Virus record (IMG/VR): IMGVR_UViG_3300042402_001868
Location: 91,923 to 155,922 of that record
DNA from: a virus
Strand: one strand, 5' to 3'
DNA length: 64,000 bases
Shown: positions 1 to 64,000 of the stretch, one piece after another
How the letters are laid out: each line of letters starts with the position of its first letter
Numbering within the stretch: position 1 is the stretch's first letter
The notes under the pieces: model-generated
What the model was told of the DNA's origin: nothing
Databases searched by the model: none
The model's input: the letters and a program-made list of their open reading frames with translations, nothing else
Translations under genes and position numbers: made by a program

Positions 1-422
1 AATCTGTCTGGATAGTAAATCCAATATTTTTCATATAAGTTTGTCCCAAACACACCGTTTGGAAATTTAGATTCTACAAGCTCAAGCCAATAGCTAACAG
101 GATATCCAAATGGCAGGTGCCAGGTCTGGTTTGCTTCCCATATCACTGCACCTGGCTGAAGTTTTTGATGATCAGAATTTTCAATCCATCCCAAATACAA
201 CATTTTTCTTAGACTAGATTCGTTCACAAAAACTTGTAAGATTTCTAATCTAATAGAATTGAGACTAGTTATACTCAGTTTGTGTAAACCAAATTCACTG
301 TTGGTATATATAAAAATTCCAGTGTCGTTGACGTTAAACTCAACTATTTGATTGTCTAGTTTAACACATATATCATTAGGAGTTATTTTTCCAGATGTTT
401 CAATAAAAATAAATGGTGTCAT
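1..422 (-). CDS. Partial beta-rich protein of unknown function (C-terminus outside window)
   Basis: An open frame starts at an ATG read from 422 and runs 140 codons to the window edge without a stop, so the C-terminus is missing. The N-terminal half alternates short hydrophobic strands with polar turns, as in small beta-sandwich or carbohydrate-binding folds, and its pattern (a strand ending in LYLGWIEN after a long beta region) resembles the protein at 6040-6555, which has AGAWIEN at the equivalent place. I do not recognise the family. A T4-type late promoter octamer (TATAAATA) lies about 25 nt upstream of the start. It is too short for automatic length filters only because it is truncated; codon use looks coding throughout. 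Confidence 0.6.
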   Translation of the reverse strand, partial: MTPFIFIETSGKITPNDICVKLDNQIVEFNVNDTGIFIYTNSEFGLHKLSITSLNSIRLEILQVFVNESSLRKMLYLGWIENSDHQKLQPGAVIWEANQTWHLPFGYPVSYWLELVESKFPNGVFGTNLYEKYWIYYPDR

Positions 423-447
423 TGCTTGAACTAACTTTCTGTAATCA

Positions 448-455
448 TATTTATA
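448..455 (-). promoter_or_regulatory. T4-type late promoter motif
   Basis: Minus-strand TATAAATA, an exact match to the T4 late promoter -10 consensus, followed about 25 nt later by the ATG at 422. It is AT-rich on both sides and lies between two genes, so it is well placed to drive the partial gene. Confidence 0.5.
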
Positions 456-496
456 TTATAAAACATATGACTGACATGTAACAGTCTTGTGAGCTA

Positions 497-1084
497 TTAC
501 ATATCAGGGCCGTTGCCGTTTTTGAAACCTACTGTGCCACCTTCTGCTTGGATGCGTTTGATTACATCTTCAAACAAGATGGGGGCAAAATCTGTTTGTT
601 CCACGCAAACACAATGATATCGAGGATCAATTACAGGAATGCCATACTTGCCCACAGGTTCCATCTTCACACGACTAGCATGCAAGTGACCGTGAATGTT
701 AACTCCAAAACGACCTAATGATTCAGGATGGATCGGGATATGACTCAAAATCATTCCGTTCATCACATGGTATGCTCGCAACTCACGAAAGTATTCACGA
801 TACTCCACATCAGGAAAGATGTCATGGTTGCCACGGATCAACACCTTGTCTCCGTTCAATCGATGCAATGTCTTCAAGGCCCGGCGGTTGATAACAACAT
901 CGCCCAAGTGGTAGACCTTGTCGCTAGGACGCACACGGTCGTTCCATCGCCGAACCATTTCCTCGTCCATCTCATCTGGATCAGTCCATGGACGCAATTT
1001 TACCTCAGGGTCGTCTGGGTGTGTGAAGCGACAGACACCGGCGTGTCCAAAGTGTGTGTCGCTTGTTAAAAATACTGATGGCAT
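497..1084 (-). CDS. Calcineurin-like metallophosphoesterase
   Basis: A 195-residue protein with the full set of metallophosphoesterase motifs in order: DTHFGH near residue 9, HLGDVV near 59, GNHD near 85, SHIPIH near 113 and HGHLH near 130. These hold the two-metal centre of the calcineurin-like phosphoesterase fold. The length is that of small single-domain members that hydrolyse phosphomono- or diesters; the substrate cannot be read from sequence. The start has an AAGGAG ribosome site and sits under a clear sigma70-type promoter, and it appears to be a single-gene unit because the upstream neighbour ends at 1143. Similar enzymes are common in large phages. Confidence 0.85.
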   Translation of the reverse strand: MPSVFLTSDTHFGHAGVCRFTHPDDPEVKLRPWTDPDEMDEEMVRRWNDRVRPSDKVYHLGDVVINRRALKTLHRLNGDKVLIRGNHDIFPDVEYREYFRELRAYHVMNGMILSHIPIHPESLGRFGVNIHGHLHASRVKMEPVGKYGIPVIDPRYHCVCVEQTDFAPILFEDVIKRIQAEGGTVGFKNGNGPDM

Positions 1085-1109
1085 CTTGTGCTCCTTTCCT
1101 TAATCAAGT

Positions 1110-1138
1110 ATTATAGCACAACAATCAATATTAGTCAA
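1110..1138 (-). promoter_or_regulatory. Sigma70-type promoter of the phosphoesterase gene
   Basis: TTGACT, 17-bp spacer, TATAAT on the minus strand (-35 at 1133-1138, -10 at 1110-1115), followed by an AAGGAG site and the ATG at 1084. Confidence 0.75.
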
Positions 1139-1142
1139 TGTG

Positions 1143-1868
1143 CTATTTTAGTTCCACATCGGTTAAATCAGGAATCAGTTCGCCTTTTTGCATCTGAGTT
1201 TGGTCGCTATAGCTATTTGATGAACGTTTTCCAACATGGATTTGAACAAGGTCTCTGCTTTGAAACTCTGGATACTTGTTCCAGTAACTGGTAACATGAA
1301 TTTGATTTGTATCAAACAACACCGCATCACCTGCTTTGTAGGTAAAGATACCCTCTAGCTCAAGCCAATCGCAATAATTTCTAGTGAGATCGCGCCAGTC
1401 GGCACAATGGTCCAGGTCTTCAATTTCAGATATGTTTGAAATTTTTGGACCTTTTAACTTTTGTTCCATGTATGGCTCGATATCTTGGCACGAATTAAAA
1501 AGCTCTTTGAAAATAATTGCTTTAAACTTTGGTTGGTCATCTAATGCAAAAATTATAGTATAAGTCAGGTCAAATCGATCCTTGCCAAACTCGTCCACAT
1601 GAAGAGAATGGGAAGTGACTTGCCGTTGATAGTTTCCCCAAAAATAGTTCTCGTTAGGAAAATGCGTCTTGACAATTTTTTCTAAAATAGAGTAGGCTGG
1701 CGTATTCTCTTTGATCAGCAATCTACGATCAATGTGATCATGCACACCTATACCTGGATGTACTCCCTCAGGTTTGCCATTGACATAGGCATGTTGATGA
1801 TTGTCAATCCAGTATTTTTTAAATACCTGAATGTCTTCGGGGCTCAGTATATTTTCTAATAGTTTCAT
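1143..1868 (-). CDS. 2-oxoglutarate/Fe(II)-dependent oxygenase-like protein
   Basis: A 241-residue protein. A HVDEFG motif near residue 91 gives the metal-binding HxD pair, and QIHVTSYW near residue 192 gives the distal histidine, followed by SRDLVQIHV whose Arg could bind 2-oxoglutarate. This is the arrangement of the double-stranded beta-helix oxygenases. The protein at 53880-54551 has the same layout (HVHVDD, QMHASNNW, KDLVIIHV), so the two are likely paralogues. Its ATG overlaps the stop of the omega-like gene (ATGA), which means translational coupling. The substrate is unknown; protein, sugar or nucleobase hydroxylation are all possible. Confidence 0.6.
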   Translation of the reverse strand: MKLLENILSPEDIQVFKKYWIDNHQHAYVNGKPEGVHPGIGVHDHIDRRLLIKENTPAYSILEKIVKTHFPNENYFWGNYQRQVTSHSLHVDEFGKDRFDLTYTIIFALDDQPKFKAIIFKELFNSCQDIEPYMEQKLKGPKISNISEIEDLDHCADWRDLTRNYCDWLELEGIFTYKAGDAVLFDTNQIHVTSYWNKYPEFQSRDLVQIHVGKRSSNSYSDQTQMQKGELIPDLTDVELK

Positions 1869-2134
1869 AGTTGCAATCCTTTATTTTTTTTGTTTGTGTT
1901 TGCAATTCGATGAAGATAGTCATTTCCGACATGACCCTCTTCAATTTCTAATATAGCGGTAACCATTGCACCATACTTGGTAACAATCTTTGGGGCATGC
2001 CCACGACGCAGTTCTCTTGCTCGTTGCGCGGCAACCAGTACCAAATCATATCTGTTACCTAATGCCTCTACTGCATATTCGCTTGTAAGGCCAGCGGTTC
2101 TACCACTTACGTCATGTTTAATTTTCATCTTCAT
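1865..2134 (-). CDS. rpoZ: RNA polymerase omega subunit homologue
   Basis: An 89-residue protein that carries the signature of bacterial RpoZ: the segment GNRYDLVLVAAQRARELRRG at residues 27-46 matches the helix that contacts beta-prime in omega, and ILEIEEGHVG near residues 61-70 matches the family's conserved downstream block. Omega in bacteria is 80-100 residues and helps assemble and hold the RNA polymerase core. A phage copy could replace host omega in the polymerase and change promoter use. It sits between a small zinc-ribbon-like protein (17-nt overlap) and an oxygenase (ATGA overlap), in a unit with its own perfect consensus promoter. Two in-frame ATGs (2134 and 2128) are possible starts. 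I am confident of the family, not of the function. Confidence 0.8.
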   Translation of the reverse strand: MKMKIKHDVSGRTAGLTSEYAVEALGNRYDLVLVAAQRARELRRGHAPKIVTKYGAMVTAILEIEEGHVGNDYLHRIANTNKKNKGLQL

Positions 2135-2429
2135 CTTTCGTTGTCAAACCATTTGAATGTTTATCTGTGACTTGTTCTAAGTCTTGAAACAAACGCTTTT
2201 CTTGCGCTGTGAGTCGATCCTTGTGAGTCTTGCGTGGGTTACCACACAAGTAACAGCCAGGGTTTCCACAATCCATCACATGATGTTTGGCAGTACGATG
2301 AGGTTGTTTCATCACCTGATCATGAAACCCTAAACCATGTGTTTTGGCAATTTTTACTTGCCTAGCAATCTTGACATCAGTTTTGTGCCGACGTCGTGAA
2401 TTCATAAATTTGGCTAATTCGTTACTCAC
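2118..2429 (-). CDS. Small conserved phage protein with Cys-pair motif
   Basis: A 103-residue basic protein. The start is best placed at a GTG at 2429, because an AGAGAGG ribosome site lies 6 nt upstream of it; an ATG two codons before is out of frame and an upstream in-frame ATG would lie inside the promoter. The core has CGNPGCYLCGNPRK, two CxxC-like pairs that could bind zinc, after a His-rich stretch. Similar short proteins with this CGNP core occur in other phages and bacteria, without known function. It is first in a three-gene unit with the omega homologue and an oxygenase, which may suggest a role in transcription, but that is inference. Confidence 0.65.
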   Translation of the reverse strand: MSNELAKFMNSRRRHKTDVKIARQVKIAKTHGLGFHDQVMKQPHRTAKHHVMDCGNPGCYLCGNPRKTHKDRLTAQEKRLFQDLEQVTDKHSNGLTTKDEDEN

Positions 2430-2447
2430 ATTGTTCCTCTCTTGACT

Positions 2448-2476
2448 ATTATATAACAATACAACATTGTTGTCAA
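2448..2476 (-). promoter_or_regulatory. Perfect consensus sigma70 promoter before the omega operon
   Basis: TTGACA (2471-2476), 17-bp spacer, TATAAT (2448-2453), an exact match to both consensus hexamers. The -35 box begins inside the stop codon of the upstream epimerase gene. The transcript would begin about 12 nt before the GTG start at 2429. Confidence 0.85.
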
Positions 2477-3249
2477 CTTGCTAATGCTCGATCTGTACGT
2501 GTCATATCAGCACAGGTATAAGTTTGGTAACTTTGCTTTAGGTGTTCAGGCATGGGAATCTCTTCAATTGGTACTCCAAACCGTTCTGCAACTTCATAGA
2601 AGCTGTGTGTTTTACCTGTGCCTACATTAAACACACCTGACTGTTTGATATTTAAGAAAGCTAAATGTGTGTTGATAACTTGGCTCACGGGCACAAAATC
2701 TCTGCGGTATTCTCTACTGCCTTCAAACACACGTATGCGTCCTGTTTCCCTGGCTTGTTTTTCAAACTGATGATATGGACTAGCCTGCCCACCTTTGTGA
2801 TCTTCGCCGGAACCATACACATTAAAATACCGAAATCCTTGTATGCGATCACCGTTATGGTCAGCAAACTCTTGACGCTTGAGAGCATAGCGTTCAAACA
2901 TGTATTTTGACCAAGCATAAGGTGTTCGCGGATCCACAGGCGAGTCTTCGCGGAACTCTTGGTTTAATCCATACACGCTAGCACTGCTGGAATACTGAAA
3001 GTGTGTGCCAGTGTTCATGCAACGATCCAACAGTCGACAACTGAAGTCATAGTTTTGTCGCATGACTTTGTCTACATCACGTTCGGTGGTGCTAGATATG
3101 CCACCAATGTGAATACACACATCTCGATCTCTAGTATCTAGATTGTCTTCATCTTCGCCCCAGTCATATGTTCTAACATCATGCCCTGCTAGGGCTTTGA
3201 GCATGTTGGAACCGATAAAGCCCCTGTGGCCTGTAAGTAAAATTCTCAT
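2473..3249 (-). CDS. hldD: ADP-glyceromanno-heptose 6-epimerase-like SDR (HldD-like)
   Basis: A 258-residue extended short-chain dehydrogenase: GHRGFIGSN at the N-terminus binds NAD(P), and YAWSK near residue 131 is the catalytic YxxxK. Several blocks match HldD, including GGISSTTE, FRYFNVYG, EDHKGGQASP, FEGSREYRRDF and FNVGTGK. HldD makes ADP-L-glycero-D-manno-heptose for lipopolysaccharide core. This copy is about 50 residues shorter at the C-terminus than the bacterial enzyme. The next genes downstream in coordinates are a cupin, a heptokinase-like and a nucleotidyltransferase-like gene, with 3-4 nt overlaps, so this is one pathway cassette. Heptose epimerisation is the most likely job, though a related NDP-sugar is possible. 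Confidence 0.75.
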   Translation of the reverse strand: MRILLTGHRGFIGSNMLKALAGHDVRTYDWGEDEDNLDTRDRDVCIHIGGISSTTERDVDKVMRQNYDFSCRLLDRCMNTGTHFQYSSSASVYGLNQEFREDSPVDPRTPYAWSKYMFERYALKRQEFADHNGDRIQGFRYFNVYGSGEDHKGGQASPYHQFEKQARETGRIRVFEGSREYRRDFVPVSQVINTHLAFLNIKQSGVFNVGTGKTHSFYEVAERFGVPIEEIPMPEHLKQSYQTYTCADMTRTDRALAS

Positions 3250-3602
3250 TTTTGACTGTCTCCTTTGCCCACACGATAGTTATCTTCTACTGAATCTGGT
3301 GTGCTAACTTCGATGATAGTGCCAGCTTCTATACAAACCAATTGATGTGGCTGCAATGGCCGATTACGCCATGTGGTGCCCGGTTTAAGTATTGCGTCAT
3401 GCTGACTAGCATCCGTGGTTTCAATGAATACAACTTGAAACAACCCATCCAACACATACCATGTTTCGTCTTTTTCAGCATGGAAGTGCATGCTGAATCG
3501 AGCACCCTCGTTAAACTTCATAAGTTTGCCACAGTACTTGTCATTGGTAGCCCAGATCAATTCTGAGCCCCACCCTTTTTCTACAAAGCCTTCTAGTCTC
3601 AT
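3246..3602 (-). CDS. Cupin-domain sugar-pathway protein
   Basis: A 118-residue single cupin domain. The start is set at the ATG at 3602, which has an AGAGGA ribosome site and a 4-nt overlap with the kinase gene; a longer frame upstream would lie inside the kinase. HFHAEKDETWYVLDG provides the metal-binding HxH and Glu of cupin motif 1, and PHQ with a later strand gives motif 2. Such small cupins accompany sugar-nucleotide genes and resemble the mannose-6-phosphate isomerase type II cupin domain. It lies between HldD-like and HldE-like genes, so an isomerase or sugar-sensing function is likely. Confidence 0.65.
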   Translation of the reverse strand: MRLEGFVEKGWGSELIWATNDKYCGKLMKFNEGARFSMHFHAEKDETWYVLDGLFQVVFIETTDASQHDAILKPGTTWRNRPLQPHQLVCIEAGTIIEVSTPDSVEDNYRVGKGDSQK

Positions 3603-4357
3603 TTGATTTCCTCTAGTGTAGGAGCATACACACCTATGTGTTGCACAGTAACGGCGCTGGCTCGGATTGCAAATTCTATTGCAAGATCCATACTCTGAGA
3701 TTTTAAATATTCGTAGCACAGGGCCGCAAGAAATGTGTCCCCGGCACCACACACATCTGTCACTGCTATTTCCACAGCAGGATATGTTCGGTCCTTGTAC
3801 ACAGCACCGTTCCTGCCGTGTGTGACAACAAGATCATCGCATATGGTCTTGGCATCGTTGTATTCTTTATTGTTGATCTTAACAACACACCCGGCTAGTC
3901 TTGCTAGATCAGTTTTCTTTGTATCCACAAATATCGGGCCAGAATATGTTTTGCGTAAATTTTCAATTAACTCGTAAGTGACATTGCCTTTGTTGTAGTC
4001 GCTGATCACAATGGCATTGCATATGGAGAGATCTATACCATCCAATGGGTAAGGCTCGTTGATGTAGTCATTGTCGATGCGAACAATCTGTTGCTTACTA
4101 CGTTCGTCAATCAGTCTTGTTTTTGATCCAGGCTGGCCACTTGCAACAAGTACCTCACATCCAAGTGCCACAAGGTTGGCTGCTACATTGGCAGCCATGC
4201 CGTTGCGACTTTCTTCACGGGTGGGTATAAACACAGGCACAGGTGCTTCGGGACTGATGCGATCAACTACGCCATACTGGTAGTTGTCCACGCACACATC
4301 ACCTACTACCAATATCCTGAATGGCTCGGGTGGTTGAGTATGGTTCAATTCTGTCAT
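3599..4357 (-). CDS. PfkB-type sugar kinase, HldE kinase-domain-like
   Basis: A 252-residue ribokinase/PfkB-family kinase. GDVCVDNYQYG near the N-terminus followed by RISPEAPVPVF matches the start of the HldE kinase domain, which phosphorylates D-glycero-beta-D-manno-heptose 7-phosphate. The C-terminal DVCGAGDTF holds the catalytic base Asp and anion hole. In most proteobacteria this domain is fused to the nucleotidyltransferase domain; here the two are separate genes, in the reverse order, and they overlap by 59 nt. At 252 residues it is shorter than a full HldE kinase domain of about 310, with residues missing in the middle. Confidence 0.75.
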   Translation of the reverse strand: MTELNHTQPPEPFRILVVGDVCVDNYQYGVVDRISPEAPVPVFIPTREESRNGMAANVAANLVALGCEVLVASGQPGSKTRLIDERSKQQIVRIDNDYINEPYPLDGIDLSICNAIVISDYNKGNVTYELIENLRKTYSGPIFVDTKKTDLARLAGCVVKINNKEYNDAKTICDDLVVTHGRNGAVYKDRTYPAVEIAVTDVCGAGDTFLAALCYEYLKSQSMDLAIEFAIRASAVTVQHIGVYAPTLEEIK

Positions 4358-4694
4358 AAAACACTATTTCTTTACAATACTGATGACCTATAATATGTCG
4401 ACCTTGATAATCTGATCCTTTGACCATGACAGGGTTGTACAATCTACAGATGTCCTCAAGTTCTTGATCACTGTTAAAAATCCAAACGCTATCTACACTG
4501 CGTAGGCTTTCTAGTATGAGCTTGCGATCATCTTCAGAGTTGATAGGTCTGCCAGAGCCCTTGAGTTCCTTCACACGCTGGTCGCCATCAATGGCCACAA
4601 GCAAAGAATCACCCAGGCTTCGTGCATAATTTAGCAATTGTACATGACCTGGGTGTAAGATGTCAAATGTTCCGTTGACAAATATGGTTTTCAT
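4299..4694 (-). CDS. Heptose/glycerol-phosphate nucleotidyltransferase (HldE C-domain-like)
   Basis: A 131-residue single-domain nucleotidyltransferase of the cytidylyltransferase-like HxGH superfamily. GTFDILHPGHVQLL at residues 8-21 is the nucleotide-binding signature, and YSTTRAIQ near the end matches the second STT block of HldE and TagD. HldE's C-domain transfers AMP to heptose 1-phosphate. The gene starts one base inside the stop of ahpD-like and overlaps the kinase gene by 59 nt. Together the four genes from 2473 to 4694 supply the last steps to ADP-heptose; isomerase (GmhA) and phosphatase (GmhB) genes are not in the window. Confidence 0.75.
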   Translation of the reverse strand: MKTIFVNGTFDILHPGHVQLLNYARSLGDSLLVAIDGDQRVKELKGSGRPINSEDDRKLILESLRSVDSVWIFNSDQELEDICRLYNPVMVKGSDYQGRHIIGHQYCKEIVFYDRIEPYSTTRAIQDIGSR

Positions 4695-5200
4695 TAACTG
4701 TTTAGAACCTTGGCTACACTATTAATTACCGCCGCAATGCGACCAATGTCACGTAATTGCTCTACTGTGTAACCTTCTTGCTTGAGTGTTTCGTAATGTG
4801 CTTTCACACAAAAATGGCACTTGCCCACAATGCTGGCTGCTAACGAGAATGCTTCGAAGTTTGACTTAGTAGTTCCTCCATGTGATGCGATGGCGTTCAT
4901 TCGTAACTGTGCTGGCAATCCTTTTAGAGACGGATCTTCGGCCATCTCAACGAATGGATACCATACATTGTTCTGTGCCATAATGCTTGCGGCTGTCATT
5001 GCGCTGTCTGCGTGAACAGGACCATCTGCTAACATAACAGCAAGTACTTTACCGTTACCAGTTGCGGCGAGTGCGGCCACAGCACAGCCCATGGCCACAT
5101 CAGCATCCAATGTACTACGCAAAAGAACTGCGTCAAGATTTAACTTAGTGTCCTTAGCGTAGTCTGGCAACGCTTCTTTGATAGCGTCGATGAATGCCAT
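4694..5200 (-). CDS. ahpD: AhpD-like alkylhydroperoxidase
   Basis: A 168-residue all-alpha protein of the carboxymuconolactone decarboxylase family. KCHFCVKAH near residue 130 contains the CxxC pair with the downstream His used by AhpD as peroxidase and as reductant of AhpC. The length is typical of AhpD. It begins within the stop codon of the peroxiredoxin gene (TAATG), so the two are translated together, as in bacterial ahpC-ahpD operons. It probably regenerates or supports the adjacent peroxiredoxin during infection. Not a usual phage gene. Confidence 0.85.
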   Translation of the reverse strand: MAFIDAIKEALPDYAKDTKLNLDAVLLRSTLDADVAMGCAVAALAATGNGKVLAVMLADGPVHADSAMTAASIMAQNNVWYPFVEMAEDPSLKGLPAQLRMNAIASHGGTTKSNFEAFSLAASIVGKCHFCVKAHYETLKQEGYTVEQLRDIGRIAAVINSVAKVLNS

Positions 5201-5754
5201 TATAGTGTCTCTCCGCCTACTGTACGGTTACAAGCGCAAAGCTCGCCAGTTTGCAATGCGTCAAGAATACGCAATGTTTCTTCTGGGCTACGACCAACGT
5301 TCAAGTTGTTCACAGTAACGTGTTGAATTTCATTGTTTGGATCAATGATAAATGTGGCACGAAGTGCGGCACCTGCTGGAGCATAGAATACACCAAGTTG
5401 TTCGATTAGACTTACACTGCCACGTTCTTCACCTGACTGATGACGAGCAGTGTCAGCAAATTGAATGTGTTTGATCTTGCTCAAATCTTCGTGACTACGT
5501 TGCCATGCCAGTTTGCAAAACTCATTGTCTGTTGAACCTGTTAGCAATACTGCGTCACGGTCAGCAAAGTCTTGGAACAACTTGTCATAGGCCACAATTT
5601 CTGTGGGGCACACAAATGTAAAGTCCTTGGGATAGTAAACAATTACTTTCCACTTGCCTTCAAATGATTTTTCTGTGATGGTAAAGAAATCGTCCTTACC
5701 TGGGTTTACGCCTGTTACTGAGAACGGGGTTAATTTATCGCCTACTGTTTTCAT
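5200..5754 (-). CDS. ahpC: Peroxiredoxin, AhpC family
   Basis: A 184-residue 2-Cys peroxiredoxin. FTFVCPTEI near residue 46 carries the peroxidatic Cys, and CACNRTVGG near the C-terminus supplies the resolving cysteine. The length and the C-terminal CxC spacing fit AhpC-type enzymes that pair with AhpD. It reduces hydrogen peroxide and organic hydroperoxides in the cytoplasm. It is first in its operon behind a near-consensus sigma70 promoter and an AGGAGA ribosome site, so early and strong expression is likely. Together with AhpD and the Dps-like ferritin at 60380 it suggests a phage oxidative-stress defence. Confidence 0.9.
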   Translation of the reverse strand: MKTVGDKLTPFSVTGVNPGKDDFFTITEKSFEGKWKVIVYYPKDFTFVCPTEIVAYDKLFQDFADRDAVLLTGSTDNEFCKLAWQRSHEDLSKIKHIQFADTARHQSGEERGSVSLIEQLGVFYAPAGAALRATFIIDPNNEIQHVTVNNLNVGRSPEETLRILDALQTGELCACNRTVGGETL

Positions 5755-5802
5755 ATTTTCTCCTATTAAAAATTAGTACATCAGTGTTTGTACTGAGTGT
5801 TT

Positions 5803-5831
5803 ATTGTACTAGTATATAGTCTTGTAGTCAA
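5803..5831 (-). promoter_or_regulatory. Sigma70-type promoter of the peroxiredoxin operon
   Basis: TTGACT (5826-5831), 17-bp spacer, TACAAT (5803-5808) on the minus strand, with a leader of about 45 nt to the AhpC start. Confidence 0.7.
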
Positions 5832-5890
5832 GCGAAAACGTTAAATCTCGCAGAAAATATTTTAATGGTACCAATAGGAAAAATCAATTG

Positions 5891-6043
5891 TTAACTGGGA
5901 ATCATTTTGGGAAGGTACGGCACTGCTCTGGGTCCGTAACGTTGTTGCAGAAGAAATCGAGCCGCTTGTGCTGTGTCTGCACCCACACGGTCTTTGAATT
6001 CACGACCGTCGGGTGTGCGTATGGTTGCTTCAAACAGTTTCAT
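5891..6043 (-). CDS. Small conserved phage protein (50 aa)
   Basis: A 50-codon frame whose ATG overlaps the stop of the upstream gene (ATGA). It begins MKLFEATIRT and contains a helix ending in LLQQRYGPRAV. The alternating strand followed by an A-x-A-x-x-LL-xx-xYG helix resembles the second half of the protein at 62032-62256 (AKLLLQGQYGKDAV), so the two may share a small alpha-beta fold. Function unknown. Codon use and coupling to the operon support a real gene. Confidence 0.55.
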   Translation of the reverse strand: MKLFEATIRTPDGREFKDRVGADTAQAARFLLQQRYGPRAVPYLPKMIPS

Positions 6044-6555
6044 ACAGTATTTAACAATACTGGAGAATAATATGTGGTGTCTTCATGTTGATCGCGTTGC
6101 ATTAGCCATTTGTAGATAGGTGTAGTAAATTCTAAACTGGTCTCTCCTACTGATCCCATATACTCTGATGGCACAACAATATCTGGATGTTCAGGATAAC
6201 AACACTTTCCGTACTCTTCGAGGGCCAATCGAAGATTTAGATTTTCTATCCATGCTCCAGCGATGTGTAGCATGGGAGATGCCCAAAGGCCATCTACATC
6301 AAATCCCTCAACAATTTTTTCAACTTCAATTTTTAATTTATAATTTCCTGTGTTTTGGTCTAAGAATTCGTGCTCAATTTGAACCAGTTGGTCAACTGTA
6401 TCGTGATACAACACAATATCGTTTAATGTAATCTTGACAACACATGCTTGACTGGATTTTACCCATTCTTTAAAGTCAATCATGTGACCGGTATTTAGAT
6501 GGATGTTTAACTTGGCCTTGTTAACATGATTGATTTTTCCTGGCATACTAAACAT
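6040..6555 (-). CDS. Beta-rich protein of unknown function in amidinotransferase operon
   Basis: A 171-residue protein with a predicted beta-sandwich pattern in residues 1-110 (alternating hydrophobic residues, AGAWIEN at about 98) and a more polar C-terminal tail. The strand order and the WIEN motif resemble the partial protein at the left window edge. The start overlaps the amidinotransferase stop by a few bases; a second ATG three codons in is possible. Located in a coupled operon with an asparagine-synthase-like enzyme and an amidinotransferase, it might bind their product or a glycan, but this is inference. Confidence 0.55.
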   Translation of the reverse strand: MFSMPGKINHVNKAKLNIHLNTGHMIDFKEWVKSSQACVVKITLNDIVLYHDTVDQLVQIEHEFLDQNTGNYKLKIEVEKIVEGFDVDGLWASPMLHIAGAWIENLNLRLALEEYGKCCYPEHPDIVVPSEYMGSVGETSLEFTTPIYKWLMQRDQHEDTTYYSPVLLNTV

Positions 6556-7591
6556 AATTTTCTACTTCGCCTTCTCTGTAGATGTCATTGGTAATACAAT
6601 GGATACCACCGTCCCAGAAAAATCTATGACGAAAAGGGGTAACAATTGGTTCAATATGCTGTTGTTTAAAAAACTCAAACATATCCTTATTGTAGTTATT
6701 GACTAATACTGTGTGCTCGTTAATTTGTAACATGTTAACATCAAACACAGTTTCGGCAACAAAGCCTAACCAGTGCCCAAGCCAGGTCTCGACAAAATTG
6801 TTAAATTCACTGTTGTCTTGGCTATCCGGAATCCACCAACGACCTTTGTTGCTGTGTTTGAGCTGCCTCCATGCAGGTATTGCATTCCAGCTTTGATTCT
6901 CAATGTATTTCACTTGCCATCCTGGCAATGTGTCAGTGTAGTTGTTGTGATGATATGTGCTCACAACAACCCCTGGTTTGACCAAACTAAACACCGCATC
7001 ATTATGCCCACCAATGAACACTGGCACAATCGTATGATTTGGAAACTGTTGTTTAAAATACTGGTATAGCCACGGATCTTCCCTGCAGTCAAGTATAATG
7101 CAATCACCAACCACTGTGGCCATTGGCGCATCGAACTCTGTTGGGGAAATTATAAGACTGTCGGGAGCCAGCTGATCAACCAATGGCTTGAACCATTTAG
7201 AATCAGTATTGGTTAACATGAGATTGCTGCCAACAATAAGTTGACAATCTCTAGGCTGCATTGGCGGTTTTGGAATCAATGTATAACTGCCCGAAGATTG
7301 GTACGTTAACCTTCCTGAGTTTGGATCAATAAAATCCATAATGGTTAGTGTAGTATCAATGACAGGACGCTGAACATGTACCCCTAACTTACTCAACGTA
7401 TCGACAAGATTGGAATAATCTTCTTCTGTTTCTCGTGCAATCTTTTGCAGGCTGTCTCTGACCTTGCTGTTTTTTACTGGTTCGTAAAACTCGGGCAAAT
7501 AACTAGATCCGACCCAGGTATGCTTCAAGTCATGCCAAGGCGCATTGAATTTAACCTGGCGAGTTGAATAAGTAGTCAAGGCTGTTTCCAT
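6548..7591 (-). CDS. Glycine amidinotransferase-like enzyme
   Basis: A 347-residue member of the guanidino-group-modifying (amidinotransferase/arginine deiminase) superfamily. GGHNDAVFSLVKPG near residue 206 carries the catalytic His and the family's Asp, and DGGIHCITND at the C-terminal end carries the catalytic Cys in the GGxHCxT context seen in L-arginine:glycine amidinotransferase. The enzyme would move an amidino group from arginine to an amine. I chose the ATG at 7591; a TTG four codons upstream is also open. It overlaps the upstream asparagine-synthase-like gene by about 40 nt, so the two enzymes probably act in one pathway. Confidence 0.75.
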   Translation of the reverse strand: METALTTYSTRQVKFNAPWHDLKHTWVGSSYLPEFYEPVKNSKVRDSLQKIARETEEDYSNLVDTLSKLGVHVQRPVIDTTLTIMDFIDPNSGRLTYQSSGSYTLIPKPPMQPRDCQLIVGSNLMLTNTDSKWFKPLVDQLAPDSLIISPTEFDAPMATVVGDCIILDCREDPWLYQYFKQQFPNHTIVPVFIGGHNDAVFSLVKPGVVVSTYHHNNYTDTLPGWQVKYIENQSWNAIPAWRQLKHSNKGRWWIPDSQDNSEFNNFVETWLGHWLGFVAETVFDVNMLQINEHTVLVNNYNKDMFEFFKQQHIEPIVTPFRHRFFWDGGIHCITNDIYREGEVENYV

Positions 7592-8708
7592 GTGCTTTAT
7601 CAAATTCTAATCGACTTAAGAATGGCAAATTTTTTGTGCGTATCACAGTGCTGTCGCTTAATTTAAATATCCACCTGTTATCAAGTAGCCGAACCTTCTT
7701 GGCGGTATATGTTGCAAACTGCCCGCTGTTCTGTTTTCCTACGTTGGTATAGTAGTTTTCATTCTGATCAAATTGATAGATATATTCTTTAAGAAACTGC
7801 TTGTACCCTAAGTATCCGCGACCGGCATCAAGTATTAGATCATTGTTATAGTATATGTAGTTTTCAAATTCATCACACTCAAAAAATCCACTCACACACT
7901 GTTGTGTATAGGATGATTGATTCATAAGGAAAGAATTATCGCCGATTGCATATATCTGGCTTTTTGCCAAACTGTAATAACACCATCTAGCTTCTAGAAG
8001 CGTATTAATTGTACGACCTGACAGAGCAAAATATTTTTCTGAAAAATCAATAAATTTTTGATCTTGATTAACTTTGTAAAAATAATCCTTCCAGGGCTGG
8101 TACAGTGCATCTATCCCAATCTTGGTAACAAAGCTCTCGTCAAGGCTTGCAGTAAATTCATCCCCGCCATGACCGGTAACAAAGTGTCCGTCAAAATGAG
8201 TTTGCAAATATACATCTCCGCTGATGTTTAGCAATTCAACCTGCGGATATTGTTTTTGTAGCAGTTCAAAGAACTCTTGATTTTCGTAGACACTATGTGG
8301 AGAATATAAAATTCTCAACCGATTAAAATTAGGAGTATGCCTTAAGAATGCAATAACAAGACTAGTGCTATCGTGCCCACCGCTCCAGCACAAATTTAAC
8401 AATTGATCAAGTTGTAAATAGTGGTCAACACGATTCTTCATAACTTGTTCAAAGGATAAACATGTGACTGGAATTTTCCAAGGTCTTTGTACTTCAAATT
8501 TAAACGGACTTGTTACAGTCTGTGTGCGATCAACAATGTCACCAAACGGAGAATTAGAAAATATTGCGTTGATATCTAATAGATAATTGTAATCATTGAA
8601 TCCATTGATTTTATGTAAGAGGCCCACTGGAGAATACGCGATATTTCGCCATTCTAAAATTTTTCCAATGTACTCAGAATTTATTGCTGACAGTAGAGGT
8701 AATGACAT
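7551..8708 (-). CDS. Asparagine-synthase-like ATP pyrophosphatase
   Basis: A 385-residue protein with the ATP-binding PP-loop SGGHDS in CWSGGHDSTSLVIAFL near residue 110 and a second block GHGGDEF near residue 175 that corresponds to the GxGxDE motif of asparagine synthase C-domains. It lacks an N-terminal glutaminase Cys2 residue, so free ammonia or another amine donor is expected. Such stand-alone domains make amides on amino acids or sugars. It is not QueC: QueC has no GDE block and has C-terminal zinc cysteines that are absent here. It heads the amidinotransferase operon, downstream of two small genes. Confidence 0.7.
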   Translation of the reverse strand: MSLPLLSAINSEYIGKILEWRNIAYSPVGLLHKINGFNDYNYLLDINAIFSNSPFGDIVDRTQTVTSPFKFEVQRPWKIPVTCLSFEQVMKNRVDHYLQLDQLLNLCWSGGHDSTSLVIAFLRHTPNFNRLRILYSPHSVYENQEFFELLQKQYPQVELLNISGDVYLQTHFDGHFVTGHGGDEFTASLDESFVTKIGIDALYQPWKDYFYKVNQDQKFIDFSEKYFALSGRTINTLLEARWCYYSLAKSQIYAIGDNSFLMNQSSYTQQCVSGFFECDEFENYIYYNNDLILDAGRGYLGYKQFLKEYIYQFDQNENYYTNVGKQNSGQFATYTAKKVRLLDNRWIFKLSDSTVIRTKNLPFLSRLEFDKAHGNSLDYLFNSPG

Positions 8709-8983
8709 TAAGAATCACGGTCAGTGACGCACATGATTTCTCTAAGCAGTTGAAGACTGCAATTAAAATCAGTTACGTCGGTTGTTTCAAATGATCGTAT
8801 TTTTGATAAAAGTTGTGATTCAAGCTGTGAAAGTTGAGATAACATGCGTAGCCTTCTTTTGACAATCATAGGGTCTGTTGCATAGTCCACTAATTCAGAC
8901 AGCAATTTATTCCTGTGATCATTGGCTAGCTCAATAAGTTTTTTTGTTGTTTTTATTTTATAGTAGTTGACATGCTCAGTCAT
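8708..8983 (-). CDS. Small helical protein, unknown
   Basis: A 91-residue, mostly helical, charged protein with no recognisable motif. Its start and stop each overlap neighbours by one base, so it is co-translated with the asparagine-synthase-like gene. It may be a small accessory subunit; nothing in the sequence proves it. Confidence 0.55.
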   Translation of the reverse strand: MTEHVNYYKIKTTKKLIELANDHRNKLLSELVDYATDPMIVKRRLRMLSQLSQLESQLLSKIRSFETTDVTDFNCSLQLLREIMCVTDRDS

Positions 8984-9216
8984 TAGACAGGATCAACACT
9001 TGCACTTGAGCAACCAATATTTAGAGTGAAATCAATCCACTCTTCGGCATTTGCTAATTCTGGCCATGAACGTATACATACCTGGCGGGTTCCTTCGTCA
9101 GTTTCAGTTAAAGTTGTTTCAATTCCTCTAGCTGCCAGTTCATCAAGTTTTTCATGACATAAAGTTGACTGCTCTGGTGTTATCGGTGGTTGCCAAATTA
9201 CGGTTGTATAACGCAT
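8983..9216 (-). CDS. Small conserved phage protein, unknown
   Basis: A 77-residue protein with a two-strand pattern and a Trp-rich WPELANAEEWIDF segment. Similar short proteins with a terminal helix of this EEW type are common in large phages. An AGGAG ribosome site precedes the ATG, and a CATAAATA motif (one change from the T4 late octamer) lies at 9238-9245, so it is likely first in the operon reaching down to 5891. Confidence 0.55.
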   Translation of the reverse strand: MRYTTVIWQPPITPEQSTLCHEKLDELAARGIETTLTETDEGTRQVCIRSWPELANAEEWIDFTLNIGCSSASVDPV

Positions 9217-9237
9217 TATAAGTTCTCCTAATATTGT

Positions 9238-9245
9238 TATTTATG
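9238..9245 (-). promoter_or_regulatory. Late-type promoter motif
   Basis: CATAAATA on the minus strand, seven of eight bases of the T4 late consensus, about 20 nt upstream of the start at 9216 and before an AGGAG site. Confidence 0.35.
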
Positions 9246-9268
9246 ATAATATGCTTTTAGCATCTATA

Positions 9269-9739
9269 TTATGCTGCTTTTAGGCTTTTAAATCTGTCGG
9301 CAGCATAACTAGCCGCAAACGCATTAGGTTTGACAAAAGGCATGACATTGCAAGTGCCTTTGATATAGCCGATAGCTTGTGAAATAACACAGCTAGATCC
9401 ATGCATCTCGTCGGGGCTGATATCCAAATGAACTTCAACATTGCGACCTTCCAGCACCTCGGCTAGTTTAAGATACAGTTCACTGACTTTGTATACTTCG
9501 GTCATGAGTCGCATGGCAGGCTTGGATTCTTTTTGATCATACACACGTTCGCGATGCACCTCACCAAACAGTTTACATCCATTGTTACCGTTGATGTGTA
9601 TCACAATGGCCAACACATAGTCAGCATGCCATACATTGTCGATTCTGATTCGTTCACTGTCGCAGCCAAGATAGATTTTGGTATCAGGTCCCTGGGCTTC
9701 AATAAACTGCTTGACCTTGTTTAGATCCAGTTTTTTCAT
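9269..9739 (-). CDS. RNase H-like fold protein, DUF458/YkuK family
   Basis: A 156-residue protein matching the DUF458 (RNase_H_like) family typified by Bacillus YkuK. The N-terminal LGCDSER motif supplies the first acidic residue, VHLDISPDE near residue 105 the second, and the C-terminal KPNAFAASYAADRF is the family's most conserved block. The family is predicted to be RNase H-like but has no proven substrate. It is a single gene downstream of the tRNA-Leu and stem-closed RNA element, which might hint at an RNA role; that link is weak. Confidence 0.65.
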   Translation of the reverse strand: MKKLDLNKVKQFIEAQGPDTKIYLGCDSERIRIDNVWHADYVLAIVIHINGNNGCKLFGEVHRERVYDQKESKPAMRLMTEVYKVSELYLKLAEVLEGRNVEVHLDISPDEMHGSSCVISQAIGYIKGTCNVMPFVKPNAFAASYAADRFKSLKAA

Positions 9740-9794
9740 ACGTTACTTTCTATGGGTATTTATTGAAGCTAAGATTACAGTTGTGTTAAAAAAA

Positions 9795-9975
9795 TGCAAA
9801 CAAACCGGTTTCGCTAGGGCGTGTGGCTGTCGAACACGATTGGGCTCAATGAGCCGTCGTATAAGTTTGAACCGGCAACAGTTATGGGCCTCTCACCCAC
9901 ACACCTGATCCGCTAGATGTACATCACTGCACAGAGCCAGCCGGGGGATTGCCCCTACACGTTTTTTTGTTTGCA
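9795..9975 (-). ncRNA. Stem-closed structured RNA element 1
   Basis: A 181-nt segment between tRNA-Leu and the DUF458 gene. It is closed by a perfect 10-bp inverted repeat (TGCAAACAAA at 9795 and its complement at 9966-9975). The interior is GC-rich against AT-rich arms and holds nested hairpins, such as GGCTC/GAGCC and CGTGT/ACACG. It has no open frame and no cloverleaf. It would be transcribed together with tRNA-Leu. Identity unknown; see findings. Confidence 0.5.
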
Positions 9976-9979
9976 AAAT

Positions 9980-10064
9980 TGGTGCCCAGGGTCGGACTCG
10001 AACCGACACATATTTCTACGCCAGAACCTAAATCTGGTGCGTCTACCAATTTCGCCACCTGGGC
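9980..10064 (-). tRNA. tRNA-Leu (UAG)
   Basis: Class II cloverleaf, 85 nt, with loop TTTAGGT giving anticodon UAG for CUN codons. CCA is encoded. First gene behind its own promoter. Confidence 0.95.
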
Positions 10065-10073
10065 TTAACTACT

Positions 10074-10102
10074 ATAATAACATACAACGTCTATAGTGTC
10101 AA
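10074..10102 (-). promoter_or_regulatory. Sigma70-type promoter of tRNA-Leu(UAG)
   Basis: TTGACA (10097-10102), 17-bp spacer, TATTAT (10074-10079), placing the transcript start within a few bases of the tRNA 5' end. Confidence 0.7.
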
Positions 10103-10108
10103 TCAATT

Positions 10109-10184
10109 TGGTACCAGGAGACGGAATTGAACCGCCCACGCACAGATTTTCAGTCTGTCGCTCTACCAACTGAGCTATCCTGGT
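10109..10184 (-). tRNA. tRNA-Phe (GAA)
   Basis: 76-nt cloverleaf; anticodon loop CTGAAAA gives GAA. CCA encoded. Tightly spaced with tRNA-Ser upstream. Confidence 0.95.
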
Positions 10185-10186
10185 AT

Positions 10187-10278
10187 TGGCGGAAGACGGA
10201 GGAGTCGAACCCCATCCCTGTTAAGAGAACCTGGTTTTCAAGGCCAGTCGCGGGACCAACCCCACTGCATCATCTTCC
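10187..10278 (-). tRNA. tRNA-Ser (UGA)
   Basis: 92-nt class II tRNA with a long variable arm; loop CTTGAAA gives anticodon UGA for UCN codons. CCA encoded. Confidence 0.93.
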
Positions 10279-10284
10279 TAATTG

Positions 10285-10358
10285 TGGTCTCGGTAGCAGG
10301 AATCGAACCTACGCTCGAACGTCCCAAACGTTCAGTGATACCATTTCACCATACCGAG
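10285..10358 (-). tRNA. tRNA-Pro (UGG)
   Basis: 74-nt cloverleaf; loop TTTGGGA gives anticodon UGG. The acceptor pairs CTCGGTA with TACCGAG. CCA encoded. Confidence 0.94.
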
Positions 10359-10366
10359 CTTGTGTG

Positions 10367-10441
10367 TGGTACCTGGACACGGTTTCGAACCGCGGACCCT
10401 CTCCGTGTAAAGGAGACGCTCTACCCCTGAGCTATCCAGGC
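10367..10441 (-). tRNA. tRNA-Val (UAC)
   Basis: 75-nt cloverleaf; loop TTTACAC gives anticodon UAC. A G1-U72 wobble opens the acceptor stem. CCA encoded. It directly follows the radical SAM gene that ends at 10449. Confidence 0.94.
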
Positions 10442-10448
10442 AATAATG

Positions 10449-11618
10449 TTATAAATCAAATCCAAATACTGAACTAAAATTTTGTGAGCGAGCCTGATCT
10501 AAATCAATAGTGTACTCTTTAAATGTCTGCCAACTTTGTTCTTCTGGTGCGTTAGTTTCTAAAATATGTTTAACACTAACCAATTGCGAATGCACAGTTG
10601 CTACATCATGTTGATCTAGACCAACTGATTTAAGTATGGGTAATGATTTATCAATAGAGTCTATTGCTTGTTTACGAGCAACGCCGCTGAGAACCGACGG
10701 ATGTAGCATGCCTTCGACCACAATCATGTCTAAACTGGTCTGATACTTTTTTCTGTAATCACATACAAATGCAATCACCTTGTTGACGTCCAGTATGTTA
10801 TACGCACTGAGGGCTATATTTGTGTTAATGCCGATCCGATTGTTATCAAGTCTCATACGACCGTAAAATTCTAAATTTTCTAACATGCGCGGCCAGTTGG
10901 TGCCATCTCGAGTGTACTCGGCCACTGCATCCACCCCATCTATGCTGAGGGTGAGTTGTACATATTTAAATTGCGAAAAGCACTCGACTATTCTTGGATT
11001 TATAGTGCTGACATTTGTAGTGACTTGTAATGTAATATCCTTGCCATGCCCTTGTTCGACAATAGCGTTGGTAATTTTCAACATGCCCGGGATAATCATT
11101 GGTTCGCCACCGGTGAAGTTGATCCATTTGAGATCAGGAATTAGTTCTACAATGTCATCAATGAATTCTTCGTCATTAGACCTGTGTCCAAGATCTGAAT
11201 CAATGTGCCATTTTTTAAGTGCAGGATTGTCATGTACTTCTCGATCAATCAAACTACTCCAATTGGGCTTGCAAATCCTGCATCGAAAATTGCACAAATT
11301 ACTCAGTCTGACTTCGATTGCCTGTGGACGACTTGGTGTATCGATATCTCGAGAAAACTCAATTCCGTTCAGTTCATGAGAACGAAGAAAAATTTGCCTA
11401 AGGCTTTTTCCACCTTGTTCTTCGGTAGTTTTACATCGTTGACAACTTTCTGTTAGATTGCCTGATAATAATCCTTGCTTGACAATTTTCACATGCTCGC
11501 TTGCTAGAAATTGTTTAGGACTAGACATCTTAACCGGAGCATGTCCACAGCAAACACTTTGTTCGTCGTAGCAAAAGAATCCTCCATGCCACGGAGATGA
11601 GCAGTAGAATTCACTCAT
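10449..11618 (-). CDS. Radical SAM protein with N-terminal Cys-rich domain
   Basis: A 389-residue radical SAM enzyme. CNFRCRIC near residue 113 is the CxxxCxxC cluster loop, TGGEP near 169 the SAM-binding motif, and SIDGVD a later strand. The N-terminus has CSSPWHG, a CC pair (VCCGH) and CQRC, a pattern shared with four other radical SAM proteins here and likely binding an auxiliary iron-sulfur cluster, as SPASM or twitch domains do. These enzymes modify peptides, sugars or tRNA; the substrate is unknown. It lies between tRNA-Gly and tRNA-Val and is probably co-transcribed with them. Confidence 0.8.
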   Translation of the reverse strand: MSEFYCSSPWHGGFFCYDEQSVCCGHAPVKMSSPKQFLASEHVKIVKQGLLSGNLTESCQRCKTTEEQGGKSLRQIFLRSHELNGIEFSRDIDTPSRPQAIEVRLSNLCNFRCRICKPNWSSLIDREVHDNPALKKWHIDSDLGHRSNDEEFIDDIVELIPDLKWINFTGGEPMIIPGMLKITNAIVEQGHGKDITLQVTTNVSTINPRIVECFSQFKYVQLTLSIDGVDAVAEYTRDGTNWPRMLENLEFYGRMRLDNNRIGINTNIALSAYNILDVNKVIAFVCDYRKKYQTSLDMIVVEGMLHPSVLSGVARKQAIDSIDKSLPILKSVGLDQHDVATVHSQLVSVKHILETNAPEEQSWQTFKEYTIDLDQARSQNFSSVFGFDL

Positions 11619-11631
11619 TAGACTGCACCAA

Positions 11632-11705
11632 TGGAGCGGGGTAGGGGAATCGAACCCCTCGCTTTAGCTTGGAAGGCTAAGGTATTACCACTATACGAAC
11701 CCCGC
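11632..11705 (-). tRNA. tRNA-Gly (UCC)
   Basis: 74-nt cloverleaf; loop CTTCCAA gives anticodon UCC. CCA encoded. Only one base separates its 5' end from the SGNH gene. Confidence 0.95.
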
Positions 11706-11706
11706 A

Positions 11707-12465
11707 TTATTCTGATTCCTTGCCAATGTTATCAGCATGATATTTTGGATCAACCTTTTTGGCAATAAAATTTGCAAAGCTCTTGTGAGCTGACAAAAAA
11801 TAATGTCCTGACTTGGTATTGTTAAATCCACGATCCACAGCCCAGTTACAAAACTCAGTTTGTCCCAGTGGTCGATACACCGAATCAGGAAAATCATATT
11901 CTTGTACTGCACCAAAACTGTCCAGGTTGATAACAGGAATATTTTTTTGTGCTGCCATGGTATTCAATGCCAGTATATTTTTTAACTTGTTCATACGACC
12001 CCACCAGCGATCAGCATGATGAGTAATCCATTGTTTTTGATATGCAACTATATCGTTATGGTTGTCAACAGGTTCTCCTGTAGCTTGGCCTTCTAGCATT
12101 ATTTTGTCTGGAATAACTTTTGAAAAATTGATTTTACCACCAGCAAGGCCAATCCATTCACCTTCTTCGTAGTCCCAGATTTCGGTACGTTCGCCACCAG
12201 TCCAGCAAGCAATCACAACATCGGGCTTTACTCGTTCTTTGTAAGGATTACAATAAGTTTCAAATATCCTAAATATTGCATCGTTTGATCCGCCGGGGAT
12301 GGCATGATTCATTGGATGGTATCCTAGTAATTGGGCCAGTTGAACTGGATAACTCATAAAGTATCCGTAATGTTCTTTGCCATAATTTAGTAAATCCACA
12401 TCTGGCTCTGTATTCATTTCTGAACCAGCGGCGTGACTGCATCCAAGTATAAGTGCTTTTTTCAT
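11707..12465 (-). CDS. SGNH-hydrolase-like protein (paralogue 1)
   Basis: A 252-residue SGNH/GDSL-like protein. GCSHAAG at residues 8-14 carries the nucleophile Ser, GGSNDAIFR near 58 carries the Gly and Asn oxyanion block, and SGHYFLSAHKSF near 225 carries the catalytic His. A central WTGGERTEIW segment matches the W-x-R-x-W block found in most of the window's seven SGNH-type proteins. Family members deacylate sugars or lipids. A perfect TATAAATA late motif ends 5 nt before the ATG, so the message may be leaderless. Confidence 0.7.
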   Translation of the reverse strand: MKKALILGCSHAAGSEMNTEPDVDLLNYGKEHYGYFMSYPVQLAQLLGYHPMNHAIPGGSNDAIFRIFETYCNPYKERVKPDVVIACWTGGERTEIWDYEEGEWIGLAGGKINFSKVIPDKIMLEGQATGEPVDNHNDIVAYQKQWITHHADRWWGRMNKLKNILALNTMAAQKNIPVINLDSFGAVQEYDFPDSVYRPLGQTEFCNWAVDRGFNNTKSGHYFLSAHKSFANFIAKKVDPKYHADNIGKESE

Positions 12466-12470
12466 AGAAA

Positions 12471-12478
12471 TATTTATA
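12471..12478 (-). promoter_or_regulatory. T4-type late promoter abutting the SGNH start
   Basis: Exact TATAAATA octamer on the minus strand, 5 nt before the ATG at 12465. In T4, transcription starts 5-7 nt after this box, which would place +1 at or next to the start codon. Confidence 0.55.
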
Positions 12479-12504
12479 GACTAATATTATACATTAGTAA
12501 AAAC

Positions 12505-12581
12505 TGGCCGGTCCTGAGAGATTCGAACTCCCAACTTCCAGTTTCGAAGACTGGCACTCTATCCAATTGAGTTAAAGACCG
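12505..12581 (-). tRNA. tRNA-Arg (UCG)
   Basis: 77-nt cloverleaf; loop CTTCGAA gives anticodon UCG, reading CGN by U34 wobble. Most bacteria use an ACG (inosine) tRNA for this box, so the phage tRNA is of the minimal-set type. CCA encoded. Confidence 0.94.
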
Positions 12582-12586
12582 ATATG

Positions 12587-12662
12587 TGGCAGGAGATATA
12601 GGATTCGAACCTATGCATGTCGGAATCAAAATCCGATGCCTTGACCAACTTGGCGAATCTCC
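12587..12662 (-). tRNA. tRNA-Gln (UUG)
   Basis: 76-nt cloverleaf; loop TTTTGAT gives anticodon UUG. CCA encoded. Confidence 0.94.
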
Positions 12663-12674
12663 AACAAAACTATC

Positions 12675-12749
12675 TGGTGGATGAGAGTAGAGTCGAACTA
12701 CCACCGGACTCCGTATGAAGGAGGCGCACTACCATTATGCTACTCATCC
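12675..12749 (-). tRNA. tRNA with CAU anticodon (Met elongator or Ile2)
   Basis: 75-nt cloverleaf with loop TTCATAC and anticodon CAU. It lacks the initiator hallmarks of 15276-15350 and differs from the Met elongator at 22639. It may be the AUA-reading Ile2 tRNA that needs lysidine at C34, which would complete the decoding set; sequence alone does not settle this. Confidence 0.85.
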
Positions 12750-12767
12750 TGGAATTTTCTAACAAGG

Positions 12768-13490
12768 CTATTGTGTTATTGTAGAATTTTTTAACAAATA
12801 TATTTTATTTTTATATATTTTATTTTTTACCTTTTGCCATTGGGAATCGTTGTCTAAGTTAACTGGATTGTGACGGTGGTCAATTTGCCGGTCGTCGACA
12901 CAGTCAGTGTTAGTCAGTACATTAATATTTTTAAATTCACCAAGTGCTTCGTATCCTAACGGACGTTCTTTAACACAGACACTCCATGCCGACCCTAATA
13001 CGTAAACATTTTTTATGTGAGTATTTTGTGACAGATAATATGTTAATTCCCAGCCCCACTCTATGGCAATTTGAAATTTGTCATGGTTACTGTAATTTAA
13101 AATCAACGGATCGATTGTACGATGGACAAAAATTACACTACCATTAATGATAAAACCTAAGGGTTCACTTTGCTTGACTTGTAAGAATAGCCGGTGTACC
13201 TGAACTAAATCTCTGATTATTCTGGTTGAATTGTTCTTAATAAAATCATTGTAATTTTTATACCATATATTAGATGCTGATATTTTTTCTGAGTTACAAT
13301 CGTATGCGGCTAAGACAACTGTTTTAATATTTTGATTGTTGTCTAAAAATGATATTATTCGTTTATATAATTGGTCAATTGTAGATTTACAATCTTCGGG
13401 TGACCAAGGATCTATTATTATAGCTAGACTAGGCTGCTCTAGGATCTTGCCACTAATTTCAGTTTTAACTTTATGAATTGTATTATACAT
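12768..13490 (-). CDS. Isochorismatase-like cysteine hydrolase, divergent
   Basis: A 240-residue protein starting at the ATG at 13490; a longer frame would read through tRNA-His. LAIIIDPWSPED near residue 22 resembles the Asp-bearing first strand, and VYVLGSAWSVCVKERPLGYE near residue 170 resembles the catalytic-Cys strand-helix of isochorismatase-like hydrolases. The expected middle Lys is not evident, so the call is tentative. The gene is AT-rich and lies between tRNA genes. Confidence 0.4.
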   Translation of the reverse strand: MYNTIHKVKTEISGKILEQPSLAIIIDPWSPEDCKSTIDQLYKRIISFLDNNQNIKTVVLAAYDCNSEKISASNIWYKNYNDFIKNNSTRIIRDLVQVHRLFLQVKQSEPLGFIINGSVIFVHRTIDPLILNYSNHDKFQIAIEWGWELTYYLSQNTHIKNVYVLGSAWSVCVKERPLGYEALGEFKNINVLTNTDCVDDRQIDHRHNPVNLDNDSQWQKVKNKIYKNKIYLLKNSTITQ

Positions 13491-13527
13491 GATAAAATTA
13501 CTTATCTGAGTTTGAGACTTAAAACCA

Positions 13528-13604
13528 TGGGGTGCATGATGGGATTCGAACCCACGTATATCGGAATCACAATCCGAGGTCTTAACCACTTGACGACAAG
13601 CACC
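13528..13604 (-). tRNA. tRNA-His (GUG)
   Basis: 77-nt cloverleaf with anticodon loop TTGTGAT (GUG). The gene encodes the extra G at -1 opposite C73, the identity mark of tRNA-His. CCA encoded. Confidence 0.95.
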
Positions 13605-13605
13605 A

Positions 13606-13636
13606 TATAGAAACACACTGTGTCAATGTGTTTTTA
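13606..13636 (-). repeat. Inverted repeat between tRNA-His and tRNA-Lys
   Basis: Arms of about 14 bp with few mismatches around a TGTCA-containing loop fill the gap between the two tRNAs. It would form a hairpin in the precursor RNA and could be a processing site. There is no T-run, so it is not a standard terminator. Confidence 0.45.
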
Positions 13637-13638
13637 TA

Positions 13639-13714
13639 TGGTAGGACGTATTGGATTCGAACCAATGACCAATAGATTAAAAGTCTACTGCTCTACCAAC
13701 TGAGCTAACGTCCC
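13639..13714 (-). tRNA. tRNA-Lys (UUU)
   Basis: 76-nt cloverleaf; loop CTTTTAA gives anticodon UUU. CCA encoded. Confidence 0.95.
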
Positions 13715-13766
13715 ACAAATCTTCCCACTCTTATCACTGTCCATTTGGACTCTCCTTTTAAAAACT

Positions 13767-13843
13767 TGGTAGCTTCACTGTGACTCGAACACAGGACCCC
13801 CGCGTTATCAACACGGTGCTCTAACCAACTGAGCTATGAAGCT
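13767..13843 (-). tRNA. tRNA-Ile (GAU)
   Basis: 77-nt cloverleaf; loop TTGATAA gives anticodon GAU for AUU and AUC. CCA encoded. Confidence 0.95.
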
Positions 13844-13847
13844 GAAA

Positions 13848-13923
13848 TGGTGCCCCCACCATGATTCGAACACGGGACCTACTGATTACAAATCAGTTGC
13901 TCTACCAGCTGAGCTATAAGGGC
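13848..13923 (-). tRNA. tRNA-Thr (UGU)
   Basis: 76-nt cloverleaf; loop TTTGTAA gives anticodon UGU. CCA encoded. Confidence 0.95.
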
Positions 13924-13928
13924 TTGTT

Positions 13929-14004
13929 TGGCTCCCCAACGTGGGCTCGAACCACGGACCAACAGATTAACAGTCTGCTACTCTACCGACTGAGCTATTG
14001 GGGA
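13929..14004 (-). tRNA. tRNA-Asn (GUU)
   Basis: 76-nt cloverleaf; loop CTGTTAA gives anticodon GUU. CCA encoded. Confidence 0.95.
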
Positions 14005-14015
14005 ATTGATTGATA

Positions 14016-14104
14016 TGGCCGAGAGCCTGGGAGTCGAACCCAGTGACCGTTATACACAGTCTACAGATTAGCAATCTGCTGCATTACCGTCCTGCCCGCT
14101 CTCG
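14016..14104 (-). tRNA. tRNA-Ser (GCU)
   Basis: 89-nt class II tRNA with a long variable arm; loop TTGCTAA gives anticodon GCU for AGC and AGU. CCA encoded. It is the first gene behind a perfect consensus promoter. Confidence 0.94.
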
Positions 14105-14111
14105 ACATGCT

Positions 14112-14140
14112 ATTATATAGCAGACACATCTCTGTGTCAA
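14112..14140 (-). promoter_or_regulatory. Perfect consensus promoter of the Ser-Asn-Thr-Ile-Lys-His tRNA run
   Basis: TTGACA (14135-14140), 17-bp spacer, TATAAT (14112-14117); transcription would start at the 5' end of tRNA-Ser(GCU). Confidence 0.85.
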
Positions 14141-14149
14141 CTTAATTCA

Positions 14150-14692
14150 TTACACCAATGGGATGTTTAACTCTTTTAGTTTGTTAAGATAGTGTACTTG
14201 ACCTTGACTGACAGTTGTACGCCAGTCATTTAATGAATCACTATTTGCACCATCACTTACAAACTTATAACACAAAAACTCTATGTTATGTTTCTTACAT
14301 ACCTTAGCAATGGCATATGCTTCCATATCTACTACATCAGCAGGTATCAATAGATTACTATCAGTAACAAAGTTATCACCTGTGCTACACGTTAATCCAT
14401 TACCTGTGTCAATGATGATTTCATCTTCAAATGGTGTTTGACCTGGTAGACTACCTAACTCACAGCACATCATATCACGTTGTACAAACTTTGACACTTG
14501 GTGAAATCCTGACTTAACAGTAACTCCACCTGCAGTACCAAAGTTTATAACACGTTTGGGATTGTACTTTGCAATACATTCTGCCGCTGTCATTGCGGCA
14601 TTGACCTTGCCTACGCCAGTGTAAAACACCTTCATACTATAACTCATGTCAGGTGCTTCATCTTTAAGTGCAATTAAAATTAGATCGTTCAT
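14150..14692 (-). CDS. MTA/SAH nucleosidase-like (PNP/UDP phosphorylase family)
   Basis: A 180-residue nucleoside phosphorylase/nucleosidase fold protein. GVGKVNAAMTA near residue 27, NFGTAGG near 51 and VDMEAYAIAKV near 120 are family blocks; the ME pair binds the ribose, and VSDGAN near 144 carries the catalytic Asp. Full-length MTA/SAH nucleosidases have about 230 residues, so this is a compact version. It would split 5'-methylthioadenosine or S-adenosylhomocysteine, which accumulate when many SAM-using enzymes work, and the window has eight radical SAM proteins and methyltransferases. It lies within the tRNA cluster. Confidence 0.75.
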   Translation of the reverse strand: MNDLILIALKDEAPDMSYSMKVFYTGVGKVNAAMTAAECIAKYNPKRVINFGTAGGVTVKSGFHQVSKFVQRDMMCCELGSLPGQTPFEDEIIIDTGNGLTCSTGDNFVTDSNLLIPADVVDMEAYAIAKVCKKHNIEFLCYKFVSDGANSDSLNDWRTTVSQGQVHYLNKLKELNIPLV

Positions 14693-14715
14693 TCAGTTGT
14701 TTCCGTAACATTATT

Positions 14716-14790
14716 TGGTGGACCGTCCCGGGATCGAACCGGGGATTGAAGCTTGCAAAGCTACTGTGTTCCCATCTATACCAACAGCCC
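14716..14790 (-). tRNA. tRNA-Ala (UGC)
   Basis: 75-nt cloverleaf; loop TTTGCAA gives anticodon UGC. The acceptor stem has the G3-U70 pair that alone identifies tRNA-Ala. CCA encoded. Confidence 0.95.
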
Positions 14791-14795
14791 ATGAC

Positions 14796-14869
14796 TGGCG
14801 TACCCACTAGGACTTGAACCTAGACTGACGGTTTTGGAGACCGCGATGCTGCCATTACACTATGGATAC
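14796..14869 (-). tRNA. tRNA-Trp (CCA)
   Basis: 74-nt cloverleaf; loop CTCCAAA gives anticodon CCA; discriminator G73 as expected for Trp. CCA encoded. Confidence 0.95.
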
Positions 14870-14897
14870 TCAACACACTCTTTAGAATGTGTGTATC

Positions 14898-15021
14898 AAA
14901 GCACTCTAAAATACTTAGGCTGCCTGTTCTTAAAGAATGCTTTAATACGCTGTAATTTTTCATCTCACACAAGAGACTCTATCCTACAGGCCGCCCGTTT
15001 GTTTATTTTTTAAAGTGCTTT
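14898..15021 (-). ncRNA. Stem-closed structured RNA element 2
   Basis: A 124-nt segment closed by a 13-bp inverted repeat with one imperfect pair (arms at 14898-14910 and 15009-15021). Inside are shorter repeats of the arm (ATGCTTTAA) and a GC-rich patch GGGCGGCCTG. No frame or cloverleaf. It lies downstream of a terminator and upstream of tRNA-Trp. Confidence 0.45.
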
Positions 15022-15051
15022 AACAGGACCTCGTTTCCTTGAGCACTAAAT

Positions 15052-15081
15052 GAAAAACCCTGGAGTGTTTAGTTCCAGGGT
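15052..15081 (-). terminator. Rho-independent terminator
   Basis: An 8-bp perfect stem (ACCCTGGA with TCCAGGGT) around a 9-nt loop, followed on the minus strand by a run of T. It ends the short transcription unit that starts near 15225. Confidence 0.8.
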
Positions 15082-15106
15082 CCTTTGGGTAGAATACAAT
15101 TGTACT

Positions 15107-15220
15107 TTACACAGACCCTGAGTCTCCTGGAATGCTATTCACGCGACCGTTCGCATGTGACCAGGCTGATACCTGGGTAAACATGGATTTTGTTTGCAGT
15201 GAATAGTTATGTTTTTTCAT
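15107..15220 (-). CDS. Possible 37-aa peptide in a self-contained transcription unit
   Basis: A 37-codon frame begins at an ATG at 15220, only 10 nt after the -10 box of a perfect consensus promoter, and ends before a strong terminator. It begins MKKHNYSLQT and contains FTQVSAW. The message would have almost no leader and no Shine-Dalgarno site. The same stretch holds an inverted repeat (CTATTCAC and complement, 15135-15206), a CCAGG/CCTGG hairpin and a GCGA/TCGC hairpin, so it may instead be a small regulatory RNA of about 170 nt. Both readings are open. Confidence 0.4.
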   Translation of the reverse strand: MKKHNYSLQTKSMFTQVSAWSHANGRVNSIPGDSGSV

Positions 15221-15230
15221 ATTAGTCTCT

Positions 15231-15259
15231 ATTATAGTTTATTTATGATTGTGTGTCAA
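15231..15259 (-). promoter_or_regulatory. Perfect consensus promoter of the short unit
   Basis: TTGACA (15254-15259), 17-bp spacer, TATAAT (15231-15236). It starts just after the 3' end of the initiator tRNA gene. Confidence 0.85.
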
Positions 15260-15275
15260 CCACAAATGGTAAAAT

Positions 15276-15350
15276 TGGTTGCGGGGGAAGGACTCGAACC
15301 TCCGTCTTTCGGGTTATGAGCCCGATAGTCTACCACTGACGTACCCCGCG
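15276..15350 (-). tRNA. Initiator tRNA-fMet (CAU)
   Basis: 75-nt cloverleaf with loop CTCATAA. Initiator marks are all present: a C1-A72 mismatch at the end of the acceptor stem and three G-C pairs (GGG/CCC) next to the anticodon loop. CCA encoded. Phage initiator tRNAs are uncommon. Confidence 0.93.
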
Positions 15351-15360
15351 GTAATACTTA

Positions 15361-15546
15361 TTTGATAACAATACTGCTGTGTGTTTAAAGGTTCCTGCTG
15401 TATTTCTACACCAGCATCCTTCCAACAGCATGTATGACTGTGACTAGCAGTCTGCCGCAACTTTCGTCCGCTCAGCGGCCATTGGATTTATAGTTCCCCA
15501 GCAGTTGGGCTCTCAGTCAAAGAATTTTTGACACATTGTTATCAAA
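15361..15546 (-). ncRNA. Stem-closed structured RNA element 3
   Basis: A 186-nt segment closed by a perfect 12-bp inverted repeat (TTTGATAACAAT at 15361-15372, complement at 15535-15546). The far arm overlaps the last codons of the radical SAM gene. The interior is GC-rich with hairpins such as CCGCT/AGCGG and GCTGG/CCAGC. It contains GCCCAACTGCTG, similar to GCCCATAACTGTTG in element 1. It lies directly upstream of initiator tRNA. Confidence 0.5.
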
Positions 15547-16732
15547 CAGCACTAGGTTTGAACACAGCGTCGTAGTCAGTGCCACGCATGCTGTCAAGCA
15601 GTTTAACATATTGTCGGTAATCATCATAGAGCTTTTGGTCAAACACAGTGGTTTTTCCTAGCCCTGTAATTATATTGTATAACTCTTCTCCCCATAGATT
15701 ATATGGATATATCTGTCCAAGACGAACCGACTCCGGCCTCCGCAACCAATCTACAGTTTCTATCCAGTCTACAAGACGTTTTAAGTCTTGAGGAGGTGCT
15801 GATTCCATGGTCAAACAAGGTGTACCAGACACCGTGGTTATTCTTAAATCTACTTCACGACTTTTAGCATAATCTACCAACGCCGGTAAACTGTACACAC
15901 TTGCGTGTTGCAAGGTGTGATTGATGTTTCTCACTGCCCCTGGTAATGCCTCTTGAAGGAGAATCATATTTGCAGAAATTTCCTCCCAGCGGCTAGGGTA
16001 TCTTAGATAATCATTCATAGCCCCCACACCTTCGAGGCTCACGCTGATCCATACATTTGTAAATAATTTTAACTTGTCCACGAGAACCGGCGGTACACGA
16101 GTGAGATTGGTATTAAATTGCAATCTCACATCGGTGTTATTACTGGCAATCAAAATATCTAATATTTTCCAAGTGCTTGGCAGTGGAAAGGGTTCGCCGC
16201 CGCTGATGTCAATACTCACAGCATCCTTGAGTTTTTCAGTTAAAAATTCAATGTATGCAGGATTTTCCCACCACTTGTCTGGTTGTGGGTGCTGGTGTAT
16301 CATATTGATGCGATCAAATGCCTCAGGGTTTTGGCCACGTTCCTGATGCCATGCACTGCTGGCATAAGTGCCGCACATGATGCATCTTAAATTGCAGTGA
16401 TTACCCAGGCGTATTTCAAAGTTGTAGATGGGATTATCTACACTCGGAGTAGTGTGAGTTTCTGGATGCAATTCGTTGGCTCTTTGTCTCAACGAAGTAT
16501 ATCCAAGATCTTCTTCTCGGAAACATTTTACGCATCCAACATGGCGAATTCCTTGATCAAAATCTTTAAGAATTGCAGTGCGTACATTGTCATTGTACCC
16601 TTGATATTGATCCCATCGGTATTCAAGAGACTGGTCACCTTCGGGGTACCATTGACAGCAAGGTGTTAAAACACCTTGCCATGTTATTCCCAATCCATGA
16701 TTAACCATGGAGCATGTTATTTTTTCAGCCAT
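15542..16732 (-). CDS. Radical SAM protein with N-terminal Cys-rich domain
   Basis: A 396-residue radical SAM enzyme: CNLRCIMC near residue 114 binds the 4Fe-4S cluster and SGGEP near 176 binds SAM. The N-terminal part has a lone Cys, the PCC pair in GVLTPCCQWY, and CVKCF, the same auxiliary-cluster pattern as its neighbour at 16738 with which it shares gene order and spacing (5 nt). The substrate is unknown. The tandem pair suggests two related modifications or a heterodimer. Confidence 0.8.
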   Translation of the reverse strand: MAEKITCSMVNHGLGITWQGVLTPCCQWYPEGDQSLEYRWDQYQGYNDNVRTAILKDFDQGIRHVGCVKCFREEDLGYTSLRQRANELHPETHTTPSVDNPIYNFEIRLGNHCNLRCIMCGTYASSAWHQERGQNPEAFDRINMIHQHPQPDKWWENPAYIEFLTEKLKDAVSIDISGGEPFPLPSTWKILDILIASNNTDVRLQFNTNLTRVPPVLVDKLKLFTNVWISVSLEGVGAMNDYLRYPSRWEEISANMILLQEALPGAVRNINHTLQHASVYSLPALVDYAKSREVDLRITTVSGTPCLTMESAPPQDLKRLVDWIETVDWLRRPESVRLGQIYPYNLWGEELYNIITGLGKTTVFDQKLYDDYRQYVKLLDSMRGTDYDAVFKPSAV

Positions 16733-16737
16733 AGGTA

Positions 16738-17940
16738 TTACTTATTTAGAAAAGCCTGGTCAAATGTTATTTTTCGAACGGAGTCTATTGATTGAGTAAA
16801 CTCAAAAAACTTAGATCGGGTGTTTTCATTGAACGCATACTGATCTGTAAGAACTGCTTTTATATAATCTATTGCAGAATTCAGATGTGTGATATAGATT
16901 GGGGGATCTTGTCCTTTCACAATCTTGGTCAATATAGCATTATCAGCAACGAATGTTTCAATCTGTTGTAATAACTCATTGACCTGTGCAGGCGTGAGAG
17001 TGTTTATTTCAAGGTAATCGTGCCATGTTACTGTTTGCACTCGTAGAATATACGCATGGTCAACACAATATTGCAGTACTGGAATCATTGTGTAATAACT
17101 GTAATGTTGTAAAATGTACCCAATATTAAAAAAACTCATATTGGGTAGAGTGTTTAACTTTTGAATATTTGTATTGATGTTTCCCCACTTACTGCCATAT
17201 CTCACATAGTCATTATGGTCTCCAATTCCTTCGACACTGACCATAACATCTATTTGTTTAAATTTTGATAACAGTTCGTAAACATTATCTTTGAGAAGAG
17301 TTGCGTTGGTCACAATGTTAAGATACACCGCCGGAGACAATTGCTCTAAAAAAGTAATTGCTTCTGGGGTAAACAACGGCTCTCCGCCAATTAATCTTAC
17401 GTATCTTAGATTTGAAATCAAGGAAGGAGTTAGGTTTTTAAAATCTTGTGATTCGTACCAAAGAAACTTACTATCAACAGTTGGGTATTTAAAATTATGT
17501 AAAATTGAAAAATTTTGTTTAATTTCAGTATTCCAACTGGAACTACTGTATGGTCCGCACATGTTGCAACGAAGATTGCAAGTGTTTCCAAACGCAATAG
17601 ACAGGTGTTCAAGTTGATCAACTACGGCTGTATCAAATTGATCAAGATTGCCTCCAAAATGTTTGTTATATAACTGCCTTTCGCTAAACGTGTTTTTAGT
17701 AGCAGTCTCTTCAACTTCCCAACAGCGATGGCATCCCGAATGTTTAACCCCGGCTAGTAATTCTTGTCTGACAGAGTCTAATTTAGAAATCTTCCATGTT
17801 TTAAAATTTTTAATATGATGAGATTGTTTGTCTGGTGCCGAGACAGCACTTTCATCGTAGGCACAACATGGTGTAAGTTGCCCAGCATTTCCAATGCTCA
17901 TGCCAACCCAGGGCATTATGCAAAATGTATCTTTATTCAT
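16738..17940 (-). CDS. Radical SAM protein with N-terminal Cys-rich domain
   Basis: A 400-residue radical SAM enzyme. The start is set at the ATG at 17940, as earlier in-frame codons lie in tRNA-Cys. CIMPWVGMSIG, TPCCAYDE and CHRCWE form the N-terminal Cys set; CNLRCNMC near residue 126 is the cluster loop and IGGEP near 187 the SAM motif. A GTTAAATA late-type motif ends 5 nt before the ATG. It is followed by the paralogue at 15542. Confidence 0.8.
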   Translation of the reverse strand: MNKDTFCIMPWVGMSIGNAGQLTPCCAYDESAVSAPDKQSHHIKNFKTWKISKLDSVRQELLAGVKHSGCHRCWEVEETATKNTFSERQLYNKHFGGNLDQFDTAVVDQLEHLSIAFGNTCNLRCNMCGPYSSSSWNTEIKQNFSILHNFKYPTVDSKFLWYESQDFKNLTPSLISNLRYVRLIGGEPLFTPEAITFLEQLSPAVYLNIVTNATLLKDNVYELLSKFKQIDVMVSVEGIGDHNDYVRYGSKWGNINTNIQKLNTLPNMSFFNIGYILQHYSYYTMIPVLQYCVDHAYILRVQTVTWHDYLEINTLTPAQVNELLQQIETFVADNAILTKIVKGQDPPIYITHLNSAIDYIKAVLTDQYAFNENTRSKFFEFTQSIDSVRKITFDQAFLNK

Positions 17941-17945
17941 ACTGA

Positions 17946-17953
17946 TATTTAAC
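17946..17953 (-). promoter_or_regulatory. Late-type promoter motif abutting the start codon
   Basis: GTTAAATA on the minus strand, 5 nt before the ATG at 17940, sharing the TAAATA core and spacing with other genes in this window. Confidence 0.35.
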
Positions 17954-17956
17954 CTT

Positions 17957-18034
17957 TGGAACACAGGGTGAGATTTGAACTCACGATTTTACGGATTTGC
18001 AATCCGTTGCATTTGACCACTCTGCCACCTGTGC
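17957..18034 (-). tRNA. tRNA-Cys (GCA)
   Basis: 78-nt cloverleaf; loop TTGCAAA gives anticodon GCA; discriminator U73, the Cys identity base, is present. CCA encoded. Confidence 0.95.
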
Positions 18035-18037
18035 ATA

Positions 18038-18195
18038 TTTTTATAGTCAAGCACCGAGAGATGCCGATTTGTCAACAATGTAGCTAGCACTGACAAGCGA
18101 ATGGCAGTTATGTCAGGACCTGTTCCTCGCACAGTTAGGCCCGAATAGTGACAGCGTCCCGTCACGATACCTTTATCGATGCTTGACTATAAAAA
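18038..18195 (-). ncRNA. Stem-closed structured RNA element 4
   Basis: A 158-nt segment closed by 20-bp arms with one mismatch (18038-18057 and 18176-18195). Inside are CGATA/TATCG and GTGAC/GTCAC hairpins and GGGCCTAACTGTG, similar to motifs in elements 1 and 3. No frame, no cloverleaf. It lies between tRNA-Cys and element 5. Confidence 0.55.
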
Positions 18196-18278
18196 CATAT
18201 TGAAACACACTAACTACCTTGGCATGTACTAAGGTTCAATGAACCGCTACGACCCTATCTTTAATGTGCTTCAATATG
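18196..18278 (-). ncRNA. Stem-closed structured RNA element 5
   Basis: An 83-nt segment closed by 18-bp arms with a few mismatches (CATATTGAA at 18196 and its complement ending at 18278). Interior hairpins GGTTC/GAACC and CCTT/AAGG are seen. It abuts element 4 with no gap. Confidence 0.5.
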
Positions 18279-18475
18279 CTCTGCATCCCCCGGCGGTAAT
18301 TATAGTACAGGAAGATATGACGCTATCATACCCCCTATAAGTACCTTCCACCCGCTTCCCGACAGGGACCGTTCTCGCATTGCTAGCGGCCTTTGGGTTT
18401 AAAGACTACCACCCGTAGTTGTCACACTACTTCTCATCCTGCGGGTCACAGTATCCGGAGACACCCGGAACGTTC
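18279..18475 (-). other. GC-rich non-coding stretch between element 5 and tRNA-Tyr
   Basis: About 200 nt without a credible frame. It holds several short inverted repeats (TCCGG/CCGGA, ACTAC/GTAGT, GGAAG/CTTCC) but no long closing stem that I can find. It may form one large RNA together with elements 4 and 5 (about 440 nt in total). Confidence 0.35.
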
Positions 18476-18560
18476 TGGTGGAGATGATAGGGATCGAACC
18501 TATCGTGACCGAAGTCGGAGGAGTTACAGTCCCCTGCCACACCATTGCGGCGGCATCTCC
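18476..18560 (-). tRNA. tRNA-Tyr (GUA)
   Basis: 85-nt class II tRNA; loop CTGTAAC gives anticodon GUA; A73 present, CCA encoded. Confidence 0.95.
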
Positions 18561-18565
18561 ATGTA

Positions 18566-18640
18566 TGGTACTCGATAGCGGAGTCGAACCGCTCTTGCCT
18601 GGATGAAAACCAGATGTCCTAACCGATAGACGAATCGAGC
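18566..18640 (-). tRNA. tRNA-Glu (UUC)
   Basis: 75-nt cloverleaf; loop TTTTCAT gives anticodon UUC. The acceptor begins with a G1-U72 wobble. CCA encoded. Confidence 0.94.
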
Positions 18641-18648
18641 AAATAAGG

Positions 18649-18713
18649 GAGAGCCACGGTTGCAGGACCTAGTGCTTCGTTACCAAAGGAAGTATCCAGG
18701 CGATGTGGCTCTC
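18649..18713 (-). ncRNA. Small stem-closed RNA element 6
   Basis: A 65-nt segment closed by a perfect 9-bp inverted repeat (GAGAGCCAC at 18649-18657 and its complement at 18705-18713) between tRNA-Glu and tRNA-Asp. It is about tRNA-sized but has no anticodon arm or T-loop consensus. Confidence 0.45.
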
Positions 18714-18719
18714 AAAACT

Positions 18720-18794
18720 TGGCGGTCTGTGGGAGAATCGAACTCCCGTAAGTGGATAGACAATCCACAGTAATAACCTCTATACGAACAGACC
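18720..18794 (-). tRNA. tRNA-Asp (GUC)
   Basis: 75-nt cloverleaf; loop TTGTCTA gives anticodon GUC; G73 fits Asp identity. CCA encoded. Confidence 0.95.
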
Positions 18795-18802
18795 AAAATC
18801 TA

Positions 18803-19017
18803 CTATATTAAAAAATACTAAAGGAACCATTGTGCATCTATGTCTACCTATACAACCGTCTTGTATAGGCCTGCACGGTCATTACTGCCTACATGCTCCG
18901 CCGCTTTTCTGGACATTTCTGCCCGGTTTCATAGACCTAGATTGAGCGTGGGCGGCCCCACTGTCCTCGCCTTAGATCCCTAACGGTGTAGGTAACCTTT
19001 AATACATTTTAATATAG
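18803..19017 (-). ncRNA. Stem-closed structured RNA element 7
   Basis: A 215-nt segment, the largest element, closed by 22-bp arms with a few mismatches (18803-18824 and 18996-19017). It contains a perfect 9-bp hairpin (CCTATACAA and complement near 18847-18870). It is the first product downstream of the tandem promoters and boxA-like leader. No frame, no cloverleaf. Confidence 0.55.
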
Positions 19018-19051
19018 CAACCCTTGCGGGCTACTACAAGAAAAACTTAAC

Positions 19052-19088
19052 TTTTTAAAGAACATCTAGTTAATTTCTAACTAGTCTC
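19052..19088 (-). promoter_or_regulatory. rrn-like leader: hairpin followed by boxA-like site
   Basis: Just after the inner promoter, a CTAGTTA/TAACTAG hairpin (19068-19088) is followed by TGTTCTTTAAAAA (19052-19064), which resembles the boxA antitermination element of bacterial rRNA leaders (core GCTCTTTAA / GTTCTTTAA). Hairpin then boxA is the order of rrn boxB-boxA. It would recruit NusB-S10 and let RNA polymerase pass through the structured tRNA and RNA region. Confidence 0.5.
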
Positions 19089-19090
19089 TA

Positions 19091-19119
19091 GTATAGCACA
19101 ATGTCAATATCTAGTCAAC
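19091..19119 (-). promoter_or_regulatory. Inner sigma70-type promoter of the stable-RNA unit (P2)
   Basis: TTGACT (19114-19119), 17-bp spacer, TATACT (19091-19096). Confidence 0.7.
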
Positions 19120-19187
19120 TTGTTTTTGCAAGTCCCTTCACTTTAGAAGGATTCTGTTAAGAACACCTTGTTTCTTAACTTGTTTCT

Positions 19188-19216
19188 ATTGTAGCAAATT
19201 GCGAATATTGCGTCAA
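19188..19216 (-). promoter_or_regulatory. Outer sigma70-type promoter of the stable-RNA unit (P1)
   Basis: TTGACG (19211-19216), 17-bp spacer, TACAAT (19188-19193). It lies about 97 bp upstream of P2, a tandem arrangement like that of rRNA operons. A GTTAAGAA/TTCTTAAC hairpin lies between the two. Confidence 0.65.
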
Positions 19217-19225
19217 CCTCCAATA

Positions 19226-19250
19226 AAAAACCCGCTTAGTGCGGGTTTTT
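19226..19250 (-). terminator. Rho-independent terminator of the DUF4214-like gene
   Basis: A perfect 10-bp stem (AAAAACCCGC with GCGGGTTTTT) around a 5-nt loop. It is symmetrical, so it could act on both strands, and lies 27 bp past the stop of the gene at 19277. Confidence 0.85.
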
Positions 19251-19276
19251 ATAAATGTAATACTTTTGTTTACATT

Positions 19277-20176
19277 TTATGCAACAAACGGAGTGTACTC
19301 AATTCCTGTTGTTGCTAACCCTACTAATCCAATTGTGGTTTCAAAAGCTGCCAACTCACTTGCGGCTACTAAAACATCTGCTTGGCTCAAATTGCTACTA
19401 GTCATCCAAGCTGTGTAATCGGTAACCTGGGTCAATGTAGCATCTGTACCAAATACGTTTTTGTAAACATGCTTGATAAATGTTTCATTACTGACACCAC
19501 CAGCATCTGTTTTGTAAGTGTCTGTGGCCAATAATGCTGTTGCTAGTTCTTTGTTGGTCCATCCTGAATCAGCAAGGTGTATACCAATGCCTTTGTATGC
19601 GTTGGTTACGTCAGCTGTGCCAAGTGCGGCTGCCAACAATGCGTATACATCGCCGGCACGGCCTGCGGCATCATAAGCAACGGCCTTGTCAGTGAACACC
19701 ACACGCTCATGGTCAGCAAGATTGAATTCCATGTTAGAAACTAGAGTACTTGCCAAGGTAACCTTAGCGGCAGTTTTAGTTGTGGTGAACTCTGTGCTTG
19801 CACCGCCCATGGTGTAAGTGTCAACACCTGCGGTACCAGTGACATCTACAACAACGTCAACGGTGCCATCACCTGCACGACCTGTACCCACTACGCCGAA
19901 TGTGGCAACTTTACCTAGTGTGCCAACAGTGGCCACTGTAACGATCAAGTTGTTGGCTACCGTGCCGCCTAATGCTGTTCCAGCAAGAGTGATTGTATCA
20001 CCTGCTACATAGCCGCGACCTGCACTTGCGGCAAGGCTGTCTAATACAACGGAATATACGCCGTTGGTTTTTGTAACATCAAATGCGGCCTCAACTCCTG
20101 CACCACCTGTTAATCCAGTGATGTTTTGATAGGTAGCGTTTACTGCTTTGTCTTTGATTGTAATTGTTGTTGTCAT
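19277..20176 (-). CDS. Ala/Thr-rich protein with DUF4214-like C-terminus
   Basis: A 299-residue protein starting at the ATG at 20176, which has an AAGGA site; a longer upstream frame lacks one. Residues 1-160 are a Thr, Val, Gly and Ala-rich beta-repeat region with no cysteine; residues about 190-290 are helical and resemble DUF4214, a domain found in S-layer and other secreted bacterial proteins. The gene has its own promoter and terminator, so it is a monocistronic and probably strongly expressed unit. A surface or virion decoration role is possible. No signal peptide is seen. Its base composition is richer in GC than its neighbours, which suggests transfer. Confidence 0.6.
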   Translation of the reverse strand: MTTTITIKDKAVNATYQNITGLTGGAGVEAAFDVTKTNGVYSVVLDSLAASAGRGYVAGDTITLAGTALGGTVANNLIVTVATVGTLGKVATFGVVGTGRAGDGTVDVVVDVTGTAGVDTYTMGGASTEFTTTKTAAKVTLASTLVSNMEFNLADHERVVFTDKAVAYDAAGRAGDVYALLAAALGTADVTNAYKGIGIHLADSGWTNKELATALLATDTYKTDAGGVSNETFIKHVYKNVFGTDATLTQVTDYTAWMTSSNLSQADVLVAASELAAFETTIGLVGLATTGIEYTPFVA

Positions 20177-20205
20177 TATTTTTCCTTGTAAAATGAATAT
20201 CAACT

Positions 20206-20234
20206 AGTATATAGCGTTTATACTAATAAGTCAA
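20206..20234 (-). promoter_or_regulatory. Sigma70-type promoter of the DUF4214-like gene
   Basis: TTGACT (20229-20234), 17-bp spacer, TATACT (20206-20211), immediately after the tmRNA terminator. Confidence 0.7.
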
Positions 20235-20236
20235 AG

Positions 20237-20264
20237 AAAAAGGGCACAAAAATGCCCTTTTTTT
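20237..20264 (-). terminator. Rho-independent terminator of the tmRNA gene
   Basis: A perfect 10-bp stem (AAAAAGGGCA with TGCCCTTTTT) around a 6-nt loop, with T-runs on both sides. Confidence 0.85.
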
Positions 20265-20269
20265 GGTGG

Positions 20270-20587
20270 TTTCTGTTACGAGGTATTTCCTACCCTAGGC
20301 TGAGTTCAGGCAGCCAAAGCGAACTGTTCGTCGTTTGCATTTACGTGTTTTGCTTCTCCGACCGGGAGACCCCTGTCCTAACGGCTTCTACATTGCCGGA
20401 CTGTCCATTTCCGTACTCTTGACCCAATCGATATCTATGTCAGGCCCATCAAAAACACACTAGAACTAAGATTTTCGCAGTCAAGTTTTAGAGTACTCGT
20501 ACTACGCCAATGTGCTTATGGTGGACCTGCCGGGAACTGCCCCCGGGTCTTGAATCCTTTTCTGTCTACTTCATACAGTCTTAACTT
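20270..20587 (-). ncRNA. ssrA: Permuted (two-piece) tmRNA
   Basis: Transfer-messenger RNA for ribosome rescue, in the circularly permuted form. Read on the minus strand, the acceptor piece comes first and ends at an encoded CCA (20519); its T-stem is CCGGG/CCCGG. After an intervening loop of about 70 nt the coding piece starts at 20447 with GGGCCTG, which pairs with CAGGTCC of the acceptor piece to make a 7-bp acceptor stem with one G-U. The tag frame at 20306-20338 reads ANDEQFALAA then a stop, very close to tags of betaproteobacteria (ANDExxALAA). Promoter and terminator flank it. Confidence 0.9.
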
Positions 20588-20589
20588 GT

Positions 20590-20618
20590 ATTTAAACATA
20601 TCTTCGAATTATTGTCAA
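20590..20618 (-). promoter_or_regulatory. Promoter of the tmRNA gene
   Basis: TTGACA (20613-20618), 17-bp spacer, TTAAAT (20590-20595). The -10 box is a four-of-six match, the -35 box is perfect. Confidence 0.55.
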
Positions 20619-20658
20619 CCTCTAATCACAGCATAATTACATACAGCAAGGACAACAT

Positions 20659-21366
20659 ATGATTTATTTTGATGGTGATAGTCACACATACGGGGAAGAA
20701 TTAGAAAACCCTGCGCAGGAAAGTTTTCCAAAAATCTTGTCAGAAAAACTAGGACATGAATTTGTAAACTTAGCCGAATCTGGATGTGCCAATGATGAAA
20801 TCATGAGAAGGGTACATCGTTACCTGGCACAGTGCAAAGAAAAAAATCAATACCCAGACATGATAATCATTGGTTGGACTGAAGTTGACCGCGAAACATG
20901 GTTCCTTAACGGTGTGGGAAAATCTGTTGAAACATACAAATTAACCGCAACAGATGCACATAAACTGAACCCTGAGAGGCTTGCTAAATTTAGAAAAAAT
21001 GTCAAATACAACGGTATGTATATTGCTGCCATGACACACTATTGGTACAATCAAGTTTTTAATTTACATTGTGAACTTGAACTGTTAAAAATTCCGCACT
21101 TGTTTTTTCATGGCTGTCCAAATTGGTTAAAAAAGTGGAATGACATCCGTAGTTGGAATATTGTAAAAATGGACAATATCACCACATATCCGTGGAATAA
21201 TACTTTTATAAATCAGACAGATCCTGATTTTAGCATGTTTCAATGGACCACTGCTCGTGGACATCCACACACCAAATATGATCACGTTGGACCTCTAGCA
21301 CATGTTGAATGGGCCGAGTTGTTGTACAACCACATACAACAGCATGCTCTGCTAGATCAATTGTGA
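20659..21366 (+). CDS. SGNH-hydrolase-like protein (paralogue 2)
   Basis: A 235-residue plus-strand gene with an AAGGAC ribosome site. FDGDSHTYGEE at the N-terminus carries the nucleophile Ser, SGCANDEIMRR near residue 42 the Gly/Asn oxyanion block, GWTEVDRETW near 74 the family's W-x-R-x-W segment, and DHVGPLAHVEWAEL near 215 the His. It is divergent from the tmRNA gene and its last 10 bases overlap the tail of the minus gene at 21357. Function probably ester hydrolysis on glycans; substrate unknown. Confidence 0.7.
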   Translation: MIYFDGDSHTYGEELENPAQESFPKILSEKLGHEFVNLAESGCANDEIMRRVHRYLAQCKEKNQYPDMIIIGWTEVDRETWFLNGVGKSVETYKLTATDAHKLNPERLAKFRKNVKYNGMYIAAMTHYWYNQVFNLHCELELLKIPHLFFHGCPNWLKKWNDIRSWNIVKMDNITTYPWNNTFINQTDPDFSMFQWTTARGHPHTKYDHVGPLAHVEWAELLYNHIQQHALLDQL

Positions 21367-21887
21367 CTGTCATTGTCCCATTCTTTTGGAATCCAGCCTA
21401 GTCGAAATAGGTCTGCTCGTATTTCGTCAGTAACTGTGCCCTCTGGCACATGTCCTAGGTTCACCCATTGTTCATCGGGTTCACCTTGTATTCCTGAACA
21501 ATACCAATCAATATAGTCACCTTGTTCGCGCATGTCTGCCACAATGCCTCCTGCATGGCGCCAACTGGCACTCCACCGCTGATCCCGGATCAATGGCCAT
21601 ACTTTGTTCTTTACAAACTGCATGTTGCACATGGCCGCATACAAGTTTTGAGCATAAGAGGCATTGCTTTTAACTTTGTCACAGATCCACTTGGTGCTAC
21701 GCAGGTCGTATTCCATGTTGTCTTTTTGCCATTCAGGATCTACTATATTAGCTTCAGCTTGTTCTTTAGCTGTTTTCCACATGTTAATATAAATTTCTGG
21801 AACTTCTTTGCCATCTTGTTTGGCTCGCTCTTTTGCACTCTCAAGTTGGAAGGTATGGCGCTCGGGACTGCTGTTTACTTTGGTCAT
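21357..21887 (-). CDS. Conserved phage protein, unknown
   Basis: A 176-residue, mostly helical protein with WSASWRHAGGIVADMREQGD near residue 105 and DYIDWYCSG after it, segments conserved in T4-like phages of aquatic bacteria. No catalytic motif is apparent. It is co-transcribed after tRNA-Leu(UAA). Confidence 0.55.
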   Translation of the reverse strand: MTKVNSSPERHTFQLESAKERAKQDGKEVPEIYINMWKTAKEQAEANIVDPEWQKDNMEYDLRSTKWICDKVKSNASYAQNLYAAMCNMQFVKNKVWPLIRDQRWSASWRHAGGIVADMREQGDYIDWYCSGIQGEPDEQWVNLGHVPEGTVTDEIRADLFRLGWIPKEWDNDSHN

Positions 21888-21897
21888 GATATAAAAA

Positions 21898-21984
21898 TGG
21901 TACGAGTGACCGGAATTGAACCGGTACGCCTTTTAAAGCGAGAGATTTTAAGTCTCTTGTGTCTACCTATTTCACCACACTCGC
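21898..21984 (-). tRNA. tRNA-Leu (UAA)
   Basis: 87-nt class II tRNA; loop CTTAAAA gives anticodon UAA for UUA and UUG. CCA encoded. Confidence 0.95.
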
Positions 21985-21991
21985 TTGTGCA

Positions 21992-22153
21992 TTAACCGCC
22001 CCTGCCAGTGACCTTTTTAACAGGTTTGCCCACAGGCTGTGGCGCTGTTGCTTTCTTAACTGACTTGGAACCTTTAGCAGGTTTTGCATCAGGATGTTGT
22101 GCGGCATGCTTTTTTTCCAATGCCGCTTTTACTGCTGTGATATATGAAGCCAT
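21992..22153 (-). CDS. Small basic Lys/Ala/Pro-rich protein (53 aa)
   Basis: A 53-codon frame with a strong TAGGAGA ribosome site. It starts MASYITAVKAALEKKHA and continues with a Lys, Ala, Pro tail ending in GRGG. The composition is that of small nucleic-acid-binding or histone H1-like tails. Nestled between tRNA-Arg(UCU) and tRNA-Leu(UAA). Function unknown; the clean start and codon pattern support a real gene. Confidence 0.6.
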   Translation of the reverse strand: MASYITAVKAALEKKHAAQHPDAKPAKGSKSVKKATAPQPVGKPVKKVTGRGG

Positions 22154-22187
22154 ACTGTTCTCCTAGTGTCTGTTATTTAACAGGGCA

Positions 22188-22262
22188 TGGTCCGGCCACT
22201 AGGAATCGAACCTAGATTGACGGCTTAGAAGGCCGCTGTATTATCCATTATACTATGGCCAG
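22188..22262 (-). tRNA. tRNA-Arg (UCU)
   Basis: 75-nt cloverleaf; loop CTTCTAA gives anticodon UCU for A-purine arginine codons AGA and AGG. CCA encoded. Confidence 0.94.
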
Positions 22263-22267
22263 ACAAT

Positions 22268-22627
22268 TTAATCCCAATGCATCCGGTTGTTCATCTGATA
22301 GAAAAAATCTTTTTCTAACTCATACATATCTGATGGACTCAATCTAAAGTGTTGACTATTACCCAGTCTTGATACTGAAAATCTAACATAGCTAGCAGGT
22401 TCGCAGTTGGGTCGCGGTGCATGATGTTTGTTAATTACCAACCAGTTGTGTCCGTTAACTTCGGCATTGAATCCTGTTTCTTTGTTCCAGTTGGCCAGCA
22501 TGTCGGCCATCTGATCTGTGGTCATGTGATACCCTTGAGCATAGGTGTCGCTAACTCTTATAGAGAGGTCAACCCGCTTTTGCTCTTTGAACACATATAG
22601 TTTTAAAGTTTTGGTAAAGTTTAACAT
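22268..22627 (-). CDS. Hypothetical protein
   Basis: A 119-residue protein with an N-terminal strand rich in Lys and Val and a His/Arg-rich middle (NKHHAPRP). No family is recognised. It sits between tRNA-Met and tRNA-Arg with only a few bases to spare, and is presumably translated from the tRNA precursor transcript. Confidence 0.5.
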   Translation of the reverse strand: MLNFTKTLKLYVFKEQKRVDLSIRVSDTYAQGYHMTTDQMADMLANWNKETGFNAEVNGHNWLVINKHHAPRPNCEPASYVRFSVSRLGNSQHFRLSPSDMYELEKDFFYQMNNRMHWD

Positions 22628-22638
22628 TTAGAATTAAT

Positions 22639-22715
22639 TGGTGCGCCCACAAGGACTTGAACCTTGGACCAAAGGATTATGAGTCCTCTGCTCTGACCAA
22701 CTGAGCTATAGGCGC
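22639..22715 (-). tRNA. tRNA-Met elongator (CAU)
   Basis: 77-nt cloverleaf; loop CTCATAA with anticodon CAU. The D-arm and acceptor stem (GCGCCTA) are of elongator type, without the C1-A72 mismatch of initiators. CCA encoded. Confidence 0.9.
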
Positions 22716-22723
22716 ATTGTTTT

Positions 22724-22752
22724 ATTGTACAAGGAAAACTATTTATAGTCAA
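22724..22752 (-). promoter_or_regulatory. Sigma70-type promoter of the Met-Arg-Leu tRNA unit
   Basis: TTGACT (22747-22752), 17-bp spacer, TACAAT (22724-22729), placing the start 1-3 nt before tRNA-Met. The spacer also contains TATAAATA, a late-type octamer, so this promoter may be usable in both phases. Confidence 0.65.
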
Positions 22753-22874
22753 CCCATTTGACGGATCTCTACCACCTGATACCGACTATAAGGATAGCGT
22801 TCCTGCAACCATTCCAGCAGGCCTTCTTCCCAGGGAAGCACCACAGTCTCGGCGGAGTTTACAATCACCTTCAT
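22749..22874 (-). CDS. Small protein (41 aa)
   Basis: A 41-codon frame beginning MKVIVNSAET with ELEWLQERY-like helix in the middle. Its ATG overlaps the previous stop (ATGA), so it is translationally coupled. The stop lies in the -35 box of the tRNA-Met promoter. Unknown function. Confidence 0.5.
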   Translation of the reverse strand: MKVIVNSAETVVLPWEEGLLEWLQERYPYSRYQVVEIRQMG

Positions 22875-22993
22875 AACAGGGACTTGATGTAGGCAATCAC
22901 AGCCCGAGCTTCTGTGAAGTCTGTGATCTCGGGTGCAAGGGCCTCGTATCTGTAAGAGGTCCAGGCCAGTCGGCTAAAGTCTGCTCGTTTCAT
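22871..22993 (-). CDS. Small protein (40 aa)
   Basis: A 40-codon frame beginning MKRADFSRLA, coupled to both neighbours through ATGA overlaps. It contains a YRYEALAPEI segment and a C-terminal helix. Unknown function; coupling on both sides is the main support. Confidence 0.5.
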   Translation of the reverse strand: MKRADFSRLAWTSYRYEALAPEITDFTEARAVIAYIKSLL

Positions 22994-23310
22994 GCTGTTA
23001 TCCAATCAGTGTTATCTTTTATTTCAATGTTTTCTGCACCGTCGTATTCTCCAATCCGAAACTCAGTGCCCTCGGGCAACCAGGCCACAGCCAAGTCTTT
23101 CATGCCACCTGTGTAGAGACCTGGATACTTGAGTGTGACATAAGTTTCCATCTCAGCCCACTGCTCAGTTTCCACAAACGTCACAATGGCCGGATCAAAC
23201 ACAAGTTCTGGCACTTCCTTGTTCCAAGTCGACCAGCCTGCACCGAACCCTGGCGAGTATAGCACAGCCACTTTGCCGTTGTCAACCAACTTAGTAATAT
23301 TCTTTGTCAT
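22990..23310 (-). CDS. Conserved phage/bacterial protein, unknown
   Basis: A 106-residue protein started at the ATG at 23310, inside the tail of the upstream gene (20-nt overlap). VAVLYSPGFGAGWSTWN near residue 14 is a distinctive block conserved in uncharacterised bacterial and phage proteins, followed by a strand-helix pair. Function unknown. Confidence 0.6.
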   Translation of the reverse strand: MTKNITKLVDNGKVAVLYSPGFGAGWSTWNKEVPELVFDPAIVTFVETEQWAEMETYVTLKYPGLYTGGMKDLAVAWLPEGTEFRIGEYDGAENIEIKDNTDWITA

Positions 23311-23695
23311 AGTCAGCGTCCGTTTCAATATCCACATGCCCAAACCTGAGTAGGCCTAGGCTTACCTTTCTAACTTCAAATGGTTGTGCAAATTCTACAA
23401 TGGCTCCCAGACTTTCAATGTCATCGTAAGTGGGGTCGCGTATGTCTTCAACTTGGATACAACCAATAGATCCCGAGTCCACCATGTGTTCGGTACCAAT
23501 GTTGCTGTTGTATGTGCCGTCACCCCAGGCTGTGCCAAAGCTGGCAAAACGACGACCGTCTTTTAATGTAAACTCACCTTCAACACCACGACCTTCGTGC
23601 CGAGGTGGAAAGAACATAGCACATGCCTCATCCCATTCTGGGTGCATGACATAGCACAAGTCACCAATGTAATATCGTCCTGCTGGCATGGTCAT
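23291..23695 (-). CDS. Conserved phage protein, unknown
   Basis: A 134-residue protein started at the ATG at 23695 with an AAGGAG site. It opens MTMPAGRYYIGDLCYVM, and contains GTYNSNIGTEHMVDSGSIGC. Proteins with the YYIGDLCYV opening are frequent in phages and bacteria and have no assigned role. Overlaps its neighbours at both ends. Confidence 0.6.
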   Translation of the reverse strand: MTMPAGRYYIGDLCYVMHPEWDEACAMFFPPRHEGRGVEGEFTLKDGRRFASFGTAWGDGTYNSNIGTEHMVDSGSIGCIQVEDIRDPTYDDIESLGAIVEFAQPFEVRKVSLGLLRFGHVDIETDADYDKEYY

Positions 23696-23696
23696 T

Positions 23697-23927
23697 TTAC
23701 CACTCCTTTTTGTCGCCGGTGGCTTCGTTGTTGCGATAGCCTGCGGTGTATGCCACAATCTCTGCCGGTGTCATTTGCGCCATATCAATTCTAGGACTGC
23801 GGTGAGTGTCTCTCACAAAGTAATGCGGCATATAGTCACGACCGTAATAGCTGTCAGCAACTCCACGATCGTAAGGGCCGCCGTGACGTTGATCGTAATA
23901 ACCAGATTGTGTGTGTTCTGCTAACAT
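23697..23927 (-). CDS. Small conserved phage protein with DRG-xAD-SYYGR motif
   Basis: A 76-residue protein with a strong AAGGAGA site before the ATG at 23927. GGPYDRGVADSYYGR and EIVAYTAGYRNNE are conserved in many phage genomes; the aromatic, Arg-rich middle suggests nucleic-acid contact, but no function is known. Confidence 0.65.
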   Translation of the reverse strand: MLAEHTQSGYYDQRHGGPYDRGVADSYYGRDYMPHYFVRDTHRSPRIDMAQMTPAEIVAYTAGYRNNEATGDKKEW

Positions 23928-23937
23928 AGTTTTCTCC

Positions 23938-24312
23938 TTAAGCCGCTTTGCGGAAGTATTGATAGGGCAAGCCCAGAATCCAGGCCAGGTAATCGTTGTC
24001 GCCGTTAGTCTCTTCGGCTTCGTGAATCCAACGCATGGCCATTTCCGAGTCTTTAGCACCGGTACTGATCAATTCAGCAACACGGCGTTCAAACAACTCA
24101 ACCGCCTTGGACTCTGCCGCCTTACGGGCAGTCTCTTCACGGTCAATAGCTTGACCCAAGATCACAAACTCTTCCTGAAACTGCTCAAGAGTCCAGCTAG
24201 AGGTGTCAACACCACGTGGACGGAAGCCATATGCATCCTTGTGCATATCCCAGTAAGTGGCCTGGGCTTGTTCCAATTCTGTCATGTCTTCCCAAGATGT
24301 AAATTCTGTCAT
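23938..24312 (-). CDS. Conserved hypothetical phage protein
   Basis: A 124-residue helical protein. The ATG at 24312 follows an AAGGAG site; a longer frame would start inside the promoter. The ATYWDMHKDAYGFRPRG block is conserved across phages and bacteria. Function unknown. Expressed from the first copy of a repeated promoter cassette. Confidence 0.6.
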   Translation of the reverse strand: MTEFTSWEDMTELEQAQATYWDMHKDAYGFRPRGVDTSSWTLEQFQEEFVILGQAIDREETARKAAESKAVELFERRVAELISTGAKDSEMAMRWIHEAEETNGDNDYLAWILGLPYQYFRKAA

Positions 24313-24316
24313 TTGT

Positions 24317-24376
24317 GGCTCCTTATTTCTTACTATGTTCATATTATAGCAAATCGGCAATTATTGGTCAACCAAA
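24317..24376 (-). repeat. 60-bp promoter cassette, copy A
   Basis: A 60-bp sequence identical to 24601-24660. It contains TTGACC (24366-24371), a 17-bp spacer, TATAAT (24343-24348), a leader and an AAGGAG ribosome site, so it is a complete expression cassette placed directly before a gene. Confidence 0.85.
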
Positions 24377-24377
24377 T

Positions 24378-24596
24378 TTAAATTGCTTGGGAGTACCAAC
24401 CTTCACGCTCAATCTTGCGATTGGCACGGAGAATTGTATTACGGGCTTTATCAACACCAGGTGTTGAACTTGATGCATAGATGCTACCGTTGGCTTGAAG
24501 AAACGCAACCGCATTGTGCTTGGCCTGATAGGTTTTCAGTGCCACTGCAGGGATCAACATTGTTCGACCGTTTACAGGGGTAAAAGTAACTTTCAT
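24378..24596 (-). CDS. Small hypothetical protein
   Basis: A 72-residue protein started at the ATG at 24596 behind the second promoter cassette; it begins MKVTFTPVNG and has an Ala/Lys helix (KTYQAKHNAVAFL). No family recognised. Its stop lies next to the first cassette. Confidence 0.55.
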   Translation of the reverse strand: MKVTFTPVNGRTMLIPAVALKTYQAKHNAVAFLQANGSIYASSSTPGVDKARNTILRANRKIEREGWYSQAI

Positions 24597-24600
24597 TTCG

Positions 24601-24660
24601 GGCTCCTTATTTCTTACTATGTTCATATTATAGCAAATCGGCAATTATTGGTCAACCAAA
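24601..24660 (-). repeat. 60-bp promoter cassette, copy B
   Basis: Identical to 24317-24376: TTGACC (24650-24655), 17-bp spacer, TATAAT (24627-24632), AAGGAG site. Only the few bases before the ATG differ. Confidence 0.85.
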
Positions 24661-24674
24661 ATGCAGTGTTGTAA

Positions 24675-25013
24675 TTAAACAACACCACGCACATCTGTGT
24701 TCAAATTGGGTTTGTGCTCACGGATCAATTCACGCTCTAATTTGTGAGCGTCGGTTTTGCCACGCACAACATCCACAACCACCAAGTTAAATGTGTCAAC
24801 ACCACGCTCACGCATGCACTCATATAGTGCCCAGGATTTGTCTTCTGAACGTGAGCGATATACGTGTTTGTTAAAACGCACTTGAGCACTCTTGTTAACA
24901 GTGCTTTCAGTCTTGGCAGTAACACCAATGTAGAAGTCGGCACCGCTTTGCAACATATAAATGATATGTGTACGATCGGTGCGCTTTTTACGTGATTGCT
25001 TTTTAAGTTCCAT
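24675..25013 (-). CDS. GIY-YIG-like nuclease domain protein
   Basis: A 112-residue protein. IIYMLQSGADFYIGVT at about residues 15-30 is the GIY-YIG strand pair, with an Arg-rich helix after it and ERELIREHKPNLN near the end carrying the metal-binding Glu and conserved Asn. Single-domain GIY-YIG proteins cut DNA in homing or repair. The ATG at 25013 lies 7 nt after the TATAAT box, at the expected transcription start, so the message is probably leaderless; upstream in-frame ATGs fall inside the promoter. Confidence 0.65.
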   Translation of the reverse strand: MELKKQSRKKRTDRTHIIYMLQSGADFYIGVTAKTESTVNKSAQVRFNKHVYRSRSEDKSWALYECMRERGVDTFNLVVVDVVRGKTDAHKLERELIREHKPNLNTDVRGVV

Positions 25014-25019
25014 ACAAGT

Positions 25020-25048
25020 ATTATAGCAAATCGGGCATTTCTGGTCAA
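25020..25048 (-). promoter_or_regulatory. Third, diverged copy of the TTGACC promoter, leaderless
   Basis: TTGACC (25043-25048), 17-bp spacer, TATAAT (25020-25025). The spacer shares CCGATTTGC with the two 60-bp cassettes. The start codon falls at the predicted +1. Confidence 0.75.
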
Positions 25049-25058
25049 CTAAAATCCA

Positions 25059-25144
25059 CATGTTGTACAAAAACAACATGCTGAATTATAGTGGATTATA
25101 GTTAATTATAGTGGGATTATCGATAATATTATCGGGGATTATCG
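25059..25144 (-). repeat. Hairpin plus array of ATTAT repeats
   Basis: An 8-bp perfect hairpin (CATGTTGT and complement, 25059-25080) is followed by six repeats: ATTATAG at 25085, 25095 and 25105, then ATTATCG at 25116, 25128 and 25138, spaced 10-12 bp. On the minus strand these read TATAAT three times and GATAAT three times. Their helical phasing suggests a protein-binding array upstream of the GIY-YIG gene. Confidence 0.6.
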
Positions 25145-25145
25145 A

Positions 25146-25343
25146 TTAGGGTACTTTATATGGGCCTGCATATACGGTATAATTACCAGATTCGGGGATG
25201 GGTTCATTATAGATTTTCATGAATAGTAATGCCTCTCCACGAAATTTAAAATATACTTCATCAATTATGTTACTACTTGTTTGATTATCAGTATGCTCTA
25301 CTAGATTAACCCGCCATAATCCGGAAAAGTTTATGTCAGTCAT
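25146..25343 (-). CDS. Small hypothetical protein
   Basis: A 65-residue protein with a beta-rich pattern (EVYFKFRGEALLFMKIY). Its ATG overlaps the stop of the upstream gene by four bases. No family recognised. Confidence 0.5.
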   Translation of the reverse strand: MTDINFSGLWRVNLVEHTDNQTSSNIIDEVYFKFRGEALLFMKIYNEPIPESGNYTVYAGPYKVP

Positions 25344-25705
25344 CCACGTGCAATGCCTTTAATGAACTTGTCAATATCCCCATATAATGAATACATTGTA
25401 GCTTCTTTACTACCAAATAATAATAACTTTGGTTTCTTGCCAAGAAAAATATAATATGGACAGGTGAGTTTTCTGTCCAGAGTTAATAACCTTCCTGGTA
25501 TTGCAGGCATACTAGGTGGCACATCAAACTCATAATGCTCAATTTTTAACGAATCAAAAACAAAAAAGCCTTCGGCGGTTAACCGTAGGCCTGCATCTTT
25601 GTCGGGATTCTTCCACCACTCTTGCATGGCTTCGTCAAGTGTGAGTGCTATATCACTGCGAAGTTGTTCAATCAACTGCTGAGTTAATGCGATCTTATTG
25701 AGCAT
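25340..25705 (-). CDS. Conserved phage protein, unknown
   Basis: A 121-residue protein begun at the ATG at 25705 (a GTG four codons upstream is also open). LRLTAEGFFVFDSL near residue 45 and a later CPYYIFLGKKPKL with LYGDIDKFI are conserved in T4-like phages of aquatic bacteria. Function unknown. Confidence 0.6.
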   Translation of the reverse strand: MLNKIALTQQLIEQLRSDIALTLDEAMQEWWKNPDKDAGLRLTAEGFFVFDSLKIEHYEFDVPPSMPAIPGRLLTLDRKLTCPYYIFLGKKPKLLLFGSKEATMYSLYGDIDKFIKGIARG

Positions 25706-25994
25706 TGGGGAACACACGAGCCCCCTGAGTCAACAGCACCACACTGAACTTGTCAGTTTTAAACTGCGTGTTGAGTTTGCGAGCCAAGTTAATGGCATGT
25801 CCAGGATTGGAGAAACTGACCTTCTTGTACTTTGGGCCAGGATACTGTGTGAGCATGTTTGATGTTTTGAGGTTAATGGGAGTGTTATCGTAGAAAACTG
25901 CCCATACTCCTTCCGACGCTAGCACTTGCTCAGTCTTGTAAGATTGTTTGTTTGTGTGCTCGATTAGCACACTGGGTTTTGGTCTACTCATCAT
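25695..25994 (-). CDS. Hypothetical protein
   Basis: A 99-residue basic protein with TAGGAG before the ATG; a GGTAAATA late-type motif lies about 20 nt upstream. A GPKYKKVSFSNPGHAINLAR segment is followed by a strand-helix. No family recognised. Confidence 0.5.
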   Translation of the reverse strand: MMSRPKPSVLIEHTNKQSYKTEQVLASEGVWAVFYDNTPINLKTSNMLTQYPGPKYKKVSFSNPGHAINLARKLNTQFKTDKFSVVLLTQGARVFPNAQ

Positions 25995-26032
25995 TAAACT
26001 CCTAGTACTATTTACCTAGAAAACTGAGTAGT

Positions 26033-26236
26033 TTAAAATGTGCCACCGGTGATTTCCACCTGAATTTTTTCATCAGTTTTACCATTTGGTTGTCGTAGTT
26101 GTTCTAGCACCAACAACAATTTGGTAATATCTGCGTGTAGATCTTTGGCATCTTTGAGCGGCATAGTAAAATCTTTTTGCCCCCTAGACTCATGTGCTTT
26201 GATACTGTCAACAAATCGATTAATGTGCAAGCTCAT
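26033..26236 (-). CDS. Small conserved phage protein
   Basis: A 67-residue protein with a helical core (KDLHADITKLLLVLEQL) found in other T4-like phages. Start overlaps the upstream stop by four bases. Function unknown. Confidence 0.55.
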   Translation of the reverse strand: MSLHINRFVDSIKAHESRGQKDFTMPLKDAKDLHADITKLLLVLEQLRQPNGKTDEKIQVEITGGTF

Positions 26237-26703
26237 ATAGTTGCTTGGGTAGACATGTTGGTATGTTGAACACTTGCTTCATCTTTAGAGTGGAACGGAC
26301 CTTGATACTTATAGCGTTCAAGTACAATGAGTTTAGGGTTATGAATAGGTTTCCAGTTGCGATGTTGCTTGACCATGTACCATCCGGCTGCAAACCACGA
26401 TTTGCTTTTGTTATTTTTAGTAAACAAGGGTAGCTTGTGTTTCACATCCCAGATGGGGTTGTATGTTCTGCATCCAGTACTATAGCCATGTACTAGGTCT
26501 GCCGCAGGCTTGGTTACTTTTTCAGCTGGCTCAAATTCCACATTCTCACGTTTACGCAACATGGGAATGGTCTTGTATAATCCAACCTTGTTCTCAATTG
26601 TGATTTGATATCCATCGTTAACTGCCTGGATGTTACCAATCTTTTGGTCATCTTTTTTCAAGATCCAATATTCGTTATCAACTACTGGTTTGGCGTGTAT
26701 CAT
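26233..26703 (-). CDS. Conserved T4-like phage protein, unknown
   Basis: A 156-residue protein with AAAGGAG before the ATG. VVDNEYWILKKD at the N-terminus, WDVKHKLPLFTK near residue 88 and KSKSWFAAGWYMV after it are strongly conserved among aquatic T4-like phages, where the gene also sits near rnh. Function unknown. Confidence 0.65.
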   Translation of the reverse strand: MIHAKPVVDNEYWILKKDDQKIGNIQAVNDGYQITIENKVGLYKTIPMLRKRENVEFEPAEKVTKPAADLVHGYSTGCRTYNPIWDVKHKLPLFTKNNKSKSWFAAGWYMVKQHRNWKPIHNPKLIVLERYKYQGPFHSKDEASVQHTNMSTQATI

Positions 26704-27697
26704 TTAATACTCCTTTGTATGTTTCATTGAGCCAACGACTGATTGTATCAGCTTGGTCACTCAGCTTGGTCAGCTCGTACCTGCCACAAAACTTCATGAA
26801 GTGTGCGCCTACCATGCCCACATCTTTGTGACTAAGTTGTTCACGGATTGCGGCATCTACAGTTGCCTTGACCGCATCCGGTTGTGCGTTGAGATCGATC
26901 AATGTACAGTTACGTTCATAGTCGTCTAACACTCTGTGCTCTTCGCCGTTATGGTCGGTCCAGCGTTGAAGCATCATGTTGTTCCAAGAATATCCTCGCT
27001 TGTCTCTGTCGGCAAAGGCCTCACGGAGACCAACTTTATTCTTTGTCCCTTTTTCACGTACTCCCGGATAAGCAGAGAAGACATTGTCGGAGGTGTCGCC
27101 ACGCATGCACTTCTCAAATAGTAGCCAGGCCGGATCCGGGATGGTTTTTGGTTGTTTAGTTTTTTTATCTGTAACAGGCTTACCCTTGGCATCAAATATA
27201 CCCTCCAGTGTGATCAGTTCGTCTGTGATACCATTGTATTGTGTGACATTGGGAGCAACCAGTTGCACAAAGTCTGTGTCTGAACTAACTACCACATGAT
27301 CGTCTTGGGGGTGTAATGAAATCCAACGTGCAATAATGTCATCTGCTTCGGCTGTTGCGCAACGAATAACACTGCAATTGGTTCTGTCTGACAAGTATTT
27401 AGTCAGATTGTCATAAGTTTCCCAAAACAGCTTGTCTTCTTCTGCTTCGTCTTCGGTCATCTTACCACGTGCCACAGCACGGTTTTTCTTATAGGGCTCA
27501 TAGTAGTCCTTGCGCCAGCTACGACCTTCCAGTGCGAAGATAACGTGATCTGCTTGAAAACGCTTGGCTACCTTGTTGGCAGCCATCATTGTGACGTGTA
27601 ATGCAAACCCCAGTTTAGTCCAAGTATCACTGGCTCTGTGGGCACCGTGACGTGCTCGGAAAAACATGTTGGCTGTGTCAATAAGTAGGTATTTCAT
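26678..27697 (-). CDS. rnh: 5'-3' exonuclease / RNase H (T4 rnh-like)
   Basis: A 339-residue FEN1-family nuclease. LLIDTANMFFRARH at the N-terminus, ALEGRSWRKDYYEPYKKNR near 58, EADDIIARW near 118, and SSDTDFVQL near 139 carry the acidic metal-binding residues; GDTSDNVFSAYPGV near 207 is the helix-hairpin-helix. T4 RNase H removes RNA primers from lagging strands during replication. Length fits T4 rnh (305) with an insert. It overlaps neighbours on both sides by about 20 nt. Confidence 0.85.
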   Translation of the reverse strand: MKYLLIDTANMFFRARHGAHRASDTWTKLGFALHVTMMAANKVAKRFQADHVIFALEGRSWRKDYYEPYKKNRAVARGKMTEDEAEEDKLFWETYDNLTKYLSDRTNCSVIRCATAEADDIIARWISLHPQDDHVVVSSDTDFVQLVAPNVTQYNGITDELITLEGIFDAKGKPVTDKKTKQPKTIPDPAWLLFEKCMRGDTSDNVFSAYPGVREKGTKNKVGLREAFADRDKRGYSWNNMMLQRWTDHNGEEHRVLDDYERNCTLIDLNAQPDAVKATVDAAIREQLSHKDVGMVGAHFMKFCGRYELTKLSDQADTISRWLNETYKGVLNDTRQTSS

Positions 27698-28406
27698 TTG
27701 GACTCAATAGTTGGTTGCGTTTAATGTATTGTAACACATATTCCGCCCAATAGCAATGGGCATCTGGCCCAAAATGCCAACTATCCGGATTGACCGTTTT
27801 GAATCCGTTACTTCTCAAAACCGAATTGTAGGTCATTTCGGCGGCATACGGGTGCATGTAGCTAGAGCCCCAGGGCTTTTGGTCTGCAATTCCATCAAAA
27901 TGGTTGTTGCCGTTAAACATCACGTGCCGTATTTCCTGTGCCTCTAGCTCTCGGTGAAATTCCCAAATTTCATTGTGGGCACGTTGTCTACATTTTTTCC
28001 AATCAACATCAACAACAAATTGTTTGTAGCGTTGTTGTAAAGCTTCTGGAATATCATCAATTCCCGATGCATTAACTTGAAAGTCGTGACCTTTATACCA
28101 CCACTCTTCTCGTTCCCAGGTAGTCCATTGGATGACCATAAAACAATCTTTTACTGCATCAGGGTTAGATTTGATCCACTCACGTGTGGTACGTATGATG
28201 CGTGTGTTTGAACACCCTGCTTGGGCATCCAAGTACAGCACAGCATTTAACCAGTTGGCTAATTCACATCCAAAACTTGCACGTTCGTTGTCAGGATGCG
28301 GTTGTCGTCCTAGACCATAAAACAATCCGTCATCCTGTGCCCAGGCGTGTGGATTTACTGCTTCGGCCGCAGCAGCGTGACTATCGCCGTTGACATACAA
28401 AATCAT
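27678..28406 (-). CDS. SGNH-hydrolase-like protein (paralogue 3)
   Basis: A 242-residue protein: VNGDSHAAAAE holds the nucleophile Ser, QAGCSNTRIIRTTR near residue 61 the oxyanion block, QWTTWEREEWW near 89 the W-x-R-x-W segment, and WHFGPDAHCYWAEY near 217 the catalytic His. Closest in layout to the plus-strand protein at 20659. Coupled to rnh and to the nucleotidyltransferase gene by overlaps. Confidence 0.7.
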   Translation of the reverse strand: MILYVNGDSHAAAAEAVNPHAWAQDDGLFYGLGRQPHPDNERASFGCELANWLNAVLYLDAQAGCSNTRIIRTTREWIKSNPDAVKDCFMVIQWTTWEREEWWYKGHDFQVNASGIDDIPEALQQRYKQFVVDVDWKKCRQRAHNEIWEFHRELEAQEIRHVMFNGNNHFDGIADQKPWGSSYMHPYAAEMTYNSVLRSNGFKTVNPDSWHFGPDAHCYWAEYVLQYIKRNQLLSPNEIPTY

Positions 28407-28879
28407 TCTTGTTTGAGTGCTTTGATTTTTTCTGCTTCTGCAACTCGCTTGCGCAAACTGCTAGAACTAAACGAATGATCACGTCTATTAAATATCACCT
28501 GTATACCGCGACCAGCACCCTCATTACGTCCGGTAAAGTTCTTGTCCTCATACTCTGTGCCTAAAATGCGCACATCCAATGGAAGTATTAACAACAGGTC
28601 AATCAAGTCTTGTTCAGTTTGATAAACTACAACTTCATCAACATAACGACAAGCCGCAAGTTGAATTTGTCGTTCTACTATGCTTTGAATAGGATGATTT
28701 TTAGTATCAGGCCTATCAATAGTTGGATCAGTTTGTAATCCGCATATTAGATAATCACAATGATTCCTTGCTTCACTTAACATAGCCACATGACCTGCGT
28801 GTAGCATATCAAATGTGCTGAAGGTAATGCCAATCTTTTTACCTTGTAGTTTTAATTCTTTAATGTGATTGAAAATCAT
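28403..28879 (-). CDS. Cytidylyltransferase-like protein
   Basis: A 158-residue nucleotidyltransferase with TFSTFDMLHAGHVAML at residues 18-33, the HxGH nucleotide-binding block, and SSSSLRKRV near the end matching the distal RTxGISTT-type block in position. It resembles glycerol-3-phosphate cytidylyltransferases and activates a sugar or polyol phosphate. It is a distinct gene from the HldE-like domain at 4299. Confidence 0.75.
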   Translation of the reverse strand: MIFNHIKELKLQGKKIGITFSTFDMLHAGHVAMLSEARNHCDYLICGLQTDPTIDRPDTKNHPIQSIVERQIQLAACRYVDEVVVYQTEQDLIDLLLILPLDVRILGTEYEDKNFTGRNEGAGRGIQVIFNRRDHSFSSSSLRKRVAEAEKIKALKQE

Positions 28880-29277
28880 GATACTTCACTCCTGCCATTG
28901 CCAATATCTTTACTCTGTACCCAGATACCCGAGTTCTTGATTGCTTGTTCTTGTTCCCATGTTTCCATCACAACATGTCTGCATACATTCTGGAACCATT
29001 GATCCACAATGTCAGCATCAACCTTGCCTTGATAGCCTGCCTTGATTAGTCTAGCAACAAAGATTTCGTTCCAGTCAAGTTCGAATGCACCTTGATGCAA
29101 ATTGTCAAGATCTACGTCCATTCCTAACACAGCCACATAAGGCTCACCTGCTTCGGTAGCAATTTGCTTGGCAGTTTTTTCAGGAACCTTGGCCTTGGGC
29201 ACAGACACCTTGGGTGCTACCTCTATAGGCTTCTCTACCTTCTTGGGTTTTAAAAATCTATCAAATATTCCCATCAT
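28876..29277 (-). CDS. Conserved T4-like phage protein, unknown
   Basis: A 133-residue protein. The ATG at 29277 overlaps the queE stop (ATGA). It opens MGIFDRFLKPKK, has a Lys/Pro linker, and then a helical domain with FELDWNEIFVARLIKAGY and DQWFQNVCR, conserved in aquatic T4-like phages. Function unknown. Confidence 0.6.
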   Translation of the reverse strand: MMGIFDRFLKPKKVEKPIEVAPKVSVPKAKVPEKTAKQIATEAGEPYVAVLGMDVDLDNLHQGAFELDWNEIFVARLIKAGYQGKVDADIVDQWFQNVCRHVVMETWEQEQAIKNSGIWVQSKDIGNGRSEVS

Positions 29278-30128
29278 TTGCCCCAGCCATTGCCCCAAAG
29301 ATCAACGTGCAACCTTGGAGTATAATAATAACCACGTGCTAATGCCCAGTCTGCAACGTTCACACGATTCTCTGCGTATGGTGCAACAACACCACCTTGT
29401 GGCATCACATACACCACGCCTGTAAATCCTGCCGCACGATACGCAGTCACAGCACGATCCACTTCTTCAAAGTGTACTTCACTGTCAATCACAAACTTAA
29501 GATACACTGTGCCTACCTCTTGATATTCTGCCACAACCTCAGGCTTGATGGCCTCGTCCCATACTTCACCGCTGGCACTCAGTTTAGGGCTCACGCTAAA
29601 TGTAAGTTCATTGTGTCCAGCCAGCCACTCGTTGAGATATGTTTTAAATTTAGACTGTAGTTTTTGAGTGCCATTGGTTTCAAAGGTGACATTCTTGATA
29701 CCACGCATGTGATCATGATCAAACAAGTCTTGATATGTGCGTTGCCAACCCAACAACGGCTCGCCACCTGTGATCACAAGATGTGTGTCATTGCCTGTGC
29801 GATTGGTCCACTTGCGATCCGGGATCAAGTCTAGCATCTTGTCTACCAATGCATCAATCTCGTATGTGGGACTGAGTTCTTTAAAGTCTGGGTGCCAACT
29901 GGCATAGCTGTCACACCCAGTGTTCACTAGTGGTAGTTCCTCAAATGTTTTGTACAAGTGTACAGACTTAGCAACTTCGTCTGCTTCGGTTGACTTCTCT
30001 CCAGGCTTGCAACCAAATCCAGCACAAGTAAAGTTGCAACCAAATGTTCTTAAGAACACTGACGGAACGCCAATAAATCGTCCTTCGCCTTGTGCGGAAT
30101 AAAATAGTTCTGATACTTTGAGTTTCAT
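29274..30128 (-). CDS. queE: 7-carboxy-7-deazaguanine synthase
   Basis: A 284-residue radical SAM enzyme of the QueE family. CNFTCAGFGC near residue 31 is the cluster loop with a QueE-type spacing, TGGEPL near 118 the SAM site, and LHVDLWGN near the C-terminus matches the family's end block. QueE turns 6-carboxytetrahydropterin into 7-carboxy-7-deazaguanine for preQ0. It is longer than most bacterial QueE, with an insert at residues 40-90. With folE, the queD-like genes and the dpdA-like gene it points to 7-deazaguanine in phage DNA. Confidence 0.9.
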   Translation of the reverse strand: MKLKVSELFYSAQGEGRFIGVPSVFLRTFGCNFTCAGFGCKPGEKSTEADEVAKSVHLYKTFEELPLVNTGCDSYASWHPDFKELSPTYEIDALVDKMLDLIPDRKWTNRTGNDTHLVITGGEPLLGWQRTYQDLFDHDHMRGIKNVTFETNGTQKLQSKFKTYLNEWLAGHNELTFSVSPKLSASGEVWDEAIKPEVVAEYQEVGTVYLKFVIDSEVHFEEVDRAVTAYRAAGFTGVVYVMPQGGVVAPYAENRVNVADWALARGYYYTPRLHVDLWGNGWGK

Positions 30129-30129
30129 A

Positions 30130-30861
30130 TTATAATCTCGTAATCTCTGGTCGTTTTAAAAATTTGTGTATGATGTTGGGATCTTCTGTCTCTTCTACTA
30201 CTTTAACACGAATATCTGTGTTTGTCACCCAACCTGGCAAAACCCAATCCAGATAGGCCAAGTGCTCCACTGGTGTAGGGTGCGGATCTTTTAATCCGGT
30301 GCCCCAGTTGTGCAACTTCCAACCATTGTTTCTATCTTCGGCAAGTACAGTTTCATAGTAACTGGGTTTGATAGTATTTAGAACAGAGCTATATAACTCT
30401 TGAATATCGGGCTCACTCATAGAATGATTAGGATCGTATTGATCAGGGTACACCAATGGGCACATGCTTAAGAATTCAAATTTTACTCCGGGGATGTTTT
30501 GCAAAAAAGACTGGGTAGATTTAATACATGCCAAGTCTCGAATCAAACTACCACGCTCAGTTACATATTTTCGAACATAAGCATCGTCATAGAATTTACA
30601 AGTGGTAATGTTTCCATGAGTTTGCCATCCTGTGGTATAACGATCTTCTCGCATGATGTTGGTCCAACACACTATGACTGTGTCACCTGGACCAAACTTA
30701 TGACGTTGATCTGCTTCCATGACGGAATTGAAGATAAACTGATTGCCCCCGCCACTTTGTCCCCAATTTTGATATTCGTCGTAGTGTACTGCCAAGATGT
30801 CAGCCCAGGTGCTCCATCTATAGTGGGTGAAACTACAACCAAATGCAAATAGTCTACTCAA
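30130..30861 (-). CDS. SGNH-hydrolase-like protein (paralogue 4)
   Basis: A 243-residue protein that starts with TTG at 30861: no ATG exists before the FGCSFTHYR block, and the TTG overlaps the stop of the methyltransferase (TTGA). GQSGGGNQFIFNSV near residue 34 is the oxyanion block, VCWTNIMRED near 63 the W-x-R segment, and HPTPVEHLAYLDWV near 198 the His. Lies directly before queE. Confidence 0.7.
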   Translation of the reverse strand: MSRLFAFGCSFTHYRWSTWADILAVHYDEYQNWGQSGGGNQFIFNSVMEADQRHKFGPGDTVIVCWTNIMREDRYTTGWQTHGNITTCKFYDDAYVRKYVTERGSLIRDLACIKSTQSFLQNIPGVKFEFLSMCPLVYPDQYDPNHSMSEPDIQELYSSVLNTIKPSYYETVLAEDRNNGWKLHNWGTGLKDPHPTPVEHLAYLDWVLPGWVTNTDIRVKVVEETEDPNIIHKFLKRPEITRL

Positions 30862-31643
30862 ACTTTGCGAGCCTTAACTAACAAATGCCAACCTAGATAT
30901 TCACGTACTGCCTGGCGATGTGAATCTGTCATGGCTTCAAACCAAGGTTCTAGTTCGTAACGTCCTGCTTTGTATGCATCTACGTTGTACATGAAACAAT
31001 GATCTTGACGCAGACGTTCAACATACCAACCATTGTCACTGTTCATCATCTGATGAATTTCATCCTTGGAGAATGCTTGTGCATATGGACAACCTGCTTG
31101 TGCTTCAAATTGATCAAGACCTTTCTGGATCATGGCATACTTCCAGGAGTTCTTGGCATATACCATGTAGCGGAATTCACCACCATGCTTGACTACCTCA
31201 TGTACATTGTCAATAATTTTGTTAATGCCCGGAAAGTGATGTATCACACCATAACTGTACACAAGATCAAACTCACCTAACGTAGCCAATGCGTAAGCAT
31301 CAGTTGCATCTACATTGTAAAACTCACCTTCGAGGCCTAGTGTTTCAAAACGTTGTTTGCTCAATGCGATACTTTGATCGCTTAGGTCAATGCCCACATA
31401 CTCTGCACCGTGCTTGGCAAACTCCTCGGCATCAGATCCAATACCGCAACCAATTTCCAACACACGTTTACCAGCCCACAGGTGGAATCCTGCAAACTCA
31501 GCAATGTGTGGCTCCACACGATAGCGTCGCTCGCTTACTTCTCGGAAGAAAGCAGGCGTGCCAACATCGCTGGTACCGTGTTTGATATTACACGGTTGTG
31601 TGTTCCAATAACGTTTGATACGTTCTTCAAGGCTTTGCGACAT
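30858..31643 (-). CDS. Class I SAM-dependent methyltransferase
   Basis: A 261-residue Rossmann methyltransferase. VLEIGCGIGSDAEEFAKHG near residue 60 is motif I, VGIDLSDQSI the acidic strand 2, and FDLVYSYGVIHHFPG near 125 the motif IV region. The last 90 residues form a helical cap. It resembles small-molecule or sugar O-methyltransferases rather than DNA methylases (no target recognition domain). Placed between a glycosyltransferase-like gene and an SGNH gene. Confidence 0.75.
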   Translation of the reverse strand: MSQSLEERIKRYWNTQPCNIKHGTSDVGTPAFFREVSERRYRVEPHIAEFAGFHLWAGKRVLEIGCGIGSDAEEFAKHGAEYVGIDLSDQSIALSKQRFETLGLEGEFYNVDATDAYALATLGEFDLVYSYGVIHHFPGINKIIDNVHEVVKHGGEFRYMVYAKNSWKYAMIQKGLDQFEAQAGCPYAQAFSKDEIHQMMNSDNGWYVERLRQDHCFMYNVDAYKAGRYELEPWFEAMTDSHRQAVREYLGWHLLVKARKV

Positions 31644-32487
31644 CTTTTGTTTCCTGAAAGTGTGTGTGCGGATTCTTAAACTGCACCATTTGTTTGTTTA
31701 CATCGTTCTTGGCCAGTTTCTCCCACGGGTCTTGAGTGCCGTTGAATATGTTGGCAAAGAAGCTCATGTCATGCCCACGTTCGTTTTGCAAGTAGGTGGC
31801 AATCTTGGCACAGTCATTATGGCGTAATGCCATTTGTTGTACACTATGAAAGTCTCTTGAATCTTTGGGATTGCCTTCTAACATGGGACGATTCTGGAAT
31901 GTTTCATCGTTGTTGTTGCCGGTAAGATCATGACGATCGTGCAACACATCTACTTCGATACGTTCCCAAATATCCAACATGTATGCCTGTTGGCTTAGCC
32001 ATGCATCACTAATTTGATGCGGGCTCAGATAGCCCAACAAGTCTAACCACTTGCGAGGAACAATGGGAAAGATACTGTATGGATGATCATGATGCGTGTG
32101 GAATGCAAGTAGTTTAAACTCACCCTCGTGCTTCATGATTTCTTTGTCCCAATCTTGGGTTTCCATCACAGCATCATCATTCCAAAATACCAACCAACGT
32201 GCGTCGCTATTACGTGCAAGCTCATTAACATATTCATTGAGTCGAATGTATCCCAACGGAGCAAAACTCATAGCAGTATAGTTAATCTCTTGTGCATCTA
32301 GCCAAGGTTGCAACTCTTCTTCAAAGTGCTTGGTGCCAATCTCATCGTCATTGTCAAATCCAAACATAAGTTGAACTCGACTGGCATCCGATGCCAGTTC
32401 AATCACGCTTTTTACACTGCGTTCTAGCGAGTCGGATCGCCCACGAGTGGGCAACAAGATTGCAATATCAAATTCTGGTGTGCTCAT
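31627..32487 (-). CDS. GT-A glycosyltransferase-like protein
   Basis: A 286-residue protein with the opening of family 2-type transferases (IAILLPTRGRSDSLERSV) and FWNDDAVME near residue 100 in the position of the DxD metal site. It probably moves a sugar from an activated donor. Overlaps the methyltransferase start by 17 nt and is coupled to the queD-like gene upstream by four bases. Confidence 0.65.
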   Translation of the reverse strand: MSTPEFDIAILLPTRGRSDSLERSVKSVIELASDASRVQLMFGFDNDDEIGTKHFEEELQPWLDAQEINYTAMSFAPLGYIRLNEYVNELARNSDARWLVFWNDDAVMETQDWDKEIMKHEGEFKLLAFHTHHDHPYSIFPIVPRKWLDLLGYLSPHQISDAWLSQQAYMLDIWERIEVDVLHDRHDLTGNNNDETFQNRPMLEGNPKDSRDFHSVQQMALRHNDCAKIATYLQNERGHDMSFFANIFNGTQDPWEKLAKNDVNKQMVQFKNPHTHFQETKDVAKP

Positions 32488-33038
32488 GCAAATAAGTCCT
32501 CATTCCATTCTCTATGGCCTTCTCTAAAAGCCATGTTTGCTTGTGTTTCACGTACTTCCACTCGGTAGCACCACAGGCGTTGTGCTTCACCCTCGCCCCA
32601 AAAGTCTGGAATGTAAACACCGTTCACATACTTGTACAGCATGTCAGCAAGTGATTCACATCCTACTCTGGGCAAGATTGTGAGTTTGGCCAGTTTGCGA
32701 CGTTCCATCTCTTTATAGAACTCGAGTTCTGGATCGTCGGCACTGACCAAGGTTGTGTGATCAAACTGATCTTCTAAAATCTTTTTAAGTTCTTTAAGAC
32801 CGCCATAGTCAGCGGCCCAGTTGCGAACATCAAGGTCGTTGGTACCAAAGTAAAACTTCATACTAAACGAGTAACCATGATTCAAGTTACAATGACTATC
32901 GGCTCTCCACTGTCGGTAGGCACACGGAAATGCGTCAATGTACTCTTTGGTACTGGTAAATTTGTATTGTACAGGCCCGCGATACGGAAGATTTTGCTCC
33001 ATGTGATTAATTAGATCCTGAGTTGATGATATTGCCAT
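32484..33038 (-). CDS. queD: 6-carboxytetrahydropterin synthase-like (QueD family)
   Basis: A 184-residue member of the 6-pyruvoyltetrahydropterin synthase family. WRADSHCNLNHGYSFSMKF near residue 44 aligns with the zinc and catalytic Cys region, WAADYGGLKELKK near 72 with the VVDFG block, and FDHTTLV near 90 with the catalytic DH. The second His of the usual HGH zinc motif is replaced by Tyr. It would supply 6-carboxytetrahydropterin to QueE. An AGGAGA site and a TATAAATT late-like motif (33078-33085) precede it. Confidence 0.75.
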   Translation of the reverse strand: MAISSTQDLINHMEQNLPYRGPVQYKFTSTKEYIDAFPCAYRQWRADSHCNLNHGYSFSMKFYFGTNDLDVRNWAADYGGLKELKKILEDQFDHTTLVSADDPELEFYKEMERRKLAKLTILPRVGCESLADMLYKYVNGVYIPDFWGEGEAQRLWCYRVEVRETQANMAFREGHREWNEDLFA

Positions 33039-33124
33039 TATTATTCTCCTATGTTAAATTTTAGCATAGGCTTGCAGAATTTATATAGCGGGATGAATGC
33101 TCTAAAGGCCGCTGAGATCATTAC

Positions 33125-33526
33125 TTATGCTGGTTTGGTGTAACCACTGGCTTTATAATTAGCTTGTCCGTGTATAACGCCTCGAACACCGCCAATGGGA
33201 TTGGAGCAGTCACCTACCTTGCGTGGAATCAAATGCACATGCGGATACATCACAGTCTGGCCTGCGGCCTCGCCGCAGTTGACGCCTACATTGTAGGCTT
33301 CCCATTCGCCAGTTACTACTTTTTCATATCCAAAACGGAAAGCATATTTCATTGCTTCTTCAATGATCACATTCTTGTTCCAACGTGGCACAAATAGCAA
33401 GTGTCCTATTGTAACTGGGTAAGCATCACGGAATACTGCCACATGATAGTCTGAGTGTTCTGTGGCCTCATCTGACCATGGTGCGGCACCTGCGGCCGCT
33501 GCCTCTTCTAATGTTTCGTATCTCAT
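33125..33526 (-). CDS. HIT-family protein
   Basis: A 133-residue histidine triad protein: HLLFVPR near residue 42, then YNVGVNCGEAAGQTVMYPH and HVHLIPR carrying the H-x-H-x pattern. HIT enzymes hydrolyse or transfer nucleoside phosphates such as dinucleoside polyphosphates or adenylated amines. Phage HIT proteins are seen now and then; its substrate is unknown. It is a separate gene with 80 nt on its downstream side. Confidence 0.8.
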   Translation of the reverse strand: MRYETLEEAAAAGAAPWSDEATEHSDYHVAVFRDAYPVTIGHLLFVPRWNKNVIIEEAMKYAFRFGYEKVVTGEWEAYNVGVNCGEAAGQTVMYPHVHLIPRKVGDCSNPIGGVRGVIHGQANYKASGYTKPA

Positions 33527-33572
33527 AGTTTAATTAATTAAGTAATGTTGTGAATAGGAATAGAAGCAACTC

Positions 33573-34241
33573 TTAAAGATTGCTAACAAACGATTGTATG
33601 TTATTTGCTATTTCTTTTGCAAATAATTGATTGCCTTTTTTGTTAGGATGCACTCCTCGCCAGACACCTAACAGTTCCAATTGTGTCCACACTCTAAGAG
33701 TATCAGCGGTTTTATTGATCATATCTTTGTTGGGACGAGAATTTTTAAATTCGTACATGGCATACCGATGCGCAACCTCAGCTCCCCATCCGTGCTCAAG
33801 ATCAATACCAACCTGACTGGTTAAAAATTTCTGCCAACTTGGATGGATCACAGTAATATTGTTATAGTGGTCACAATCAACTATATCACTATGGCCGCCA
33901 ATAAGTCCAACCGGACAATTTAGCCGATTAATCATGTCAAGCGTATCAGAATTGATGTTATTTCTTAGATCCCAAAAATTAGGAGATTCTATCAACTCCT
34001 TTTTGTTTTCGTGCAGTACATCTAGAATAGGTTCGCAGTAGACCCACAGTATGGCATCAAACGAAGATTTATAACTGTTTATGCAATCTAGACACTGCAT
34101 GTTGCTCCAGCCACGTTGTGATAAATTTACTGCATCAAGATTAAGTTCCTGCAACAAGTTAGTGTAGTTAGATTCGGACCCCTCAACCGTGTCATAACTT
34201 CTAAACGCCCAGCTCGGGCCAATGTACAAAATATTCTTCAT
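33573..34241 (-). CDS. SGNH-hydrolase-like protein (paralogue 5)
   Basis: A 222-residue protein with YIGPSWAFR at the N-terminus (GPS in place of GDS), SQRGWSNMQCLD near residue 39, and GVHPNKKGNQLFAKEI near 198 with the His. More divergent than the other paralogues: the acidic residue next to the nucleophile is replaced by Pro. Sits between folE and the HIT gene. Confidence 0.6.
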   Translation of the reverse strand: MKNILYIGPSWAFRSYDTVEGSESNYTNLLQELNLDAVNLSQRGWSNMQCLDCINSYKSSFDAILWVYCEPILDVLHENKKELIESPNFWDLRNNINSDTLDMINRLNCPVGLIGGHSDIVDCDHYNNITVIHPSWQKFLTSQVGIDLEHGWGAEVAHRYAMYEFKNSRPNKDMINKTADTLRVWTQLELLGVWRGVHPNKKGNQLFAKEIANNIQSFVSNL

Positions 34242-34251
34242 TTAAATTAGA

Positions 34252-35067
34252 TTACCTTGGGGCAAACTCCTGTTGTAATTTAATGTTGTCAAAGAACTCT
34301 TTCTTCACTGACGGATCAGTCTTAAATGCACCTTTTAACACAGTAGTCTGTGTCAACGAACTATGTGCCATAATACCTCGATTCTCACAGCAACCGTGAG
34401 TGGCCTGAATGTACACTGCTACGTTTTCGGAGTCAGTAGCCTTACTAATCTCACGGGCAATGTCGTTACAAAGTTCCTCCTGGAGAGTTCCTCGACGGGC
34501 ACACCATTGAGCGATTCGAGTATACTTACTAAGACCAATAAGAGTATTAGCGGCAATAATGCCAATATAAGCAACGCCAGCCACAGGTTGGTGATGATGA
34601 CTACACATAGACCGCAACTCACTACGTACAACAAGCATACCCTCATAGCGATCCGCCGAATCATTTGGGAACGCTGTGGCGTCAGGTCCTGGTTCATATC
34701 TGCCTTCCATAATTTCGTTAAAGTACATCTTGGCCAGTCGCCGTGCTGTGCCATGCGAGTTTGGATCGTTCTCACGATCAATTAACAATCGATCAAGCAC
34801 TAGTTCAAATGCTTCTGTGGCTTCGTCGATCAGTTGCTCTTTGTTATGGTCGTTAACATATTCACTAATGTTATCGCCTGCCCAGAATCTTTTGCCGTCA
34901 CGTTGCATTTTTGCGCGAAGATAGTTTCCAAGATACTTTTCTTCTTCATAGCCCTTGTCGCTCATGTTCTCGCTGGCTTTTTCAATTGCGCTTTGATGAG
35001 CGTGGGGGATAAATTTGTTTTTTGAGTCCGAATGGATAATTGTGTCAGGTATAAAGTTTTTTGTCAA
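34252..35067 (-). CDS. folE: GTP cyclohydrolase I
   Basis: A 271-residue FolE. SMCSHHHQPVAGVAYIGII near residue 155, IGLSKYTRIAQWCARRGTLQ near 178 and THGCCENRGIM near 220 carry the zinc Cys/His ligands and catalytic His. About 70 extra residues precede the usual start. The start codon is TTG at 35067, chosen for its GGAG site and lack of any ATG. FolE makes dihydroneopterin triphosphate from GTP, the first step towards preQ0, and a strong promoter precedes it. Confidence 0.92.
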   Translation of the reverse strand: MTKNFIPDTIIHSDSKNKFIPHAHQSAIEKASENMSDKGYEEEKYLGNYLRAKMQRDGKRFWAGDNISEYVNDHNKEQLIDEATEAFELVLDRLLIDRENDPNSHGTARRLAKMYFNEIMEGRYEPGPDATAFPNDSADRYEGMLVVRSELRSMCSHHHQPVAGVAYIGIIAANTLIGLSKYTRIAQWCARRGTLQEELCNDIAREISKATDSENVAVYIQATHGCCENRGIMAHSSLTQTTVLKGAFKTDPSVKKEFFDNIKLQQEFAPR

Positions 35068-35106
35068 TTTGTTTCTCCGAGTTAATGACGTGGATGTCTT
35101 TGTGCT

Positions 35107-35135
35107 ATTGTAATGTATTTAGATCGAGATGTCAA
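35107..35135 (-). promoter_or_regulatory. Sigma70-type promoter of folE
   Basis: TTGACA (35130-35135), 17-bp spacer, TACAAT (35107-35112), about 40 nt before the TTG start codon. It overlaps the stop region of the aminotransferase-like gene upstream. Confidence 0.75.
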
Positions 35136-35728
35136 GGTATAATTTTAATTTTACGTAGATCTGGATAATCTACTGGGATTGGCTTTGGCCGATTTGTCTT
35201 GACGCCTTCTAGTAATGCAAGTCCTTGTTGAGCTTCTTCTATAGTGGGTTTATAGTGATACCCAACTCGGAATACTTGTTGTGATTCCCAGGGCTCGATG
35301 GTTAAATCTCTGCCGTCGTAACGCTGAGCCAACATGGTATCGTATGCTTCAACATCGTCTAACAAGATAGCACCACCACGACCAATGTGTAAGGGCTTGC
35401 CATGTCCAAAACTCAAGCAGGTCAGTGTGTCTGGACGATACATATCTTGTTCGAGTCTGCGAGCACTGTCCCAAATACGTGTTTCGAGTATGGGATATTC
35501 TCCGACCCAACGTTGCCAGGCATGATCAAGATATTCATATTCAATGCCCAACTTGTGCATAGTCATTGGTATGCTCAAGTATGTGTAAGGTTGCATCTTA
35601 CAATGTTTAACTTGCTCGTATCGCAAACACATCTCAATGGCATGCGTACAACAATCGGTCATGATTGCATATGGCGCACCGGTAAACTCTGCTAGAGCTT
35701 GTTCAAACTGCAGGATCTTGTCAAACAT
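35132..35728 (-). CDS. Short DegT/DnrJ/EryC1-like aminotransferase
   Basis: A 198-residue protein, about half of a normal sugar aminotransferase. Residues 1-30 (QALAEFTGAPYAIMTDCCTHA) match the N-terminal part, WDSARRLEQD near 85 gives the PLP Asp, and SFGHGKPLHIGRGG near 108 the region of the Schiff-base Lys. The C-terminal domain is missing. It could be a reduced enzyme or a dehydratase-like relative. It is coupled to galE and glycosyltransferase genes. Confidence 0.65.
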   Translation of the reverse strand: MFDKILQFEQALAEFTGAPYAIMTDCCTHAIEMCLRYEQVKHCKMQPYTYLSIPMTMHKLGIEYEYLDHAWQRWVGEYPILETRIWDSARRLEQDMYRPDTLTCLSFGHGKPLHIGRGGAILLDDVEAYDTMLAQRYDGRDLTIEPWESQQVFRVGYHYKPTIEEAQQGLALLEGVKTNRPKPIPVDYPDLRKIKIIP

Positions 35729-36671
35729 TGTACCAGTTCCATGCGTGTTGGATTGTATCAGTAAGAGTGTACCTTTTCCACTCTCCAGCTACTTCGGTAA
35801 ATTTACCTGGTTCGGCGGTCAGCACTGGAGGATCACCCGCACGAGCAGGACCAGTTACGACGTTGACAGTTTTACTGGTAACAGCTTCTGCGGCTGTGAT
35901 AATCTCTCGGTTGCTAACACCAGTGTTGCTGCCAAGATTGTAAACACCTGATGGAATTTTGTTATCAAGTGCCAGCACATGCGCACAAGCAATATCTTCC
36001 ACGTGGACGTAATCTCGAATGCACGTGCCATCTCTAGTTGGATAGTCTATACCATTGAGTGTAAACTCTTGATCATTCTTGATACTTTCGAGTACTCTGG
36101 CAATAATGTGTGTGGCACCCGGCGCTTGACCGTGTCTACGACTACTATCGGCACCACAGGCATTGAAATACCGGAATGCAACATAATTTAGATCATATGC
36201 TCGGCGATAACTGGCCATTGCTTGCTCAATCATTAGCTTGCTTTCGCCATATGGACTAATAGGATCGCATGGGTCTACTTCATGGCACGGGGTCATAAAC
36301 GGAACACCATACACAGCCGCACTTGAACTGAATATGAATCTGGTACTGGATAATTTATTGACCACTAGATCTAACAACTTCAATGTTTTGACCACATTGT
36401 TGTTGTAGTATTCTTGCGGATTGTCAATGCTTGGGCCAACCAAACTGGTTCCAGCACAATGTATGATAGCATCTGGCCGATGTTCTAGAATAGTTTGCAA
36501 TGCAGTATCGCTGGCAAAGTCAGTTTGATGAAATCTAGTAAACTGTGTTACCAAGTGTGCCGGCGCAGGCACGAGGTCAATGCCAATAACTTGGTAACCT
36601 GCATCACGCAAGGCTATACTAATTTGACCGCCTATGTAACCGGCAGCACCTGTAACAATAATTTTACTCAT
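35721..36671 (-). CDS. galE: UDP-glucose 4-epimerase-like
   Basis: A 316-residue extended SDR close to GalE. VTGAAGYIGGQ binds NAD, SSSAAVYG and YGESK give the catalytic Ser and YxxxK, and FNACGADSSRRHGQ with RDGTCIRDYVHVEDIA matches GalE closely. It would interconvert UDP-glucose and UDP-galactose (or the N-acetyl forms) for the adjoining transferases. Length is slightly below the usual 338. Confidence 0.85.
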   Translation of the reverse strand: MSKIIVTGAAGYIGGQISIALRDAGYQVIGIDLVPAPAHLVTQFTRFHQTDFASDTALQTILEHRPDAIIHCAGTSLVGPSIDNPQEYYNNNVVKTLKLLDLVVNKLSSTRFIFSSSAAVYGVPFMTPCHEVDPCDPISPYGESKLMIEQAMASYRRAYDLNYVAFRYFNACGADSSRRHGQAPGATHIIARVLESIKNDQEFTLNGIDYPTRDGTCIRDYVHVEDIACAHVLALDNKIPSGVYNLGSNTGVSNREIITAAEAVTSKTVNVVTGPARAGDPPVLTAEPGKFTEVAGEWKRYTLTDTIQHAWNWYNV

Positions 36672-37870
36672 TCTTCAATCTTTATAACTTGATACTTTTC
36701 GTGAGCAGTATGATCACGATAACGATTACCTGCACGGTTCCATTGCTCTCCTTGTCCTTGCATGATATCAATCACACGGTCAATGGTACCATTATTCCAG
36801 TCGCTAATCAAACCCATGTTGTGATGCGGATCACGTAACAAGTTTTGCATCTTGTGATAAGCGTCATCTATGCTCCAGGGTACATATAAGCGGTTGGGAT
36901 CGTTGGCAAAGGTTTCTGGAAAACTGCGATAAGCAGGATATAACACATTACAACCAAGAGTGTCCGCTTCTGAAACTGTGTTTGAGACCCAGTCCTGCAA
37001 AGCACAATTAAACAGCACACGAGTATTGTTAAGATGATCATAGTATTCATTCTTGCCTATGTTGTCGTAGATTTTGAGTTTGCCTTCTGCCTCCATCTGC
37101 CGAGCACGTTCAACATACTCTGAGTTGTTGCTTCGTAAAGGTCCACCACTGTATATTGCAAATTCACAAGGTTCAGTAGTAAGTTCGCCATACATCTCAA
37201 TCAAGTCCATAAAGAAACCAGGCTGTTTCTCTTGGTCAAATCTTGCGGCAAATCCCACACGACGCGGACGCTGATTAAAAGGCCGGATATTCTCTGCACC
37301 ACTAATACGTTCTAGTACTTCTGACTTGCCAAATGCTAGACCACTAATATTGTATATAGGAGCACGCCATCCAGCAATACGCATATGAGCAACCATCTCT
37401 TCGTTTGTGGCGAGAACTCCGTCCACGAACTCATTAACCATTTGTTCGTATAGTCCCATCCATTTTGCCATACCCCATACATGTACGAAGTCATCAGGAT
37501 CAATGGACTGAGCAAGACAGCGCACATACACACGAGGACGTTGATCAGTAGGAACCTGATTAAGGATGTAAGGTAAACTCTCGATGCCAGGTTGAAACAT
37601 GTCTTCAAAGTAGATAACATCCGCACTTGTAACCTCTCCGTTCTTCATCAGTTGAACCAAGTTCATCATCTGGCTCATGCTGAAATAACTGCGTCCATGT
37701 GCATCCAGCACTTGACCTACCGAAATAGCTTGGCTGTTGTCAATAGTGGTTCCAGGAACATACACAACGTCAAGACCTCTGCGGTCAAACACACGTCGGT
37801 TCCACTCTGTTAGTTGTAGTGTGTAGCGGGCTTCGTAACTTTCCAAGCCCATGTAGTATAGTTTTCTCAT
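36668..37870 (-). CDS. GT-B glycosyltransferase-like protein
   Basis: A 400-residue protein. The N-terminal half has a Rossmann-like pattern, and the second half has VGFAARFDQEKQPGFFMDLI near residue 222 and NCALQDWVSNTVSEADTLGC near 300, as in GT4-type enzymes (R/K after GR and ExxxxG donor site). Predicted cytoplasmic. Coupled to galE downstream by four bases. Confidence 0.65.
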   Translation of the reverse strand: MRKLYYMGLESYEARYTLQLTEWNRRVFDRRGLDVVYVPGTTIDNSQAISVGQVLDAHGRSYFSMSQMMNLVQLMKNGEVTSADVIYFEDMFQPGIESLPYILNQVPTDQRPRVYVRCLAQSIDPDDFVHVWGMAKWMGLYEQMVNEFVDGVLATNEEMVAHMRIAGWRAPIYNISGLAFGKSEVLERISGAENIRPFNQRPRRVGFAARFDQEKQPGFFMDLIEMYGELTTEPCEFAIYSGGPLRSNNSEYVERARQMEAEGKLKIYDNIGKNEYYDHLNNTRVLFNCALQDWVSNTVSEADTLGCNVLYPAYRSFPETFANDPNRLYVPWSIDDAYHKMQNLLRDPHHNMGLISDWNNGTIDRVIDIMQGQGEQWNRAGNRYRDHTAHEKYQVIKIEE

Positions 37871-38748
37871 TTTTTTACCTTCTCTAGTAGTGTATTAAAC
37901 ATTATAGCATCAGTTGGAAATTTGTCAAGCCCATCACACCGAATCTCATAACCTTTTGCTCGGAGTCTTTGCTGAACAATAGCTTCTGCTATGATATTAA
38001 TCGGTTGCCACTCTAGTGGTTGATTGATAATAGAACATTCCACAATACGATCTAACAACATAAACTCATCAACAATGTATTGTTGTGCCTTTTGCCAGCC
38101 TAACAAAAAATCATCAAGCCTAGATTTTTGGGTTAGTTTGCAGTGATCAAAAATCTTATTAGACGTAGCTACAGTATCAAATAAAAAATCTGTATTTTTT
38201 ACTGTTAAAAATCTACCATCAACACACTTAAGGGAGTCAATCCACTCCTGGCACCACGGAACATAGAATAAACTGATCCATTCACGTAGCTGCCATGTGT
38301 GCATTTGCGACCAATGGGTATAATTGGGATTCCAAGCTGTGATGTTATGTTCGTTGCCGTTACAAAAAATGTCTAGTCCAAGTCCCAAGCCAGACGAAAT
38401 TTTATGATATTGAAATAACATATTCAACTCGGCTGCCTTAACATCTGTTGCATGAATAAGAATGCAAGGATTGTCGACAATGTTGTACTTGTTAAAGTAT
38501 TCTAGTATCTCAGGTAAGTGTTGTTGTTTAAAAGGGTATATTGGCGTAGTTACTTCAACAACTCTATTAGATTCAAAAAAATCACTGATACGTTCAATGT
38601 CTGTAAAATGTGCATATTTACTAAATGAGTGCATAGACCCATCAGCAAGAATTTTACCATCAACTGGGGTTAGTTCATTGCTATATGATCTTACAATGTA
38701 CTCAATTGTAGATCCAAACATTCCAGGCACAAAGAACACATGGATCAT
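37867..38748 (-). CDS. Possible sulfotransferase-like P-loop protein
   Basis: A 293-residue protein with start at the ATG at 38748 (ATGA overlap with the previous stop). IHVFFVPGMFGSTIEYIVRS at residues 2-21 has the look of the phosphosulfate-binding loop of sulfotransferases, though a Lys/Arg-rich 3'-phosphate block is not clear. It closes an operon with a glycosyltransferase and GalE. The call is tentative. Confidence 0.35.
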   Translation of the reverse strand: MIHVFFVPGMFGSTIEYIVRSYSNELTPVDGKILADGSMHSFSKYAHFTDIERISDFFESNRVVEVTTPIYPFKQQHLPEILEYFNKYNIVDNPCILIHATDVKAAELNMLFQYHKISSGLGLGLDIFCNGNEHNITAWNPNYTHWSQMHTWQLREWISLFYVPWCQEWIDSLKCVDGRFLTVKNTDFLFDTVATSNKIFDHCKLTQKSRLDDFLLGWQKAQQYIVDEFMLLDRIVECSIINQPLEWQPINIIAEAIVQQRLRAKGYEIRCDGLDKFPTDAIMFNTLLEKVKK

Positions 38749-38972
38749 GCCGGGCGATATCCCGCAAAACGTCGAGCATCTTCCCACCACATGTTCTTGG
38801 CGTTCTTGCCCTGAGCCCACTTGTTGAACTGCTGGAATGCATAACTCTTGAAGTTATACAAGTCCGCCTCATTGTAGCGGTAGCCAAAGTCCTGGCAGAA
38901 CTCCAGGTACTTTTCGAGATCCTCGTAGATCTCAGTCACACGTGGGTTGGATTTGATTGTAGGCTTGGCCAT
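38745..38972 (-). CDS. Small conserved phage protein
   Basis: A 75-residue helical protein with an AAGGAAA site and a WWEDARRFAGYRPA end that is conserved in aquatic T4-like phages. No known function. Confidence 0.55.
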   Translation of the reverse strand: MAKPTIKSNPRVTEIYEDLEKYLEFCQDFGYRYNEADLYNFKSYAFQQFNKWAQGKNAKNMWWEDARRFAGYRPA

Positions 38973-38982
38973 ACTTTTCCTT

Positions 38983-39426
38983 TTAATTTACAATTGATAA
39001 ACTTGGGCGAGAAATTTCATATTTGATCAAAGCACCGTTCTCGCCATCCTCGGCCACTTCAATCCAGACCGCACGGTCAGGATACCTTTGAGCAATCTGC
39101 AAGTACAGATCGTCTGAGATCATTTCACAACTTTTAAAGTTGAGTTCCAGTGTTCCGCCAGCATACAGTTTCTCCAACCAGCGTTTGAACTGAATAAATT
39201 CAATATCGCGATCGTTGTGAAACACATCAATCCATACACGGAAGTGAAAGATGTGTCTATGAGGTACGCCAAGAAAACTCACGTCATACTCATCGCCTGT
39301 GGCTAATGCAGGATCAGTTGCGGCAGCAGGATACTTGTGGATGCCTTCTTTGCGGAAGGTAACCCAGATTTTTCTATCTGCATGTTGTTTAATTCTGTCA
39401 ATTTTATCTCGTTGCTCTTGATTCAT
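38983..39426 (-). CDS. QueD-like fold protein, divergent
   Basis: A 147-residue protein. VPHRHIFHFRVWIDVFHNDRD near residue 54 and the helix IEFIQFKRWLEKLY with MISDDLYLQIAQRYPD resemble the 6-pyruvoyltetrahydropterin synthase fold, and the HRHxFH could bind zinc. The catalytic Cys is not obvious. Similar proteins occur in T4-like phages beside 7-deazaguanine genes. It may be an accessory T-fold protein rather than a second QueD. Confidence 0.5.
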   Translation of the reverse strand: MNQEQRDKIDRIKQHADRKIWVTFRKEGIHKYPAAATDPALATGDEYDVSFLGVPHRHIFHFRVWIDVFHNDRDIEFIQFKRWLEKLYAGGTLELNFKSCEMISDDLYLQIAQRYPDRAVWIEVAEDGENGALIKYEISRPSLSIVN

Positions 39427-39429
39427 ACA

Positions 39430-40560
39430 TCATCCTTGTTTAGTGTATATTAACGGAAACACCCGGCGGCTGTCAAGTTTTCTTCTGGTATCTAGGACAT
39501 TTAGGTTCTTCAAAGTACTCTCATCAAGTTCTCTGAAGTATTCGGTGTCACCAAGATTGGTAATGTAATCCCAAATATTTTGCCATCCCAGCATGTGTTT
39601 GTATTTGGTTTGATCCATACGTGCTAGTGTGGCTTTTCTAAGATCGTTAGTTAGGTATTTCACATCCCATGGGCCAGGATAGGTACCATTATTATACAAT
39701 GCGATAGTGATGGTTTTGTTAGAGAACCCTTGATCCAGCAAATAGTCCACAGCGTCCCACACAGTGGCTGCATTTACATTCATACATACCATGTTAAATG
39801 CCACACGATTGGGACCTACTAGATCTTTAAGAGTCTGTAAGTTTTCAGCAAACTCAGACCACACAGCTGGGTATCGAATATACTCAAATTTATCTTCAAT
39901 AGCATCAATGCTTACTAACCAAGAGCAATGTTCCATGCTGGTTGCCAGTTCAAATATTTTATTGTTTTTAATCTGTGTTAGATTTGTATTGATAAGCACA
40001 TGGCAATCAGGATTCTTGTCTAACAAGGCCCTTAATACAATTTCGTTTTCCTTTAACATCAACGGTTCGCCGCCTGCCAAATATAATTCTTTGAGAGTAT
40101 GGATGTTATCTAACACATAGGTCATCAAGTCTGACTTGTTGTCCCGTTCAATTTTATGATATTGCTTGAGCTCATCGGCCCAGGTAGAACTCAATGTAGG
40201 TGAACAATACATGCATGCTAGATTGCATGTGTTATGCCATCTAAGGTCCATGTAACCCAGTTCAAATTGTCCAGGAGCGGTGTACAATGGGTTCGTGTCT
40301 GAATCTTTGAATATGTCAAAAAATCTTTTTTGTAAGCTGTGTGTAGTGTCATGACACCACTTGCAACCCTCAATTGTTTTTCCATCTAGCATGTCTTGCT
40401 GAATTTTTAAGTTCTTGTCAGCAAAAATAATTTTCTTGATATCAGGCACATCGTTAATATTGCCTAATTTGTTTTGGCTCACACAGCAATTTTCTACTGC
40501 CCCTGCAGGATTGATAAAAAAACTGTTCCACGGAGCCGGGCAAAAACTTTTATTTGTCAT
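39430..40560 (-). CDS. Radical SAM protein with N-terminal Cys-rich domain
   Basis: A 376-residue enzyme. CPAPWNSFFINPAGAVENCC and CKWCH form the N-terminal Cys set, CNLACMYC near residue 112 is the cluster loop, and AGGEPL near 166 the SAM motif. Same architecture as the proteins at 10449, 15542, 16738 and 50381. It sits between the QueD-like gene and the dpdA partner gene, so a role in base modification is possible but unproven. Confidence 0.8.
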   Translation of the reverse strand: MTNKSFCPAPWNSFFINPAGAVENCCVSQNKLGNINDVPDIKKIIFADKNLKIQQDMLDGKTIEGCKWCHDTTHSLQKRFFDIFKDSDTNPLYTAPGQFELGYMDLRWHNTCNLACMYCSPTLSSTWADELKQYHKIERDNKSDLMTYVLDNIHTLKELYLAGGEPLMLKENEIVLRALLDKNPDCHVLINTNLTQIKNNKIFELATSMEHCSWLVSIDAIEDKFEYIRYPAVWSEFAENLQTLKDLVGPNRVAFNMVCMNVNAATVWDAVDYLLDQGFSNKTITIALYNNGTYPGPWDVKYLTNDLRKATLARMDQTKYKHMLGWQNIWDYITNLGDTEYFRELDESTLKNLNVLDTRRKLDSRRVFPLIYTKQG

Positions 40561-41093
40561 TTGATTACTTCATCCTTTGTGTATTTAGACCATGCGGTAA
40601 ATTTTGATCTATTTTGCAATGTATGTATGCTATGACACCATACACCAGGATTGGTAGCATCAAAGTCTTTGTCATCAATCTTTAGGGTTGCATTATAGTT
40701 GAGTAGACGGATATAAGGAATTTTAGCCGAGACCACGGGAATAAAGTTATTGTACTCGCATAATGCACCTTCTGCCAGACCTTCCACACACGCAATATCA
40801 ATGTCTAGTGTACACATATATCCGGCATCGAGTATTGGTGTAATCATGTTTTCCCAGTCCTGCCATCTGTAGTCATTTACCAAGAGATGTGGAAAGCTCA
40901 TGTTGGCACCAAAGTACACATGAGTTAGGTGTTTGTCTGGGTCAAGATATGCTCGATGATTTGTAAGTATATCTAAAATTTTATTGGTATCTTGTAGCCC
41001 TACCACAAACAATGTCTTTTGTCCATGTGCAGGAGTGTGTTCTACTTCCTCACCAATAAACAAGTCGATGTTTTCGTGACCTTCTCTGTTCAT
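40557..41093 (-). CDS. Conserved phage protein next to dpdA
   Basis: A 178-residue alpha-beta protein. TLFVVGLQDTN near residue 27, THVYFGANMSFPHL near 57, and KIPYIRLLNYNATLKIDDKD near 124 are conserved blocks seen in other large phages. It overlaps the dpdA-like gene by four bases and the radical SAM gene by four bases, which suggests a shared role in DNA modification. No catalytic motif is identified. Confidence 0.6.
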   Translation of the reverse strand: MNREGHENIDLFIGEEVEHTPAHGQKTLFVVGLQDTNKILDILTNHRAYLDPDKHLTHVYFGANMSFPHLLVNDYRWQDWENMITPILDAGYMCTLDIDIACVEGLAEGALCEYNNFIPVVSAKIPYIRLLNYNATLKIDDKDFDATNPGVWCHSIHTLQNRSKFTAWSKYTKDEVIK

Positions 41094-42655
41094 AGCTGTT
41101 CCTGTTCAAGTTTATCCAATGCTGACATATCTAATTGTACACTGTCATTGAGTTCTATGTCAACTTCTGGTTCTTCAAACGTGAACAATGCTTTGAACTG
41201 TGTGCGAGCATTCTTGGCCTTTTTGCCTTTGAAGCCACGTGTGCCCACAATCTCCATCCAATAGGTATCATACTGTTCAATTATAGCTTCAGCAGTGTCT
41301 CGATCTGGTGCCGCAAAGATTGCTTCCACAATGTCCTCAAACTTGGCATAGTCACCACCTTGACGTTGCATCATGGCAGGACGAGATCCTGCATCAAAAC
41401 GTCTGTTGGCTTCTTGCACAGCAGTCAAGTGCATCCAAACATTATGTCCCATAAGCAAAGCATACGAGAATGAATCCCAAGATGTTTTGCCTTCTTTGCC
41501 AATTTTGTTAAGGTCACCTGGTTTGTAGATACAGATATCTTTCATCTTGAACAAGTTGCTCAACGGACTGTCTTCCCAACGTGGATAAACTCCGTCGGCT
41601 ACTACTCCATCACTCCACTTACGGATGTCTGTGGAGTATTTTTTGTCATCGGCTGAAGGAGCCATGCGATACGACCATTTGGAGTCGTGTTCGTAGACAT
41701 TTTCAAAATACACTTGCCCGTTGGCTGTGGCAAGGAACGGACTGGCGCAGTCAAACGAGATAGTGAATTGTGGGTTGACATATTTTCTTACGGCTCTCTG
41801 GATTACAGTTAATAAAACGGCCCACTCCAGTTTGGAGGTTCCCAAGAAGTGCATCCAATCATGGCGCCCTTCTTGTAGTAGATTGTCGTAGCGTAATGCC
41901 ACCAGTCGCTTGAGCACCAGGTGTACATCGCACATGTTCTGTCCGCCCATGCCCCAACCATCAAAGTGACGATCTGGATACACAGCAGGATCACAGAAGT
42001 GTTTCATTTGCTGATACCATTCTTCTGCTGACGTATGGTTATCGCCCTGTAGCACATTCAAGAAACGTGCACCACCTTGATCTTTACCTTTGCGGTGTTT
42101 GATAAAGTATTCATTGTTGAACTTGGTGGCTGCAACTGCTTCGTCTAGTGTTTTGATCTGGCAAGCATCTGACGCTTTCTTGTCATGAATAACCCAGGTG
42201 GGGATATCAAGTCCCATGCCATAGTTGCTGATGGTATCCAACCAAGTTAACACAGACTCACGCTTCTTTTGTGCTTTGGCACAGCCTGAGTTGGCTTTCC
42301 AGTCACCTTCCCACAAGCCCTTGGCAATCTGGAATCCACCAGAGTCGCCTAGCATGATTGTGTTGGGATCTCGATTACGAACCATGTCCTCGGACCAGTC
42401 CGGCTTGTTCAAGTCCAAGTTGGCATGACCACCAGAATACAGTGACCATTTGTATGGGAACAAGCCTTTAGAACTGTTGAGCCAGTTCATTTGTTCCATG
42501 TCTGTGAGCCCTTGCGGAAACCTAGCAGGATCTACATATGGTCCATTTACAGGATCACGTTGCTTGCCCACAAAAGTGGCGTAGAAGCCAGAGATAGCCG
42601 GAAGAAATACAGCATAGTCATTCTGCTTGGCAGTTAAGTTGTCTTGGTTTATCAT
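41090..42655 (-). CDS. dpdA: DpdA-like DNA guanine transglycosylase
   Basis: A 521-residue protein of the tRNA-guanine transglycosylase superfamily. LGDSGGFQIAKG near residue 100 aligns with the DSGGFQ substrate-binding block and holds a catalytic Asp; FLNVLQGDN near 200 matches the Q-G block; TISFDCASPFLATANGQVY near 300 supplies the second Asp. It lacks the C-terminal zinc CxCxxC of tRNA-TGT, as DpdA proteins do. It would exchange guanine in DNA for preQ0 or a related base. Confidence 0.8.
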   Translation of the reverse strand: MINQDNLTAKQNDYAVFLPAISGFYATFVGKQRDPVNGPYVDPARFPQGLTDMEQMNWLNSSKGLFPYKWSLYSGGHANLDLNKPDWSEDMVRNRDPNTIMLGDSGGFQIAKGLWEGDWKANSGCAKAQKKRESVLTWLDTISNYGMGLDIPTWVIHDKKASDACQIKTLDEAVAATKFNNEYFIKHRKGKDQGGARFLNVLQGDNHTSAEEWYQQMKHFCDPAVYPDRHFDGWGMGGQNMCDVHLVLKRLVALRYDNLLQEGRHDWMHFLGTSKLEWAVLLTVIQRAVRKYVNPQFTISFDCASPFLATANGQVYFENVYEHDSKWSYRMAPSADDKKYSTDIRKWSDGVVADGVYPRWEDSPLSNLFKMKDICIYKPGDLNKIGKEGKTSWDSFSYALLMGHNVWMHLTAVQEANRRFDAGSRPAMMQRQGGDYAKFEDIVEAIFAAPDRDTAEAIIEQYDTYWMEIVGTRGFKGKKAKNARTQFKALFTFEEPEVDIELNDSVQLDMSALDKLEQEQL

Positions 42656-42656
42656 G

Positions 42657-43709
42657 TTAGATATTATATTTTTTAAATGGCACCGGAAGTCTTACATCTA
42701 CCCAAGACATATGGGATACTTCCTCAAGTTGTGACATGGCAATATTGTGCAGTGGATGTTTTTTGTTATAAAAAACTTCGTGATTATCAAAATCATCTGA
42801 ATAGGTCTGTCGATTTTCTAAATTAGTAATGTCTCCACGAAAATTATATTTTGCACACAATTGAGCAAAATTTACTATATCATGTGCATTGCCATCACTA
42901 AGTGTAAATTTTAAAACAACATTACCACTAGCCAAGCTAGTTTTGGCAGCCCAATCTAGATTCTCTATCAGTACGTCAAACTTTCCTGGACGTCGTACAT
43001 TTTCATAGACCTCCTTGGTGCCGGCATCTACACTGATCCATAAATTGGATATGTTGTGTATTATGGTGCTGTTGGGTAATAATTTTTTCATAAGCAGACC
43101 ATTTGTAAACAAAGTAATAAATTGAGTCGGCTTAATTTTCCAATTCATTATCAGTGGTCTCATGATTAAACTGGCCAATGGATCTCCCCACGACGTTAAA
43201 ACTATTCTTATGGGATGATCAAAATTTTCTAACAACTGCATGGTGTGCATGGTAATTTTAGATTTAACATCAAACTCGGCACCCGAAGTAGTATTAATCA
43301 TGCCGCTTCTGCAACTAGGACATGCCAAATTACAACTTGAATCAATATTGATGCCTAACCAGTAAGGCTCAGGAAGATCAAAAATTTTGGTACGCAAGAT
43401 TCCGCAATTTTCTACAGCACACCAAGTAAATTTTTGATCAAACACATCTTGTTGTATCAATTTAGATGTGGGAGTTTGCCATATATCTTCGAGCTTATCA
43501 ATATCAAGTATACTTGTAACTGATATAGGTAGCCACGCAGAGCATTTACAAATAGTAACTTGACCGTTAGCACCAATTTCTGCCGCAAGCCAAGGAACTT
43601 TACACTTATTTGTAATTGGTTTTGTTCGCTGATAGCCCCGAGGAAGTGAATCCATGCTAAATTGATCTGTTATCAAATCAGGCTGAATTGGAATATGCTT
43701 TCCAGACAT
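42657..43709 (-). CDS. Radical SAM protein, SPASM-like
   Basis: A 350-residue enzyme begun at the ATG at 43709, which overlaps the sliding-clamp stop. CNLACPSC near residue 132 is the cluster loop; the usual GGEP is replaced by SWGDP. N-terminal cysteines (CKVPW, CKCSAW, WCAVENC) could hold an auxiliary cluster. It is more distant from the other five N-terminal-Cys proteins. Placed between dpdA-like and the clamp. Confidence 0.75.
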   Translation of the reverse strand: MSGKHIPIQPDLITDQFSMDSLPRGYQRTKPITNKCKVPWLAAEIGANGQVTICKCSAWLPISVTSILDIDKLEDIWQTPTSKLIQQDVFDQKFTWCAVENCGILRTKIFDLPEPYWLGINIDSSCNLACPSCRSGMINTTSGAEFDVKSKITMHTMQLLENFDHPIRIVLTSWGDPLASLIMRPLIMNWKIKPTQFITLFTNGLLMKKLLPNSTIIHNISNLWISVDAGTKEVYENVRRPGKFDVLIENLDWAAKTSLASGNVVLKFTLSDGNAHDIVNFAQLCAKYNFRGDITNLENRQTYSDDFDNHEVFYNKKHPLHNIAMSQLEEVSHMSWVDVRLPVPFKKYNI

Positions 43710-44431
43710 CACTTGCTTTGTGCTGGTAAGAGATAATTGTAAACAGCGACACCTGAGTCCACGGTGATTTGTGCAACACCATCATCACTGATGCGAACAG
43801 TTTTGTCGCCAGTCAAGTCCATGATGCTGGCAAATTGTTTAGCAGGGTAGGCCCAGGCACGTTTCAACTGTCCTGTGATATCAGGTTGAAACACAAAGTT
43901 GCCAGCGTGTGTAGAGTGATCACCAAAGTAAAACTTCAGGTCTGTGCCATCAGTTTTGACCTGGAAGTTTGGCTCTTCTGTGTTGGCGCTCATTTGCATT
44001 TTCAAGCGCATGATACTGGCAACTGTGGGTTCAAACTCAATGTGCCAAGTCACCGGTTTCATCTTTGCAGTCTTTAACTTCTCGCTCACAACACCAGATG
44101 TCATGAATCGATAGTTGTTTTTAAAGTCGCCTGTTTTGTTCACAAAGTCAATGCCATCTGGCTCTGTGGGTGTTTTACGTGTGATAGTAAGTTTGGCATC
44201 TTCCTTGTACTCTTGCAAGCTCAAAAGTGTTTTGAGTTTGTTCAAGTTAGGCATACCAAACGTGCCAACAAAATCAGGTACTGGATTTTTGTACTCGCCC
44301 TTGACTACCACGCTCAGGTCTTCCGCCAAGCCCTCAATTTGTGTAGTGTTCTCGTCGCCCACAATCTTCACAAGGTCAATGCAACCAAGATCGTGTGTGT
44401 GTTGTACCAAGTCTAATAGACAGTCTTTCAT
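43709..44431 (-). CDS. 45: Sliding clamp, DNA polymerase processivity factor (gp45-like)
   Basis: A 240-residue protein with the layout of T4 gp45 (228 residues). FYFGDHSTHAGNFVF near residue 170 and WAYPAKQFASIMDL near 193 are well conserved in clamps of T4-like phages. The trimeric ring tethers gp43 to DNA and, in T4, also activates late transcription. An AGGAGA site precedes the ATG. It lies 50 nt from the methyltransferase-like gene that follows gp43. Confidence 0.85.
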   Translation of the reverse strand: MKDCLLDLVQHTHDLGCIDLVKIVGDENTTQIEGLAEDLSVVVKGEYKNPVPDFVGTFGMPNLNKLKTLLSLQEYKEDAKLTITRKTPTEPDGIDFVNKTGDFKNNYRFMTSGVVSEKLKTAKMKPVTWHIEFEPTVASIMRLKMQMSANTEEPNFQVKTDGTDLKFYFGDHSTHAGNFVFQPDITGQLKRAWAYPAKQFASIMDLTGDKTVRISDDGVAQITVDSGVAVYNYLLPAQSK

Positions 44432-44481
44432 AATTTTCTCCTAAGTGTTTAAGTATACAGGGTTTATTTAGATTTAGCAAG

Positions 44482-45417
44482 CTATTTCGAAATAATTTTT
44501 GCCAAAGGTTGTGCGCTTCGCAGGCTGGTTATCTCTCCAGGCTTGCGGAATTCTAACCAGCTGATATCACCGAGTCCGGTATGATCATGACTGAGATCAA
44601 ACCCAAGAGATTCGGCATAGTTAATGACCTTGTGCTTGGGGGTGTAGCACATGAAATTAGATTCCACCAATGCCACTCCATGTCCTCGATCACAGTCATT
44701 AAATGTTAAAATTACTGCGCCGCCTGGTCGCATCTTTAGATACAGCTCTTGCAGATAGCGTTGTAGTAATTCATATGGTTTGTAATTGAAAAAGTTGTAG
44801 GCAAACACAAATCCAAACTGTCCATCTGGTAAGCATCCAAGCATGTGTTTATCTTCTTCGCTGATTACATACGGGCGTAACCTAGATTTGTAAACTTCAT
44901 TGAATCCCGACATGCTGGGTGTGATAAGATCCATGTGATGGTCAACAATGTACAATGGATCCAAGGGCACAAGATCTTCAATAAACGTTTCACGTGCTGG
45001 ACGAATAATCAAGCCTGGTACCCGCCAGTCAGTGTAATTTCTTAGCCTGCTACGCAACACTATGTTACTATCATCATCAATATGCAGTTTACGTCCAAGG
45101 ATATAATCGTTGGTTTCCCAACACATATCTTGTTCGTACATTCTGGTACTCTCAGACATGTATTCTGCGGTATGGTGCTCAATTAGCAAATCAAGCTCGT
45201 CACGTAGATTATGCATGACTGCAGTCATTTCAGCAACAGCACTCACAGCTGAACTATATTTGTCATGGATTAGATCAGCGTAATTGCCAATCTTAACTCC
45301 ACCATGATCAACCACATGCCGCATGGCATCTAGTTCACGCATGGCATTATACTTGACAGCATCTGTGTTAACGCTGTCTAGATGATTACGATAATAAACA
45401 ATGTCGCTGAGTTTCAT
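44482..45417 (-). CDS. Conserved T4-like protein with methyltransferase-like domain
   Basis: A 311-residue protein whose ATG overlaps the gp43 stop (ATGA). It opens MKLSDIVYYRNHL, has a helical middle, and a C-terminal Rossmann-like half with FGFVFAYNFFNYKPYELLQ and LKMRPGGAVILTFND, a shape seen in class I methyltransferases. Genes of this type follow gp43 in other T4-like phages. No SAM motif I is clear, so activity is uncertain. Confidence 0.55.
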   Translation of the reverse strand: MKLSDIVYYRNHLDSVNTDAVKYNAMRELDAMRHVVDHGGVKIGNYADLIHDKYSSAVSAVAEMTAVMHNLRDELDLLIEHHTAEYMSESTRMYEQDMCWETNDYILGRKLHIDDDSNIVLRSRLRNYTDWRVPGLIIRPARETFIEDLVPLDPLYIVDHHMDLITPSMSGFNEVYKSRLRPYVISEEDKHMLGCLPDGQFGFVFAYNFFNYKPYELLQRYLQELYLKMRPGGAVILTFNDCDRGHGVALVESNFMCYTPKHKVINYAESLGFDLSHDHTGLGDISWLEFRKPGEITSLRSAQPLAKIISK

Positions 45418-48074
45418 TCGAATGCAAATAAACTGGTAAATGTATTTTCCGTGTTGGTTGCTGCCGCCAAGTCCCATTCCAACACACCCAGCAAGTTGTC
45501 AACCTTTTGATCCACAACAGTTGCTTCCATCAGTCCGTCATCAAATGGTAGTTCGGTAAACCAAGTGGGCAATCTCTGCTCATCTGTAGGATAACCAATG
45601 CTGGTCCACCCAAGAGCATTTGACTTGAGTTTACACACAATAGTTTTCATACCATCCACAATCTGCATACTATAGTTGTCCGAATTCATTCTACGCATTT
45701 GATTCCAGTTCATTGCGGCTCTGACGTGTCCGGGCATGTTGGCTTTGCCCAGTCGGGCTTCTTCTGCCGCATACTTGGTCAAGTTGTTCACACGCTTGGG
45801 CGAACCTTTCTCCCAACCTGGTCTTTCCATAAACTCATACTTGAACTCACGAATACGTGCCACAATAGAATCTCTGTCAGCGCCATGCAATGTACTATTT
45901 AGAATTTCCAACAAGAAGTCTTGAATAACCTTGGGTGTGTCACTGCGTTTCAAGTCCAAGCCCATGGCCTTGGTTTTGCCTTTCTTACCCTCTACATCCA
46001 GTCGCTTGCCCTCAAGGTCAATGATGTTTACAGCATAGCGTTTCTTTGTGATAAACAATCCGCGATCCGCAACCAGTTCACGGCCTGCCGCGATCAACGC
46101 ACCCATCTCTCTTGGGCAGTGAAATGCCTGTTCCATAAAGCCTGGAAAACTATCATTAACTTGTTCAGCAACTGAGTCATACAAGGCAATGGCAGTTTCC
46201 TTTGACCACTGCATGCGACCTTCTTCTACTTCCTTCTTCAGCACCGGCCATGCAGTAAAGTAACAGGAATCTGTGTCGCCATAGATGATAGCTTCGCCTG
46301 TGTGATCATACTTGCCTGTGATACACTCGTTAATGTGTGCATCCATGTGCCGGGCAATAGCACGTCCAGTTAGCGTGGTACTCTGTCCAATTCTATGATC
46401 AAAAAACCTGCAACCTGAATTCAAAATAGCACCATACAACGAGTTCAAGTTAATCTTTTTGACCAGTTGTCGCTTGTCCCAGAACGCTTCTTCTTTTTTG
46501 TCCTTGGCTGTTTTCTTTTTGGCCTGTAGTTCTTTACGCTCACTGTACCAGCGTTCCAACAAGCCTGGAATGATACCCTTCTTCTCGTATGTGAGAATAG
46601 TACCGTTAGCACTCATGATCCAGGGCTGGTTTGAATCAAACATGATAGTCCAAATCTCTGCTGCCGAGTGTGTGCTTTCTGTGCCGTCTTGCCAGTCGAT
46701 GGTGATCTCTGTGCCACGTTGCTGTTCCATCACGGCAGTGTATTCCAAGCTGCCAAACAAGCCCTCCCAAGCAGCCGCAAAACTTGCGCCCTTGGCCATC
46801 TTTTCTTTGATGTAGTGGTCAGTCATGATAGGACGCAGTTGCCCCACCACAGTTTCTGGACCCATGTTCATGGCACGAATGGCCGAAGGATACAGACTGT
46901 TAATGTCAACTGATCCAATCCAATCATGCAAGCCCTTTTTAGGATAAGCTACATACGCACCTGCGGCCTGTGTATCATCATCTGTCAGTCGTTGCTTGCG
47001 ATTGGGTACCACCATGCCACGTTCATGGGCTTCATTGATAATGGCTTGTTCAGTCACTGCCACAGCACCCATTGTGGTCTGGAGCAACACAGTATTAGCA
47101 TGTGCCAGTTCACTTGCTAGAGCCAAGAACTGTAGTTTGCGATCCAGCTTGTGCAACAACAATGTATCTTGACGGTTGTATTCAATAAACTTTTTAAAGT
47201 GTTGATTGTACAACTGATCCAAGGTGCCTTCAAACTGTGTCTTACGCTCATTAAGTTCGTATTCGCCAATGGCATCCAAACTGTATGAGTGACGTTCTTC
47301 ATATGTGTACTTTCGATACAGTTGCATATAGTCCATATGCACACGACCAATCAAGTCATATGTTTGATTCTCACTGCCAAAGCGTTCAAACATACGCATC
47401 TTGGGCAGTTGACCCCACAAGCAAAACTTGCGTGTGTCATCTTTGCTCAACACACGAGTGCAACGATTCACAGTATATGGAATATCATAGCCCTCTGAGT
47501 TCCATCCTGATAACACATCTGCATCCTCAATCAAGTCAAGGAATGTTTTGATCATGTCCTCTTCTCGTTCGAACAGTAGTGTGTTTTCAAAGTCCTTCAC
47601 AAGCTCTTGTGCAGTTTCCCAGGTCAAACCTTTGGGAGGCACCGCCAGTGTGACCAATTGATCCAACCAGTTTAGGTAGACTGAGATTGCAGTGATAGGA
47701 TTAAACGGATCACTCACAGGCGAGAAACCTCGCTCTTTATCAAAGTCCACCTCAATGTCGAAAAATGCAACATTGAGTTCTGGAGCGTCTTGGTCTTTGT
47801 AGTTTTCTTCTAAGCAACGAAAGATGGGATTGATATCACTCTCATACAATTGCTTGCTGGAGTGCATTTTGACTTCCTTGCGGAACTCTTTGTTGTTACG
47901 TGTGCTGAAGCGACTAACAGGTGTGCCGTAAATGCTTTGGAACTTGCCTCTAGCATCGTCATAGTAAAAGATGTAGTTGGCCGGATACTCTTGGTATCGC
48001 CTCACGCCGTCTCGGCGTTCTACAACATGAATGCGATCGTGTTCACGATCATAAAGTGCGTCAATATAACTCAT
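45414..48074 (-). CDS. 43: DNA polymerase, family B (gp43-like)
   Basis: An 886-residue replicative polymerase. FFDIEVDF near residue 107 is ExoI, GWNSEGYDIPY near 200 ExoII and YNRQDTLLLHKL near 300 ExoIII of the proofreading domain; SVDINSLYPSAI near 395 is motif A, KINLNSLYGAIL near 540 motif B and YGDTDSCYF near 605 motif C. Length fits T4 gp43 (898). All catalytic residues are present. A GGAG site precedes the ATG. It works with the gp45-like clamp downstream. Confidence 0.95.
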   Translation of the reverse strand: MSYIDALYDREHDRIHVVERRDGVRRYQEYPANYIFYYDDARGKFQSIYGTPVSRFSTRNNKEFRKEVKMHSSKQLYESDINPIFRCLEENYKDQDAPELNVAFFDIEVDFDKERGFSPVSDPFNPITAISVYLNWLDQLVTLAVPPKGLTWETAQELVKDFENTLLFEREEDMIKTFLDLIEDADVLSGWNSEGYDIPYTVNRCTRVLSKDDTRKFCLWGQLPKMRMFERFGSENQTYDLIGRVHMDYMQLYRKYTYEERHSYSLDAIGEYELNERKTQFEGTLDQLYNQHFKKFIEYNRQDTLLLHKLDRKLQFLALASELAHANTVLLQTTMGAVAVTEQAIINEAHERGMVVPNRKQRLTDDDTQAAGAYVAYPKKGLHDWIGSVDINSLYPSAIRAMNMGPETVVGQLRPIMTDHYIKEKMAKGASFAAAWEGLFGSLEYTAVMEQQRGTEITIDWQDGTESTHSAAEIWTIMFDSNQPWIMSANGTILTYEKKGIIPGLLERWYSERKELQAKKKTAKDKKEEAFWDKRQLVKKINLNSLYGAILNSGCRFFDHRIGQSTTLTGRAIARHMDAHINECITGKYDHTGEAIIYGDTDSCYFTAWPVLKKEVEEGRMQWSKETAIALYDSVAEQVNDSFPGFMEQAFHCPREMGALIAAGRELVADRGLFITKKRYAVNIIDLEGKRLDVEGKKGKTKAMGLDLKRSDTPKVIQDFLLEILNSTLHGADRDSIVARIREFKYEFMERPGWEKGSPKRVNNLTKYAAEEARLGKANMPGHVRAAMNWNQMRRMNSDNYSMQIVDGMKTIVCKLKSNALGWTSIGYPTDEQRLPTWFTELPFDDGLMEATVVDQKVDNLLGVLEWDLAAATNTENTFTSLFAFE

Positions 48075-48158
48075 AGTCTCCGTTTGTGGCCGGTAAGCCG
48101 TGATTCATGCTCGTAACGTGAGCGACCCTAATAATATTTATTTCGTTAAAAATAATCA

Positions 48159-48166
48159 TATAAGTA
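48159..48166 (+). promoter_or_regulatory. Late-type promoter motif abutting the start codon
   Basis: TATAAGTA on the plus strand, 4 nt before the ATG at 48171, seven of eight bases of the T4 late consensus. Confidence 0.4.
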
Positions 48167-48170
48167 TTTC

Positions 48171-48809
48171 ATGCTTCAATCTAATAGAACTATATCATTC
48201 GGTGCTAGTATTACTGTCGGAGCAGGTGCAGGCGGAATAAACAACGCTTGGTCATCTATTATAGCAAACAAATTAAACAAATCCTATTTGTGTTTAGCCG
48301 AAGCAGAAGCCACTAATACTACTATTGCTCGAAAAATAATTTCAACTGGGTTTTCTCCTAACGATACAGTATTGGTCATGTGGGTCAGTACCACTCGATT
48401 TGAATTTTGGTTAGAAGATCAATGGGTAAAATTTACCCCGTGGTCTGAGCAATCAGGATTTGTTAAAAACTGGTATCAAGGACCTGGGCAATGGGAGTAC
48501 ACGGGAATAAGCACCGCCCTCAAAGAAATATATCTTGCACAGTCATATCTCAAATCAAACAACATACCTTATCTGTTTACTATTGACAACAACGAAGTTC
48601 ATAAAAGTTGGTTACTCGAACATGATACTGGGTATATTAAATCATTGTCTCAAATAATTGATTGGTCAAAATTTATATTTTTTGACGGACAAGGATTTAT
48701 ACCGTGGTGTCAAGAAAAACAGTTTAGTCTGTCAACTGATGGTCATCCAGGCGCCGAAGCCCACCAAGCCGCCGCTAGATATATTTTAGATAATTGTGTT
48801 ATTCAATAA
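48171..48809 (+). CDS. SGNH-hydrolase-like protein (paralogue 6)
   Basis: A 212-residue plus-strand gene. SFGASITVGAGAGG near the N-terminus carries the Ser, EAEATNTTIARKI near 42 the oxyanion Asn, WVSTTRFEFWLED near 66 the W-x-R-x-W segment, and TDGHPGAEAHQAAARY near 186 the His. No ribosome site; the late-type box is 4 nt from the ATG. Its tail overlaps the convergent SGNH gene at 48786 by 24 nt. Confidence 0.65.
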   Translation: MLQSNRTISFGASITVGAGAGGINNAWSSIIANKLNKSYLCLAEAEATNTTIARKIISTGFSPNDTVLVMWVSTTRFEFWLEDQWVKFTPWSEQSGFVKNWYQGPGQWEYTGISTALKEIYLAQSYLKSNNIPYLFTIDNNEVHKSWLLEHDTGYIKSLSQIIDWSKFIFFDGQGFIPWCQEKQFSLSTDGHPGAEAHQAAARYILDNCVIQ

Positions 48810-49373
48810 TGTTATCAACTGTTGAAATACTGCGTTATGTCCTTGTGCAGATAGGTGATTAATTGTTCCGGGATATTTTTTCCAGATTTGATGTAAAGAT
48901 TTAAGTGGAAAATCTGTTGTCACTATTTCATCAAAAAAACTAATTACACAACATGGCTTATTGTGTTTTTTTAGATATTGTATGTCCCAATTAATAGTTA
49001 CCAACTGTTGAAACCGGGCTTGCTCAAGATTAAAAATTTTTTCAAACCACCATATGACATGATCTTTGTTGTGACTTGGTTTTTTATGAAGCACATCGGT
49101 ATATAATAAATCAGAGTTATAGTGAGTCTGATGTTTGTTATCATAAAACGGATTTGATTCAACATATATGCGATATGGACTAGTGACCAACATCAAAACG
49201 CCATTGTACTGCTCAACAGGAACAGACATTAATTGTTGATGTATTTTATACTGGCCAACACCGTTCTGTCCTAGATTAGTGACAGTATAGTAGTTGTTAA
49301 GTTGGTTATGCCAACTGCAGGTTTCTTGATTGGGCGAACAAAAACTATCACCTACAATAAGTAATTTTTTCAT
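48786..49373 (-). CDS. SGNH-hydrolase-like protein (paralogue 7)
   Basis: A 195-residue protein with VGDSFCSPNQ near the N-terminus, LGQNGVGQYKIH near 34, SPYRIY in place of the W-x-R-x-W segment, and HLSAQGHNAVFQQL near 174. It is the shortest paralogue. It faces paralogue 6 tail to tail. Confidence 0.6.
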   Translation of the reverse strand: MKKLLIVGDSFCSPNQETCSWHNQLNNYYTVTNLGQNGVGQYKIHQQLMSVPVEQYNGVLMLVTSPYRIYVESNPFYDNKHQTHYNSDLLYTDVLHKKPSHNKDHVIWWFEKIFNLEQARFQQLVTINWDIQYLKKHNKPCCVISFFDEIVTTDFPLKSLHQIWKKYPGTINHLSAQGHNAVFQQLITLLNNTII

Positions 49374-49408
49374 AATTACTTGAAATAGTGTTGAAATACA
49401 GAATACAT

Positions 49409-49672
49409 TTAGAGTGTTTTGCCCACAGTTTCCAAAATAGTTTCTAGTGTTTCGTGGTCTTGTTTCTCTTGACCAAAGCTGGCTTTGTGTGCTAGTTTGA
49501 CTGCCTTCTTGAGAATAGCAGGTTTGACTTCAAGTTCTTCTGCTACTGCTTTGATGGTGTCATTGAGACCACCTTGTAAGGTATCAATCTCATGCATGAC
49601 TTGCATGCCCTCGTTGATAATTTGTACGAGTTTGATCTTTTGATCGCCATTGAAAGTTTTGGGTTGTGACAT
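49409..49672 (-). CDS. Probable DsbA-like double-stranded DNA-binding regulator
   Basis: An 87-residue helical protein. The C-terminal KPAILKKAVKLAHKASFGQE block with a following acidic ETLETILETV helix resembles T4 DsbA-type DNA-binding proteins, which stimulate late transcription. It has its own near-consensus promoter and an AAGGAG site. The family call is moderate because the protein is short and compositionally simple. Confidence 0.45.
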   Translation of the reverse strand: MSQPKTFNGDQKIKLVQIINEGMQVMHEIDTLQGGLNDTIKAVAEELEVKPAILKKAVKLAHKASFGQEKQDHETLETILETVGKTL

Positions 49673-49692
49673 AAAATACTCCTTGTTTTTCT

Positions 49693-49721
49693 ATTATACA
49701 TTTGCTCTAGAACAAAGTCAA
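49693..49721 (-). promoter_or_regulatory. Sigma70-type promoter of the DsbA-like gene
   Basis: TTGACT (49716-49721), 17-bp spacer, TATAAT (49693-49698). Confidence 0.75.
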
Positions 49722-49746
49722 ATACTGTTTTACCGTATTAAACTCA

Positions 49747-49754
49747 TGTAAATA
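49747..49754 (+). promoter_or_regulatory. Late-type promoter motif abutting the start codon
   Basis: TGTAAATA on the plus strand, 4 nt before the ATG at 49759. Confidence 0.35.
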
Positions 49755-49758
49755 TGAT

Positions 49759-50406
49759 ATGACCTCCAATATCACATTAACGTTTGTTCCGTCTCCTCAC
49801 CCTAGAGTGTTCCAACTTCGGGTTAATTTGCCCTATCGTACCGAGGACGTGATTGCTGAATTAGAAAACGAAAATTGGGTGCCGCCGGCGGAGACCACTA
49901 TGTGGCCGGATCATAAGTGGACTGCGGTAAGATTTAAAGTGTGTCCTCCCAGTGCCCACAGCAAGATATTATGGCAAATTTCTAATTTTTTCTCTTCAGA
50001 TAAACTCAAGCGTCAAGTTGTAAACCATCTGTTTGAAAACATTCCTGGATTTGATGTTGAGTACATGATGAACGTTGATCAGATGTGTAGCAAAACTATT
50101 TTTCATGGTGAATTTACCAAAGACATGCCTGGTTTTGTAAATGTAATGCACACGGACTATAGACTGTTGGTAGCAACTGGAATGGTTTATTTTAGTACCA
50201 TTGACAATCCTGATATAAGCTCTTATTTTTATACATCGGCACAAAGAGATAACCCATTTAGAATGTCAACTGAGTTTGGCGACGGCTGGTTTCATGCCAA
50301 TGGCAATGATACCTATCACGAAGGATGGAATCGCACCGAACAAGTTAGATATTCGTGTTTGCTGGGACTGACACTAAATGTCACTCCTGTGACCAGTCGT
50401 TCTTGA
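49759..50406 (+). CDS. 2OG-Fe(II) oxygenase-like protein
   Basis: A 215-residue plus-strand gene. VMHTDYRLLVATGMVYFS near residue 130 gives HxD, and HANGNDTYHEGWNRTEQVRYS near 175-195 gives the distal His and the 2-oxoglutarate Arg. The order and spacing fit a small double-stranded beta-helix oxygenase. No ribosome site; the late-type box precedes the ATG by 4 nt. Its last 26 bases overlap the tail of the minus radical SAM gene. Confidence 0.55.
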   Translation: MTSNITLTFVPSPHPRVFQLRVNLPYRTEDVIAELENENWVPPAETTMWPDHKWTAVRFKVCPPSAHSKILWQISNFFSSDKLKRQVVNHLFENIPGFDVEYMMNVDQMCSKTIFHGEFTKDMPGFVNVMHTDYRLLVATGMVYFSTIDNPDISSYFYTSAQRDNPFRMSTEFGDGWFHANGNDTYHEGWNRTEQVRYSCLLGLTLNVTPVTSRS

Positions 50407-51604
50407 TAATATCATAAAATTCAGGGAATGTAGAAGCAAACTTTTGCTTACGTCTTGCATCTAGTCCGTTAGTGACTCTTATAAACTCTTCCCAGTCGCC
50501 ATCCTTGAGTATAGGCTCATTCATATAAGATATAAGTGGCGTTACGTTGCGTTGAAATGTTTTGTCCTGATATTGTGATAATTTATTTTCAATTTGTTTT
50601 TTAGCATGCTCAGGTATGGCTTTTACATTCACGTGTCTAGGCATGTGTGCAATATTGAAATGGCAATGCCAGCCCCGATCTTGAAAATACTTCCATATTT
50701 CATCAACATAGTACATGTTTAAAATACTCACAGTAATACATATGCTCACATTATGTTTGCCCATGTATTGTTTTTTAAAGTTGTCATATTTTTCAATGTT
50801 TGAACTTATAGTAGCCCATGATTCACCGTATCGGGTGTAGTCAAAATGATCATACAATCCATCAACACTGACATCAAAATACACCTGTTTAAACTTACTC
50901 AATATATCAATGTGTGCTTGATTCCAAATAGTACCATTGGAGTTAAAATGCAATATTTGATTGTCAGCATTGCCTTGGTCAATACTTGATTGTAACACAT
51001 CAAACAATTTATCAATCATCATTGGTTCGGCACCATAGATGTCCACGTATCGAACTTGCGGAAACCACTCTGCTAAACTAGACCATAGTTGTTCATTGTT
51101 AGCAGCATAACTAAGTTTGCCTGTTAAATACCTTGCGTCTAGATATTGCCGATAGTCTTTGAATTGGTTGGTATGTTGATCAATCACATGCCACCAATCA
51201 GCGTACCACTTACTGCTGACATCAGGATTACAAGTTCGACAAGCTAAATTGCATAAGTTACCTAACTTTAAATCCATCAACATTGGTGTGGTAGAATCTT
51301 CTGGAACAACAATGTTATCATCACGCAGATGATGCATTCGTCTGCTGGTGCCGCCAACATTTTCTTCGTCCCAGCAGGCATTACAACTGGGATGCTGAAT
51401 ACCATTATCAAGTGCGTCTTGAATCTCGCGCCTGGTTGGACTTTCCCATGCATCTTTTAATGTATGCGTATGCCAGTAGATTGGCTGTTGATTCTCATCT
51501 TGCAAATATGTTCTGCTCTGGCAGCATAACAATGCGCCACCTCGGTTGTGCAAGGCCAACCCTGCATCGGCCCACTTGCAATAATACTTGGATTCTCTAT
51601 TCAT
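50381..51604 (-). CDS. Radical SAM protein with N-terminal Cys-rich domain
   Basis: A 407-residue enzyme. YYCKWADAGLAL, the LLCCQSR pair and CNACWDEE form the N-terminal Cys set; CNLACRTC near residue 118 is the cluster loop, and YGAEP near 192 replaces GGEP. It starts one base after the stop of the upstream 292-residue gene, so the two are coupled, and that gene may be its partner or target. Confidence 0.78.
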   Translation of the reverse strand: MNRESKYYCKWADAGLALHNRGGALLCCQSRTYLQDENQQPIYWHTHTLKDAWESPTRREIQDALDNGIQHPSCNACWDEENVGGTSRRMHHLRDDNIVVPEDSTTPMLMDLKLGNLCNLACRTCNPDVSSKWYADWWHVIDQHTNQFKDYRQYLDARYLTGKLSYAANNEQLWSSLAEWFPQVRYVDIYGAEPMMIDKLFDVLQSSIDQGNADNQILHFNSNGTIWNQAHIDILSKFKQVYFDVSVDGLYDHFDYTRYGESWATISSNIEKYDNFKKQYMGKHNVSICITVSILNMYYVDEIWKYFQDRGWHCHFNIAHMPRHVNVKAIPEHAKKQIENKLSQYQDKTFQRNVTPLISYMNEPILKDGDWEEFIRVTNGLDARRKQKFASTFPEFYDIIKNDWSQE

Positions 51605-52483
51605 TTAAAGTACAATTTCAAAGTCTACATCTGTGCTGTCAATACGGAAAGCAGGGCTAGCCATCAAATCCAACAATGCTTGATCCTTGTTTCTAATCTG
51701 CCCTAATGGAAAATCACCTAGCACAGTCTGATAGTCCACATTATTATTGGCCATCCATTGTTTAAACTCGTTGCTTTGATACATAGCACTACGATTGGTA
51801 GATGTAACTAATTTACACCCGCCGTGACTGAGATGGTGTCCGGTGGTGTCCCAATGTTTTGGATCATCGTTGTCTAGAAAACTCTGCATGGTTGATTTGC
51901 CGTGAATTGCTTGATCCAATATCAAATCTGCTTGTTGAAAACTATGACAACCTACAAAGGGTTCTAGATCTACACTGGGGATAGTTGGAAATCCATGAGC
52001 CGATGTTTCAGGCCAGAGGTTGAGTTCCACGCTGTATTCAGGCGCAAAGGTGCTTCTTGGCCACTCAGTTAAAAATCTTTCCCATATATGCACAACCTGA
52101 TTAAGCTCGTGTAACCAATGATACTCATGCGCCAGCTCTTGATATGCCAGGGCCTGATCAATTTTTTTAGATTCATCTGTGAACCAACGATGCCACACAT
52201 TCAAGTGATGTTGTGTGACTTGGTCAGCACTAGAGACTGGCAACGGAATAGGAGTAGTTGATCCTGACAATTCCTGTTGTACTTGTTGTTGGTGCTGCCA
52301 GGCTTTTGCATGATCGTCTGCGCCTGTAACAGGATAGCCAGGCAGTGGTTGTCGGACTGCTTTGCGAACATTGGGCAATTTTGTGCAATGTTCGGCCCAG
52401 GCTCTCACTCCTGGATTGTCAATCAAGTCAATTATCATTGGAATTGTTTGTGACTGAACGTGAAATGTAAGATTTAGTTGCAT
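51605..52483 (-). CDS. Unknown protein coupled to a radical SAM enzyme
   Basis: A 292-residue protein rich in Trp and His. It has no recognised domain. Residues 95-140 (WHRWFTDESKK, EYHWLHELNQV) are helical, and the C-terminal third has HHLSHGGCKLV. It is directly upstream of the radical SAM gene at 50381 with no gap and could be its substrate or partner. It faces a divergent plus-strand gene. Confidence 0.5.
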   Translation of the reverse strand: MQLNLTFHVQSQTIPMIIDLIDNPGVRAWAEHCTKLPNVRKAVRQPLPGYPVTGADDHAKAWQHQQQVQQELSGSTTPIPLPVSSADQVTQHHLNVWHRWFTDESKKIDQALAYQELAHEYHWLHELNQVVHIWERFLTEWPRSTFAPEYSVELNLWPETSAHGFPTIPSVDLEPFVGCHSFQQADLILDQAIHGKSTMQSFLDNDDPKHWDTTGHHLSHGGCKLVTSTNRSAMYQSNEFKQWMANNNVDYQTVLGDFPLGQIRNKDQALLDLMASPAFRIDSTDVDFEIVL

Positions 52484-52532
52484 ACGAACTTCTTTCTATT
52501 AAATATAATACACTCTTACTTAAAGGATTTTG

Positions 52533-53903
52533 ATGTCATTGGAAAATAATATTGCGGTTGTGTTATATGACAACAGCACCGTAGACTGGGCAGACTTGGC
52601 CATTCGAATGATGGATTTCACTCGATTTAGACTAGCAGACATAGAATCAAACAAGAGTAACTATTGGGTTGAAACAAAAGATATTGACCATGCACTGTTG
52701 ACCATGCCAGAACATTATGAATGGGCAGTGGTTATTACTTCTGGTAACATGGTTTTTGACAATTCAATCATGCAAAAAATTGTTGATCATTGCAAAGAAA
52801 ATGCTTCGCCACTGGCTGGCCATATTATTGCTCGCCACGGATATTATCATCTACACCCACAGTTTTTTTGCATAAACATAAAATCCTACAAACAGTTTGG
52901 TCAGTCGTTGATACCACTGCCTGGCATCACTTCGGTTGATTCTCCCACAGTGCATCGTAGCGATACCAATGTACACGATGACTACACACCGTGGTGGATT
53001 CGACCAACAGACAATGATAATATTGTTTCACAACCAGTAGATCACGACAATTTTGCACAACGATACATGGCCTGGGCAATCAGTCAAGGACACAAACTGG
53101 TAAATGTGCCAGAGTATGTGCGTAATCAAAAAATGTATAGCTATGTTGATTACAGTCATGAAGACATACGAAAATTCATAATTGACACAACCTACCGTCC
53201 TAATGTGCAGGGTGGCATATCACAATTTCTTGACTACATGAGATACGCAGACGAATCACTTGATCGTGGGTTTTATGTGCTCAATACTGAACAGTTTTTA
53301 CCAGTGACTGGAGATCCGGGCAGTATAAAAATATTTGCCGGAGTTTGCGGTGGGATCAAGCCAGCAATGATTGTTGCTCAACCAGCATTTGATGTTGACT
53401 GTAAAATAATTTTATTTGACATCAGTGGCACAGCAATAGAGTGGCAAAAACATCTACGTAGTGCCTGGGACGGAAATCTTGACAATTTTCAGTCAGTATT
53501 TGATAGTTTTATAACACAACATCCAGATGCGCAACCTTGTTATTTTTCACACCTGGGCATTGATGGAAACATTGATTGGTTTCTAAGAGACAGATTTACT
53601 CGTGAACAAGTTTATAATGCTTGGCAACGCTGGATCAAGTTGGATGTAGAATACATCAAGTGTAATTTACTAGAACTACTGGCTCAACGACATTTGTTAG
53701 ATCGTGTGCATAGCCTGCCAGGAACTGCGTACATATGGACCAGCAATTTGTTCAGCATGGATTGGATGATGTTTTTTTACGGAAACGAATGGAGCAAATT
53801 AATCAATCGCACTTGGTTGAATCGGGTGCTTGATCTGGGACAGTCAATTATATTAGAAAATCTTGGAACTGTGGTGCGTTCACGTGACATGGATAATGAC
53901 TAA
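52533..53903 (+). CDS. Unknown large protein
   Basis: A 456-residue plus-strand protein started at the ATG at 52533 with an AAAGGA site. Residues 60-130 have a transferase-like alternating pattern (WAVVITSGNMVFDNSIM, GHIIARHGYYHLHPQFF), and residues 265-300 (GSIKIFAGVCGGIKPAMI) could be a nucleotide site. No family is recognised. Its last 24 bases overlap the tail of the oxygenase at 53880. Confidence 0.5.
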   Translation: MSLENNIAVVLYDNSTVDWADLAIRMMDFTRFRLADIESNKSNYWVETKDIDHALLTMPEHYEWAVVITSGNMVFDNSIMQKIVDHCKENASPLAGHIIARHGYYHLHPQFFCINIKSYKQFGQSLIPLPGITSVDSPTVHRSDTNVHDDYTPWWIRPTDNDNIVSQPVDHDNFAQRYMAWAISQGHKLVNVPEYVRNQKMYSYVDYSHEDIRKFIIDTTYRPNVQGGISQFLDYMRYADESLDRGFYVLNTEQFLPVTGDPGSIKIFAGVCGGIKPAMIVAQPAFDVDCKIILFDISGTAIEWQKHLRSAWDGNLDNFQSVFDSFITQHPDAQPCYFSHLGIDGNIDWFLRDRFTREQVYNAWQRWIKLDVEYIKCNLLELLAQRHLLDRVHSLPGTAYIWTSNLFSMDWMMFFYGNEWSKLINRTWLNRVLDLGQSIILENLGTVVRSRDMDND

Positions 53904-54551
53904 GTCTTTGTAGGTGTATTTTTTACTTCTTAGCCAATTGTTGCTGGCATGCATTTGTATTCTAGGAAACATCCCCACAGTCCCGAGCTTGTATTGATAT
54001 ATGCCATCTAATTCGTGACAATCAGTGAATTCTGGTTTGACGCTACAGCTACAGTGATCAAGCCAGTATTCATCAGATAGATTGTTTATATTAACAGCAG
54101 TGCTGTGATTTTTTCTAAAGTCAACACGGTACAGTTCTAACTCATGTGATGATTCAAACTCGTTTTTCCATACAAAAGTTTTGAAACTAGGATCCTCCAT
54201 TAAAGGAATCACAAGACTATAATTGTTTTCTTTCACATAGTCTGGGCCTAATGTAACATCGTCCACATGCACATGATGCGGTAGGTATTGGCGTTGATAT
54301 CCGCAGTATACACTGGCAGGATCAAGCCTTCGGCGAACAATTTTAGAAATCAATTCTAAAGCTGGATCGCCCTTGCCAAAAATTACTCTTCTGTCTATGA
54401 CATTACGCCCTGGCAGATGCCATATCATGTATGCTAGATCCTTACGCATGTCTCGGTCAACACCTTCGGGTTCAATTCTCCGAGCCATGTCGTCTTGCAG
54501 CCATTTGAGCTCGTCGGGAGTGATAATATCTAGGGATTCAACTTTGCTCAT
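53880..54551 (-). CDS. 2OG-Fe(II) oxygenase-like protein
   Basis: A 223-residue protein with HHVHVDDVTLG near residue 92 (HxD), RIQMHASNNW near 199 (distal His) and KDLVIIHV at the end. It is a paralogue of the oxygenase at 1143. A Cys-rich HCSCSVK stretch near 167 is extra. Overlaps the downstream hydroxylase by 14 nt. Substrate unknown. Confidence 0.6.
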   Translation of the reverse strand: MSKVESLDIITPDELKWLQDDMARRIEPEGVDRDMRKDLAYMIWHLPGRNVIDRRVIFGKGDPALELISKIVRRRLDPASVYCGYQRQYLPHHVHVDDVTLGPDYVKENNYSLVIPLMEDPSFKTFVWKNEFESSHELELYRVDFRKNHSTAVNINNLSDEYWLDHCSCSVKPEFTDCHELDGIYQYKLGTVGMFPRIQMHASNNWLRSKKYTYKDLVIIHVT

Positions 54552-55251
54552 TTAACTGGTCCTTGAAACTGTTTAAAATAATAGATTGCCAATAGGACAT
54601 GTCAGGCTGTCCGTGAACTATGATGTGTAATCGATCTTGGTCACTGTCATTGAATGCCGCATGTTCATATGATGTGTTAAAATAAAACATACTACCGGAG
54701 TCTCTGAAAGGTACCGTGCCACCTGTACTTGTTAATCTACACCCAGCAGGGTTGCTTAAACTCATGTTGATAGCACCTCCAACATGGTAATTGTCGTTAT
54801 CCGCATGTGGCTCTATAAAACCACCTGGTTGTAGCAACATAAATCTCACACGCTGAAATTTAACGTAGTGAAAGTGATTGCGAAAAAAATCAACAGTGAC
54901 TGGACAATCTTTTTCAATGTCGGTCCAGGCAAACGTTGCTGTGTCGTCAGTTAATCCATAGCTGGCAGCACTGTTTGTGTGTTCTGCACTGATGCCATGA
55001 ATGCACAAACTCAACCATCCTGTGCCATTTTCGCCACGATGATCCACAAATCTATGTCTTAGTTGACCAGCTTCGGATAACATTTCTGCATAGGGAGGAT
55101 CAAGGCCTTGAAGTTCTAACCATGGTAGTCGACTTTCCTTCATGATCCAGTCTACAAGATTCTTACCTTGACCAGGCGATGGAATCATTGATGTGCAAAT
55201 ATCTTTATGAACTTGTATAAATTCGCGGGTCTGATCCATCAATGTTTTCAC
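54538..55251 (-). CDS. Aspartyl/asparaginyl beta-hydroxylase-like
   Basis: A 237-residue protein of the Asp/Asn beta-hydroxylase family. FIEPHADNDNYHVGGAINM near residue 146 has the HxD, and FNTSYEHAAFNDSDQDRLHI near 190-210 has the distal His and the 2-oxoglutarate Arg in the family's NTxxxHxxxN order. These enzymes hydroxylate Asp or Asn in proteins. The start codon is GTG at 55251, or an ATG four codons later. Adjacent to a radical SAM gene and a second oxygenase. Confidence 0.75.
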   Translation of the reverse strand: MKTLMDQTREFIQVHKDICTSMIPSPGQGKNLVDWIMKESRLPWLELQGLDPPYAEMLSEAGQLRHRFVDHRGENGTGWLSLCIHGISAEHTNSAASYGLTDDTATFAWTDIEKDCPVTVDFFRNHFHYVKFQRVRFMLLQPGGFIEPHADNDNYHVGGAINMSLSNPAGCRLTSTGGTVPFRDSGSMFYFNTSYEHAAFNDSDQDRLHIIVHGQPDMSYWQSIILNSFKDQLNEQS

Positions 55252-55253
55252 AA

Positions 55254-56324
55254 TTATACAACTACTGATTTGTTAGTTTGTGCAAGATTTCTATCGTTTA
55301 CCCATACCTTGCCGCAATTGCTGTCACACATGAAAAGTCGTTCTTTAGACTCTCTGCCCTGCCACTTGGGTTCAACTTGGCTAAACCATGCCATTGTTGC
55401 TTCTAGTCCGTGCTCTAGTGCATTGTGATCTTTGATTAGTTCGTATACCTGTTCAAGATTGGTCATGTTCGGACGACCAAAAGATTCTGTGGCATTGCCC
55501 AAGAAACAGCACGGAAATACCAGTCCTGTTGATGTCACATAGATACTACTGTTTTTTTTGGTAAAGCATTCAATTTCTATTGAATCTGGATCAAATTCAA
55601 TCAGTTTACTGGGCATTGGATCTTTAAGCAATCTTTTAAAATCATCTTCATGTACTTTGTATTCAGTGGGACCGTTCCACTTGCCAATCACATGACTCAG
55701 TTGTCCATCTCTCTGATATACTGGTCCTGAATTTCTGCCATGTGGTGTTTCGCCTGAATCCCAAAATATAAAGTCCAACACTCCTTTGCTGATAGCAAGA
55801 GCCTTGACTTGTTCAACTTGATGTCGGTTGTGATCAAACACAATCATTTTCCAATTTGGTCTTCCGCCTGCTTCAATATAAGCATCTAGGTTGCGCATCA
55901 AATTGTTCCAGTTTACATCCTGTCGATACAGATGATTGGTATCCTCTAGACCATCTATGCTGAAAATTATATCAACTTTCATTGTTCCAAGTTCGGCCCA
56001 AAATTCTTTGGTGCGCATGCCGCCATTGGTGCAAATGCTTAGTATTATACGTGGGTTTATGCTTCTGGCATACTTGAAGATATCGATCAGTTCGGGATTC
56101 ATACAAGGGTCACCAAAGTTACCATTGCAGTTGATTTCGCGTAGTTGTTTTATAAATGCATCAGCGAATATTTTCTTAAATTCGCTCAACGTCATGTTGT
56201 GTTCAGTATATCCAAGGTCTTCACGGTTGACTCCGTAATGATTTCTTGGACACAATGGGCACCTGGCGTTGCATAGAGATGATGGTTCGAGATGTAGATG
56301 TCGAACGTCGTTGTAATTGATCAT
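55254..56324 (-). CDS. Radical SAM/SPASM protein
   Basis: A 356-residue enzyme. CNARCPLC at residues 18-25 is the cluster loop and NGNFGDP near 68 the SAM site. The C-terminal half carries further cysteines (FPCCFLG near 279, CDSNCGK near 335), a SPASM-type auxiliary domain, unlike the other proteins with N-terminal cysteines. A TATATAATTGT stretch lies just before the ATG. Adjacent to the Asp/Asn hydroxylase-like gene. Confidence 0.8.
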   Translation of the reverse strand: MINYNDVRHLHLEPSSLCNARCPLCPRNHYGVNREDLGYTEHNMTLSEFKKIFADAFIKQLREINCNGNFGDPCMNPELIDIFKYARSINPRIILSICTNGGMRTKEFWAELGTMKVDIIFSIDGLEDTNHLYRQDVNWNNLMRNLDAYIEAGGRPNWKMIVFDHNRHQVEQVKALAISKGVLDFIFWDSGETPHGRNSGPVYQRDGQLSHVIGKWNGPTEYKVHEDDFKRLLKDPMPSKLIEFDPDSIEIECFTKKNSSIYVTSTGLVFPCCFLGNATESFGRPNMTNLEQVYELIKDHNALEHGLEATMAWFSQVEPKWQGRESKERLFMCDSNCGKVWVNDRNLAQTNKSVVV

Positions 56325-56436
56325 ACAATTATATAGCTCACTTTACAGTTTACGGTAGCGAATCGCTCGCTGTAGGCAGCAGCCGCCCACACACTACGGT
56401 AACAAGTACCGGTCCTAAGGTGTGATTCAGAAATGT

Positions 56437-56664
56437 TTAAAATGCATTTGCGTAGGCCATCCATCTTTGGAATATGGCTGCGGCAGAACCGTTTGCTTCG
56501 GTGGGAGAAACACCTGGATTGGCTAACATCCAATTAGAGTGTTCAGTTGATGCTGCCTCCCACTCGCTTACTAATGTAGGGTCTGCACTAATCCATGCAT
56601 CAAATCCAATTTTATCGTCGTCATGTGGCCATGCTCGTCCGTGTGTATCTGTCCATATTGCCAT
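56437..56664 (-). CDS. Small hypothetical protein
   Basis: A 75-residue acidic protein started at the ATG at 56664, with AAGGAAA before it. It opens MAIWTDTHGRAWP and has a Trp-rich helix. A 112-nt gap with no clear gene follows it. Function unknown. Confidence 0.5.
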   Translation of the reverse strand: MAIWTDTHGRAWPHDDDKIGFDAWISADPTLVSEWEAASTEHSNWMLANPGVSPTEANGSAAAIFQRWMAYANAF

Positions 56665-56677
56665 TTTATTTTCCTTG

Positions 56678-59599
56678 TTATGTAGCCAGTTGTTGGCTGT
56701 GGCTTCTTCTGCGCAAAGCACCAATTCTGGTAACTTCGTTCAGTAAGTGTGAACGGTGTGTCTTTGCTGACTCAGACACTAGTCCGTGGCGTTGAAACTC
56801 TCTATTGATATATTTTTTAATAAAAGCAACATCATCTCGAGTTTCAACAGTTTCTAGCATTTTCTTCACCTGCTTGATTGTTTCAGCAACCGGTTGTGCT
56901 TTGGCAGCGGCAGATTTCTTCGGTGCCAATAACCCACCGTAGGTAACCTTAGACGGTGCACCTGCTGTGGTAGATGTTGCTTGAGGAGTTGTTGGTTTAG
57001 CGGCCGAGTTGCCTGCGGCAGCGGCACGAGCAGCTTGACGACGTTTGACTTCTAGACGTCCAATATAGTTAGGACCTGTAGGATCTTCTCCTGGAAATTT
57101 ACCAGTAGTTGATGCTGTGGTTGTTGTGTTGGCAGGTGTCGCCGTACCTGTTGCCGCTGGTTTAGCATATTTTTCCATGCCTTTCATCTGCATTACATTG
57201 GAGGCATTAAACGACGTTGTGTTATTTGGTTGTGTAACCTTGCCCGGCGCAGGAGTAGAACCAGTTGCTGGCGGTAATCCAGCAGTTGGACCACCAGTAA
57301 GAGCAGGTGTATTAGATGTTTGACCAGCGGCTGCTTGTCTTGCAGCCAGGTCAGCCGCAAGTTTGTTTCTTCCGTATGGTTTGCCAGTTGATGGATCAAT
57401 GTTATAGATGTCACCTGTTTGCAAATCTGCGGCGCCGCCAGCCCCTTGTTGTTGTGGTTGTGTACCATCGGGAACTGCGGCTGGCGCTGTGTAAGGAATA
57501 CCCATTTTGCCGTATACACTACCAACGACTTCTTTTGGAACACCCCATTCGGTGGTCAACAACTGATACAATCGGTCACTGTCGTATGGCTCACCGGCAC
57601 GATTCCACATGTTGTTGAGTTTGTCAGCTGTGACTTTGGTAATAACATTATGTCCAACATTGCTGACATAGTTGCCAACTTTGTCAACACCTCTGCCAAT
57701 AGCATCAAGTCCTCGACCAAACCAACCTTGTGGTTTGCCTTGTCCGGCAGTGGCACTTGCTGGTGCGCCAGGTGCTGTGGGATGACCGTAGTCGGCAGTG
57801 GGTGCGCCAATATATTCTTTCAAGTATGCACGGCGATAACGACCAATGTTTTCAAATACAGTACGCACACCCTTGGTTGTTAAATGTACATTTTGCTGAC
57901 CCTTGCGATTAACACTTTCGTTCAAGGCCCAGGCCATCACAGTGAGCTTCTGATCAATCAACTGATCAGCAGGAATAATTTTATAATTGATCGATTCATT
58001 TTTTGGTCTAAATGGACTATTGGCCAGATCTGCTGCCGTTGCATTTGGGTTTATATTAGATGGATATACTGGTGCCAATCCTGGCTTCCCGGCATTCCAC
58101 GAGCCATCAGGTTGCTGGGTTGCTTCTGGAAATCTGCTCTTGAAGTCTGCTAACCAATTGTCGTAAGCTGCTTTTTGTCCAGCAAGTTCTTCGGCCTGCA
58201 ACCCAGGATTTGGAGCCTTAAAGCTACCCTGGTCATTGACAGGTATTCCATATTCAAGTTTTTGTCCCATGCTGTCTGTAGTGACTGGGCCAGGCTTGCT
58301 GTAATCAATTTTATAAAAACTTGGATCACCTTGCGGTCCTGGCGTTGACGCTGGTGGCACAGTGTCTGTTGGTCCTGGTTCAACTGCTGGTGCATTGGGT
58401 TTAGTAGGACCTTCCCACCCTTGCCACACATTCTTTATCGGTTCACCGCTGGCTGCAGGCATATTAATTTCCTGGCCAATAAAAATTTTGTTTGGATCAG
58501 TGATCTGAGGATTGGCATCCCATAATTGCTGTGCAGTAATTCCATTATCCTGTGCAATTTTTCCAAGTCCTTTAAAGTCATTTGCAGTCACAGTATATGT
58601 GCCACCGCCTGCATCTGGTTGAGTGTAATCAGCACGAGTATTGGGATCAACGGGTGCATCGCTTGGATCAGGATTTTGTTGGTACGCATTGTTTGCGGCA
58701 TCACTGTATTCACCAGGTACCGGTGGAGTATTGCTAGAGTCGTTGTAAAAATCTGGATCGCCTGCAGTATTAGGCAAATCTAAACCGTTGATGTTGCTGT
58801 TGCTGGCCGGACCACCAGGTATGGCTGTATCATTCCAATCGCCCAAGGCTGCATTGTTGGCAGTGATGTCTGCCGCACTAGGAACTCCATTGTATGCATC
58901 GGAGGCCGCACTTGCTAGATCTCCAGCACCTTGTATTCCGCCGCTGACCAAGGCAGCTATTCCGGCATCTCCTACAATGTCAACAATTTCTTTATCTTTG
59001 AGTGCAGAGTCGATTGCAGCCAGGCCGGCGGCCACGCCTACTCCGCCTAGGCCGCCTGTGGCAAAACCAGCGGCGGTGATAATTGCCCATTTGGCAAGTC
59101 CAGCGGCTCTTGGGTATTTTTTAGCCGCATCACGATATTTGTAAATGGCTTTGGTAATGGCATTTGCTTCACCATTCTCGCCACCAGCTTTGCCCAGGGC
59201 AGCCATGGCTTTGTTATACTCTGCATCAACAGCCTGATATGTGGGTCGGTCCTTGACCCATTTTCTTGCACTGGCCAACATTTTTTGTACACTGCCAATT
59301 GCTTGGGTTGTGGCATCTTTGGCTTTGCCTAGACCTGTGCGGTTGCCGCCTGCGGCAGTGGCACCTTGCTCTACATCTTTGAATAGTTGTTGAACTTGAG
59401 CTTTGGTCAAATTGTATTCTACTAATAATTGTCCAAATTGTCGAGCTTGTCGGAAAACTGGATCTTCCATGAGCATGGATTCGGCTAACTTGCGTTGTTT
59501 GGCCTTTTTAGCAGTCTCACGTTCTAGACGGCTCTCACTAAAAAACTGCCGGTTGTTACCAACCACAGTGTAGGTTGTGAATAATTGATCTACTATCAT
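56678..59599 (-). CDS. Large LysM-containing protein, probably virion-associated
   Basis: A 973-residue protein. Residues 1-160 are helical and Lys/Gln-rich; residues 165-230 hold two Ala/Gly-rich hydrophobic stretches that could cross or perturb a membrane; residues 334-381 are a LysM peptidoglycan-binding domain (YTVTANDFKGLGKIAQDN and IFIGQEINMP); residues 390-900 are a Pro, Ala and Thr-rich low-complexity region. The C-terminus is helical and basic. LysM with a flexible tail suggests a tail- or internally packaged protein acting at the cell wall. No lysis catalytic motif is visible. Confidence 0.6.
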   Translation of the reverse strand: MIVDQLFTTYTVVGNNRQFFSESRLERETAKKAKQRKLAESMLMEDPVFRQARQFGQLLVEYNLTKAQVQQLFKDVEQGATAAGGNRTGLGKAKDATTQAIGSVQKMLASARKWVKDRPTYQAVDAEYNKAMAALGKAGGENGEANAITKAIYKYRDAAKKYPRAAGLAKWAIITAAGFATGGLGGVGVAAGLAAIDSALKDKEIVDIVGDAGIAALVSGGIQGAGDLASAASDAYNGVPSAADITANNAALGDWNDTAIPGGPASNSNINGLDLPNTAGDPDFYNDSSNTPPVPGEYSDAANNAYQQNPDPSDAPVDPNTRADYTQPDAGGGTYTVTANDFKGLGKIAQDNGITAQQLWDANPQITDPNKIFIGQEINMPAASGEPIKNVWQGWEGPTKPNAPAVEPGPTDTVPPASTPGPQGDPSFYKIDYSKPGPVTTDSMGQKLEYGIPVNDQGSFKAPNPGLQAEELAGQKAAYDNWLADFKSRFPEATQQPDGSWNAGKPGLAPVYPSNINPNATAADLANSPFRPKNESINYKIIPADQLIDQKLTVMAWALNESVNRKGQQNVHLTTKGVRTVFENIGRYRRAYLKEYIGAPTADYGHPTAPGAPASATAGQGKPQGWFGRGLDAIGRGVDKVGNYVSNVGHNVITKVTADKLNNMWNRAGEPYDSDRLYQLLTTEWGVPKEVVGSVYGKMGIPYTAPAAVPDGTQPQQQGAGGAADLQTGDIYNIDPSTGKPYGRNKLAADLAARQAAAGQTSNTPALTGGPTAGLPPATGSTPAPGKVTQPNNTTSFNASNVMQMKGMEKYAKPAATGTATPANTTTTASTTGKFPGEDPTGPNYIGRLEVKRRQAARAAAAGNSAAKPTTPQATSTTAGAPSKVTYGGLLAPKKSAAAKAQPVAETIKQVKKMLETVETRDDVAFIKKYINREFQRHGLVSESAKTHRSHLLNEVTRIGALRRRSHSQQLAT

Positions 59600-59600
59600 T

Positions 59601-60419
59601 TTAGCGTTCTTCCAAATAATCTTGATTGCCCTGGGGCTTGTTGTTACGCTTCTGGAATATCTTTACTGCCATGTCGGCATCATTGACATTGCGGAAACGT
59701 GTGGGTAATTTGCGTTTGCCATGACGAATTTCAAATCCTTTTGCTTCATCACCATAGCATTCGAGCATACTGCCATCTTCCATGGGATAGGTTTTTACAG
59801 GTGCTTCGAGTAACCCCATCATGGCAAGCCCTGTCCCGCCGATTACTGTGGCATTTTCAATTCCCTGTTGCATGTCATCAAATTCTTCGTCATATACTTC
59901 TGCCAGAGTAGGATCTTCGGCAGGTGCTTGTGCAGGCACTATATCAAAGTCTTGTTGCGTGGGATCTTCATCAATCTCTTCATTTTCAGGATCTGGGTCA
60001 TTGGCAATGTCCAACTCGTCCTTGGCCTTGCGAACCAAGTGGCTGTCAATTTTGTTGCTGTCTTCCAGTCGCTCAAGATAATCCACAAAGGTGCGTTTGA
60101 CTTTGCTCAGCATGTCTTCTTCAACTTCTTGCATGGCTTCTTCTAACGGGCTCTTGGTGGGTTCAATACTATCTCCTACCAGTTTACCATCCATTGGATG
60201 TTTCTGATAGGGCTTTTTAGTAAGTGTTGGGCTAATGTCTCGGGGCTTGAACAGCGCAGGCAACTGGTCCACAGACTTCTGCTGTTTGTTTAATCCATGC
60301 TTGACATTCACAGGAGTAAGTTTACCTTCCTCTACTGTGGCCAAGCGATCAAGTATCAATCTGATGTCTGCCGATGAACTCATGCTCTTTGCTCTTTCAA
60401 ATAACTTCTCAACATCCAT
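59601..60419 (-). CDS. Acidic protein of unknown function, virion region
   Basis: A 272-residue protein. Residues 1-60 are helical, 80-190 are an acidic linker (EEIDEDPTQQDFD, EEFDDMQQG), and the C-terminal third has FEIRHGKRKLPTRF and a Lys-rich end. Precedes the LysM gene by 2 nt and is overlapped by dps at its 5' end. An alternative start lies 12 codons in. Not a recognised family. Confidence 0.5.
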   Translation of the reverse strand: MDVEKLFERAKSMSSSADIRLILDRLATVEEGKLTPVNVKHGLNKQQKSVDQLPALFKPRDISPTLTKKPYQKHPMDGKLVGDSIEPTKSPLEEAMQEVEEDMLSKVKRTFVDYLERLEDSNKIDSHLVRKAKDELDIANDPDPENEEIDEDPTQQDFDIVPAQAPAEDPTLAEVYDEEFDDMQQGIENATVIGGTGLAMMGLLEAPVKTYPMEDGSMLECYGDEAKGFEIRHGKRKLPTRFRNVNDADMAVKIFQKRNNKPQGNQDYLEER

Positions 60420-60820
60420 CCATGTTTCTGATGGGCATCAATTCGTTCTGCAATGAAGTTGGCAATACCTTGCTGATTTTCTTCAGTTGCCACTTGGAAA
60501 GTTTCGTTAAGAAGATCTAGCATTTGACCGTTGTTGGCCAAGAGTTCTTCTAGCATGAGTCTAGCACGTGGGATCTTTGTTTGTCCCTGTATTTTTGTCA
60601 ATTCAATAAATCGTTCAAATGATCCTGGAGCATAGTCGCCTAAGGCACGAATGTATTCAGCGGTGGGGTCAGTAGCACCATACACATCGTCGTGGATCGC
60701 GTCAAAGAAAGCATGTAGCTGGCCAAAATCAGGGCCTTCTACGTTCCAGTGAAACTGTTTGGCTTTTAGTGCAAAAGCCTCTTCAGTTGCCAGGAGAATT
60801 TTTAAAGCGTCCGCTAACAT
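60380..60820 (-). CDS. dps: Dps-like ferritin
   Basis: A 146-residue ferritin-fold protein, started at the ATG at 60820 with an AAGGAAC site. KQFHWNVEGPDFGQLHAFF near residue 22 and DPTAEYIRALG near 50 carry the Dps ferroxidase His, His, Asp and Glu. Dps makes a 12-subunit shell that oxidises iron with hydrogen peroxide and covers DNA. Length is a little below bacterial Dps (150-180). No basic N-terminal DNA-binding tail is seen. It fits with AhpC/AhpD as an oxidative-stress set. Confidence 0.85.
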   Translation of the reverse strand: MLADALKILLATEEAFALKAKQFHWNVEGPDFGQLHAFFDAIHDDVYGATDPTAEYIRALGDYAPGSFERFIELTKIQGQTKIPRARLMLEELLANNGQMLDLLNETFQVATEENQQGIANFIAERIDAHQKHGWMLRSYLKEQRA

Positions 60821-61001
60821 TCTTGTTCCTTTTGTATTCCTTAGGTGTGTTGGGAGTTGGGTCATCACCTGTTACATATTTACCTGTTAGCATTGATCCA
60901 CCGTTTCTTGATACCATGCCCAGGCTGCTTGCAACAGGAGCAATTGATCCTGCACAAGTGGCGCCTACAGAGGCATTTTCCATGATTTCATGCGCTCGCA
61001 T
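60783..61001 (-). CDS. Small protein with capsid-targeting-like leader
   Basis: A 72-residue protein. It opens MRAHEIMENAS and continues with VGATCAGSIAPVASSLG. The MRAHE(I/F)-x-E leader is shared with the proteins at 62253 and 62450 and resembles T4 internal-protein leaders that end in a gp21 prohead-protease site. Overlaps the dps start by 38 nt. Function unknown. Confidence 0.55.
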   Translation of the reverse strand: MRAHEIMENASVGATCAGSIAPVASSLGMVSRNGGSMLTGKYVTGDDPTPNTPKEYKRNKNVSGRFKNSPGN

Positions 61002-61278
61002 TCGGAATCCTTAATGTGTTATTGTCTACAAATTCTGCTGTGCCAATGGTAACTCGTGGATTTTTTGCAGTCAGTGTGCCGTTACCATGCAATTCGTGAC
61101 GAACAACATAGTCACCAGGCGGTGCTTCTATTGACACTACTTCTTCTAGGTATTTGTCGGGCCAGATGTAAGTGCGCTCACTAAACAATTCGTCATTGAC
61201 ATACAAGCGATACACAGGCGGTGTGCCAGTCCAGTCGCAATGTACTTCATATTCGAATTGAACGCTTTGTAATCCCAT
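60988..61278 (-). CDS. Small beta-sandwich-like protein
   Basis: A 96-residue protein with repeated strand patterns (YRLYVNDELFSERTY, PPGDYVVRHEL). Related phage proteins are predicted to be all-beta. An ACTAAATA late-type motif ends 4 nt before the ATG. It overlaps the next gene by 14 nt. It may be a decoration or carbohydrate-binding protein, by analogy only. Confidence 0.5.
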   Translation of the reverse strand: MGLQSVQFEYEVHCDWTGTPPVYRLYVNDELFSERTYIWPDKYLEEVVSIEAPPGDYVVRHELHGNGTLTAKNPRVTIGTAEFVDNNTLRIPNASA

Positions 61279-61282
61279 ACTA

Positions 61283-61290
61283 TATTTAGT
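61283..61290 (-). promoter_or_regulatory. Late-type promoter motif abutting the start codon
   Basis: ACTAAATA on the minus strand, 4 nt before the ATG at 61278. Confidence 0.35.
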
Positions 61291-61315
61291 TGGAGTTTAT
61301 CGCCCGGTTGATCCA

Positions 61316-61323
61316 AGTAAATA
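61316..61323 (+). promoter_or_regulatory. Late-type promoter motif abutting the start codon
   Basis: AGTAAATA on the plus strand, 4 nt before the ATG at 61328; with 61283-61290 it forms a divergent pair. Confidence 0.35.
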
Positions 61324-61327
61324 AACA

Positions 61328-62029
61328 ATGACTGAACTAATTTACACTCTAGTAGTCACACATATTACTATAATTTGTGTCACACTATTCCTACACCGTG
61401 GACAAGCACATCGCGGTATCGTCTTTGCTCCTGCACTAGAACATTTCATGCGAGCCTGGCTATGGCTTACCACAGGCATGGTGACTCGGCAATGGGTGGC
61501 CATACATCGCAAACATCATAGATTCACAGAAGAAACTGAAGATCCTCACAGCCCAGTACACTACGGCATATGGCGTGTGTTATTTACAGGAGCGGGATTG
61601 TATCACTCGGCCAGCAAAGATGCTGAGATGGTTGCACAATATGGCGCGGGCACACCCGACGACTGGGTTGAACGCAACATCTACACCAAGCACAGTCGCG
61701 TGGGCATTGTGTTAATGTTATTGATTGACATTGTGTTGTTTGGTGCCTGGGGTGTGTTGATATGGGGCATACAAATGATATGGATACCATTCTGGGCCGC
61801 AGGTGTTATCAACGGCATAGGACATTGGTGGGGATATAGAAATGGCGAAACTAAAGATCAAAGCAGGAACATTATGCCTTGGGGCATTATTATTGGCGGT
61901 GAATGTCTGCACAATAATCATCATCTTGAACCCGGCAATCCTCGTCTCAGTCGCCGCTGGTTTGAATTTGATATAGGTTGGATGTGGTTGAGCGTGTTTA
62001 GACTTGTGGGTCTTGCCAAGCTACGCTAG
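61328..62029 (+). CDS. Membrane fatty acid desaturase-like enzyme
   Basis: A 233-residue plus-strand protein with the three His boxes of acyl-CoA/lipid desaturases: HRGQAH near residue 23, HRKHH near 60 and HNNHH near 198. Two or three hydrophobic segments (residues 5-20, 130-160) suit an inner-membrane location. The two-iron centre introduces a double bond into a fatty acyl chain, which would raise membrane fluidity. It is shorter than typical (about 300). It is expressed away from its neighbours and ends 2 bp before the next minus gene. Confidence 0.85.
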   Translation: MTELIYTLVVTHITIICVTLFLHRGQAHRGIVFAPALEHFMRAWLWLTTGMVTRQWVAIHRKHHRFTEETEDPHSPVHYGIWRVLFTGAGLYHSASKDAEMVAQYGAGTPDDWVERNIYTKHSRVGIVLMLLIDIVLFGAWGVLIWGIQMIWIPFWAAGVINGIGHWWGYRNGETKDQSRNIMPWGIIIGGECLHNNHHLEPGNPRLSRRWFEFDIGWMWLSVFRLVGLAKLR

Positions 62030-62031
62030 TT

Positions 62032-62256
62032 TTATGATATTCTTACTACACCACTTACCACTGCGTCTTTACCGTATTGCCCTTGCAGTAGCAGTTTAGC
62101 CATGGCTGGACTTTTGGCAAAAACTGCCACATCAATGCTGGTGCTGTAGTCGGGATTTTTTACCTTGACTCGCGCCTGGTACACTTGAAATCCTGGTGCT
62201 ACAGATTCATTGAGATTGTATTGTGATCCTGTCACGTTGGTTGCGTACTGTTTCAT
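62032..62256 (-). CDS. Small conserved phage protein
   Basis: A 74-residue protein begun at the ATG at 62256 (ATGA overlap). It has a central strand pattern (YQARVKVKNPDYSTSI) and a helix ending LLLQGQYGKDAVV, related in pattern to the 50-residue protein at 5891. Function unknown. Confidence 0.5.
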   Translation of the reverse strand: MKQYATNVTGSQYNLNESVAPGFQVYQARVKVKNPDYSTSIDVAVFAKSPAMAKLLLQGQYGKDAVVSGVVRIS

Positions 62257-62453
62257 TTTTTTCTGCCTGACTTCATGTTGGCACACCAGTGATACATCTT
62301 GGCTTTTTCACCAGATGCATTCTTGGCACGTTGGCGTAGATCAGTTACTGATCCTGAGCAACTGGCACCTGCACGTTTCACACGCCCAGGACGGCTCTTG
62401 CCTTTGACTTTGCCATCTGCAAAGTTTTCGTTAATAAATTCGTGTGCTCTCAT
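62253..62453 (-). CDS. Small basic protein with capsid-targeting-like leader
   Basis: A 66-residue protein begun at the ATG at 62453, overlapping the upstream stop (ATGA). It opens MRAHEFINENFADG, then is strongly basic (KGKSRPGRVKRAG) and ends GEKAKMYHWCANMKSGRKK. The leader matches those at 60783 and 62450. A basic body after a cleavable leader is the layout of T4 internal proteins packaged with DNA. The MYHWCANMK block is conserved in other phages. Confidence 0.6.
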   Translation of the reverse strand: MRAHEFINENFADGKVKGKSRPGRVKRAGASCSGSVTDLRQRAKNASGEKAKMYHWCANMKSGRKK

Positions 62454-63154
62454 GCCAGTTCCTGAAAACGTTGAATCAAAGTTTTGGCATCCACGCCAAA
62501 TACCAATTTTACCTGTGACCCAGCATATAGGTAGGCAGCAACTTCTTCTTCGATATGTGCGTGATAGTCCAATTTGGTTTTTAGTACCTTTGCCATGGTC
62601 TTTACCACAGGATCGTTGCGGCATTCGTCAAACAACTGATCTACTTGACGTTTGAACTTTGGATCTAGATAGTACTTGGCATGAAACAACTCGTGTTGTA
62701 CAGTGGCCGGATCATCACCACTGACACCTATTACACAGAATTTTTTCATGCCTTTTGTGGCCTGTTCAACTGCACTCACCACTGTTTGTTCTGCTTGACT
62801 GAGTTTGCCCACTGAGCGATGCCATGATCGAAATGCAGAATCTGTTATGTTAAATCCGTCCCAGAATTTAAAATAGTCTGCATCACCCTGGCGGTCCATC
62901 CAGTCATCTAAAAACTCCGCCATGTCAACATGCTGTTTTTTGTCAGTGTATCTGTTTCCCTCATAGTATTCAGACATTCGAAAAAAACTTTTAGTAAGAT
63001 CAGGAATAGTTTTAAACTTTAGCAACACACATCCATTACAGGGACGAGAAACTGAAAAATCACGACGTGAGGGCTTGGGTTCTTTTTTATTGTCAAAATA
63101 ATCATCGACTGTGCGTTTGGTCCACCGCTCGATTAAAAACTCCTGGGCTCTCAT
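62450..63154 (-). CDS. Zincin-like metallopeptidase with capsid-targeting-like leader
   Basis: A 234-residue protein. It opens MRAQEFLIERW, the same leader type. VQHELFHAKYYLD near residue 158 has the HExxH zinc signature, and EEEVAAYLY near 208 is a candidate third ligand. The N-terminal half has a CNGC pair. It might be packaged and injected, or act on capsid proteins. No family assignment beyond zinc peptidase motif. Confidence 0.55.
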   Translation of the reverse strand: MRAQEFLIERWTKRTVDDYFDNKKEPKPSRRDFSVSRPCNGCVLLKFKTIPDLTKSFFRMSEYYEGNRYTDKKQHVDMAEFLDDWMDRQGDADYFKFWDGFNITDSAFRSWHRSVGKLSQAEQTVVSAVEQATKGMKKFCVIGVSGDDPATVQHELFHAKYYLDPKFKRQVDQLFDECRNDPVVKTMAKVLKTKLDYHAHIEEEVAAYLYAGSQVKLVFGVDAKTLIQRFQELA

Positions 63155-64000
63155 AGTTCATCCCGGAACAAGTACACTTGTATAGGAGTACCAGATTTGT
63201 GTGCATCTGCAGATCTATGATGCCCGTCAAGTATGTACAGTTTGTTGTTTTTTTGTAGCACAACCGGATGTTGTTTCATTGTGGCAAATGGTGGCTTGCC
63301 TCCACCTTGTGTGCTCAGCCAGTCCTGTGTGGCCAACAAGTGGCGTGGATTAACTTGTAGCAATGTGGGTTTGGTTCCTGCATCTAGCAGACTGTGTACA
63401 CGATCTTTTAAATCACCTGAGAACTTGAACTTGCTATCATATGGTTCGTTGGTAGCAGGATGTGCTTTGCCACGATACTCGCTCATGCGCAATGGCATGG
63501 CAAAAAACTCTATGCCTTCCGCCACACCTTGCTTGTGCTGATTTTGAGATGCATTAGCTGATTCCTTTTCGGCAGCATTCCACTTGTCGGCATAGTACTT
63601 GGCATCGCGTCTCAAGTCAGTAACGTCTACCACAAAGTCACCGTCCATAATGTGCCATACAGATTTTTCTACACCAGCCTTGGACATGGTGTAAGATTTT
63701 TTAATCGTGTATTTTTTATCTGCGCCTTCTGCAATGCTCTCGCTCATGATTGGCACAACTTCAATTTCTGTGCCGTAAGCATAGCCGTTGTTTTGAACCC
63801 ATTGTGTAGCCACACGGTTAGCATCGCGTTGATCGTTACCTATACCAGAGAATCTATGCATCTCGTTGCCGTCAGCATCTAGAACCTTCCACGCACCTGT
63901 AAATGTGCCGGGTGTGGCTCGTTGCCGTGCTAGATCATTTGTGGATCCCGAAATATCGATCAGGCCACCTTGCTGTTGATCCGGTGTGAGTGCTGGGGTA
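63151..64000 (-). CDS. Partial protein with ParB/sulfiredoxin-like C-terminal domain
   Basis: The frame is open from the stop at 63151 through an internal Met at 63861 to the window edge, so the N-terminus is missing and at least 282 residues are present. The C-terminal part has LYILDGHHRSADAHKSGTPI, the phosphate-binding GHHR of ParB-like domains. The visible N-terminal part has STNDLARQRA, TFTGAWKVLDADGNEM and two more repeats of a phage beta motif. Its role is unknown; ParB-like phage proteins may bind or nick DNA. Confidence 0.6.
   Translation of the reverse strand, partial: TPALTPDQQQGGLIDISGSTNDLARQRATPGTFTGAWKVLDADGNEMHRFSGIGNDQRDANRVATQWVQNNGYAYGTEIEVVPIMSESIAEGADKKYTIKKSYTMSKAGVEKSVWHIMDGDFVVDVTDLRRDAKYYADKWNAAEKESANASQNQHKQGVAEGIEFFAMPLRMSEYRGKAHPATNEPYDSKFKFSGDLKDRVHSLLDAGTKPTLLQVNPRHLLATQDWLSTQGGGKPPFATMKQHPVVLQKNNKLYILDGHHRSADAHKSGTPIQVYLFRDEL

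Follow-up and report, generated by a model that had tools for sequence, protein, structure and literature searches.

A predicted zinc metallopeptidase gene with a probable T4-type head leader in a virus record from IMG/VR, and its predicted role as packaged cargo

The closest described systems are the internal head proteins of bacteriophage T4, the zincin domains of phage polyvalent proteins, and the peptidase domains of Pro-Pro endopeptidases (PPEPs) and anthrax lethal factor. In T4, short leaders direct proteins to the prohead core, and the prohead protease gp21 cuts after L/I-X-E (excerpts of PMC9026906 and PMC9958956); ten residues of IPIII are enough for packaging, according to the former. 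By injection the T4 internal proteins enter the host, where they inhibit type IV restriction enzymes (excerpts of PMC12373910 and PMC9391042). Zincin domains in polyvalent proteins, such as N4 virion RNA polymerase, P1 DdrB and ArdC, are predicted to travel with phage DNA, and one of them has been tied to lethal factor by profile search (excerpts of PMC5512222). Phage zincins within polyvalent proteins (PMC5512222) and CTS-tagged cargo in T4 are already known. Searches of the open-licence literature found no description of a zincin that stands alone behind a T4-type leader, of head cargo belonging to the present protein family, or of joints for the prohead protease within cargo of this kind.

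The window analyzed here is a stretch of 64,000 nucleotides (G000:C1:91923-155922) of a linear virus record of 155,922 bases, IMGVR_UViG_3300042402_001868. The first-pass annotation had placed a putative packaged zinc metallopeptidase gene close to the end of this window, and the open reading frame was confirmed at exactly that position, on the minus strand, with a product of 234 aa (Table 1). An ATGA overlap links the gene with each of its neighbors. We conclude, with a probability of roughly 0.7, that it encodes a packaged zinc peptidase carried as a T4-type internal head protein. Like T4 IpI, IpII, IpIII and Alt, the product is a small protein with a short N-terminal leader ending in [L/I]xE, it comes from a genome with a T4-type portal and prohead protease, and the same leader stands before unrelated bodies; the T4 proteins, however, are type IV restriction enzyme inhibitors (IpI to IpIII; excerpts of PMC12373910) or an ADP-ribosyltransferase (Alt; excerpts of PMC5512222), whereas the window protein is a predicted zinc peptidase. 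It also differs from the polyvalent-protein zincins, which are domains of large polypeptides, in being a stand-alone enzyme behind a T4-type leader.

Table 1. Features of the window, in window coordinates
Feature	Position	Strand	Remarks
24 tRNA genes	9980-22715		
6-pyruvoyl tetrahydropterin synthase family gene	32484-33038		
Ferritin-like protein	60380-60868		
Third leader-bearing gene	60783..61001	-	MRAHEIME leader and small protein
Fatty-acid desaturase	61328-62029	opposite	
Downstream coupled gene	62253..62453	-	MRAHEFINE leader and basic NFADGK module; 66 aa, net charge +12
Leader-bearing gene, predicted zinc metallopeptidase	62450..63154	-	234 aa, ATG start
EEE, residues 202-204	62543..62551	-	E204, predicted third zinc ligand; EEEVAAY is 202-208
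Y197	62564..62566	-	7 residues N-terminal of E204; 98% conserved
HELFH, residues 154-158	62681..62695	-	Predicted zinc-binding/catalytic motif, from invariance and a modelled helix
W-x-GFN, residues 98-102	62849..62863	-	Family signature; W98, G100 and N102 in 64/64
Leader MRAQEFLIE, residues 1-9	63128..63154	-	Capsid-targeting-like; predicted prohead-protease cut after E9
Upstream coupled gene	63151..63999	-	Truncated by the record's end; IAE-G and VAE-G junctions; ParB-like match below the curated cut-off

Relatives in IMG/VR were confirmed with growing sets of queries (14, then 19, then 140, of which 80 were used), giving a family of 81 sequences including the window protein, 64 of them distinct; the start codons of L002, L003, L024 to L027 and L085 were set by hand. 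Residues Y94, W98, G100, N102, H154, E155 and H158 are invariant among the 64 distinct members, E204 is kept in 63 of them with a gap in the remaining row, and R59, E62, Y197 and E204 each reach 98%, with identities to the window protein falling as low as 18%. The first-pass annotation's HExxH with a downstream Glu block is therefore upheld, and invariance of the motif across 64/64 distinct members indicates that it is no chance match. Within the clade nearest to the window protein, four of five pairs gave dN/dS values of 0.075 to 0.082, indicating purifying selection, and dS was saturated in the fifth. Library searches did not give a convincing family for the window protein, which has no Pfam or NCBIfam match. 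Family members gave scattered weak matches (25 of 30 Pfam families listed and 21 of 21 NCBIfam families), of which the SprT-like one occurred in 5/64 members with a best value of 0.021; the M34/Pro-Pro endopeptidase family was absent from the 25 of 30 Pfam families listed for the 64 members. The family phrog_1365, of unknown function, matched 30/64 members weakly (best 0.00084, among 25 of 49 families listed). Sequence searches of the PDB returned unrelated proteins only, and one scan of bacterial and archaeal contigs with peptide patterns of the window protein, the reach of which is close relatives, found none.

The named relatives are ORF432 of Xanthomonas phage XacN1 and two copies in LR756502, a 642-kb uncultured phage. 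ORF432 (AP018399.1 306771-307415, corresponding to L016:5950-6594) is 27% identical to the window protein in the alignment, carries HExxH and the distal Glu, and matches phrog_1365 at 0.00038. It is a member of the same family but, unlike the window protein, it is leaderless and adjoins MazG. ORF432 is annotated as an ABC transporter ATP-binding protein, yet it belongs to the zincin family described here; it is not named in the main text of the XacN1 paper (PMC5852040).

In order to assess the fold, as the first-pass annotation had proposed, AlphaFold models were prepared for the window protein (64 sequences; pLDDT 83.5, pTM 0.79) and for the leaderless relative L067 (pLDDT 94.4, pTM 0.90), and both align best with zinc peptidases, at modest Z scores. 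The model of the window protein consists of a single domain and the leader, with no second effector domain, unlike the polyvalent proteins; helix 149-163 carries HExxH and helix 201-211 carries E204, while residues 1 to 11 fall below pLDDT 50. In structural comparison, ranks 1 to 16 for this model are PPEP-3, PPEP-1 and lethal-factor domains (Z 5.6 to 4.0; PPEP-3 is best, with Z 5.6, 124 aligned residues and an rmsd of 4.5), and all 28 matches with at least 100 aligned residues among the 50 listed are zinc peptidases or the related anthrax-factor N-terminal domains, which are inactive relatives. For the L067 model the list is headed, at Z 5.3 to 4.6, by PPEP-2, lethal factor and PPEP-1, interspersed with a pair of short helical matches (PPEP-2 is best, with Z 5.3, 130 aligned residues and an rmsd of 4.8), and all 10 matches of at least 100 aligned residues among the 50 listed are zinc peptidases. 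The PPEP and lethal-factor peptidase domains, which we take to be of the MEROPS M34 type, are thus the best full-domain matches of both models (Z 4.0 to 5.6) and share HExxH and the distal Glu with the window protein; they also have a Tyr seven residues before the Glu, the same spacing as Y197 and E204, and Y197 is a candidate transition-state Tyr by analogy to Pro-Pro endopeptidases. However, the window protein is a phage gene product with a head-type leader and no sequence-level match to these enzymes was found in the PDB or among the Pfam families listed, and identity to their structures is 8 to 16% over the aligned part. Because the structural Z scores are about 5, all below 6, and values below 8 can reflect a common arrangement, our claim is limited to a zincin fold of PPEP-like layout and does not extend to membership of M34. 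Foldseek gave nothing significant against the PDB (best E 0.33 for the window protein and 1.7 for the second model) and one Megaviridae environmental protein at E 1.9e-4 against BFVD. The prediction that the window protein is a zincin with HExxH and a distal Glu (gluzincin type) is well supported. With a zincin-like predicted fold, one of the two outcomes that the first-pass annotation named as refuting, a fold of another kind, did not arise.

The leader is shared within the near clade, in which the 10 distinct relatives with an intact N terminus and the window protein begin MRAxEFL[IT]E (L015 is cut by its contig end); L7 and E9 are kept in all 11. Other genes beside it start with the same kind of leader (for example MRAREFVNE, MRATEFITE, MRAREFITE, MRAAEFISE, MRSDEFISE, MRFKEFILE, MRATEFVSE, MRASEFIAE). 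Together, the window and 19 near-clade loci hold 33 distinct leader-bearing frames; compared by BLASTP at E 1e-3 with the first 12 residues removed, these separate into 9 unrelated groups, of which the protease is one. In the 155.9-kb record, 3 of 1376 ATG frames of at least 50 aa match the leader pattern, against 0.13 expected from shuffled N termini, a post hoc count since the pattern was written after the target had been seen; all three start within 2.2 kb. T4 IpII and IpIII start with MKTYQEFIAE, which is similar to MRAQEFLIE. Residues 1 to 11 are modelled with low confidence yet are conserved in the near clade, and pN is lower in codons 1-13 than in codons 14-36 in 5/5 pairs (in one by 0.001), most clearly between the window and L005 (0.062 versus 0.317); with 13 leader codons, pN is below that of codons 37 to the end in only 3/5 pairs. 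A core motif of the family, FxRxQE[FY]YES (residues 57-66), resembles the leader; this likeness is taken as coincidence because the leader also heads unrelated proteins. The capsid-targeting-like reading of the leader in the first-pass annotation is supported by several lines of comparative evidence, among them its occurrence on unrelated neighbors, its likeness to T4 IpII and IpIII and the shared [LIV]xE cut rule, and the leader would behave as a T4-type capsid-targeting sequence.

The cut rule was examined with the basic NFADGK module of the downstream coupled gene, for which at least 600 pattern stretches occur in uncultured viral contigs (593 were confirmed and 80 used); among 50,697 deposited phage records, none matched it at E 1e-5. 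The residue directly before the module is Glu in 64/64 distinct contexts (59/59 when distinct six-residue contexts are counted), and position P3 is V, I, L or M in 56/64, against 22% in translated frames; the binomial for this enrichment is about 1e-28, with contexts that come from related phages and are not independent draws. An expression splits these contexts into 19 after a leader and 45 inside longer proteins, although at least L137 and L147 among the 19 look internal. Four other modules, picked after the pattern had been seen and with many contexts from loci fetched later, have Glu in 22/22 contexts and V, I or L at P3 in 22/22. By these counts, a single rule covers both the leader's end and the inter-module joints, and it appears to be that of a gp21-type protease with V allowed. 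The generic motif [VIL]xE[GSN] is not specific to cargo: it occurs 37 times in cargo against 22 when shuffled, and also above the shuffled level in other neighbor proteins (64 versus 36). The cargo count of VAEG is partly circular, since cargo was chosen by VAEG or leader, and one match lies in a polymerase-like protein.

Upstream of the protease gene, giant modular polyproteins with GVAE-G type joints are encoded at L027:11-6001, L002:2858-6001, L003:95-3172 and L003:3182-6001. Direct coupling of the protease gene to such polyproteins is seen in L002, L003 and L027, the longest of them 1997 aa (L027:11-6001), and in the window it is coupled to the end of one, the truncated upstream gene there likely encoding the C-terminal portion of such modular cargo; the near loci L004, L012 and L024 have different neighbors. 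Pfam finds a deaminase (5.5e-11) and an amidoligase in L003:95-3172, both over the cut-off, and in the L027 polyprotein an amidoligase (4.7e-6) together with an IrrE-like HELTH domain below the threshold, and gives no match for the L002 polyprotein and L003:3182-6001. Several module and domain names were assigned by eye, and Pfam confirmed the deaminase and amidoligase (over cut-offs) and DUF6321. The polyproteins have the look of injected cargo with several effectors, divided by the prohead protease. The N termini that such cuts would leave at L002:6705-7805, L003:6705-7280 and the C terminus of L027:11-6001 resemble export signals, DLTRRGFLRGLGAATVAGAAGSALA being Tat-like and GIRTALGAVALAGTVAMSPAQA and GWKQNVAAGVLGAGVALGGGTAQA Sec-like, by eye only. 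After injection, some cargo might move on by export to the envelope of the host.

Head genes lie at the left end of the record, where a T4 portal (8e-105), a 272-aa gene that matched nothing in Pfam and a fragment of Peptidase_S77 are found on the same strand; the fragment breaks off where the record ends and scores 29.1 bits, or 30.3 in a second search, against a cut-off of 27. Gp23 was not found in this record, itself a fragment, and neither Peptidase_S77 nor Gp23 was found in the near-clade contigs searched (8/8, G001 to G008), which gave no sign of linkage between the protease gene and head genes in that lineage. Portal and prohead protease lie at one end of the linear record and the zinc protease gene at the other, so that joining the ends would bring them together; this was considered and dropped, since G002 has about 64 kb upstream of the gene without those families. 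In LR756502, copy 1 has the leader-like start MKYLSKYNMFIE and is followed by a 157-aa gene and then a T4-type portal (1.3e-57); about 3.3 kb past the end of copy 1 lies a prohead-protease-like gene that matches Peptidase_S80 above the cut-off and Peptidase_S77 beneath it, and about 5.7 kb past copy 1 a Gp23 match. Copy 2 is leaderless and far from copy 1. The family gene of L085 begins MRIIKTYKLFLE and stands behind two leader-like genes. The leader-like starts of L085 and of LR756502 copy 1 have Phe at P3, not L, I or V.

The distribution of the leader was followed on a maximum-likelihood tree of 63 rows, from which L087, L057, L015 and L047 were left out and to which the three named copies were added; L055 is caught by the leader expression but is not labelled as leader on the tree. 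HExxH is present in 63/63 rows, 13 of which bear a leader and 50 of which are leaderless, and the near clade sits on a long stem (1.48). The leader label needs two changes; the starred branches force two, and a single change was obtained in 0% of 200 bootstrap trees. In our reading, a phage protease that acted inside the cell was twice recruited to the head, a direction that depends on the midpoint root. A recheck of upstream frames in the 52 rows taken as leaderless gave a leader-like start only in L085, which is a leader row on the tree; the other matches fall, by eye, on FxRxQE[FY]YES within the core or on its first strand. A large leaderless group has a conserved operon, with a 142-aa gene in 23/63 loci, a 125-aa gene in 21, and an HEVAHAL gene (742 aa) in 19. 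The HEVAHAL protein, 742 aa in L041:6735-8960, lies beside the leaderless protease in those 19 loci; a peptidase-vWA protein has been reported for jumbo phages (excerpts of PMC7824862), and this identity was rejected for the HEVAHAL protein, in which Pfam finds no domain at 0.01. Since most relatives examined are leaderless, packaging would belong to the lineage of the window and not to the whole enzyme family, and the separate operon of the leaderless relatives suggests that the enzyme's job is possible without packaging. The proposed recruitment to the head would be much like the case of T4 Alt beside its paralogs ModA and ModB (excerpts of PMC5512222).

In the preferred reading, the leader MRAQEFLIE would dock the protein in the prohead core, a gp21-like prohead protease of the phage would cut after E9, and the mature enzyme would remain in the head with the DNA and be injected with the genome, whereupon its HExxH and Glu zinc site would cut one or few host proteins at the start of infection. 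The sequences themselves show the conserved active site, the modular leader, the junction rule, a portal and a prohead-protease fragment in one record, and a tree on which the leader needs two changes; from these, packaging, cleavage, injection, activity and substrate are inferred. That the substrate is a host protein is about an even prospect; by analogy to the T4 internal proteins, defence proteins are a plausible but speculative target, and host transcription or translation factors are equally possible. A wider and tentative extension, to which we give slightly less than even odds, is that in these T4-type phages injected cargo takes the form of modular polyproteins, in which effectors and basic DNA-binding-like modules are cut at [VIL]xE by the prohead protease, with the stand-alone zinc protease as one unit that has the same junction at its leader; head leaders would have arisen twice in the protease family, and cleavage would uncover export signals on part of the cargo, which would then act in the host envelope.

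The alternatives to this reading are not all exclusive of it. Packaging is common to the preferred reading and to one in which the protease works in the head or at ejection, trimming or maturing the upstream cargo polyproteins, a role that its direct coupling to such polyproteins (L002, L003, L027 and the window) would fit and that has relatives in print: Iyer et al. propose processing roles for polyvalent-protein zincin domains (excerpts of PMC5512222), and in a survey of jumbo phages a zincin is put forward as acting in head maturation (excerpts of PMC7824862). The junctions, however, fit the prohead-protease rule, making a second protease unnecessary, and the gene has other neighbors in L004, L012 and L024 and, in the large leaderless group, sits in another operon; an in-head role is unlikely. 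A shade less likely still is an enzyme that is made and acts in the infected cell, its leader being no head-targeting tag. The preponderance of leaderless relatives that still keep the active site is in line with this alternative, as is the failure to find Peptidase_S77 or Gp23 in the near-clade contigs searched, but it leaves aside a T4-like leader that unrelated neighbors have in common under the same cut rule, and a leader-like start that the tree shows a second time, close to the T4-type portal of LR756502. The least probable alternative, and a distinctly improbable one, is that the HExxH protein has kept the fold and lost protease activity, serving as a non-catalytic binder; the case for an enzyme rests on sequence and models, yet H154, E155 and H158 persist in every distinct member and E204 in all but the gapped row, at identities down to 18%.

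If the preferred reading is true, such phages have a protease at work inside the host from the start of infection, ahead of all phage gene expression. The coupled modular polyproteins may be a larger and more novel discovery than the protease itself, and the junction rule would provide a simple sequence-based listing of candidate injected cargo in many uncultured T4-type phages. The leader-like and leaderless copies of LR756502 would form a natural pair for what packaging adds to such an enzyme.
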